From Elusimicrobiota bacterium (GTDB taxonomy: Bacteria; Elusimicrobiota; Elusimicrobia; UBA1565), in the NCBI GenBank assembly GCA_016218495.1, contig JACRDU010000043.1:1-35876 (forward strand): DNA of 35,876 nt, given 5' to 3'. Positions 1 to 35,876 of the stretch are shown here, in pieces (position 1 is the first letter of the stretch; each line of letters begins with the position of its first letter). The notes beneath the pieces are model-generated. The model saw only the letters and a list, made by a program, of their open reading frames with translations, ran no database searches and was not told where the DNA came from. A program made the translations under genes and the position numbers.

Positions 1-21
1 GCCCAACCCAACCCTGTCCCC

Positions 22-73
22 CTCGCAGGCGTTTTTGCCTGCGAGGCCGTGAGGGCCTCCCCGTGGGAGGCCC
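22..73. terminator. Two tandem perfect hairpins
   Basis: Positions 22-30 (CTCGCAGGC) pair perfectly with 37-45 across a GTTTTT loop. Positions 53-61 (GGGCCTCCC) pair with 65-73 across a 3-nt loop. Both stems are 9 bp and GC-rich. No T-tract follows either stem, so this is not a textbook intrinsic terminator. It may end transcription of a gene left of the window, or protect an mRNA end. The pairing is seen directly; the role is inferred. Confidence 0.4.
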
Positions 74-133
74 GAGCGCTCCGTCGGTGGGGAATGGGTC
101 TGCGATTCTGGCTTTCAACAATCTAGGCCCTAT

Positions 134-176
134 GGCCCTCCTCTATATAGGCCACCTGGGGCTGGTGAGGAGGGCC
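134..176 (+). promoter_or_regulatory. Inverted repeat in the subtilase leader region
   Basis: GGCCCTCCTC (134-143) is the exact reverse complement of GAGGAGGGCC (167-176), with a 23-nt loop that contains a TATATA stretch. It lies 65 nt or more upstream of the subtilase start. It could be an RNA hairpin in the 5' leader or an operator. I see no convincing -35/-10 pair nearby. The rest of 1-240 holds no gene I can support. Confidence 0.3.
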
Positions 177-240
177 CATTAGCCGCATCCTTCCTATAGG
201 ACTTATGGGAACCCCGGCGGGACCGAATGGGAGGCGTACC

Positions 241-2652
241 TTGATTCGAAAGCTCTTCGCGCTGCTGCTGGCCGGCTCCGTCGTGTTCGGGCCGATGCCG
301 GTCGCCGCGCTCCCCGCCGCGCCGTCCTTGGCCGCCTTCAAGGACCCCGCCCAGCGCGAGGCCCTGCGCCGCGCCGGCGCCATCTTGTTCGTGGGCTTCA
401 AGCAGGACGGAGCGCTGGAGCAGGTCCGCGCCGGGACCGACGGAGCCGTCGAGCGCACCCCCATCGAGCCCGAGCAGGCCGCGCGCGTGATGCGCTTCTT
501 GACCTCGCTGGACCCGGCCGACCCCGAAGCCGGCATGGCCCTGGCCCTGCGCGGCTTCCTGGCCCCGCGCCTGCCGGCCGACCAGGTGGAGAAGAACGCC
601 TTCCTGACCCGCGACGAGAAGGGCAAGCTCGTCCTCACGGCCCAGGGCCGCACCGCCCTGCTCGACATCCTGCTGGCCTCCGACGGCCAGCTGCTCGAGC
701 CCGAGGCGCCCCGCGTCTTGCCGGTGCCCGTCATGCAGGCCGGGGCCCAGGCCGAGCGCTCCGGCTCCCTGGCCCGCGTCGGCGAGCGCGTCGGCGAAGC
801 CGGCGGGCGCATCGCCGCCGACGCCAACGCCGCCTTCGACGGGACCCGGCACAGCCTGGGTTCCTTCGACTGGTCCGCCCTCGACACCACGCCGGTGGCG
901 GCCGGAGGGCTGAGCGGATTCGACCCCAAGCGCCTGGAAGGCTTCGCCTACGACGCGGAGAAGGGCACGGTGCGGGTGATGGTGGCCGCCAACCGCGCGG
1001 TGGAGACGGACCGCATCAAGTCCGCCGGCGACGGCGCTTCGGTGTACGCCGAGACCGGCCTCGACCGGGCCCTATTCGAGCGCAGCGGCGCCACCGTGGT
1101 GCGCGCGGTCGACAACCTCGTCACCGTGGACATCCCCCTCCCCCAGGCGGCGGCCTTCGGCCTGGCCCTCAAGGACCAGGGCATCGAGAGCCGGCCGGCC
1201 CGCGTCTTCAAGGCGGCCATGGGCGCGCTGAGCTCTCCGGTGGCCTCCTTCCTCGGCGGCGCCGTCCTGCCCATCCCGTCGGCGGCCGTGGCGGCCGCGG
1301 CGGCCGTCCTGCCCAAGCTCGCCGAGGGCCGCGCGCAGGTCGACGGCGAGGCGCTGGAACGGGCCGGGATGCGCGGGAAGGGGACGGTGGTCGGCATCAT
1401 CGACTCCGGCATCGACCCCGACCATCCCGATTTCCGGGACGCCGAGGGCAACAGCCGCATCGCCGAGTACCTGGACTTCACGAAGGAAGGCCCGGAGGAC
1501 GTCGTCGGGCACGGCACGCACGTGGCCGGCACCATCGGCGGCACGGGCTCGGCCTCGGACGGCGCGTACCGGGGAACGGCCGCCCAGACCCGCTTCAAGA
1601 TGGCCAAGGTCTTCGGCACCAAGGGCGAGACCGACGAGTCGGTCATCCTGGCGGCGATGAAGTGGATGACCGGCGGCGGCGACAACGGCCTGAAGGTCGA
1701 CATCCTCAACATGAGCCTGGGCGGCCCCGGCGAGCCCAACGTGGACCCGCTCAGCTCTATGGCCAACCGCCTGGTGGCCAAGGACAAGATCATCGTGGTG
1801 GCCGCGGCGGGCAACGAAGGCCCCTGGACCAGCTCGGTGGGCTCGCCCGGCAACGCGCGCTACGCGCTGACGGTGGGCGGGGTGAACCACGACGGGAAGG
1901 TGGCATTCTTCTCCTCGCGCGGCCCGGTGGTCGACGGCCAGAACCAGGAGCTCTACGGGAAGCCCGACCTGCTCGGAGTGTCGGGCGACGTGGACCTCTC
2001 CAAGATCGAGGCCCCCACCCTGACCGCCGACGCCGGGACCGCCCAGGCCGGCAAGCCCGGCGCCGGGCTGGCGGCCGTGGCCGTGGCCGCGGCCCCCGCC
2101 ACCGACGCCTGCATCTACGCCCCCGGCGTCGTCGCCCCCCGCTCCGGGCACGACCCGGACAAGAACTGCGTGCTGGCCGGCAACGACCGCTACCGCTACA
2201 TGTCGGGGACTTCGATGGCCACCCCTCAGGTGGCCGGGATGACGGCCGACATCGTCGGCTACCTCAAGTCCCAGGGCTACGAGGTGGACCCCTTCCAGGT
2301 GAAGGCCGTGCTGATGGAGACCGCCGTGCAGCTGGCCGCCGAGGGCAAGGACGTCCAGGGCGCCGGCCTCGTCAACGGCTCGCGCCTGGTGCAGGCCGTC
2401 GTGGACCGGGTCAAGCGCGGCCTGCCGGTGGGCAACGTGGCCTACGCCCTGTCGATGCGCCTGACCGAGAAGGACCGCAAGGCCCTGGCCGCCCAGACCC
2501 GCTACCAGCTGACTCCGCTGGGCCTGCTCGACTCGTCCAATGGGCACCTGGTGCGCGACGAGGCGGGCATCGCCGCGGCGCTGCGCGAGCTGCGCCGCCC
2601 GGCCCCCCCCGTCGTCACCGCCGCCGTCGTCACCGAAACGATCCCGGGCTGA
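241..2652 (+). CDS. Secreted subtilisin-like serine protease (S8 family)
   Basis: This is an exported S8 peptidase of 803 residues. I chose the TTG start at 241 because a strong GGGAGG site (229-234) lies 6 nt upstream and translation then opens directly with a signal peptide (IRKLFALLLAGSVVF...). An in-frame ATG at 205 would add 12 polar residues and has a poor site. Numbered from the TTG, the catalytic triad is Asp388 (GIIDSGID), His424 (GHGTHVAG) and Ser658 (SGTSMATPQ), and the oxyanion Asn is Asn525 (AAGNEGP). All are intact, so it should be active. About 350 residues precede the catalytic domain and probably include a propeptide. Between Asn525 and Ser658 there is an Ala/Gly-rich insertion with two Cys (624 and 643). 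The gene converges on the TRAP operon with 7 nt between the stop codons. The substrate is unknown. Confidence 0.93.
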   Translation: MIRKLFALLLAGSVVFGPMPVAALPAAPSLAAFKDPAQREALRRAGAILFVGFKQDGALEQVRAGTDGAVERTPIEPEQAARVMRFLTSLDPADPEAGMALALRGFLAPRLPADQVEKNAFLTRDEKGKLVLTAQGRTALLDILLASDGQLLEPEAPRVLPVPVMQAGAQAERSGSLARVGERVGEAGGRIAADANAAFDGTRHSLGSFDWSALDTTPVAAGGLSGFDPKRLEGFAYDAEKGTVRVMVAANRAVETDRIKSAGDGASVYAETGLDRALFERSGATVVRAVDNLVTVDIPLPQAAAFGLALKDQGIESRPARVFKAAMGALSSPVASFLGGAVLPIPSAAVAAAAAVLPKLAEGRAQVDGEALERAGMRGKGTVVGIIDSGIDPDHPDFRDAEGNSRIAEYLDFTKEGPEDVVGHGTHVAGTIGGTGSASDGAYRGTAAQTRFKMAKVFGTKGETDESVILAAMKWMTGGGDNGLKVDILNMSLGGPGEPNVDPLSSMANRLVAKDKIIVVAAAGNEGPWTSSVGSPGNARYALTVGGVNHDGKVAFFSSRGPVVDGQNQELYGKPDLLGVSGDVDLSKIEAPTLTADAGTAQAGKPGAGLAAVAVAAAPATDACIYAPGVVAPRSGHDPDKNCVLAGNDRYRYMSGTSMATPQVAGMTADIVGYLKSQGYEVDPFQVKAVLMETAVQLAAEGKDVQGAGLVNGSRLVQAVVDRVKRGLPVGNVAYALSMRLTEKDRKALAAQTRYQLTPLGLLDSSNGHLVRDEAGIAAALRELRRPAPPVVTAAVVTETIPG

Positions 2653-2659
2653 AGCCGGC

Positions 2660-3916
2660 CTACCTGTTATCCCGCGCGGCCAGGACGGCCGCGGCGGCGC
2701 AGCCCCGCATCCGGCAGGTCTGCGCGAAATCCCTGAGCTCGGCGGGCAGCTGGGCGTCGGAGAGGGCCGCCCCGTAGTCGTCCTGCGCCGAGCGCGCGTC
2801 GGCGCGCGCGTCGCGCGCCAGGCCGCGTGCCAGGTGCAGCGCCCCGTTCCAGCCGGGCGGCGGCGCGGCGGGCGGGGTGTTCAGGGCCCCGTCTATCCAG
2901 GCCTCGACGCCGGCGAGGTTGGCCGCCGACAGACAGCCGTCCCCGTAGGCGCCGCACAGCACGGCCCAGCCCTTGGTTCGGAACGCGGCTTTCTGGCGCA
3001 GCGCGTCGTAGGCGGCCGCCCAGGCCGCCACGCCGGCCGCGCGGTCCCCGGACGCCGTCAGCAGGGAGGCCTCGACGCCGAGGAAGTAGATGCCCTCCGG
3101 GAACTTGCCGCGCAGGTCGCGCAGGATGGCCAGGGCCCCGGGCACGTCCTTCTCCTGGGTCTGCAGGATGGTCAGCAGGAAGGAGGCGGCCTGGCGGTTC
3201 GAGAACTGGCCTTCGACCATGGCGCGCCGGATGCGGGCCAGCCCCCCCGCCCTGTCCCCGCGCACGAGCAGCAGCGCGCCCAGGCGCAGGACGCCGGGGA
3301 GCACGGCCGCCTGGTAGTCGAAGATGCCCAAGCCCAGGTAGGCGTCCTCCAGCTTCGGGTCGATCTCGACGCTCTTGCGCAGGTACTTGATGGCCTTCTT
3401 GCCGTCCAGGTAGGCCTTGAAGTACTGCCGGTTGGTCAGGCGCCATTGGCCGCGCAGCCCGAGCGACATCCCGGCCACGAAGTAGGCTTCCGCGCGCACG
3501 CGCGGCTTGGGCGCCTTGAAGAGGCGTTTGGACTTGGACACCGCCGCCCGGCTGTGCGCGTCGAAGCGCCGGGCCAGGTCGGGGGCGTCGACGGCCCGGA
3601 GCAGCTCGGTGGCGGCCCGCCACCAGAGCATCCCGGTCAGGAACAGCTCCCCGTACGGGTTCTCCGGGTTCGCGCCGATGAAGCGCTCCGCCGCGGCCTC
3701 GGCCGTGGAGTACTCCAGCGCGTACATCGCATGCAGGGCCTTCTCCAGGTCGGCGTCCGAGGCGGCCGGCGTGGCGTAGCTCTCCACCGTCACCGCGGCG
3801 GGCGGGAGGTCCTCCGCCTCGTCGACGTCGCCCAGGTCGGGCGCGGCCGGGGCCGCCGCCGCGCGCGCGGCGAGCAGCGCGAGCCCGAAAGCGACCGCCA
3901 GCCCCCGCGTCCTCAT
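2660..3916 (-). CDS. Exported TPR protein, last gene of the TRAP operon
   Basis: A 418-residue protein with an N-terminal signal peptide (MRTRGLAVAFGLALLAARA) and no lipobox Cys. The rest is helical with TPR-like units, for example around KAIKYLRKSVEIDPKLEDAY and the following LGLGIFDY, so it is probably a periplasmic protein-binding scaffold. Its ATG overlaps the stop of the LOG-family gene (ATGA), so the two are translationally coupled. It is the sixth gene of an operon that already opens with a TPR-type T component. It may be a second helper of the same transporter; that is inference from position only. No enzymatic motif is visible. Confidence 0.8.
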   Translation of the reverse strand: MRTRGLAVAFGLALLAARAAAAPAAPDLGDVDEAEDLPPAAVTVESYATPAASDADLEKALHAMYALEYSTAEAAAERFIGANPENPYGELFLTGMLWWRAATELLRAVDAPDLARRFDAHSRAAVSKSKRLFKAPKPRVRAEAYFVAGMSLGLRGQWRLTNRQYFKAYLDGKKAIKYLRKSVEIDPKLEDAYLGLGIFDYQAAVLPGVLRLGALLLVRGDRAGGLARIRRAMVEGQFSNRQAASFLLTILQTQEKDVPGALAILRDLRGKFPEGIYFLGVEASLLTASGDRAAGVAAWAAAYDALRQKAAFRTKGWAVLCGAYGDGCLSAANLAGVEAWIDGALNTPPAAPPPGWNGALHLARGLARDARADARSAQDDYGAALSDAQLPAELRDFAQTCRMRGCAAAAVLAARDNR

Positions 3917-4833
3917 GCCAGGGGCGCCTCGTAGAGATGGGCCGAGGTCAGGGTCCGGCGCTGCCGGCCCACCATCCCGCCGCGCTGCTTCCAATACTCC
4001 CGGATGGAGCTCCAGGCTTCCTCGGCCGTCTCGACGAAGCGGAACAGCTTCAGGTCCTGCGGGGAGATGACCCCGGTAAAGGCCAGGTACTCGAAGTTCA
4101 CCACCTTCTTCCAGAAGTCCGTCCCGAAGAGGATGATGGGCAGGCCGTGCTTCTTGGAGGTCTGCACCAAGGTCAGGGTCTCGAAGAGCTCGTCGAAGGT
4201 GCCGAAGCCGCCGGGGAAGGCCACCATGGCCTTCGCGCGCATCAGGAAGTGCATCTTGCGCAGCGCGAAGTAGTGGAAGCGAAAGCTCAGCTCCGGCGTG
4301 AGGTAGGGGTTCGGCTCCTGCTCGTGGGGCAAGGTGATGTTGAGGCCGATGGACTTCCCCTTGGCCTCCCACGCGCCGCGGTTGGCCGCCTCCATGATGC
4401 CGGGGCCGCCGCCGGTGACGATGACGAAATCGCGCTTCTTGTCGGCCTGCGAGGCCTTGGTCACGATCTTCGCGAAGCGCCGGGCCTCGTCGTAGTAGCG
4501 CGACAGCCCGAGCAGGCGTTCCGCCGCCGCCAGGCTCCGCGCCAGAGCGGCATCTCGCGGCCGTAGGCGGCTGCGGCGGCGCAGGTCGGCAACGCGCGCG
4601 CGCGCGTCCTCCGGGGAGTGGATGCGGGCCGAGCCGAAGACCACGATGGTCGAGCGGATGTCGAGCTCGGTGAGCGCCAGCTCGGGCTTGAGCAACTCGA
4701 GCTGGAGGCGGATGGGCCGCAGCTCTTCGCGCCCGAGGAACTCGGTGTCTTGGTAGGACTTCCGGTAGGTCGGCGACTCGACGATCTTGTCGAGCATGGC
4801 GCGGACCTGCTTCTTGGTCGGGGGGCGGGTCAT
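3913..4833 (-). CDS. LOG-family protein (Rossmann nucleotide hydrolase-like)
   Basis: A 306-residue cytoplasmic protein of the LOG ('lysine decarboxylase-like') family. The two family signatures are intact: GGGPGIMEA at residues 141-149 and PGGFGTFDE at 207-215. Characterised members cleave the ribose phosphate from nucleoside 5'-monophosphates (cytokinin riboside or purine nucleotides); old 'lysine decarboxylase' labels for them are misleading. It is longer than the plant LOG proteins (about 220 residues) because of roughly 60 extra N-terminal residues and a helical insert around residues 75-120. Its ATG directly abuts the TAG of dctM, and its own stop overlaps the next ATG. The true substrate cannot be read from the sequence. 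Confidence 0.88.
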   Translation of the reverse strand: MTRPPTKKQVRAMLDKIVESPTYRKSYQDTEFLGREELRPIRLQLELLKPELALTELDIRSTIVVFGSARIHSPEDARARVADLRRRSRLRPRDAALARSLAAAERLLGLSRYYDEARRFAKIVTKASQADKKRDFVIVTGGGPGIMEAANRGAWEAKGKSIGLNITLPHEQEPNPYLTPELSFRFHYFALRKMHFLMRAKAMVAFPGGFGTFDELFETLTLVQTSKKHGLPIILFGTDFWKKVVNFEYLAFTGVISPQDLKLFRFVETAEEAWSSIREYWKQRGGMVGRQRRTLTSAHLYEAPLA

Positions 4834-6105
4834 CTAGGGGGACCTCCACTGCACGATGGCGAGGCTCAAAGGGGGCCAGTAGGTGACCAGCGCCAACATG
4901 GCGAGGTGGGCCAGCCAGAACGGGAAGCTGGCCCGGTAGAGCTCCGGCAAGGGCTTGCCGAAGCGGCGGTTCGCCAGGAAGAGGTTCAGGCCCAGCGGCG
5001 GCGTCATATAGCCGATCTCGAGGTTCAAGAGGAAGATCACCCCGAGGTGGACGGGGTCGATGCCGTATTGCGCTGCGATGGGGATGATGATGGGGACGAC
5101 GATGACGATGGCCGAGAATATCTCCACCATGTTGACGACGAGCAGGATGGCGTTGAGGACGGCGAGGAAGCCCACCTTCGAGGTCACGAAGCGGCTCAGC
5201 CAGGCGAACAGGCGGTCCGGGACCTCGGCGTCGATCATGTAGTTGGTGAGCCCCAGCGCGCAGCCCAGCACGATGAGGATGGAGCCCACCAGGACCATGC
5301 TCTCGCGCACGATGCGGGGCAGGTCCTTGAACGCGATGTCGCGGTAGATGAGCATCTCGACGATGAAGACATAGAACGCCATCACCGCCGCGGCGTCGGT
5401 GGCGGTGAACTTCCCCCCGTAGATGCCGCCGATGATGACCACGGGGAGCGGCAGCTCCCAGACCGCGGCGCGCGCGGCGCTCCGGACATGCGCGGCCGAG
5501 AAGCGCGTGCGGGGCACGCCGGCCTTCCAGCCGGCGACGACGCCGTAGACGGCCAGGGCGCCCAAGAGCAGCAGGCCGGGCAGGGCCCCGGCGAGGAAGA
5601 GCTTGTCGATGGAGACCTCGGCCACGAGGCCGTAGAGGATGATGGGCAAGGAGGGCGGGAACAACAGGCCCAGGCTGCCGGTGCAGGTGAGCAGGCCCAG
5701 GCTGAAGCGCTCCGGATAGCCCTGCTTGAGCAGCATCGGGTGCAGCAGCCCCCCGAGGGCGATGATGGTGACCCCAGAGGCGCCGGTGAAGGCCGTGAAC
5801 ACGGCGCAGCTGACCAGCCCGACGACGGCCAGGCCCCCCGGCATCCAGCCGAACAGGGCTTCGGCGAAGGCCAGCAGGCGCTGGGGCGCCTTGGATTCGG
5901 CGAGCAGGAAGCCGGCGAAGGTGAACAGCGGGATGGCGATGAGGGCCGGCAGGCTGGCCAGGCGGAACAGCTCGATGACCGCGGCCGAGGCGTCGATGCC
6001 GGCTCCCGCGAAGAGCCACAAGGACAGCGCGGCCAGCAGGGCGAACACCGGGGCCCCCAGCCCGGCCAGGACGACCCCGAGGAGGGCGACGGCCCAGCCG
6101 CTCAT
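4834..6105 (-). CDS. dctM: TRAP transporter large permease subunit (DctM type)
   Basis: A 423-residue integral membrane protein, the usual DctM length, with a regular run of hydrophobic helices expected to total about 12. Typical family stretches are IPLFTFAGFLLAES near residue 60, FTGASGVTIIALGGL near residue 110 and GLLFPPSLPIILYG near residue 150. It is the Na+- or H+-driven transport channel of a tripartite TRAP system. The start MSGWAV is chosen because its ATG overlaps the dctQ stop as ATGA. An upstream in-frame extension is only dctQ read in another frame. Confidence 0.93.
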   Translation of the reverse strand: MSGWAVALLGVVLAGLGAPVFALLAALSLWLFAGAGIDASAAVIELFRLASLPALIAIPLFTFAGFLLAESKAPQRLLAFAEALFGWMPGGLAVVGLVSCAVFTAFTGASGVTIIALGGLLHPMLLKQGYPERFSLGLLTCTGSLGLLFPPSLPIILYGLVAEVSIDKLFLAGALPGLLLLGALAVYGVVAGWKAGVPRTRFSAAHVRSAARAAVWELPLPVVIIGGIYGGKFTATDAAAVMAFYVFIVEMLIYRDIAFKDLPRIVRESMVLVGSILIVLGCALGLTNYMIDAEVPDRLFAWLSRFVTSKVGFLAVLNAILLVVNMVEIFSAIVIVVPIIIPIAAQYGIDPVHLGVIFLLNLEIGYMTPPLGLNLFLANRRFGKPLPELYRASFPFWLAHLAMLALVTYWPPLSLAIVQWRSP

Positions 6106-6602
6106 GCCGCCTTGCCCCGCAGCTCGCCGGCCGCCAGCAGGGCCTTGAGCAGATAGTGGGCGGCGAGCAGGGCGAAGCCCGCGGGCAGGATGGCCTGGAA
6201 CCACCAGGCCGGGACATGCAGGCTCCCCGCCGAGAACAGGACGGAGGCGGCGGCCTTCTCGGAGGCGAAGAAGGTCCATGAGGCCCGGACCATCAGGACG
6301 CAGACCGCCGCCGTCAGCGCGTGCAGGAGCAGGCCGACGCCGGCGCGGACCCGCTCGGACATCAGGCGCAGCGCGGCGTCCATGGCGAACTGCTTGTCGT
6401 CGGCGGCCGCCAGCGCCGCCCCCAGGAAGCCGGTCCAGAGGACGAGGTGCCTCAGGAACGTGTCGGCCCAGAGCAGGCCGAGGGAGACCCCCCGCAGCAG
6501 GACCTGGGCGAAGCTCAAGGAGACCATGACGAGGAGCAGGAAGGCCAGCAGGCCCTGCTCCAGCGCGGCCAGGCGCCGCTCGGCCTCTTTGAGGAACGCC
6601 AC
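6102..6602 (-). CDS. dctQ: TRAP transporter small permease subunit (DctQ type)
   Basis: A 166-residue membrane protein with four hydrophobic segments (about residues 15-38, 50-68, 85-108 and 128-155), as expected for DctQ, which bridges the binding protein and DctM. The start is GTG at 6602. Its first base is the last base of the dctP TAG stop (TAGTG), so the genes are coupled. The segment LWADTFLRHLVLWTGFLGAA is typical of DctQ proteins. It sits between dctP and dctM in a standard TRAP order. Confidence 0.9.
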   Translation of the reverse strand: MAFLKEAERRLAALEQGLLAFLLLVMVSLSFAQVLLRGVSLGLLWADTFLRHLVLWTGFLGAALAAADDKQFAMDAALRLMSERVRAGVGLLLHALTAAVCVLMVRASWTFFASEKAAASVLFSAGSLHVPAWWFQAILPAGFALLAAHYLLKALLAAGELRGKAA

Positions 6603-7600
6603 TACTTCTTCGCGTCCTTGGCGGCGCGATAGGCCGTCAGGGACTTCTCGACGCGGTCCAGCAGCGCGGCGGGATAGAGGCGTCCGGCCAGCGCGCGGCG
6701 GGCCTGGGTCCCGGCCTGCACGTACGCCTTGACGGCGGCCGGCGAGGCGGGGACGAGGGTCAGCCCCTGCTTCTTGAGCTGCTCCAGGGCCGCCACGTTG
6801 CCCTGGCGGATGCGCCCGTTGAGCTCCTTGAGGCGCCGGCCGGAGACCTCGACGAGGACGGCGCGCTCCTGGGCGGTGAGGGCGTCGAAGGCCTTCTTGG
6901 AGATCAGCACCGCCCCGGAGGCGTTGGCCACGGGCTGGGCGTGGATGTAGCGGGTCTTCTCATGCCACTGCAGGGCGATGGCGTAGAGCGGGGAGTTGTA
7001 CACGGCGTCGATCAGGCCGGTCTGCAGCGAGGTCATCACGTCGGTGATGGACAGAGGGATGGGGTGCACGCCCAAGGCGGCGTAGGCCGCCTCGGCGATG
7101 GGGTCGCCCTCCCAGACCCAGATCTTGATCTTCTTCATGTCCTCGGGGCCGGCCACCGGGTTCCTCGAGAAGACGTAGATGAACCCGACCTCGGTCCAGC
7201 CCAGCAGGATGTAGCCGGAATCCTCGAAGGCCTTGCGGAAATCGGCGTCGAAGGTGGCGTAGATGTGGTCGATCTCGGCCAGGTCGCGGTAGAGCCAGGG
7301 CGCGTCCACCACGCGCACCAACGGGGCGACCTCCCCCAGGCCTACGCCGGTGAAGCCTCCCGCCTGGAGCTGGCCGACGCGGATCTTGCGGACCATGTCC
7401 TTCTCGTCGCCCTGCCGGCCGCCGGAGTAGAACTTGAACTTGAGGCTGCCCCCGGTCTTCTCCCGGACCTCCTTGTCGATGGCCTCCATCGTGTTCATCG
7501 CGTCGGTCCCGTCCGGGGCCAGCGTGGCGAACTTGATGGTGGCCGCGCGGCCGGGAGCGGCCAGCATCAGCGTGAGGGCGAGGATCTCAAAACAGGTCAT
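6602..7600 (-). CDS. dctP: TRAP transporter substrate-binding protein (DctP type)
   Basis: A 332-residue periplasmic binding protein with a short signal peptide ending near PGRAA (residue 20), followed by the family opening TIKFATLAPDGT. Family landmarks include the GGRQGDEKDMVRKIRVGQL stretch at 60-78 and a SITDVMTSLQTGLIDAV segment. Where classical DctP proteins carry the substrate-carboxylate-binding Arg (KIR-), this one reads KIKIWVWEGDP with Trp at position 161. That suggests a ligand other than a simple carboxylate. The ATG overlaps the end of tatT by 14 nt. The ligand is unknown. Confidence 0.9.
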   Translation of the reverse strand: MTCFEILALTLMLAAPGRAATIKFATLAPDGTDAMNTMEAIDKEVREKTGGSLKFKFYSGGRQGDEKDMVRKIRVGQLQAGGFTGVGLGEVAPLVRVVDAPWLYRDLAEIDHIYATFDADFRKAFEDSGYILLGWTEVGFIYVFSRNPVAGPEDMKKIKIWVWEGDPIAEAAYAALGVHPIPLSITDVMTSLQTGLIDAVYNSPLYAIALQWHEKTRYIHAQPVANASGAVLISKKAFDALTAQERAVLVEVSGRRLKELNGRIRQGNVAALEQLKKQGLTLVPASPAAVKAYVQAGTQARRALAGRLYPAALLDRVEKSLTAYRAAKDAKK

Positions 7601-8444
7601 CGGTCTTCTCCAAGAGCGCCGCGGCCCGACGGCGCGCCACCTCGTTAGCGAGGCGCGCGTCGGGCAGGGCGGCAGGGTCGGCCGCCGCCAGCTCGGCGCC
7701 GAGGCGCTTGAAGAGCTCCTCGTCCAGCTCCGCCACGGCGAAGTAGCGCATCATCAGGTACTGGGCCTGCAGATAGGTCCGTCCCTCCCGGGCCAGCGCG
7801 GCCTCGAAGTGCTTGAGGGCGCGCGAGCTGTCCCCGCCGGCGATGCGCGGGCGCGAGGCGTAGTAGACCCCGAAGAAGAGGTCGGGGCCCCCGTGCTCGA
7901 AGGCGGGGTCCAGGGCCAGGACGCGCTCCATGAGGCGGGCGGCCTTCGGGACGGCGGCCAGCGCGGCCGGGTCGCTCTTGGCGGCGTTGGCCCAGCCGGC
8001 CCAGGCGGTGGCCGTCCAGTAGAGCCCGCGGACATCGGCGGGCCCGGCCTCCTTGAGCGCGGCGTCCAGGGCGTCGGGGGAGAGGGCGTCGAGCTCCTTG
8101 AACGCGCGTTTGCGGGCGAGCAGGCGCAGCCCGTAGAGGGCCGCGCGGCGGTACAGGGCCGCGGCGCGGGCGAGGTCCGCCTCCTCCACGAAGAGGTAGG
8201 CATAGCCGGCCCAGCCCTCGGCCAGAGTGCCGAGCAGGCCGGGGTTCCCGGCGTCGCTCTCCAGCAAGGTCTCCACGAGCTTGAGCTGTCCGGGAAGGGC
8301 GAGGCGGGCGATTTCGGGGTCGCTCTCCCCCCGCGCGGCGGGGCGACCCTGGTCGATGAGGCTGGCGGTGGCGCGCAGCGCGACGGTGGAGAGCGAACAG
8401 CCCGGAAGCAGAGCTAAGGCCAACAGCGGCAATCCTCTCCTCAT
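7587..8444 (-). CDS. tatT: TRAP transporter T-component lipoprotein (TatT family)
   Basis: A 285-residue lipoprotein with lipobox LLPGC (lipidated Cys16) and an all-helical TPR-like body. The order T-P-Q-M and the domain character match the TPR-protein-associated TRAP transporters described in Treponema pallidum, where TatT is a trimeric TPR lipoprotein that binds the P component. Features seen include GYAYLFVEEADLARAAALYR near residue 80, FEHGGPDLFFGVYYASRP near 182-199 and a final RLANEVARRRAAALLEKTDD. It is the first gene of the operon. A TAGGAT box at 8458-8453 lies 8 nt before the ATG and there is no ribosome binding site upstream, so the mRNA may be leaderless. Confidence 0.85.
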   Translation of the reverse strand: MRRGLPLLALALLPGCSLSTVALRATASLIDQGRPAARGESDPEIARLALPGQLKLVETLLESDAGNPGLLGTLAEGWAGYAYLFVEEADLARAAALYRRAALYGLRLLARKRAFKELDALSPDALDAALKEAGPADVRGLYWTATAWAGWANAAKSDPAALAAVPKAARLMERVLALDPAFEHGGPDLFFGVYYASRPRIAGGDSSRALKHFEAALAREGRTYLQAQYLMMRYFAVAELDEELFKRLGAELAAADPAALPDARLANEVARRRAAALLEKTDDLF

Positions 8445-8452
8445 AAGGCGTT

Positions 8453-8458
8453 ATCCTA
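8453..8458 (-). promoter_or_regulatory. Candidate -10 box of the TRAP operon
   Basis: On the minus strand this reads TAGGAT and is followed by 8 nt and then the tatT ATG at 8444. No good -35 hexamer is visible 16-18 nt upstream. It is one of several TAnnnT boxes placed 6-9 nt before a start codon in this window. Confidence 0.4.
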
Positions 8459-8482
8459 CAATAACATGGGGGGTCGGAAGGG

Positions 8483-9385
8483 CTATTGGCCGAGGGTGTT
8501 CTGGACGCTCTGGAACGAGGCCAGGGCGGCGGGGTTCGCCGCCAATCCCTTCATTATGGCCGGGTCCATCATCATCCCGAGCATCCGGGTGTTGGACTGT
8601 GCGATGCTCCCGATGGCCACGGGGTCCTTCACGATGGCTTTGACCGAGGGGCATTCCTGGTACGCCCCGGCCAGTTTCGAGGAGAATATCACGGTGGGGT
8701 TTTCAGGGGAGGCGTGCAGGACCTTGTCGAAGACGTCCATGGCATGGGAGACGCCCCTGGGGCGCTTGGTGTCGCTGAGATAGCTGGTGAACGCGGAGGC
8801 GCTGTTGCAGTTCTTCTGCGAGGTCGGCCGGGACATGAAGGCTTTGACCACGGTGTCGTTGTTGAGGATGTAGGCCATCAGGCGGGGATAGCCGGCAAGC
8901 GCCTTGATGGCCGCAGACCACAGCGGGTCGCTGGCGGCCACTTCTTTGGCCTTGCGCGGGTCGGTCAGGTCGCGTCCGGCGACCTCGCCCATCATGGACT
9001 TCTCATCGTCGCTCAGGCCTCCGGCCGCGCCGGGGCCGGGCCCGGGCGCGGCGGCGGGCTTGGCGGCCCTCGTGCCTTCCGAGGCCGAGGCGGTCTTGGC
9101 CTCCCCCCCAGGCCGTTCGTCCCGCGCGGAGCCCTCGGGGCGGGCGACCAGGTCTATAGAGGAGCGCTCCGGCGCCTGGCTGATCATCGACGCGTCAGGC
9201 ACCTCGGGCGCCTCGGAATCCGGCCAGGCGCGGGCCGGCCTGCCGTCGGCGGCGCGGGCCTTGGCAGGGGGGGCCGGCGCAGCCGTGCCGCCGCGCAGCA
9301 TCACGAAGGACGCGGCCAGGCCGCTGAGCCCCATCACGACGACGAGGGCCAGGATGGGGCCGCGGTTCTCCGGTTCGGGAGCCAC
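8483..9385 (-). CDS. Membrane-anchored protein of unknown function
   Basis: A 300-residue protein I do not recognise. A GTG start at 9385 is preferred because the frame upstream has no better start and a TACATT box lies 6 nt before it. Residues 9-30 form one transmembrane helix (ILALVVVMGLSGLAASFVML). A low-complexity Ala/Pro/Glu linker follows to about residue 130, and a C-terminal helical domain covers about 135-300. That domain contains repeated Asp-Pro or Asn-Pro turns followed by Met-rich helices (MLGMMMDPAIMKGLAANPAA), faintly like STI1/DP chaperone-cochaperone repeats; this likeness is weak. Topology is probably a short cytoplasmic N-terminus with the rest outside the inner membrane. 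It lies 38 nt upstream of tatT on the same strand. Confidence 0.72.
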   Translation of the reverse strand: MAPEPENRGPILALVVVMGLSGLAASFVMLRGGTAAPAPPAKARAADGRPARAWPDSEAPEVPDASMISQAPERSSIDLVARPEGSARDERPGGEAKTASASEGTRAAKPAAAPGPGPGAAGGLSDDEKSMMGEVAGRDLTDPRKAKEVAASDPLWSAAIKALAGYPRLMAYILNNDTVVKAFMSRPTSQKNCNSASAFTSYLSDTKRPRGVSHAMDVFDKVLHASPENPTVIFSSKLAGAYQECPSVKAIVKDPVAIGSIAQSNTRMLGMMMDPAIMKGLAANPAALASFQSVQNTLGQ

Positions 9386-9387
9386 GG

Positions 9388-9397
9388 TAGAAATGTA
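9388..9397. promoter_or_regulatory. Possible bidirectional -10 region
   Basis: On the minus strand 9397-9392 reads TACATT, 6 nt before the GTG of the unknown anchored protein. A weak TTGCGC lies 17 nt upstream of it. On the plus strand 9388-9393 reads TAGAAA and could serve the Lnt-like gene about 45 nt downstream. Both readings are inferences from short motifs. Confidence 0.3.
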
Positions 9398-9439
9398 ACA
9401 TGCGGGTCCGCAACGCGCAAGACGGACGGCGGCGTCGCT

Positions 9440-11104
9440 ATGCCCGGGTTCTTGACGAAGGCGAGCTTCTTGGCCCAAACTCCGTGGAGCATGTCCCGCC
9501 TGCACCTTCCCGGAGCGGGTCCCTCGCCGGCGACGACGCGCGGCGCGGCCTTCCTCCTCTCCGCCGCCTCGGCCGGGGCCTGCTATTGGCCCGGCGGCCC
9601 GGGCCTGCCCGTCTGGGGCGCGGTGGCCGCCCTCCTGTGGCTCATCGAAGACGATTCGCCTTCCCGGGCCTTCTTCAGGGCCTGGGCCTGGGGCGGCGCG
9701 GCCTGGGGCGTGGCGATGTACTGGTTCTTCCCCGTCACCCTGCAGTATGCGGCAGGGCCGAAGGCCTGGCGGCTGCTCCTGGCCTGCGCCGTCATCGCCT
9801 ACCATGCCCTGATGGTGGCCGTCCCCACGGCGGCCGCCCGGCTGCTGGCGGCGCGCCTGGCACGGCGCGGCTATGACCCCCGCGCCGCCCTGGCGCTCTG
9901 CGCGGTCCCCTGCTTCACGGCCTCCGAGGGGCTGTTCCCGCAGGTCTATCCGGCCTGCGTGGCGACCACGCAGCTGGCCCACCTGCCCGCCGTGCAGAGC
10001 CTGGACCTGTGGGGTACCGGGGGCCTGGCTCTGCTCATCTTCACGGTGAACGCGGCGCTTTACGCCGCGGCCCGGCTGCCGCGCGGCGGGCGCTGGGCGG
10101 CGGCCGCGGCGCTGGCCTGCCTCCTGAACGAAGGCTACGGGCTGGCGCGCATGCGGGCCGTGGACCGGCAGGCCGACGCGGCCCGCGCCGCCGGCCGCGT
10201 GCTCAGCGTCGCCGTCCTGCAGGGCGACCTGCCGCTCTTGGCCCGCAACACCGGCGACTCCGCCGAGCCGAACATCGCCTACTACCGCGAACTCTCCGTC
10301 CGGGCCCTGGCGCAGGCACCGGCCGACCTCGTGGTCTGGCCGCACAACAGCTACGAACGGACGCTGCGCTTCGCCGCCGACGACCCCGCCTTCGAGCGTC
10401 CGCTCCTCGACGGGGCGCGGTTCGGCCCGCGCCTGGCCGCCGACCTGCCGTTCGCCGCGCACGCGCTGGTCACGGCCCAGGCCGAGAGCCCCGTCACCGA
10501 CGCGGCCGCGCTGCCCAGCCGCCACTACGCCTCCGTGCTCAAGGGTCCGGGCGGGTCCGTCCTGGGCACGACCATCAAGGTCCACCCGACCCCGCTGGCG
10601 GAATGGCTGCCGCTGGAGCGCTTCCTCCCCGCCCTGCACAGGCTGACCCCTAGGCTCAAGCGGGTCATCCCGGGTCCCTCGCGCGTCCTGACGATGGCCG
10701 ACGGGCGCCGGCTCGGGGTCTTCATCTGCTACGACGCGGTCCGCACGGCCGTGGCGCGCCGGCTCTCGCTGGCCGGGGCGCAGGTCCTCGTCAACCCGTC
10801 GAGCGACCAGTGGTCCTACGACAAGGAGGTCCAGCCCTGGCAGCACCTGCGCATCGTGATGATGCGGGCCGTGGAGAACCGGCGCTCCTACGTGCGCGGC
10901 ACGCCGTCCGGGGTCAGCGCCGTCATCGACCCGGTGGGCCGGTTGAGCGCCGCCCTGGCCGTCGACGCCAAGGGCTCGCTGAACGCCACCGTCGCCCTGA
11001 TGGAGGGACGCACGCCGTTCATGCTCGTCGGGGACGCGGTCTACGGCCTGGCGCTGGCCTGCGCGGCGGCGCTCTGGGCGCTGGGCAGGCCGCGCGCTAC
11101 TTGA
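9440..11104 (+). CDS. Apolipoprotein N-acyltransferase-like protein (altered active site)
   Basis: A 554-residue protein with the Lnt layout: about six N-terminal hydrophobic helices, a nitrilase-fold domain (about residues 255-530) and a C-terminal membrane helix. Lnt N-acylates the lipid-bearing Cys of lipoproteins using a Glu-Lys-Cys triad. Here Lys380 (GTTIKVHPTPLAEWLP) and Cys430 (GVFICYDA) are in place, and the Glu of the PFGEY-like motif is kept (LAEW). The general-base position in the usual WPE motif reads WPHNSY, with His302. It is therefore either a diverged Lnt or a related acyltransferase or amidase. The start is uncertain; ATG 9491 is an alternative. The end overlaps the convergent AsmA-like gene by 8 nt. 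Confidence 0.82.
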   Translation: MPGFLTKASFLAQTPWSMSRLHLPGAGPSPATTRGAAFLLSAASAGACYWPGGPGLPVWGAVAALLWLIEDDSPSRAFFRAWAWGGAAWGVAMYWFFPVTLQYAAGPKAWRLLLACAVIAYHALMVAVPTAAARLLAARLARRGYDPRAALALCAVPCFTASEGLFPQVYPACVATTQLAHLPAVQSLDLWGTGGLALLIFTVNAALYAAARLPRGGRWAAAAALACLLNEGYGLARMRAVDRQADAARAAGRVLSVAVLQGDLPLLARNTGDSAEPNIAYYRELSVRALAQAPADLVVWPHNSYERTLRFAADDPAFERPLLDGARFGPRLAADLPFAAHALVTAQAESPVTDAAALPSRHYASVLKGPGGSVLGTTIKVHPTPLAEWLPLERFLPALHRLTPRLKRVIPGPSRVLTMADGRRLGVFICYDAVRTAVARRLSLAGAQVLVNPSSDQWSYDKEVQPWQHLRIVMMRAVENRRSYVRGTPSGVSAVIDPVGRLSAALAVDAKGSLNATVALMEGRTPFMLVGDAVYGLALACAAALWALGRPRAT

Positions 11105-13199
11105 AGAGGCCTTTGAGCAGGTTCTCGCCCTGCTTGAGGACGTCGCCCACCGCCTTGTCCACGGCGGGCTGCTTGAGGATGGATGCGGCGTCGACGGAGA
11201 CCGACGGGGCGGCCATGGTGCCGCGGACCTTGAAGGCCACCGTCCCCCCCAGCTTGACCGCCCCCTGGCCGCCGATGCGGACCTTGGCCTTCATGTCGAG
11301 GGCGTCCTTGAGCAGGTCCAGCGTGCCCGTAAGCTCCGCGTCCGCCGAGGACCCGTCGAGCTTGGATTGCCGCACCGTCAGCACGCCGTCCTTGACCGCG
11401 TAGTCCCCGCGGATTTCGGTGAAGGTGAAGGTGTCGAAGCGCGGGAAGAACGGCACGCGGATGAACGAGGCGGTCTTCTGCAGGATGATGACGGGCAGGA
11501 GCAGGGCCTTGAGGATGGGCTTGTCGGAGGCGAGGAGCTTCAGGTCCTCGAAGCGCCCGGGGCCGATGCGCAGCGTCGCCGAGCCGTCGAGCCGGGCCTG
11601 GTCCGAACCGACGCCCTTCAGGTCGAAGGCCAGCTTGGCCTCGGAGGCTTCGAAGTTGGCGTGCTTCACCGCGCCGACGGTCAAGGTCCCGGCGGCCTTG
11701 AAGGGCTTTCCCGCGCCGCCGCCCTTGGCGCGTCCGGCGGGAGCGGGCTTCCCTCCCTTCTTGGCCTCGGAACCCTCGGAGGGAGCGGCTCCCGCGGGCA
11801 GCGAGGCGAGGTCGAGGCGGTCGAGCTTGGCGTCTAGGCGGACGTCGGGGGCGGTGCGCAGCGATTTGCCGTTGAGCTTGGCCTGGAACGGGGAGCCGTT
11901 GAAGGTCCCCGTCAGAGTCCCTGCCGCCGTGTCCGGCGTGAGTTTTAGCGTGGCTTCGACGCCGCTCAGCGTCTGGCCCGAGACCTTGGCGGAGGCTTTC
12001 TCCAGCGTCACCGCGCCGGCGAGCACGGGGTCGGAGGTTTGCCCCTTGGCCGAGAGCTCGGCCGAGAGCGTCCCGGAGGCCGCGTAGGCGGTGGCGCCGG
12101 GGACGAGCTCGGCGGCCTTGGCCAGCGACATCGGGTCGAGCCGGACGCGCAGGTCGATGCTCGGCCCGCCCTTGGTCCCGGTGTCGGCCGTCCCTGAGAC
12201 GCTCAGGAAGACCGGGCCCCAGGACAGCCGGGCCTTCGGGACGTCCCAGCGCGTCCCGTTCTGGGCGGCCTTGAGCTCCAGCGCGGCCCCGTCCCCTTTC
12301 AGGGAGAGCGTCTCGATGCTCAGGCCCTTCGCTCCGACGGCGGCCTTGAGCGGACCCGTCAGGGCCGGCAGGGCGAAGCCCTCAGGGAGCGCGGCCAGCG
12401 CCGGGGTGTTGCCCCGGGTCAGCGCGGGCAAGGACAGCTCGAGGGAGGCCTTCGGCTCACGCAGGCCGTCGAGGCGCCCCTCGGCCTTGGCCGAGAGGCC
12501 GTCGACCGTCACGGACAGCGGCTTGAGGGTCAGCGCGGCCTTGGCCAAGTCCCCGGAGGCGGGGTCGAACTCGCCCTGGGCGGAGAGCCTGCCCGAGTGC
12601 GCCGCATCGCCCGATTTGGCCGAGAAGTAGCACGAGAGGGAATAGGCGAACGGCCCGTCGAGGCCGACCCCGGCGGCCGAGAACGCCGTCTGCGTCAACA
12701 GGACCTCGAGGCCGTCGCGCGAGCGGTATAGGACCTTCCCCCCTTCGATGGACACCTTGCGGACCGAGAAGACGGCGCCGGCGGCGGCCTTCTCGGCCGG
12801 CGGAGCGGCGGGCGACCGCGGCGCCGGCGCGGCGGGCGGAGCGGCGCGCTCGATATAAGACGCCTCGAAGTCCTGCAGGACCAGCTCGTCGGAGACCACC
12901 TCGCGCCGGGCCACCAGCGGCCAGAGCCGCACGGCCACGCGCAGGCGCGCGGCCTTAAGGGCCGTCCCCGCCTTGAAGTCGGGGACCTCGGAGATTTCCA
13001 CGCCTTCCAGCCGGACGCCGCGCAGGCCGAGGTCGGCCGACTGGAGGCGCACCTCCCGGCCGAGCGCGGCGGAGATGCGGGTCAGGGCCAGGGCCTTCAC
13101 CTTCTCCGGCGGGAAGAGGGCGCGCAGAGCCAGGGCGGCGGCCAGCAGCAGGGCGGCCGAAGCCCCGGCGGCGAGGGAGAGCCATTTCAGCCAGCGCAT
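11097..13199 (-). CDS. AsmA-like envelope protein
   Basis: A 700-residue protein with one N-terminal membrane anchor (about residues 5-28), an AsmA-type N-terminal region (ALGREVRLQSADLGLRG near 44-60) and a long beta-rich body rich in Ala, Lys, Gly and Ser. A C-terminal AsmA-like module covers about 540-690 (DTFTFTEIRGDYAVKDGVL; then a GTLDLLKDALDMKAKVRIGG stretch). Members of this superfamily (AsmA, TamB, YhdP) are thought to form periplasmic bridges for lipid movement to the outer membrane. The gene starts 19 nt after the stop of the Omp85 gene, and the two probably share a transcript and a role in outer-membrane building. The exact subfamily is not clear. Confidence 0.85.
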   Translation of the reverse strand: MRWLKWLSLAAGASAALLLAAALALRALFPPEKVKALALTRISAALGREVRLQSADLGLRGVRLEGVEISEVPDFKAGTALKAARLRVAVRLWPLVARREVVSDELVLQDFEASYIERAAPPAAPAPRSPAAPPAEKAAAGAVFSVRKVSIEGGKVLYRSRDGLEVLLTQTAFSAAGVGLDGPFAYSLSCYFSAKSGDAAHSGRLSAQGEFDPASGDLAKAALTLKPLSVTVDGLSAKAEGRLDGLREPKASLELSLPALTRGNTPALAALPEGFALPALTGPLKAAVGAKGLSIETLSLKGDGAALELKAAQNGTRWDVPKARLSWGPVFLSVSGTADTGTKGGPSIDLRVRLDPMSLAKAAELVPGATAYAASGTLSAELSAKGQTSDPVLAGAVTLEKASAKVSGQTLSGVEATLKLTPDTAAGTLTGTFNGSPFQAKLNGKSLRTAPDVRLDAKLDRLDLASLPAGAAPSEGSEAKKGGKPAPAGRAKGGGAGKPFKAAGTLTVGAVKHANFEASEAKLAFDLKGVGSDQARLDGSATLRIGPGRFEDLKLLASDKPILKALLLPVIILQKTASFIRVPFFPRFDTFTFTEIRGDYAVKDGVLTVRQSKLDGSSADAELTGTLDLLKDALDMKAKVRIGGQGAVKLGGTVAFKVRGTMAAPSVSVDAASILKQPAVDKAVGDVLKQGENLLKGLFK

Positions 13200-13218
13200 G
13201 GCTTCATACTAACAAAAC

Positions 13219-14895
13219 TCATCTCCTGCGCAGCCTGTCCGAAGGGCTGTCGTCGGCCAGGATGGCGTCGGGCTTGCGCAGGAGGGGCTTGTTTGCGCTG
13301 CCGCCCAGGGAGAAGGCCTGCCCCCCCTTGAGGGTCAGCACCCAGCGCGAGCCTCCGGGCCCGCGGTTGAGGGCGTAGGCCCCGTCGATGCGCAGCACCC
13401 CTCCCGCCGCCGAGCGCGACGACGAAATCCGCAGCCCGAGGCCGAGGTCGGCCTTCCAGGGAGCGCGGCCGAAGCGCGCGCCGTCGGGGATGGCCGAGCC
13501 GGCCTCGAGGAAGGCCACCGCACCGAAGTACATGAGCCGCATCACGTTGCGGTCGAAGAAGAGCCGGTCCTCGAGGTTGACGGTCATGACCCGGGCGCCC
13601 TGGAAGGCGTTGTTGCGGTAGCCGCGCAGGCCGGTGTCGCCGCCCATGGAGAGCTGGCGTTCGGCGTCCAGGGCCTTGGTCGCCGTGTACTCGGCATGGG
13701 TCACGAAGGTCTGCCGGTAGCGCATCGTGGTCTGCCAGAACAGGTTCAGGCTGCCGGTGAGGATGCCGTTGTCGATGCGGCCCCCGGCCATGCGGCTCTC
13801 GGTGACGGCCTGGGCCAGGGCGAAGCGCCCTTCCCCCAGCGCCAGGCCCTTCTGCAGCGAGGCGCCCAGCCCCCAACGGTCGCGGTCGGAGCCCGTGGCG
13901 TCGAGCAGCGGGGAGCCCTCTACGCCCAGCTCCCAGCCCAGGTTGAAGTCCTCGATGACCTTCATGCGGTCGATGTCGACGGCCTTGTGGTAGCGCGGCT
14001 CGATGAGGGCGTAGGCGGCCAGCGGCCCCGAGAGGGTGCGGCGCGACGGCAGGGCGCCGGGGAGGGTCCGGGTCTGCGCGTCGAAGCGGCTGCGCTCGAA
14101 GCGCCAGCCCGCTCCGCCGCGGTGCACGACGCTGGAGCCTTGGGCCAGCCGGAGCGAGGCCAGGGCCCGGGCGGAGCGGTAGTCGTGCAGGAACTCGTTG
14201 ACCTGGGACGCGTCCCGATAGAGGGTCTCGTCCTGGGCGACCTTCGCCCAGGAGGCCTCGGCCGCCCATGGCGAGTCGTGCGAATAGAAGGGGCGGTGCA
14301 GGCGGACGCCCACCTCGTTGCCGCGGTCGGTGTCGGCGAAGTGGGTCAGCAGGCGCCCCTCGGTCCCGACCAGGCGGGGGTCTCCGTAGCGCAGCTCGTT
14401 GCGCCGACGGCTGCCGGTGCGCGAGTGGAAGGCGGACACCTGCTTGCCCAGGCCGAGGATGTTGCCTTCGGAGACCCCCAGCACGGTGCTGGTCTCCCCT
14501 CCCTCCGTGCCGATGCTCAGGCGGGGCTGGAGCGTCCAGGAATCCTGGGTCCGGACCTGGAGGTCCACGGCCCCGTCGGAGCGGGCGGTCGGCAGCACCG
14601 CCGCGTGGCGGATGAAGCCCAGGGTGCGCAGGTTCCGTTCGGTCTCGATGGCCTTCAGGGGGTCGAACGGGTCGCCGGGGGCGAGCAGCATCTCGCGCCG
14701 GACCACGGCGGGGCGCGTCACCAGGTGGATCCTGTTGGCCATGACGAAGGGCCACCAGTCGTCCTCCGGCTGGTCCAGGTCGAAGACGTTGAGCGTCTTG
14801 AAGGTGACCTGGCCGACCGGGGCGGACTCTCCCTGGGCCCGCGCCGGGCCGGCGGGCGCGCAAGCCAGCACGGCGAGCGCGGCGCCGAGGATCAT
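13219..14895 (-). CDS. Omp85-family outer-membrane barrel with a POTRA-like domain
   Basis: A 558-residue protein. A signal sequence ends near PARAQG (residue 21), though its n-region lacks positive charge. About 100 residues resembling one POTRA domain follow (VTFKTLNVFDLD..., then DPLKAIETERNLRTLGFIRHAA), and then an Omp85 beta-barrel of alternating aromatic strands. The conserved Omp85 motif is visible as GDTGLRGYRNNAF, with LRGY at 423-426. With only one POTRA-like domain it is shorter than BamA or TamA, so it is probably a specialised family member. Its ATG overlaps the metF stop as ATGA, and the AsmA-like gene follows downstream. The 38 codons before this ATG are metF read out of frame. 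Confidence 0.86.
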   Translation of the reverse strand: MILGAALAVLACAPAGPARAQGESAPVGQVTFKTLNVFDLDQPEDDWWPFVMANRIHLVTRPAVVRREMLLAPGDPFDPLKAIETERNLRTLGFIRHAAVLPTARSDGAVDLQVRTQDSWTLQPRLSIGTEGGETSTVLGVSEGNILGLGKQVSAFHSRTGSRRRNELRYGDPRLVGTEGRLLTHFADTDRGNEVGVRLHRPFYSHDSPWAAEASWAKVAQDETLYRDASQVNEFLHDYRSARALASLRLAQGSSVVHRGGAGWRFERSRFDAQTRTLPGALPSRRTLSGPLAAYALIEPRYHKAVDIDRMKVIEDFNLGWELGVEGSPLLDATGSDRDRWGLGASLQKGLALGEGRFALAQAVTESRMAGGRIDNGILTGSLNLFWQTTMRYRQTFVTHAEYTATKALDAERQLSMGGDTGLRGYRNNAFQGARVMTVNLEDRLFFDRNVMRLMYFGAVAFLEAGSAIPDGARFGRAPWKADLGLGLRISSSRSAAGGVLRIDGAYALNRGPGGSRWVLTLKGGQAFSLGGSANKPLLRKPDAILADDSPSDRLRRR

Positions 14896-15755
14896 CCCTT
14901 GCGCAGGGTCTCTAAGACTTGCGCGGTCGAATGCGACCGGTTGAGGGTGTAGAAATGGATTCCCGGGGCACCGCCCGCCAGGAGCCCCCGGCACTGTTGC
15001 AACGCCCACGCGACACCGACGGAGACGACGGCGTCCTTGTCCTCCCCGCAGGCGGCGAGCCGGGCGGAGAGCTCCTCAGGGATGCGGGACCCGCACATCT
15101 CGGTGAAGCGCCGCGTCTGCTGGGCGCTGGTGACGGGCATGATGCCCGGGATGATCGGGCACGAGACCCCGGCTGCGCGGGCGCGCTCGACGAAGCCGAA
15201 GTAGTCCTTGTTGTCGAAGAAGAGCTGGGTGATGACCCAGTCGCCCCCGGCGTCCACCTTCTCCTTGAGGCGGGCGAGGTCGGCTTCCTTCGAGGGGGCC
15301 TCCGGGTGCTTCTCGGGGTAGCCGGCGACGGCGACGGAGAAGCCGCCCGCCGCGCGGACCAGGCGCACCAGGTCGGCGGCGAAGGGGACCTCGCGGCGCT
15401 CGGGGGGCGGCGCGCTGCCGTCCTTGGGCGCGTCCCCCCTCAGCGCGACGATGTTCTCGATGCGGTGCGCCTTGAGCCGGGAGAAGATGTCCTGGAGCTC
15501 CCGGCGGGTATGGGCGATGCAGGTCAGGTGCGCGGCCGTCTCGATGCCGAGCTCGCTCTTGATGGCCCCGGCGGTGTCGATGGTCCGCGAGCGCTCGGAG
15601 CCGCCCGCGCCGTAGGTCAACGTGACGAAGCCGGGCCGGAGGGCCTTGAGCTCGCGGACCGTCTCTTTGAAACGGGGCAGCTCGGCCTCGGTCTTGGGCA
15701 GGAAGAACTCGAAAGAGAAGACGGGACCGCTCGCCAAGAGCTCCGGGATGCGCAT
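14892..15755 (-). CDS. metF: 5,10-methylenetetrahydrofolate reductase
   Basis: A 287-residue cytoplasmic FAD enzyme that reduces methylene-THF to methyl-THF for methionine synthesis. Family motifs run in order: FSFEFFLPKT (Glu16 matches the catalytic Glu28 of E. coli MetF), LTYGAGGS, IENIVALRGDAPKD, VAVAGYPEKHPEA, WVITQLFFDNKDYF, CPIIPGIMPV and APGIHFYTLNRS. The length is normal. No ribosome binding site is visible. A TAGAAT box (15770-15765) lies 9 nt before the ATG, consistent with a leaderless message. It is coupled by ATGA to the Omp85 gene, an odd partner metabolically. Confidence 0.96.
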   Translation of the reverse strand: MRIPELLASGPVFSFEFFLPKTEAELPRFKETVRELKALRPGFVTLTYGAGGSERSRTIDTAGAIKSELGIETAAHLTCIAHTRRELQDIFSRLKAHRIENIVALRGDAPKDGSAPPPERREVPFAADLVRLVRAAGGFSVAVAGYPEKHPEAPSKEADLARLKEKVDAGGDWVITQLFFDNKDYFGFVERARAAGVSCPIIPGIMPVTSAQQTRRFTEMCGSRIPEELSARLAACGEDKDAVVSVGVAWALQQCRGLLAGGAPGIHFYTLNRSHSTAQVLETLRKG

Positions 15756-15764
15756 CGTGCGGCG

Positions 15765-15770
15765 ATTCTA
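15765..15770 (-). promoter_or_regulatory. Candidate -10 box of the metF operon
   Basis: The minus strand reads TAGAAT, a 5/6 match to TATAAT, followed by 9 nt and the metF ATG. No clear -35 is seen; an A-rich stretch (AAAAAACAA) lies just upstream. Confidence 0.4.
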
Positions 15771-15790
15771 TTGTTTTTTCGAGGCGGCGG

Positions 15791-18700
15791 CTACTTGCTC
15801 GACGCCTGGGAGCCGACTCGGGCCTGGGAGGCCTCGATGAGGCGCTGGTATTCCTCGACCATGGTCGGGTCGCGGTTGACCGAGAGCGCCAGCTTGTAGT
15901 CGGAGACGGCGTTCTCGAACTGGCCCATGTTCACGAACGTGGACGCCCGGTTGCGGTAGTAGCGGTCGTGGTCGGGCATCAGCTCGATGGCCCGGCTGAA
16001 GCTCTCCAGGGCCTTCTCGTAGGCCTTGCGCGCGAAATAGGTCAGGCCCAGGCCGTTGTGGGCCGAGGCGTGGTTGGGCGAGAACTTGATGGCGTAGTCG
16101 TAGTTCTCCTGCGCGCGCTCGACCTCGCGCAGGAAGTAGCGCAGGTTCCCGGCCTTGACATAGGACTCGGCATAGGGGCTGTCCGCCTGCGCCTTCAGGG
16201 CGTCGATGGCGGTCTTGAGGCCGTCGCCGTACTTGCGCCGCGCGGTCAGGAGGGTGACCAGGTTCAGGTGGGCCAGCGGGTCCTTGGGAGACAGGGAGAC
16301 GGCCCTGCGGAAGTCCTGCTCGGCGGCGTCGAGCGAATCCTGCGCCGCGAGGGCGGCTCCGCGGGCCAGGTAGCCGGCGGTCAGGCGCCCGTCGGATTCC
16401 AGCGCGCGGGTGTACTCCAGGATGGCCTGGTCGTAGAGCGCCGCGTTGTGCAGCGCGTTGCCGCGGACGAGGAAGGAGTAGGGGTCGTCTGCGTCCTTCT
16501 CGATCAGGCCGGAGAGGGCGTCGATGCGCGCGCGGAAGTCCCAAGCCGGGCCGGGGTCTTCCCCGAGCGTGATGTCCGCGGACTTGACCATCGGATCGAT
16601 GCCGACCGCCTCGCGGTAAGCCCGGTCGGATTCCTTGTACTGGCGCAGCGCCGCATGGGCGATGGAGCGCGCGAGCAGGGCCTGGGGGCGGGGCGGCTCG
16701 AGGCGGCTCCCGTCGTCGAGGTCCCGGGCCGCGCGGGAGGCGTCGCCGCCCGCGAGGTAGGCCAGCCCGCGCTGGATGTAAGCCCAGCCGCGGTCCGGGT
16801 CGAGCTGCAGGGCCTTGGAACACGCGTCGACGGCCCGCGAGGTGCGGCCGCGCAGGCGCTCCACATGGCAGAGGTCGACGAGTTCGCCGACGGGGCGCGG
16901 GGCGAGGTCCACGGCCTTGTGCATGTCGTTGGAGGCCTCGGCGAGCTCGCCGCGGCCGGCGTGGGCCAGGCCCCGGAGGCGGAAGGCGCGCGAGTTCTTG
17001 CGGTCGAGCGCCACGGCGCGGTCGAGGGCCCGGATCGCCTCGGGATAGGCGCGCAGCTTGAGCTCGACGAAGCCGGCCAGAGTGTAGAGCTCGGAGGACT
17101 TCGGGTCCGCCTTCAGCGCCTCGTCGAGGTCTATCAGGGCCTGGCTGGTCATCCCCAGTGCGGCCCGGGCTTCGGCCCTGGCCGCGCGCGCCGGCGCCGC
17201 CGGCCCGCCCTGCTTGAGGGAGCGGTCCAGGGCGGCGATGGCCTTCCAGAACTCCCTTCGGCGCAGCCGCGCGACGCCCAGGTCGAGCAGAGACTCCGGG
17301 TCGCCGGGGTCGACCTCCACCGCCTTGGTGAAATCCTTCAAGGCCTCGTCCCACGCGCCGGCGGCCGCGGCCAGCCGTCCCCGGCGGGCATAGGCCGCGC
17401 CGAGCTGGGTGTCGGCCTTGATGGCCGCCGTGAAGTCCGCGGCGGCCTCTTCGGCCTTGCCGGCCTCGGCGAGGAGGGTGCCCCGGCCGAGCAGGGCGCG
17501 GGCGTGGTCGGGCTTGAGCGTCAGGGCTTTGTCGAAGTCTGCGACGGCCCGCCGAGGGTCGCCCAGCTTGGCCGAGAGTTCGGCGCGGGCCAGCCAGACG
17601 CCCGGGTCGTCGGGCGCGGCCGAGACGGCCGCGTTGTGGTCGGCCAAGGCCTTGCGGGACTCGTTCATCCGGACGAAGACGGCCGCGCGGCGCGTCAGGA
17701 CCATGGCCGCCAGCGCCTTGGACCCCATGCGGGGGTCGGCGAGGGCGGCGGCGAGGCCCTTCGAGTACATGGCCAGCGCGTCGTCGAGCTGCTCGTTCTC
17801 GGCCAGCCGGTCGCCCATCGCCGCGGCGGCCTCGGCGTCCGGGACGTCCAGCGCCAGCGCGGCCTTGAAGTCGGCGACGCAGCCTTCCTTGTTGCCGAGC
17901 CGGCACCAGGATTCCCCGCGGTTGTAGAGCGGGGCGAAGTCCTTGGGGGCCAGGCGGATGGCCTCGACGAAGTCCTTCTCGGCGAGGGTCTTGTTCCCCT
18001 TCTTGAGGTACATGAGCGCGCGGCCGACCCGGGGCCGCGAGTTCTCCGGCGAGAGCTGGATGGCCCGCGACCAGGCGGGGAAGGCGCGCTCGTCGCCCTG
18101 CGAGGCCAGGACGGAGGCGAGGACCTCGTAGGCCATCGAGAAGTCCCTGTTGCCGTTGAGGACGCGGGTCAGCTCCCGGACGGCCTGCGGGACCTTGTCG
18201 GCGTCCGCGTAGGCCCTGGCCAGGTGGATGCGGGCGGTGAGGTGGTCGGGGCGCTCCTTGACGGCGCGCTGGAAGTCGTCGATGGCCCCGTCGAGGTCTC
18301 CGAGCGAGCGCCGGGCCCTGCCGCGTCCCAGGTATGCTTCCGGGTCGTCGGAGTCCTTGTCGAGGGCTGCGTCGTAGTCCTTCACCGCCTCGGCCGGCCG
18401 TCCGGCGAGGGTCTTGGCGTCGGCGCGGGCGCGCCGGAAGGCCGGCTCGGAGCGTGAGCCGCGCAGCGGCTTGACGATGTCGCGGAGCATCCCCTCGGTG
18501 TCCCCGGCGGCTCCGCGCACCTGCGCGCGCAGCGCCCAAGCCGGCATGAACCCGTCGTCGGCGTCGATCGCGTCGTTGAGCACCGCGCCGGCCGCGGCGA
18601 AATCCCCGAGGCGGTACGCGGTCAGCGCGGCGTCGTACGACTCGGCCGCGGCCTCGCGCCCTTTGAGGCGCTTCTTGGACTTCTCCTTCTTCGGCTCGGG

Positions 18701-18853
18701 ACGGGCTTCCTCCTCTTCGGCGGGAGGCTCGTAATGGCGCTCCTTGCGCGTGCGCGACAGGCGCGCGGCGGAAGCCGCCGCCTCGAGAGCGAGGCCGGCG
18801 GCGAGCGCCGCAGCGAGGGTCCGCAATGCCCGTGCCTTCATCCTTGCCGCCAT
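15791..18853 (-). CDS. Exported giant TPR-repeat protein
   Basis: A 1,020-residue protein: signal peptide (about 1-30), a charged Glu/Lys/Pro linker (about 35-65), then back-to-back tetratricopeptide repeats to the C-terminus, roughly two dozen units. Clear examples end in the ALxLDPxx consensus, such as FTKAVEVDPGDPESLLDLG and KALQLDPDRGWAYIQRGLAY. It has no catalytic motif and is probably a periplasmic protein-interaction scaffold. The start is open: an in-frame ATG at 18841 gives an equally good signal peptide and overlaps the stop of a 9-codon upstream frame (18867-18838) as ATGA. Neither start has a ribosome binding site. It is separated from metF by 35 nt. Confidence 0.9.
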   Translation of the reverse strand: MAARMKARALRTLAAALAAGLALEAAASAARLSRTRKERHYEPPAEEEEARPEPKKEKSKKRLKGREAAAESYDAALTAYRLGDFAAAGAVLNDAIDADDGFMPAWALRAQVRGAAGDTEGMLRDIVKPLRGSRSEPAFRRARADAKTLAGRPAEAVKDYDAALDKDSDDPEAYLGRGRARRSLGDLDGAIDDFQRAVKERPDHLTARIHLARAYADADKVPQAVRELTRVLNGNRDFSMAYEVLASVLASQGDERAFPAWSRAIQLSPENSRPRVGRALMYLKKGNKTLAEKDFVEAIRLAPKDFAPLYNRGESWCRLGNKEGCVADFKAALALDVPDAEAAAAMGDRLAENEQLDDALAMYSKGLAAALADPRMGSKALAAMVLTRRAAVFVRMNESRKALADHNAAVSAAPDDPGVWLARAELSAKLGDPRRAVADFDKALTLKPDHARALLGRGTLLAEAGKAEEAAADFTAAIKADTQLGAAYARRGRLAAAAGAWDEALKDFTKAVEVDPGDPESLLDLGVARLRRREFWKAIAALDRSLKQGGPAAPARAARAEARAALGMTSQALIDLDEALKADPKSSELYTLAGFVELKLRAYPEAIRALDRAVALDRKNSRAFRLRGLAHAGRGELAEASNDMHKAVDLAPRPVGELVDLCHVERLRGRTSRAVDACSKALQLDPDRGWAYIQRGLAYLAGGDASRAARDLDDGSRLEPPRPQALLARSIAHAALRQYKESDRAYREAVGIDPMVKSADITLGEDPGPAWDFRARIDALSGLIEKDADDPYSFLVRGNALHNAALYDQAILEYTRALESDGRLTAGYLARGAALAAQDSLDAAEQDFRRAVSLSPKDPLAHLNLVTLLTARRKYGDGLKTAIDALKAQADSPYAESYVKAGNLRYFLREVERAQENYDYAIKFSPNHASAHNGLGLTYFARKAYEKALESFSRAIELMPDHDRYYRNRASTFVNMGQFENAVSDYKLALSVNRDPTMVEEYQRLIEASQARVGSQASSK

Positions 18854-18867
18854 GGTAGCTGACCCAT
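18838..18867 (-). CDS. Possible leaderless 9-residue leader peptide
   Basis: The frame encodes MGQLPWRQG and stops with TGA overlapping the ATG at 18841 of the giant TPR gene. A TATAAAAT stretch (18882-18875) ends 7 nt before its ATG, the spacing expected if transcription starts at the start codon. It could couple translation of the TPR gene. It is short and may be chance. Confidence 0.3.
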   Translation of the reverse strand: MGQLPWRQG

Positions 18868-18874
18868 GTTAAGG

Positions 18875-18882
18875 ATTTTATA
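18875..18882 (-). promoter_or_regulatory. Candidate -10 box of the giant TPR gene
   Basis: The minus strand reads TATAAAAT, a rare A/T run in this DNA, just upstream of the TPR gene and directly after the end of the aldo/keto reductase gene. The -35 is not clear; a TTGACC lies too close (3 nt upstream) to pair with it. Confidence 0.4.
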
Positions 18883-18887
18883 CCCGG

Positions 18888-19889
18888 TCAACGGTAGAAG
18901 TTCCTGTTCCAGGCATGGGCGGCGAGCTCGGCCAGCAGGTCGCCGGGCAGCAGGCGGCCGTCGGCCGCCCGTGCGTTCGCGGCGGCGTGCTCGGCGGTGC
19001 GCATCCCCGGGATGACGGTGGCGACGTCCCGGAAGCTCAGGCAGAAGCGCAGGGCCGCTTCCGCCAGCCCGGCCGCGTGCGCCGGGACGAGCAGGCTCTT
19101 GAGGGCGGAGGCCCGCCGGCAGGTCTCGGCCAGGCGGTCCCCTCCGAAATAATAGCCGCGGAAGTCCTCGGCGGTGAACCTGGTGTCGGGGGTGAGCTGT
19201 CCGGTCAGCCCCCCCTCGTCGAACGGGCAGCGCACGATGACGCCGACCCCCTTCGCGCGGCAGGCGGGCAGGAGGCGGGCCAGCGGCCTCTGGTCGAAGA
19301 GGTTGAAGATGACCTGGACGGCGTCGACCACCCCCGCCTCCACGGCTCCCAGCGCCGAGTCCGGGTCGTCCGAGTTCACCGAGAGCCCGACGAAGCGGAC
19401 CTTCCCTTCGCGGCGGAGCTCGGAGAAGACGGCCAGCGTCTCGGGCCACAGCGGGTCGCTGAGCCAGCGGTCGTTCCAGACATGGAACATCAGCAGGTCG
19501 ATGGCGTCGCGCCGGAGGTTGCGCAGGGAGCGCTCGGCGTTGGAGCGAACCCAGTCGGCGGGGAAGGTATGGGCCAACCGGGTGTGCTGGTGGGCCGGCC
19601 ATTCCATGTTCTTGGGGGGCACCTTCGTCCCGACGACGGCCTTCGCGCCGGACTCGCGCAGCGCCGCGGCGATGAGCCGCTCGCTGTGCCCGTGGCCGTA
19701 CACGGCGGCCGTATCGAAGTAATCGACGCCGTGCTCGATGGCCGCGCGCAGGGCGCGCAGGGATTCCTCGTCTTCGGTCCGGCCCCACATCGACTTCCCG
19801 ATGCCCCAGCCCCCGAAGCCGATTTCGGAGACTTTGATCCCGGAGCGGCCCAGAGTGCGGCTCGGCATCGAGGAGACGGGAGGGGTCAT
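18888..19889 (-). CDS. Aldo/keto reductase
   Basis: A 333-residue NADPH-dependent oxidoreductase of the AKR superfamily (TIM barrel). The catalytic tetrad is complete: Asp59 and Tyr64 (YFDTAAVYGHGHSE), Lys89 (VVGTKVPP) and His136 (LLMFHVWND). GKVRFVGLSVNSDD and the late ATVIPGMRTAEHAAAN match the family's cofactor-binding end. It resembles the YajO/Tas-like bacterial subgroup, and the substrate cannot be named. Its ATG overlaps the stop of the ClpS-like gene (ATGA), so both are made from one mRNA. Confidence 0.93.
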   Translation of the reverse strand: MTPPVSSMPSRTLGRSGIKVSEIGFGGWGIGKSMWGRTEDEESLRALRAAIEHGVDYFDTAAVYGHGHSERLIAAALRESGAKAVVGTKVPPKNMEWPAHQHTRLAHTFPADWVRSNAERSLRNLRRDAIDLLMFHVWNDRWLSDPLWPETLAVFSELRREGKVRFVGLSVNSDDPDSALGAVEAGVVDAVQVIFNLFDQRPLARLLPACRAKGVGVIVRCPFDEGGLTGQLTPDTRFTAEDFRGYYFGGDRLAETCRRASALKSLLVPAHAAGLAEAALRFCLSFRDVATVIPGMRTAEHAAANARAADGRLLPGDLLAELAAHAWNRNFYR

Positions 19890-20164
19890 TGGCTCACCTT
19901 AACGGCCAGCTTGATGTCTTCCAGCACGCCGGCCACGGCCTCGCAGCGTTCCTGCGGGCCCTTGTAGACGACGGCGGAGCCCTTGCTGTGGACTTCCCAG
20001 GACCAGGCCCGGGCCTGGGCCAGCGAGCAGCGCACGGCCTTGATCAGCTGGCGTTCGACCTCGTCGAAGCTGTGGCATTCGCAGTTGAAGAGCACGACCC
20101 TCCAGCCGCCGTCCAGGCCCGTGGACCCGGCCGTCGTTTCGGTCTCCTGAGCTGTCGAAGACAT
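19886..20164 (-). CDS. ClpS-like protease adaptor with a divergent ligand pocket
   Basis: A 92-residue protein with a polar tail of about 20 residues and a ClpS-like core (WRVVLFNCECHSFDEVERQL..., then WEVHSKGSAVVYKGP). ClpS delivers N-degron substrates to ClpAP or ClpCP. In E. coli the pocket uses Asn34, Asp35 and His66. Here Asn27 and His59 are kept but the Asp-Asp pair reads Cys28-Glu29, and the loop holds two Cys (CEC). It may recognise a different N-terminus or no N-degron at all. It heads a two-gene unit with the aldo/keto reductase. A TATAAT box ends 7 nt before the ATG, so a leaderless mRNA is likely. Confidence 0.82.
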   Translation of the reverse strand: MSSTAQETETTAGSTGLDGGWRVVLFNCECHSFDEVERQLIKAVRCSLAQARAWSWEVHSKGSAVVYKGPQERCEAVAGVLEDIKLAVKVSQ

Positions 20165-20171
20165 CCCCGCG

Positions 20172-20177
20172 ATTATA
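20172..20177 (-). promoter_or_regulatory. Consensus -10 box of the clpS-like operon
   Basis: The minus strand reads TATAAT (6/6). A CCCGAC 17 nt upstream is only a partial -35. The box ends 7 nt before the ATG at 20164, which would put the first transcribed base at or next to the start codon. Confidence 0.6.
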
Positions 20178-20201
20178 TACAGATTTTACGGCGCGTCGGG
20201 T

Positions 20202-20218
20202 GGTAAGGGAAAGGTAAG
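20202..20218 (+). repeat. Direct repeat GGTAAG, 11-bp period
   Basis: GGTAAG occurs at 20202-20207 and 20213-20218, one helical turn apart, between the divergent clpS-like and kinase promoters and just upstream of the kinase -35. It could be an activator or repressor site for either unit. This is inference from spacing only. Confidence 0.3.
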
Positions 20219-20224
20219 CGAGGC

Positions 20225-20253
20225 TTGACATATCAAGGAGGAGGGACAATACT
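20225..20253 (+). promoter_or_regulatory. Sigma70-like promoter of the kinase cluster
   Basis: A perfect -35 TTGACA (20225-20230), a 17-bp spacer and AATACT (20248-20253, 4/6 to TATAAT). The start of transcription would be near 20260, giving a leader of about 40 nt before the first kinase-like gene. A GGAGG ribosome site (20293-20297) lies 4 nt before its ATG. Confidence 0.65.
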
Positions 20254-20263
20254 GGATATGCGG

Positions 20264-20284
20264 CGCCGGAACCCCCTTCCGGCG
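20264..20284 (+). promoter_or_regulatory. Perfect 5'-leader hairpin of the kinase operon
   Basis: CGCCGGAA (20264-20271) pairs perfectly with TTCCGGCG (20277-20284) across a CCCCC loop. It sits at the start of the predicted leader and ends 8 nt before the GGAGG site. It could protect the mRNA end or modulate translation. Confidence 0.45.
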
Positions 20285-20301
20285 TCCATTGCGGAGGCGC
20301 T

Positions 20302-22599
20302 ATGGCGCGGCTGATGAAAACCCTGACCGGAACGGCCCTTCTCGGGGCGGCTTTGACCCTGGCGCCCATCGGCGCCCAGGCCGGCCTTCTCGGGAGGATT
20401 TTCGGGGGCGGCGGCTCCTCCGGCGGAAAATCCGATTCAGGCGGCAAGGGTTCGGGCGGCGGCGGGGGTGAAAGCAAGGGCGGCGGCCACGGCGGCGGCA
20501 TCGGTTCCGGGGCCATCCTCGGCGCCATCATCGGAGGCATCGCCTCGATGAAGAACGGCGGGTCCTTCTCCGAAGGCGCCAAGGCCGGAGCGAAGGCGGC
20601 CGGCGATTCCGGCTGGGAGGACGACAGGAAGGACGCCGCCCGGGCCGGGGCCGCGGCGGCGCAGGGCGGCGGCCCCTCGCAGGGCGGCGGAAAACCGGAC
20701 TACGGCCAATCCCAGGGGAAACCCTATGACGGCGGTCCCTCCTATGTGCAGGGCCATGAAGGCCAGGTCGGCCTAGCCGTCAATCCGAACGGCCTGACCC
20801 CGGCCCAGGCCGCGGCGCTGTTGGCCGGCGGGGGCGGGCCCGGCGCGAGTGAGCCTGGCGCGCCGGGGACCGGGATAAAGGAGCCCCCGCCCCTCAGGAT
20901 GGAGAACCCGCTCGACGACAACAATTTCCTGAAGGGCGACGGCGGCCCCGGCGCCGTGAAGCGCCCGGAAGGCCCGGCCTTCATCATCGGTTCGGGCACT
21001 CCCGCCCCCCCCTCTTGGCTGGCCCGTCTCGACCCGCCCAAGCAGTACGAAATCCGCGTCCCCGAGCTGCCTCCGGGCCGCGAGTACAAGGGCGGCCAGA
21101 CCACCGCCGACGCGATGGCCGCGCACCAGAAGCTGGGGCTCGACGCGGTCGCCTCGGTCCAAGGGCTCAACATCAACGCCGGGGAGATGCGTTTCCCGGA
21201 TTCCAAGGGCCACCCCGAAGGCGCGCGGCGCCTGGCTTCGGGCCGCTACGCCGACATGCGCGACGGCGCGCAGGCGCTGCGGGCGACCTTGAGCTCGGGC
21301 GAATCCCGCTACGGCCTCAAGGACTACAAGGGCGCCCTGGCCGAGGCGGAGTCGGCCATCGAGCTGGCGCCGGGCGACCCCAACGGCTACCTGCTCTACG
21401 CCAAGACGCTCAACAAGCTGGGGATGCACGCCAAGGCCGAGGAGGCGGCGCGCCAGGCCGAGGCGCTGGCCTCGGGCGACGAGATGAAGTCCCGCGCGCT
21501 GCTCGAGAAGGCGCAGGCCCAGCTCTTCATGGGCAGGACCAACGACGCCATGGCCAGCACGGCGCAGGCCATCTCCCTGGCCCAGAGGGCCGGCAACGGG
21601 GTCCTGGAGGCCAACGGCCTCTATCTGCAGGCGGCCGCCTGTCAACTCAAAGGGGACCGCGGCTGCATGATCGCCGCGCTGGAACGGGCCGCGCTGCTCG
21701 ATTCCAAGTACTACGAGGCGCTGAACGCGGCCCGGGCGGGCAAGGACATCTTCGACCCCAAGGACACCGAGAGCCTGGGCCTGCTCGACCAGGTCGGCAC
21801 CGACGGCATCCCCATCGCCGGAGGGATGGCCACGGTCTGGGCCGTCATGGTGTCCCTCGTCGCCGCGCTGGCCGGCGCCGCCGGCTGGGCCTGGAGGCGT
21901 TCGCGCCGCGCCCCCCCCAAGCCGACCATCGCCGAGGCGCTGGGCGTGGCCGACAACGGCCTGCTGGCCGGGAAGTACGCGCTCGGCCTGGCGGTGCCCA
22001 GCGGCGGGCGCGGGGAGATGTGGGAGGCCAAGGACCAGTCCCTCGGGCGCTCGGCCCAGGTGCTGAAGCTCGCCTCTGGGTCGGCGGCCGACGACGCGCG
22101 CCGCCTGGCCTCCGTCCACCATCCCGGAGTCGTGGACGTCTTCGAGGTCATCGAGGGGCCGCGCGGCACCTTCCTGGTCCACGAGTTCCTCAAGGGCCGC
22201 TCGCTGCGCCAGGTCCTGGCGGCCAAGGGCCCCATGCGCATCGACGAGGCGTGCCGGATGCTCCGGCCCGTCTGCGAGGCGCTCGAATACGCGCGCGCGC
22301 AGGGCGTGGTCTGCGGCGGGCTCGAGCTCATCCATGTGATGCTCACCGACGACGGCTATGTGAAGCTCGTCGACCTGCCGGTTGCGCGCGCGGAGCAGCT
22401 GGGCCGCAGCGACGTCCAGGCCGTGGCCGAATGCCTGGGCGAGCTGCTGACCGGGGAGCCGCCTCGGCCCGGCAAGGCGCCGGCGGTCGGGGCCGGCGCG
22501 GCGGCCCTCATCGCCGACGCGTCCTCCGGGGCGATTCCGGGGCCGGCCGCCCTGGCGCAGCGCCTCACCCAGCTGGCCGACGCCGTCGCCGTGGGTTAG
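20302..22599 (+). CDS. Receptor-like Ser/Thr pseudokinase with periplasmic TPRs
   Basis: A 765-residue type I membrane protein. Its order is: signal peptide (1-27), a Gly/Ser-rich tract (about 34-75) with a hydrophobic GSGAILGAIIGGIASM stretch, a Pro/Gly-rich linker, TPR repeats (about 333-475), one transmembrane helix (509-531) followed by RRSRR, and a cytoplasmic protein-kinase fold from about residue 554 (LLAGKY). The nucleotide-binding Lys may remain (Lys589). The HRD motif is replaced by Cys-Gly-Gly (671-673), the catalytic-loop Lys by Glu, the Asn by His, and DFG by DLP (691-693). It should be catalytically dead. It probably regulates the two intact kinases encoded directly downstream, with which it shares LLAGKY and the KDQSLGR/VDQSLGR motif. 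Start ATG 20302 has a good GGAGG site. Confidence 0.88.
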   Translation: MARLMKTLTGTALLGAALTLAPIGAQAGLLGRIFGGGGSSGGKSDSGGKGSGGGGGESKGGGHGGGIGSGAILGAIIGGIASMKNGGSFSEGAKAGAKAAGDSGWEDDRKDAARAGAAAAQGGGPSQGGGKPDYGQSQGKPYDGGPSYVQGHEGQVGLAVNPNGLTPAQAAALLAGGGGPGASEPGAPGTGIKEPPPLRMENPLDDNNFLKGDGGPGAVKRPEGPAFIIGSGTPAPPSWLARLDPPKQYEIRVPELPPGREYKGGQTTADAMAAHQKLGLDAVASVQGLNINAGEMRFPDSKGHPEGARRLASGRYADMRDGAQALRATLSSGESRYGLKDYKGALAEAESAIELAPGDPNGYLLYAKTLNKLGMHAKAEEAARQAEALASGDEMKSRALLEKAQAQLFMGRTNDAMASTAQAISLAQRAGNGVLEANGLYLQAAACQLKGDRGCMIAALERAALLDSKYYEALNAARAGKDIFDPKDTESLGLLDQVGTDGIPIAGGMATVWAVMVSLVAALAGAAGWAWRRSRRAPPKPTIAEALGVADNGLLAGKYALGLAVPSGGRGEMWEAKDQSLGRSAQVLKLASGSAADDARRLASVHHPGVVDVFEVIEGPRGTFLVHEFLKGRSLRQVLAAKGPMRIDEACRMLRPVCEALEYARAQGVVCGGLELIHVMLTDDGYVKLVDLPVARAEQLGRSDVQAVAECLGELLTGEPPRPGKAPAVGAGAAALIADASSGAIPGPAALAQRLTQLADAVAVG

Positions 22600-22605
22600 A
22601 GCGCG

Positions 22606-24213
22606 GTGCGGGTCGCCCCTCCCCTGCTCCTGCTGCTCTGTTGCGGCCCCTGGGCGAACGCCCAGGGCGGCGCGCTGACCGAGGATCAGAAGCGGGCCCT
22701 GCTCTCCATCGACTCCGCCGTCGACGCCATGCGCAGGCAGGACTATGCGGGCGCGCTCCAGGCGGCCGACGCGTCTTTGGCGGCCTTCCCGGAGAACGCC
22801 CGCGCGTACAACCTGAAGGCCCACGCGCTCAACCGGATGGGCCGCTACGACGAATCCGCGACGGCGGCCGAGGCCTCCCTCGAACAGAACGCGCAGAACC
22901 CCGAGGCTCTGCGCCAGCTCGCCTTCGCCCGGTTCTGTCTCGGGGATTACCCGACGGCGGAGCTGATGGCGGGCCGGGCGGTGCAGAGCGACCCGCGCAA
23001 CGCCGAGTCCTGGGGGCTGCGCGGCATCTCCCGCCAGGCCCGGGGAGACTCGGGCGGCGCGGCGGAGGATTTCGACAGGACCGGCCAGATAAACCCCGGA
23101 GCCGCGGACCGCTACCGGACGCTCGCCAAGTCGGGGCGTTCGGGCCTGTGCATGTCCGCGGGCGCGGGGCCGGGCTTCCTCGACGCCTGGCGCGAGCGGC
23201 TGGGGGGCGCGGGCCTCGCCGCCGCCGGGATGGCGCTGCTCCTCGTCGTGGGGTTCCTCGGCGCGGTCGGATACGGAGCGCTACAGAGGCCCGTCGAAGC
23301 GGCCCGTCCCCCCCCCAAGCCGGCGGCGGAGCCCGTGGAGCTCGACGGCCTGCTCGCCGGCAAGTACCGCCGGACGCGCATCATAGGCCGCGGCGGGATG
23401 GGCGAGGTCTGGGAGGCCGTGGACCAGTCCCTGGGCCGCTTGGTCGCCATCAAGAACATGTCGGCCGAGGTCGGGGCGATGGGGGAGGCCGGCAGGGACT
23501 TCTACCTCAAAGAGGCTCGGACGGTGGCCGGCCTGCACCACCCCGCCATCATCGGCATCTACGCCGTGCTCGACCTCCCGTCCGGGCTCTACCTCGTCTT
23601 CGAGTTGGCCAAAGGCAAGACGGTCCAGCACCTCCTCGCCGAGGCGCGCCGCATCCCCCTCGGCAACGCGGCGCGGCTCCTCAAGCCCGTCTGCGACGCC
23701 CTGGATTTCGCCCATGCGCGGGGGGTCGTGCACCGCGACCTCAAGCCGGCGAACATCATGGTCACCGAGCAAGGCTTCGTCAAGGTCATGGACTTCGGCA
23801 TCGCCCGCCGCATCGATGAGAAGGTCGACCCGGCGCTCGGGCAGGAGGCCGCCAAGCGCGACGCCCGCGGGCTCCTGCTCGACCATACCCAGACCATCGT
23901 CGGCACGCCGAGCTACATGGCGCCCGAGGCGGAGTCGGGAGTGGTCACCCCGGTGTCGGACCTCTATTCGTTGGGCGTGTGCCTCTACGAGATGGTCACG
24001 GGGCGCCTGCCTTTCCCTATGGAAGCCACGGCCGAGCTGAAGGCCCGCAAGGGCTACGCGAAGCCTTCGGCAGAGGTCCCGGGCCTCCCCCCGGCCTTCG
24101 ACGCCTTCATCGACGAGTGCCTGGACCCGGACCCCCAGACGCGCCTGTCCACGGCCAAAGAGTTCTCCCGGAGGCTCGACGCCTTCCTCGGCGGCGGGCA
24201 GGGGCCCGCGTGA
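22606..24213 (+). CDS. Receptor-like Ser/Thr protein kinase with periplasmic TPRs
   Basis: A 535-residue type I membrane kinase, GTG start 6 nt after the previous stop. Signal peptide (1-19, ending ANAQ), three or four TPR units (about 25-165), a transmembrane helix (about 203-224), then a complete Hanks-type kinase domain (246-530). The glycine loop is GRGGMGEVWEA (261-271), the ATP Lys is Lys283 (VAIK), the catalytic loop is HRDLKPAN (376-383), the metal Asp is in DFG (396-398), and GTPSYMAPE and SDLYSLGV follow. All key residues are intact. The sensor is N-terminal and exported, opposite to PknB, where the kinase comes first. It likely reads a periplasmic protein partner and phosphorylates cytoplasmic targets. 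Confidence 0.93.
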   Translation: MRVAPPLLLLLCCGPWANAQGGALTEDQKRALLSIDSAVDAMRRQDYAGALQAADASLAAFPENARAYNLKAHALNRMGRYDESATAAEASLEQNAQNPEALRQLAFARFCLGDYPTAELMAGRAVQSDPRNAESWGLRGISRQARGDSGGAAEDFDRTGQINPGAADRYRTLAKSGRSGLCMSAGAGPGFLDAWRERLGGAGLAAAGMALLLVVGFLGAVGYGALQRPVEAARPPPKPAAEPVELDGLLAGKYRRTRIIGRGGMGEVWEAVDQSLGRLVAIKNMSAEVGAMGEAGRDFYLKEARTVAGLHHPAIIGIYAVLDLPSGLYLVFELAKGKTVQHLLAEARRIPLGNAARLLKPVCDALDFAHARGVVHRDLKPANIMVTEQGFVKVMDFGIARRIDEKVDPALGQEAAKRDARGLLLDHTQTIVGTPSYMAPEAESGVVTPVSDLYSLGVCLYEMVTGRLPFPMEATAELKARKGYAKPSAEVPGLPPAFDAFIDECLDPDPQTRLSTAKEFSRRLDAFLGGGQGPA

Positions 24214-25811
24214 AGCCCGCCGGCCTGGCCCTGTCCGCCCTCCTCCTCTGCTCCGGCGCCTGGGCCCAGCCGGTGGACCAGGCCAAGGACGCGGACAAGC
24301 GCGTGTCGGAAGCCCGCGCGGCGCTGCTCAAGGAGCGTCGCCAGTTCGAGTCGGCCGAGGCCAGGCTCGAATCGGCGCGGCGCGCGGCGGCACCCGACGC
24401 CGTGCGCGACGCCGAGGTCGACCTCTTGGACGAGAAGGCGGATTTCGCGAAGGCGGCCGCGGTCTACAAGCGCGCCGAAGAACGCTATCAGAGCCTGCGC
24501 GGCGGCGTGCCGTTCGACCCCGAGCTCTTCGTCGTGGCCTGCGAGGCGGCGCGGTCGGCGGCCCCGGCGGCGGAGACCGGGCCCGCCGAAGCCGCGCCCG
24601 CCGCCGCGCAGCCTTCCAATGTGGACCTCAGCGCGCTAAGCGCCCCCCAAGCCCGAGCCGAAGAATCCGCGGCGTCGTTCGACGCCCACTCCGGGGCCGG
24701 CTCCCTCGCGGAGGCCCCGTCGCCCCCCGCCGGGGCGGCCGCCCAGACGCCGTCCGCCCGGCCGCGCCCGGCCGCGACGGCGCGCCAAGGCCCCGAGCCG
24801 CGCACGGTCGCGGTGGGCTCCGGGGCGGCCGCGCTGCTGGCGCTCGGCCTGCTCCCCTTCTGGCGCCGCCTCAACCTCCAAGACGTCGATGTGCTCGTCG
24901 TCGGCACGCATCGCGCCCAGCGCAGGGCGGCGGTGCCCGACATCTTGGCCGAGGCGGAGAAGGCCGGCCTGCTGGCCGGCAAGTACGAGCTGCGCGGCGT
25001 CATCGGGCGCGGCGGCATGGCCAAGGTGTGGCAGGCCCACGACCGCAGCACGGGGCGCGAGGTGGCCGTGAAGAAGGTCGCACTCCCCGAGGGGCCGCGC
25101 GCCGAGCAGCGCCGCAACCTGGCCCTGCTCGAGGCGCGCACGCTGACCACCCTCCGGCATCCGAACATCGTCGACATCTTCGAGGTCGTCGACAACCCCG
25201 CGGGGCTCTTCCTCGTCTTCGAGTTCCTGCACGGCAAGACCCTCCAGCAGATCCTGGCCGAGGAACGCACGGTGACGCTCGAGCGCCTCAGCACCATCCT
25301 CCGGCCGTCCTGCGCGGCGCTGGAGTTCGCCCACTCCCGGGGTTTCGTGCATCGGGATTTCAAACCTTCCAACGTCATGGTGCTGACGACGGGCGCCGTA
25401 AAGGTCATGGACTTCGGCATCGCCCGGGCCCTCTCCGAAGGGGACCAGGCCGAGGACCTGGTCGGAGTCGACCCCGCGGCCGCGGAGGGACGCGGCATGC
25501 AGCTGGCGCGCACCAGCAACCTCGTCGGTACTCCGGGCTATCGCCCTCCGGAGGCGGAGAAGGGCATCGTCAGCACGGCCTTCGACGTCTACTCCATGGG
25601 GGCGGTGACCTACGAAGCCCTGGTTGGAGAGCTGCCCCCCCGCCCCGGCCCCGGGTCGCTGGAGCGCGTCTGGCTCAGGCTCAAGGAGCGGGCTCCGGGC
25701 ATTCCCCAGCAGGCGGGCCGAGCCATCCAGGCCGCCTTGGACCCCGACTATACGAAGCGTCCCGCCAGCATACAATACTTCCGGTGCCAGGCCTTAGAGT
25801 TTAAGTCCTAG
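24210..25811 (+). CDS. Receptor-like Ser/Thr protein kinase with periplasmic coiled coil
   Basis: A 533-residue protein whose GTG start overlaps the previous TGA (GTGA), with an AGGGG site 6 nt upstream. Signal peptide (1-19, GAWAQ), a helical, probably coiled-coil segment (about 22-105), an Ala/Pro-rich linker, a transmembrane helix (about 200-217), then the kinase domain from LLAGKY (254-259). The glycine loop is GRGGMAKVWQA, ATP Lys288 lies in VAVKK, the catalytic loop is HRDFKPSN (381-388) and DFG is at 401-403. The activation segment ends GTPGYRPPE, with PPE where APE is usual. An extra acidic insert lies between DFG and GTP. It should be active. Unlike its neighbours it has a short coiled-coil sensor in place of clear TPRs. 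Confidence 0.92.
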   Translation: MKPAGLALSALLLCSGAWAQPVDQAKDADKRVSEARAALLKERRQFESAEARLESARRAAAPDAVRDAEVDLLDEKADFAKAAAVYKRAEERYQSLRGGVPFDPELFVVACEAARSAAPAAETGPAEAAPAAAQPSNVDLSALSAPQARAEESAASFDAHSGAGSLAEAPSPPAGAAAQTPSARPRPAATARQGPEPRTVAVGSGAAALLALGLLPFWRRLNLQDVDVLVVGTHRAQRRAAVPDILAEAEKAGLLAGKYELRGVIGRGGMAKVWQAHDRSTGREVAVKKVALPEGPRAEQRRNLALLEARTLTTLRHPNIVDIFEVVDNPAGLFLVFEFLHGKTLQQILAEERTVTLERLSTILRPSCAALEFAHSRGFVHRDFKPSNVMVLTTGAVKVMDFGIARALSEGDQAEDLVGVDPAAAEGRGMQLARTSNLVGTPGYRPPEAEKGIVSTAFDVYSMGAVTYEALVGELPPRPGPGSLERVWLRLKERAPGIPQQAGRAIQAALDPDYTKRPASIQYFRCQALEFKS

Positions 25812-25839
25812 GCTGCCTTCGACGATGCATCCTTCCTTA

Positions 25840-25851
25840 TTAAGGCCTTAA
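25840..25851. promoter_or_regulatory. 12-bp perfect palindrome
   Basis: TTAAGGCCTTAA lies 29 nt after the last kinase stop and 10 nt before the candidate -35 of the giant gene. It is A/T-rich in otherwise GC-rich DNA and may be a protein-binding site. No T-tract terminator is seen in this gap. Confidence 0.3.
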
Positions 25852-25860
25852 CCTTGGCAC

Positions 25861-25890
25861 TTGACCCTCCCGGGGGGCCTATGGTAGGAT
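25861..25890 (+). promoter_or_regulatory. Candidate promoter of the giant gene
   Basis: TTGACC (25861-25866), an 18-bp spacer and TAGGAT (25885-25890). A GTG in the giant gene's frame begins at 25898, 7 nt after the -10 box, as expected for a leaderless transcript. The same TAGGAT box precedes tatT. Confidence 0.5.
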
Positions 25891-25897
25891 AGGTCCC

Positions 25898-28800
25898 GTG
25901 GCCCCCCGTTCCGGACCGGGGTGCCTACGCCGAATGGACCCGAAAGGCCCCAAGCTCCGCGTCTTCCTCGCCGCCGGCCTCCTGCTCGTCCCGCAGGCTT
26001 CCCCCTTCGCCCAGACCCTGCGTGCCCGCAATCTCGGGACGCGCCCGCCCTTGGCCGCCCCGCTGGCGGTCGTCGGTTCCCCCGCCGCGGCCTTCGACGG
26101 TTTCCGCTCCGCCATCCCGGCCCCGCGGGCTCTGAAGGCGGCCCCCGCCCTGCCTCCCGGCGCTCCGGTGGGCCATGCCGCGCTGCTGACATATGAGGAC
26201 GCGGCGCGCGAGGCCGCGGGACGCGGCGCCGAAGGGGAAGCCCGGCAGTGGAGCCAGCTCTCGGGGCTGCGCGCCGCCTGGTCGGCCGATTCCGGACCGG
26301 AGCGCGAGGCGGCCGGCCAGGCGGCGGCCCGCATCGCCGGGCTGCTGCGCCGGGGACTCTACGGCGAGGTCTCCCGCGGGCTCGACGCGGCCGCGGAGCC
26401 GCCGGTCGAAGTCCGGCGCCGCCAGTCCGGCGCGCTCGTCCTCCTCGGCCCCGCCGTCGGCGCCGATGGCGCGCTCCGGGGCTGGGTCCGCGAGAATCTG
26501 GAACCCGAAGCGCGGCGCCGCGACGACGCCCGCAAGGCCCTGGCCGCCCTGCGCATCCTGTTGGGACGCTCGGTCGACCTCGACGAAGAGTCCGCGCGGA
26601 CCGAGGCGCTGGAAGCGGCAGAGCAGGCCCAGGGCGTCCTGGCGCGGCGCGGCACCCCGGCCAAGTCCGCGGCCGCCGTCGCCGTCGCGCACCCCGCCGC
26701 CTTCGCCGCGGCCGCCCCCATGGCCTCGGAGGCGGCACTTCCTCGCGATAGCGCTCGGTCGCCCACCTCGTCCATCGACGCGGAGTTCTCCTCGGCCCGT
26801 TCGCTCGCCGACCACTACGCGGCCCGCGTGGCGCTGGCCCGGCGCGGCCTCGACGCCGCGGCGGGACCGGCTTGGGACGGCGCGGTCCGCAAGGAGCTCG
26901 AGGACGGCCTCTCGCGCGACCTCGAGGCCCTGCGCGAGGCCCGCGACCGCCTCTACCTTCTGGGGAAGCTCTCCCAGCGCAGCGCTCTCGGCGGAGCCGG
27001 CGCCTCGGCCGAAGCGGACGCCGTCCTCGAGCTGGCGCGCCGCTACGACGCCGTCCTCGGCTCGCGGGGCGGCTCCCCGCTGTTCGTCGAAGACGGCGAG
27101 GCCGAGAGCGCCGCGGCCGAGGCGCTGCGGCGCAGGCTCTCCGAGCTGCTCGCCGCGGAACGCCGGCCCGAGCCTCCTTCCGACGCGCCGATGGCCGGCA
27201 CCCCCCTGGAACGCTCCGTCACCGAGCGCCTGGACCGCCTCGCCCAGCTCGAGGCCCGCGCCCAGGCCGAGCTGGCGCAGCGCGACGCGGCCGGGCAGAT
27301 GCTGGCCCTGGCCGACCGCCTGCGCGGCGGGGCCCTGCGGGAGCGCCGCGCCGGGCGCGAGCAACTGGAATTCCGCAAGAACTTCTCGCGGCTGGCCATG
27401 GTGATGGACCTGTCCTACAGCCTCAACGTCATCACCGCCGCCGAGAAGGCCATCGCCGGGATGCAGGCGCTGCTCGACGAGAAGCTGACCTCGGTGGAGG
27501 AGCGCCGCCGCCTCAGCGACGCCGCGCAGGAAGCCGCCCGCCGCGCCGGCCAGAGGCGCGAGGAATGGGACAAGGCGGTGCGCGACAAGGTGGCCGCCGA
27601 CGAAGAGAACGTCGGCCTCTTCACCCGCCTGGGCGCGCAGGCCGGCCGCATCAGCGCGCGCCTGGCCCGCTACCGCGCCGATGTGAAGGGCCTGCTGGGC
27701 TTCATCGACGCGCGCGACCGCGGTCCGTCGGCTTCGGCCCTTTCCGAGTACGAGCGGCGCCTGGCCCTGCTCCCCGCGCTGCAGGAATGGCGCCGGCACG
27801 GCTACCCGTCGGGAGGAGACTCGGTCTCCAAGCTCTCGCTGGACCGCCTGCGCTCGGAGCGCGCGCGCCTGGGCGGCTACCTGGCCCAGGTGGCCGACGG
27901 CGAACAGCGCTTGGCCGACGTGCCGCTGGAGTTCGCCGGGGTCCTGGTGGTGGCGGTGCCCGGCGTGCCGTCCGTCAGCGTCTCGAACCCCGACGCCGCG
28001 ACCGCGCTCCGCATCCTCTCCGAGAGGCGGGACTTCTGGCGCGCACAGAAGGACGACTTCGCCAAGCTGCTCTCCGGGGTCGACGACCTGCTGGGCGGCG
28101 GCTCGGCGGTGGAGACCGACGACTTCGGCGACCCGGTGCCGGTCTCCGCCGTCGCCTACCGGGCCCAGGAGCGCCGCAAGCTCGACGCCGCCCGCGCCGA
28201 GGCCGAGCGCTTCGCGCGCGACCTCGACGCCGTGGCCCGCGTGCTGGCCCAGGCGGGAGCGCCCGGCCTCCCGCCGCTCTCCGGCCTCGACCCCGCCGCA
28301 CTGCGCGCGGCCCTGCCGGACTACGCCGACCGCCTGCAGGCCCTGACCCTGCCGCCGGGGGACGGCGCTACCGACGCCAAGATCGACAAGATCGACGCGG
28401 CGCGCCTGCTGCCGTTCCTCGGCGACGCCGTGGCCCGCGCCGCGGAGGCGGAGGCCAAGGTGAAGGCCTTGGACGACGCCATCGCCCGGGTGCTGCCGGC
28501 GGCGCGCACGAAGTTCGCCGCGGCCGTGGCGGGCACCGAGGCCCTGCTGGCCGATGTCTCGGCCGACGAGGGCTATGTGCGCTCGGGATTCCCCGCCGGC
28601 GCGGCCCAAGCCCTGATCGACCGCAAGAAGGCGCTGCTCTCCCGGACCCTCAAGCCCATGCTGCAGGGCCTCGACGAGCTGCTCGAAGGGACCCTGATCC
28701 CCTACCAGCTCGAGTCCATCGAGTCCGCCTCCCCCACCGCCGCCGGGGAGGGCTACGCCGTCTTGTATAAGGAAAAGAAGAACCTCTTCGAGCGCATCCG

Positions 28801-31800
28801 CAACTCCTACGAGAACACCATGCCCTGGAGCCTGGCCGCCAACGGCGCGCCGGAGGGCGACGCCGCGGCCGGGCGGGCCGGCGTCGAGGAACAGCGCCGC
28901 AGCTTCAGCGAGTACCGCCAGCTCGTGGCCGACTACCTCGACGAAATCCGCCGCCGCAAGGACCCCGCCACCCCCGGGATGGAGGAGGTCTACGGCGAGA
29001 GCATGCCCTTCTCCCTGCCGACCCGCATCGCCCAGTACCGCCAGGAGACGGTGCGCCGGGCCGGGGAGATCAACGCCATCGGCGCCGAGGTGAACGCCAT
29101 CCTGGCCGAGATCGACGGCCTGACCGGCGGGCGCCACAACCTGGCCGCGGGCTACCGCCTCCCCACCGACATCCGCGCCCCCGACGCCGGCAGCGCCGCG
29201 CGCGTCAAGGCGCTGGCCGACGCGAAGACCATCCAGAACCTGGCCTCGGTGCTGAAGTCCGTCAGCGACGCGGCGATGGCGGCCGGCTCGGACGGCGGGC
29301 TGGGCGTGGGCTCCGGCGACGGGGGCATCCCGACCGGCAGCCAGCCTTCCCCCCAGCTCTCCAACGAGCAGCGCACGGCCGTGCTGGCCCTGGATGCGGT
29401 CAAGCGCCTGGTGCCCTCGTCGTTGACGGCGGGCGGGGCCTCGCTGACCGAGGCGATGGCCCGCTACCTGTTCTCGGACGGGGTGGCGGAGGCCTCGCGG
29501 GAGTCGCTCGAGGAGCAGATTCCGGTCTTCGAGGCCTTCCTGCGCCGGGCGGAAGGGACGCTGGACGCGGTGTTCGCCGACCTGGACCAGGACGCGGCCT
29601 ACGTCGGCGGCCGCGGCGAGACGGGCGAGGCGGTGTTCTCGCGCAAGGAGCGCATCTACGCCCGGGTCCAGGAGACCGCGGCCGAGGGCGCCGCGCTCTT
29701 CGGCCAGAAGGTGGGCTGGGACAAGGGCTCCTTCGACACCGTGGCCTCCATCGCCGACTACTACGCCACGCTGGAGGAGATCTACGCGCGCTCCGACGAG
29801 GCCCTCGACGCCGAGGTCAGCGCCGCGCAGACCTACCGCGACACGCTCAAGAAGACCGCCGACGACCTGGCGGCCCAGCGCGGGCAGGTCACCGAGTGGC
29901 TGCGTCAGCTCAACGACCCGCACGAGACGGCGATGCGCCGGGTCGCCGACAACCTCTCGCGCCTGCAGGAGCGGACCCGGGCGGTGCTCGAATCGAACAT
30001 CAAGCAGCACGACGCCAAGAAGAGCTACGACGCCGCGGCGGCCGCCCTGCAAGCCACCCTGAAGGCCCTCGAGGCCGAGCGCGGCGCCCTGTCGGACGCC
30101 CTGCACGGGGTGGACCTGGGCGACCTCTCCGAAGGGGTGGCCCGGCGCGTCGAGTCCGTGGGGCTGGGCGGCTCGGCCTGGCTGGCCGCCGGGCCGCGCG
30201 GCCGCGGGGCCCTGGTCGTCAAGAAGTCGGAGTTCGCCAGCTTCCTGAGCGCGCTGTTCGGGTCCTTCGCGCCGGACGCCTCGGCCCGGGACATCGTGCG
30301 CCTGCGCACGGAGCTGCTGAAGAACCCGATGGCTCTGGCCCAGCTGCTCCCCAACTCGCGGATGCTGGAGCTGGGCGACGACCCCAACGGCTTCTACCTG
30401 GTCTACGACTCGGCCTTCTCCACCCCCCACGGCCTGGAGACCTCCAGCCAGGTGACCCTGGGCAACGTGCTGCGCCTGTGGGACTCGAACGTCAGCGTCA
30501 CCGGGCACCGCTTCGTCAGCCCCCCCTCGGCCGGCAACGCCCCGTTCGGCGACCAGGGCGTGACGGTGTCGGTGGAGAGCCTGGAGGGCGAGAACTGGGT
30601 CAACTACCTGGACGTCACCCTGCACAAGTTCATCCAGGACATCCCGTCGGACATCACCCCCTCCGGCCAGGCCCGCGAGGCGCGCATGATGGTGTTCGAC
30701 GACTTCGCGCTGATGCTCAACGGCGACAAGCTCTACTTCGGCGCGGCCGGCTTCGCCGACTTCGCGCTGACCGGCGGGAAGGACAAGCCGTACTACTACG
30801 GCGGCAACGTCAAGACCTCGATCAAGTTCACCGAGATCATGCGCCTGAACGCCGAGGAGACCCGGCTCTACGCCAAGGACCCGCGCAAGTTCCTGCAGAC
30901 CATCAACCTCGACTTCACCAAGTTCGACCCGGCGCTGGACCGCGACTTCGTGGTGGACGCCCACGGCGACGACCGCGAGTTCCGGCGCGACCGCGTCGGC
31001 GTCGGGCTCGACATCGGGCGCGCCCTCGACCAGGCGGACTCCTTCACCGTGGACTTCTTCGTCGAGCGCGTGCGCGGCACCGACGACATCCCCAACGACG
31101 CCTTCGGCGCCACCATCGTGAAGGGCATCTCCTTCGAGGTGGGCGGGGTGCCGGTGCGCACCACCCTGTCCGGGACCGGCACCATCGGCTCCCAATACGA
31201 CACCGTCTCCGCGCGCGCCTCCTTCGAGCTCCCCAACCAGGGCATCGTGCTCTCGGCGTCGGGCAAGAAGCTCGGCGACGGCGAAGCCTACCTGCTGGAG
31301 CTGCGCAAGCGCTTCGGCGACAACACCGAGGCCTACCTCTCCTACGGCAGCCCCTACCTGGGCCTCAACCGCCGCCTGACCATCGGGGCCAACACCAGCT
31401 TCACCCTGGGCCAGCTCTGGCGGGCCGTGGCCGGCCGGACCGGAGAGGACCTGATGGGCGGCCAGGCCCTGGAGGCCTTCAACAAGGACCTCGAGGAGTT
31501 CTTCAAGCGCGACGACGCCTCCAACCCGCTGGTCGCCGAGCTGGCCCGGGTGTTCGACGCCGACGTGGGCAAGCGCCTGATCTCGCTGGAGATCGGCCGC
31601 CTGTCCCGCGAGCTCGGCGAGCTGCGCCGCGCCGGGGCCTTCCTCGACAACACCCGGATGAAGGGCATGGTCGGCTTCGTGACGAACCCCGTCGGGGAGA
31701 ACACGGCGGACCGCGCGGCGGGCGGGGGCTTCCAGGTCGGCACCGAGACCGAGCTGTCCTTGACCAAGACCCAGAAGGCCCTCATACAGAGCCGGGCCGC

Positions 31801-34800
31801 CTCGCTCTACGCGGCGGGCCTGAGCCTGCAGACCCGCCTGTTGGAGCTGACCCGGCTCTGGCAGGAGTCGGTGGCCGAGCTGCTCGAGGCGCGCTGGGAG
31901 GCGGAACTGGGGCTCTTCATGGCCGCCAACGCGCCCGACGAGGTGCTGGCCAAGGAAGGCCAGGCCAAGGTGGTCGAGGCCCAGGGCCGCTACCACCAGG
32001 CCCAGCTCAAGTACAACATGCTGACCGGGCGCTCGCCCGACGCGGCCATCCCTTTCGCCGAGGCCAACCCCAACGACCTGGATTACCTCTTCCTGACCCT
32101 GGGCAAGGCGCTGGAGAAGCCGGGCCGGCTCGGACAGCTCCTGGCGCGGCTGGGGCCCTCCGGCCTCCCCTCCCAGGAGCCCGGCTTCAACCTCCTCGAC
32201 TGGGTGCCCTGGGTGGAGAAGCTGACCTTCTGGGTCGGCGCCCAGCTCCACGACATCCTGGCCAACCAGGTCCTCGGGGCCGGGGTGTCCATCCGCCTGC
32301 CCATCTACGACCCCAACGGGCCCACCCGCGACAAGGCCTTCCTCCTCGAGAGCGAGGCGGTGGCCCAGGAGATGCTGGCCTCCTACCGCGAGCTGCGGCT
32401 GCGCGCCCAGCACGAGCGCCTGCAGACCGTCTCCTACGATTCCCAGATCTCCCGGCTGGCAGCCGAGGGCCCCGTGGCCGCGGCGGCCGTGGCCGACGCC
32501 GTGCGCGCCTATCGCAACGGCCTGATGGGGCAAGACGAGCTCTGGGCCGTGTTCCGGCGCTGGCACTGGACGGTGTCGCGGCTCGTCGACGCCCGCGCCC
32601 GCGCCTCGCTGAGCGCGGCTTGGGCCCTGCTCGACGACTCGGTCGCCGCCTCCGGGCCCGAGGAGCGCGCGGCCGCCGGCGCGGCCCCGGTGCGCGGCCT
32701 CGACGAGGCGCTGGACCTGGCCGCCGGGCGCTCGGCATCTCTCGAGTCGCTGGCGCGGCGCTCGCAGGCTGCCGCCGAGCTGCTGGAGGCCGCCGGGCGG
32801 CGCGTGGAGAAGGTGGCCGTCGACGTGAACCTCGGCGTCAATGTGACGGCCGACGGCGTGGCCTGGATCCCGGCCCTGGGCCTGACCGGCTTCGGGGTCT
32901 ACCCCATCGTGTCGGTGCGCTTCAAGCCCGAGGAGCTGCGCCAGCTCGAGACGGACCGCCGCTCCGGGGAGGCGGCGCTCTACGGCCACATGCGCGGGGC
33001 ACTGGAGGCCGACCTGGCCGGACAGCTCTTCGCCTCCTATTCGGCGCTGCGCAGCGCCGACGAGGCCCTGGCCGTGCTGGAATCGGACCTCCTGCCGGCG
33101 GCCCGCCTGGCCGCCGGGTCCGGCGGCTCGGACGCTCGCCGGCGCCTGCTCGAGCTGGAGACCCGCTTCGAGGCGCTCTCCGGGGAGCGCGCCCAGCTGG
33201 CGGCCACCATCAACCACCTGCTCGGCCGCGCCCCGGCCGGCCCGGTGGAATGGGGCCAGGACTCCGAAGCCGCGCTGGCCGCGCTCAAGGCGCGCTCCTC
33301 GGCCCTTGCGGGGACCGCGGCCCGGCGCGGCGTGCTCGCCGAGCGCGTGCGCGTGGCTCGGGCCGTGGAGACCATCGTCGACAAGAACCTGCGCCTGCAG
33401 GACCTGCGCATCGAGCCGGTCTCCCTGATCGGCCGCTCGCTGGGCCGGCTCGTGGCGGCGCTCTCCGGCTCGGGGGACTCCTCTCCCGAGCTGGTGGCCC
33501 TGGCCCGCCAGCAGGTCCTCGAGGCCGAGGCCGACCAGCGCGCCTTCGAGAAGGGCCTGCTCTCCTCGCGCGCGCGGCTGGGCTACGAGCTCTTTGCCGC
33601 GCGCCGGATCTTGGCCGACCTCTCTCGGCGCGGCGACGCCGAGAGCCGGTTCCAGGCGGCCCTGCTGCGCGGCCGCCTGCTCTCCGCCGAGGCCCAGCTG
33701 GCCCTGCTCGGCGGGGCCGACGCCGGAGCCCCCGCCCCCGCGCCGTCCCCGCGGGCCTGGGGCGAGCTCGAGGAGCGCCTGGCCGCGGCGCTGCGCGCCG
33801 AGACTCCGGTGCCCGGACTGGGCGGCGGGGACGGCTATGTCCCCGAGCCGACGCGCTGGTCGGCCACGGGGGCGCTGCGCTACTTCGACGCGCGCCAGTC
33901 CATCGGGAAGGACCCCATCGGCAAGCGCTTCATCGAGGGCTGGGTCGAGGTGCGCCTGGGCAGCCGCACGACCCCCCCCGAGGCCCTGCTGGCGCTTGCC
34001 GCCCTGCCGGAGGAGCGGGCGGCGCGCATCTTCGACGCGGCCCCGGCGCGGGCGGAATCCCGGGCCAAGTCCCTGCTGGCCCGGCTGCGCCTCGACGCCG
34101 GCCTGCTGCGCTGGGCCCGGGGCGGCTCCGACGGGAGCGCGCGCGCCGCCCTGGCCGAGCGGCTGGCCGCGTCGCTGGAGGCCGGTCTGGCCGAGGTCTC
34201 GGCCCACCTGGGCCTGGGCGCCCCCCTCGGCCTCGAGGATTTCCTCGCCTTCGTCCCCCTGTCCGAGGCCGAGAGCCCGGCCGAGGCCGCCGAGGCCTTC
34301 CGCGCCCGCGTCGATGGGCTGGGCCTGGAGGCCCTGCGCCGTTCGGTCTTCAGCGAGGGCTTGCCGGCCGGGCTGGAGGGCGCGCGCGACTCGCTGAGCC
34401 AGCTCAAGGCCGACCTGGTCGCCTCGCGCATGAGCTACAAGGGCTTCACCCCGGTGGGCGCTTTCGGGCTCTTCCGCGGGCGCTGGGTGGCCGGGGCCTT
34501 CCTCGAGGCGCCGGACCCCGAGGCGGTGCGCGACACCCTGGAAGGCATCCTGGCCGACGCTCTTCGCCAGGAGCTGGAGAGCCAGGACCGGCTCAAGGAG
34601 CTCTCGCTGCGCCTGCACGGCCTGATGGCCGCCGTAGCCGACGGCTCGCGCCTGGTCGAGGCCCAGGGCCAGCGCCTGCAGGCGGCGGAAGGCAATCTGG
34701 CCGGCGTCCTGGTCCGGCTCGAGCGCGGGATGGCGTCGGCCGAGGAGGCCGCCGCGGCGCGCGCCGAGGCCGGGGCCGCCCTGGAAGCCTTCCTCGACTC

Positions 34801-35876
34801 CCTGGTCACCGTCCGCTCCGACTTCGTGCGCCTGGTCGCCGAGCTCAAGGCTTTGGGCCAGGCCAGCTTCGCCTCGGGCGGCGCGCCCACGCGGCGCATG
34901 CGCGGCGTCGAGGCGCGGGGCCGCGCCCTCGACGAGCTGGCCGCCTGGACGGCGGGCCGGATGGCCGACGCCGATTTCGCGGCGCGCCTGGCCTCCCTCT
35001 TCGATGGGCGCGGCCTGGCCTCGGGCCGCGACCTGGCCGAGCTCCAGGAGCTCTCGGGCTGGTACCGCAGGATGCTGGCCGACGCCGACGCCGTGCGCCA
35101 CCATTCGGACTTCGACCCCGCCCAGCGCCTGGACCTGCTGGTGCGCGCCGATGTGGAGGGCCGCCGCCTGCTCATCGAGCGCCGCCTTAAGGAGATGCTC
35201 TCCGGGGTGACCGGCGGGAGCGAGCCGGGCTGGGACGCCCTGCGCGCCTTCCTGCGCGCGGAGCTGGAGAAGGACGCCGCCGCCTCGGGGGCCGAGGCGG
35301 ATTCCCGCCGGGGCCTGGCCACGGAGCTGCGCCGGGCCGCCGCCGGCGCCCTGGCGCCGGCCTTGGGCGAGGCCGCCGCGGGCCTCATCACGCGCCGCTC
35401 GGCCATGGAGGCCGCCCGCGAGGCCCTGCTGGCCGGCTACCTGTCCTCGGACCAGTCCCCGGAGGACTTCCTGCTCAAGGACGCCCTGCTCGACGAGTAT
35501 CTCAAGGCCCTGACGGCCTACGACGAGACCGTCGTCGCCGCGTTCGCGTCCGAGGCCGTGCGCAAGGACCCGGCCGGGGCGCAGGCCCTCGACGGGATGT
35601 TCTCGCTCAAGGAGAGCGCCGAGCGGCGCGCCGCCTACCTGCGGCGCGGGCGCGGCCTGCTGGCCGTCGAGGCGCTGCTGGCCGTGGAGAACACCAGGCT
35701 CGAGGTGCTGAGGAAGCGGCGCTCGGGGCCCGAGGCCCTGGCGCTGGTGTCGCGCCGCATCGCCGAACTGGAGGCCACGCGTGGGCGCTGGCTGGCCCGG
35801 CCGGCCGAGGTGGACTCGGTGTCGGCCGTGCTCGACGGGCGCGGCGGCGTGGAGCGCTGGGTGACCCGTCGCGACC
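25898..35876 (+). CDS. Giant exported protein with TolC-like repeats (partial, runs off the window)
   Basis: One frame is open from here to the window end, over 3,300 residues with no stop. It may start at GTG 25898 (leaderless) or ATG 25934; residue numbers below count from the ATG. A signal peptide is present (KLRVFLAAGLLLVPQASPFA). Residues about 80-1400 are almost all Ala/Arg/Glu/Leu-rich helix, probably coiled coils. Residues about 1485-1825 are beta-rich (FYLVYDSAFSTPHG, AYLSYGSPYLGLNRRLTIG), like barrel strands. From about 1950 there are TolC-like units of paired strands with long helices: a hairpin ending LKYNMLTGRSP followed by GAGVSIRLPIYDPN near 2115; VDVNLGVNV...GVYPIVSVRFKP near 2296-2333 with a hairpin ending INHLLGRAP; and GFTPVGAFGLFRGRW near 2835. 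Typical TolC proteins have about 450 residues. It is probably periplasmic or in the outer membrane. Function is unknown. Confidence 0.85.
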   Translation, partial: MAPRSGPGCLRRMDPKGPKLRVFLAAGLLLVPQASPFAQTLRARNLGTRPPLAAPLAVVGSPAAAFDGFRSAIPAPRALKAAPALPPGAPVGHAALLTYEDAAREAAGRGAEGEARQWSQLSGLRAAWSADSGPEREAAGQAAARIAGLLRRGLYGEVSRGLDAAAEPPVEVRRRQSGALVLLGPAVGADGALRGWVRENLEPEARRRDDARKALAALRILLGRSVDLDEESARTEALEAAEQAQGVLARRGTPAKSAAAVAVAHPAAFAAAAPMASEAALPRDSARSPTSSIDAEFSSARSLADHYAARVALARRGLDAAAGPAWDGAVRKELEDGLSRDLEALREARDRLYLLGKLSQRSALGGAGASAEADAVLELARRYDAVLGSRGGSPLFVEDGEAESAAAEALRRRLSELLAAERRPEPPSDAPMAGTPLERSVTERLDRLAQLEARAQAELAQRDAAGQMLALADRLRGGALRERRAGREQLEFRKNFSRLAMVMDLSYSLNVITAAEKAIAGMQALLDEKLTSVEERRRLSDAAQEAARRAGQRREEWDKAVRDKVAADEENVGLFTRLGAQAGRISARLARYRADVKGLLGFIDARDRGPSASALSEYERRLALLPALQEWRRHGYPSGGDSVSKLSLDRLRSERARLGGYLAQVADGEQRLADVPLEFAGVLVVAVPGVPSVSVSNPDAATALRILSERRDFWRAQKDDFAKLLSGVDDLLGGGSAVETDDFGDPVPVSAVAYRAQERRKLDAARAEAERFARDLDAVARVLAQAGAPGLPPLSGLDPAALRAALPDYADRLQALTLPPGDGATDAKIDKIDAARLLPFLGDAVARAAEAEAKVKALDDAIARVLPAARTKFAAAVAGTEALLADVSADEGYVRSGFPAGAAQALIDRKKALLSRTLKPMLQGLDELLEGTLIPYQLESIESASPTAAGEGYAVLYKEKKNLFERIRNSYENTMPWSLAANGAPEGDAAAGRAGVEEQRRSFSEYRQLVADYLDEIRRRKDPATPGMEEVYGESMPFSLPTRIAQYRQETVRRAGEINAIGAEVNAILAEIDGLTGGRHNLAAGYRLPTDIRAPDAGSAARVKALADAKTIQNLASVLKSVSDAAMAAGSDGGLGVGSGDGGIPTGSQPSPQLSNEQRTAVLALDAVKRLVPSSLTAGGASLTEAMARYLFSDGVAEASRESLEEQIPVFEAFLRRAEGTLDAVFADLDQDAAYVGGRGETGEAVFSRKERIYARVQETAAEGAALFGQKVGWDKGSFDTVASIADYYATLEEIYARSDEALDAEVSAAQTYRDTLKKTADDLAAQRGQVTEWLRQLNDPHETAMRRVADNLSRLQERTRAVLESNIKQHDAKKSYDAAAAALQATLKALEAERGALSDALHGVDLGDLSEGVARRVESVGLGGSAWLAAGPRGRGALVVKKSEFASFLSALFGSFAPDASARDIVRLRTELLKNPMALAQLLPNSRMLELGDDPNGFYLVYDSAFSTPHGLETSSQVTLGNVLRLWDSNVSVTGHRFVSPPSAGNAPFGDQGVTVSVESLEGENWVNYLDVTLHKFIQDIPSDITPSGQAREARMMVFDDFALMLNGDKLYFGAAGFADFALTGGKDKPYYYGGNVKTSIKFTEIMRLNAEETRLYAKDPRKFLQTINLDFTKFDPALDRDFVVDAHGDDREFRRDRVGVGLDIGRALDQADSFTVDFFVERVRGTDDIPNDAFGATIVKGISFEVGGVPVRTTLSGTGTIGSQYDTVSARASFELPNQGIVLSASGKKLGDGEAYLLELRKRFGDNTEAYLSYGSPYLGLNRRLTIGANTSFTLGQLWRAVAGRTGEDLMGGQALEAFNKDLEEFFKRDDASNPLVAELARVFDADVGKRLISLEIGRLSRELGELRRAGAFLDNTRMKGMVGFVTNPVGENTADRAAGGGFQVGTETELSLTKTQKALIQSRAASLYAAGLSLQTRLLELTRLWQESVAELLEARWEAELGLFMAANAPDEVLAKEGQAKVVEAQGRYHQAQLKYNMLTGRSPDAAIPFAEANPNDLDYLFLTLGKALEKPGRLGQLLARLGPSGLPSQEPGFNLLDWVPWVEKLTFWVGAQLHDILANQVLGAGVSIRLPIYDPNGPTRDKAFLLESEAVAQEMLASYRELRLRAQHERLQTVSYDSQISRLAAEGPVAAAAVADAVRAYRNGLMGQDELWAVFRRWHWTVSRLVDARARASLSAAWALLDDSVAASGPEERAAAGAAPVRGLDEALDLAAGRSASLESLARRSQAAAELLEAAGRRVEKVAVDVNLGVNVTADGVAWIPALGLTGFGVYPIVSVRFKPEELRQLETDRRSGEAALYGHMRGALEADLAGQLFASYSALRSADEALAVLESDLLPAARLAAGSGGSDARRRLLELETRFEALSGERAQLAATINHLLGRAPAGPVEWGQDSEAALAALKARSSALAGTAARRGVLAERVRVARAVETIVDKNLRLQDLRIEPVSLIGRSLGRLVAALSGSGDSSPELVALARQQVLEAEADQRAFEKGLLSSRARLGYELFAARRILADLSRRGDAESRFQAALLRGRLLSAEAQLALLGGADAGAPAPAPSPRAWGELEERLAAALRAETPVPGLGGGDGYVPEPTRWSATGALRYFDARQSIGKDPIGKRFIEGWVEVRLGSRTTPPEALLALAALPEERAARIFDAAPARAESRAKSLLARLRLDAGLLRWARGGSDGSARAALAERLAASLEAGLAEVSAHLGLGAPLGLEDFLAFVPLSEAESPAEAAEAFRARVDGLGLEALRRSVFSEGLPAGLEGARDSLSQLKADLVASRMSYKGFTPVGAFGLFRGRWVAGAFLEAPDPEAVRDTLEGILADALRQELESQDRLKELSLRLHGLMAAVADGSRLVEAQGQRLQAAEGNLAGVLVRLERGMASAEEAAAARAEAGAALEAFLDSLVTVRSDFVRLVAELKALGQASFASGGAPTRRMRGVEARGRALDELAAWTAGRMADADFAARLASLFDGRGLASGRDLAELQELSGWYRRMLADADAVRHHSDFDPAQRLDLLVRADVEGRRLLIERRLKEMLSGVTGGSEPGWDALRAFLRAELEKDAAASGAEADSRRGLATELRRAAAGALAPALGEAAAGLITRRSAMEAAREALLAGYLSSDQSPEDFLLKDALLDEYLKALTAYDETVVAAFASEAVRKDPAGAQALDGMFSLKESAERRAAYLRRGRGLLAVEALLAVENTRLEVLRKRRSGPEALALVSRRIAELEATRGRWLARPAEVDSVSAVLDGRGGVERWVTRRD

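Follow-up and report, generated by a model that had tools for sequence, protein, structure and literature searches.

The window analyzed in this study, that is, the whole stretch of 35,876 nucleotides from an Elusimicrobiota bacterium, comprises the entire contig C2 of a 4.15 Mb genome (G000) distributed over 165 contigs. Open frames run along both strands for ~10 kb at its right end. On the plus strand, the listing of open reading frames gives a frame that is open from 25898 to the end of the contig; the ATG at 25934 is likely to be the start of the gene, and counted from there the window holds 3,314 residues (25934–35876) before the frame runs off the contig end. The translation, read by eye, begins with a signal-peptide-like N-terminus, MDPKGPKLRVFLAAGLLLVPQASPFAQ (25934–26014, plus strand), and the relatives start similarly. 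The GC content per codon position of this frame is 0.762/0.515/0.957. The closest relative found (L010) is 76% identical in amino-acid sequence across 1,805 codons, with 335, 261 and 640 differences at codon positions 1, 2 and 3, respectively. Judged by this codon periodicity and by the relatives, the plus-strand frame is a real coding gene, hereafter the giant gene. The minus-strand frame at 25925–35875 was rejected on the basis of the third-position GC content of the plus frame and of the better conservation of the sense translation, the antisense frame being only 56% identical to L010. This antisense frame, of ~3,300 codons, stays open along the whole giant gene because of the GC-rich codon bias.

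The 3′ end of the giant gene, which the sequence-only reading had called for, was found on contig C132 of the same genome, where the last 636 residues up to the stop codon are encoded (C132:3–1910, locus L101). When both ends are aligned to L010, ~37 residues are missing between the C2 and C132 parts. The full protein, composed of the C2 part, this gap and the C132 part, is therefore ~3,990 amino acids long, in agreement with its relatives (3,834, 3,845 and about 3,920 amino acids). In the source genome, two contigs share the gene, which is uninterrupted in the relatives; as C132 holds its 3′ end, C2 and C132 probably adjoin each other in the genome. The window gene belongs to the type I giants, which have about 3.8–4.0 kaa and a signal-peptide-like start, whereas type II giants span 4.6–5.6 kaa and have hydrophobic segments at the N-terminus; those inspected also end in a membrane helix with arginines behind it. 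The source genome has both types, type I on C2 and type II on C64. The type II paralogues on C64 (L081) and at L016 have frames of about 5,200–5,400 amino acids, with hydrophobic segments at the N-terminus and, at the C-terminus, the membrane helix and its arginine tail.

Three successive Ser/Thr-kinase-like genes, two of them with TPR matches, lie directly upstream of the giant gene on the plus strand (20302–25811), and kinase genes are also found near its relatives in L082 and L018. A large TPR protein and an aldo/keto reductase are encoded on the minus strand at 15791–19889, and TPR and reductase genes likewise adjoin the relatives in L011 and L013. The window also carries a TRAP transporter set (DctM, DctP and a TAtT component; 4834–8444, minus strand). 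Next to the giant gene there is neither a pump nor an adaptor gene, a result that covers the neighbourhood only, genome-wide adaptors being outside its scope. Linked partner genes are absent for some outer-membrane factors (OMFs). Ordinary OMF genes are located on five other contigs of the source genome; the giant gene is therefore no replacement for them.

Upstream in the chain, two helical repeats of about 300 residues each, R1 (residues 680–985; 27935–28852, plus strand) and R2 (residues 975–1300; 28820–29797, plus strand), match each other at 98% in an hhalign profile comparison (E = 2.2e-13). Neither gave a match to any known family, nor did profile comparison indicate a relationship to OMFs. 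Residues 1440–1845 (30215–31432, plus strand) are the best conserved part of the giant protein. The AlphaFold2 model of this segment contains about a dozen antiparallel strands at low confidence (pLDDT 48.5, pTM 0.40), and a Foldseek search with this weak model returned outer-membrane barrels for the most part, with E = 2.2e-3 for the best match and no match below 1e-3. On conservation and modelling, a second, separate porin-like barrel directly upstream of the region described below is likely but unproven. At the other end, a C-terminal helical region begins at 34868, extends to 35875 (plus strand) and continues on C132; its match to OMFs by hhalign is at most 1.2%.

The region between the putative porin-like barrel and the C-terminal helices is related to OMFs, the family of TolC, OprM and CusC (PF02321 OEP, TC 1.B.17). 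In single-sequence scans against the Pfam OEP family, P0001 and its relatives all remained below the cut-off (best single member, E = 0.0099), single-sequence NCBIfam scans gave no match above the cut-off and sequence searches of the PDB with P0001, A1 and A2 gave nothing meaningful. Profiles were compared by hhalign, with a 39-member alignment of the giant family and a 31-member OMF alignment including Escherichia coli TolC. The slices 1830–2250, 2030–2450 and 2230–2650 matched OMFs at 89, 95 and 90%, respectively, and the slice 2730–3150 at about 42%. With distant members added, the half-units B and C together reached 96.3% (E = 1.4e-9, 297 columns). The N-terminal helical control slices reached at most 3.5%, those with starts from 430 to 1530 giving 0.1–1.4%; after reversal or permutation of the columns, at most 2.7 and 1.2% were obtained, respectively, versus 44–94% for the same windows unaltered. 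Since each hhalign E-value refers to one comparison only, these controls weigh more than the size of the E-values. Judged by profile comparison, residues ~1880–2990 are homologous to OMFs. The sequence-only reading had suggested that this be checked slice by slice against the OEP profile; slices do match OMFs at the profile–profile level, although no single sequence reaches the OEP cut-off.

Conserved strand-pair segments recur six times along the region, and six colinear half-units, A–F, in one chain fit the data, where it had previously been read as at least three TolC-like segments at 31780–34860. That extent was about right, the region being slightly larger (about 31535–34867, plus strand throughout). 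Half-unit A (31535–32062) resembles the first half of TolC, has a strand pair at about 31655–31765 and ends in MLTGRSP; it rests on AlphaFold2 strands and helices and on hhalign matches of 37% to TolC half 1 alone and 88% for A and B together. Half-unit B (32063–32683), half-2-like with a strand pair at about 32219–32308 that includes LPIYDP, is supported by AlphaFold2 and by a match of 83% to TolC half 2, and half-unit C (32684–33253), half-1-like with a strand pair at about 32804–32923 and the end HLLGRAP, by AlphaFold2 and by 95% to TolC half 1. While A–C are clear, support is weak for the hairpins of E and F and above all for that of D. Half-unit D (33254–33733) is degenerate, consisting of a short strand, an amphipathic stretch and two long helices; its helices are confident in the AlphaFold2 model, its hairpin is not, and its position and order are conserved. 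Half-unit E (33734–34339) has a low-confidence strand pair at about 33863–33952 in the AlphaFold2 model, and E and F together match at 65%. Half-unit F (34340–34867) is half-2-like (54% to TolC half 2), with a likely tight hairpin at about 34439–34513 that is inferred from conserved sequence, no strands having been modelled. In hhalign comparisons of single units with OMFs, D and E alone gave no signal.

Compared with each other, the profiles of A and C give 87% across their ends. The motifs MLTGRSP (residue 2041, window position 32018) and HLLGRAP (residue 2440, window position 33215), which had been singled out as resembling the ends of TolC repeats, are indeed the ends of A and C and are aligned with the ends of TolC-family half-repeats by hhalign. 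In most family members, the match to the six-unit model extends over its full length, and the order A–F is kept in relatives at 27–33% identity, where single units, chiefly E, are sometimes undetected. The D hairpin is degenerate in all relatives, and in distant relatives F probably folds into a tight hairpin around an NG turn. The phases that can be read are half 1 for A and C and half 2 for B and F, which is the pattern predicted for three pseudo-protomers AB, CD and EF.

The fold of residues 1845–2995 was predicted with AlphaFold2 from a 12-row alignment, from which distant relatives and the loci of the genome search were excluded (pTM 0.64, mean pLDDT 67.7). The topology that repeats in the model is helix, strand, strand, long helix and second helix. 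Strand pairs are found at residues 1920–1956, 2108–2137 and 2303–2342 of P0001 and, at low confidence, at 2656–2685. Eight strands thus make up the modelled pairs of A, B, C and E, a single short strand is found in D and F lacks strands; the helices are confident, most hairpins are not, and, without coordinates, closure of a barrel is inferred only. The half-repeat topology of two strands, a long helix and two shorter helices is met in A, B and C, is weaker in E and is incomplete in D and F. In a Foldseek search of the PDB with this model, ranks 1–44 were all TolC-family proteins (the first 39 with E below 5e-3, 20 with E <= 0.001), with a probability of 1.00 for SilC, CusC, OprN, CmeC, TolC and VceC, and the first unrelated protein followed at rank 45 with a probability of 0.07. 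A few of these 44 matches, named only 'membrane protein from Pseudomonas aeruginosa', are OprN and OprJ. The helices of half-unit B, of 66 and 39 residues, match OprM helices H3/H7 and H4/H8, of 67 and 36 residues (PMC8277102). At the level of the predicted model, a large part of the A–F region has a TolC-type fold. Tandem TolC units in one chain, as proposed by the sequence-only reading, are supported by the profile matches and by this fold; paired strands and long helical hairpins were modelled, not only a generic coiled coil.

OMFs are described in a 2021 review as homotrimers, the protomers of which have two structural repeats (PMC8277102), with a chain length of 472±30 residues (PMC4827864). 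The giant protein resembles them in half-repeat topology, helix lengths in B, fold and profile homology; however, it has six half-repeats per chain rather than two and ~3,990 rather than 472±30 residues (PMC4827864), adds helical regions and a probable second barrel, and has no adjacent pump or adaptor genes. Because neither the protomer of two half-repeats in ~470 residues nor a single-sequence OEP match is met, it is classed not as an ordinary OMF but as an OMF-derived form that probably works like one.

The reading favoured here, held as rather probable, is a TolC-family channel in which six half-repeats in a single polypeptide replace three protomers of two repeats and close as one covalent channel; closure, oligomeric state and transport are inferred. 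Since six halves correspond to one TolC trimer, a covalent monomeric channel is the best-supported interpretation. The halves would alternate 1-2-1-2-1-2, with AB, CD and EF as the three pseudo-protomers. The giant protein would be exported by the Sec system, the hairpins of A–F would close one outer-membrane barrel with as many as 12 strands, and a periplasmic α-barrel tunnel would be built from the paired long helices. The porin-like barrel upstream may insert into the same outer membrane, and the helical regions at both termini may act as built-in adaptor or docking parts. The whole would function as an asymmetric export duct made of one covalent chain. A more far-reaching extension is possible but doubtful, namely an envelope export machine in one gene, in which the N-terminal repeats serve as the adaptor, followed by the porin-like barrel and the covalent TolC pseudo-trimer, and in which the longer type II chains, each a single polypeptide, could link the inner and outer membranes.

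The degenerate D hairpin and the weakly predicted strands of E and F would also be compatible with an OMF-derived scaffold without a channel, in which the hairpin helices form a long periplasmic stalk or surface scaffold, the barrel is incomplete and the upstream porin-like domain could be the real membrane anchor. This is unlikely, as the full OMF topology is retained in A–C and the conservation maxima coincide with the strand-pair segments, including that of F (GFTPVGAFGLF.. and NPSFVLGYFRNG.. in distant relatives). The trimeric state of all known OMFs (PMC8277102) would allow the giant chain to oligomerize, AB, CD and EF joining those of other chains to give several channels or a larger barrel. 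The six halves per chain, kept family-wide, equal the number in one full trimer, and the half-units are strongly diverged, as expected if they have fixed places in one ring; oligomerization is accordingly regarded as improbable. Only B and C are strong alone in the profile comparison, and a single genuine OMF-like protomer comprising about B–C, with A, D, E and F as unrelated helical hairpins, might be assumed. This is very improbable given the matches of A+B and E+F to OMFs and of A to C, as well as the helix–strand–strand–helix–helix pattern modelled in A and E. Finally, a generic alanine-rich coiled coil with a TolC likeness due to composition, as might be suspected for a long, helical, Ala-rich protein without single-sequence Pfam or NCBIfam matches above the cut-off, was rejected as having practically no chance, because reversed or permuted columns gave 0–2.7%, the equally helical N-terminal region gave at most 3.5% and Foldseek returned TolC-family proteins, not coiled coils.

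No natural single-chain or tandem TolC/OMF was found in the literature searched, which did not cover subscription papers and preprints. Outer-membrane porins are known to occur naturally fused in twos or threes (PMC4827864) and, like the giant protein as proposed here, these fusions hold more than one outer-membrane barrel per chain; however, they set complete porin domains side by side, whereas the giant protein would join the half-repeats of a normally trimeric channel into one. An engineered covalently linked AcrB trimer also exists (cited in PMC8277102). The idea of a trimeric efflux component as one chain is common to both, while the AcrB construct is an artificial inner-membrane pump of identical protomers and the giant protein is a natural, putative outer-membrane channel with strongly diverged units. 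If the favoured reading is true, it would show that the protomers of an OMF trimer can be joined covalently and allowed to differ from one another, which would open gating asymmetry and the binding of partners to study within a single polypeptide; the protein could also be a template for single-chain nanopores. If closed as predicted, the protein would be a natural one-piece version of the TolC export channel.

Huge proteins have been reported in Elusimicrobiota and Omnitrophota (PMC11573180, PMC12057145), those of Elusimicrobiota without COG assignment (PMC11573180). The giant family stems from the same phylum, and its longest type II paralogues (>5,000 amino acids) fall into that class; in contrast to the proteins without COG assignment, it here receives a specific proposed fold and function, which, if true, would give one of the giant protein families of Elusimicrobiota a concrete function. 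Among 84,980 species genomes scanned, ten close relatives were found, and all that are informatively labelled belong to Elusimicrobia or Elusimicrobiota MAGs, two of the ten being labelled only 'bacterium'. As the scan relies on exact matches to short peptide patterns, it picks up only close relatives, and absence from other phyla is not shown. By tblastn, no match to the giant protein was found in phages. Whole-genome searches detected the family in 51 of the 196 relatives and in 50 of the 341 genomes searched in the phylum, mostly in one order of uncultured Elusimicrobiota bacteria, with distant members (26–33% identity) in other families of the class. In one complete genome (L019, CP096137.1), the relative is split into several frames, owing either to sequencing error or to decay of the gene.
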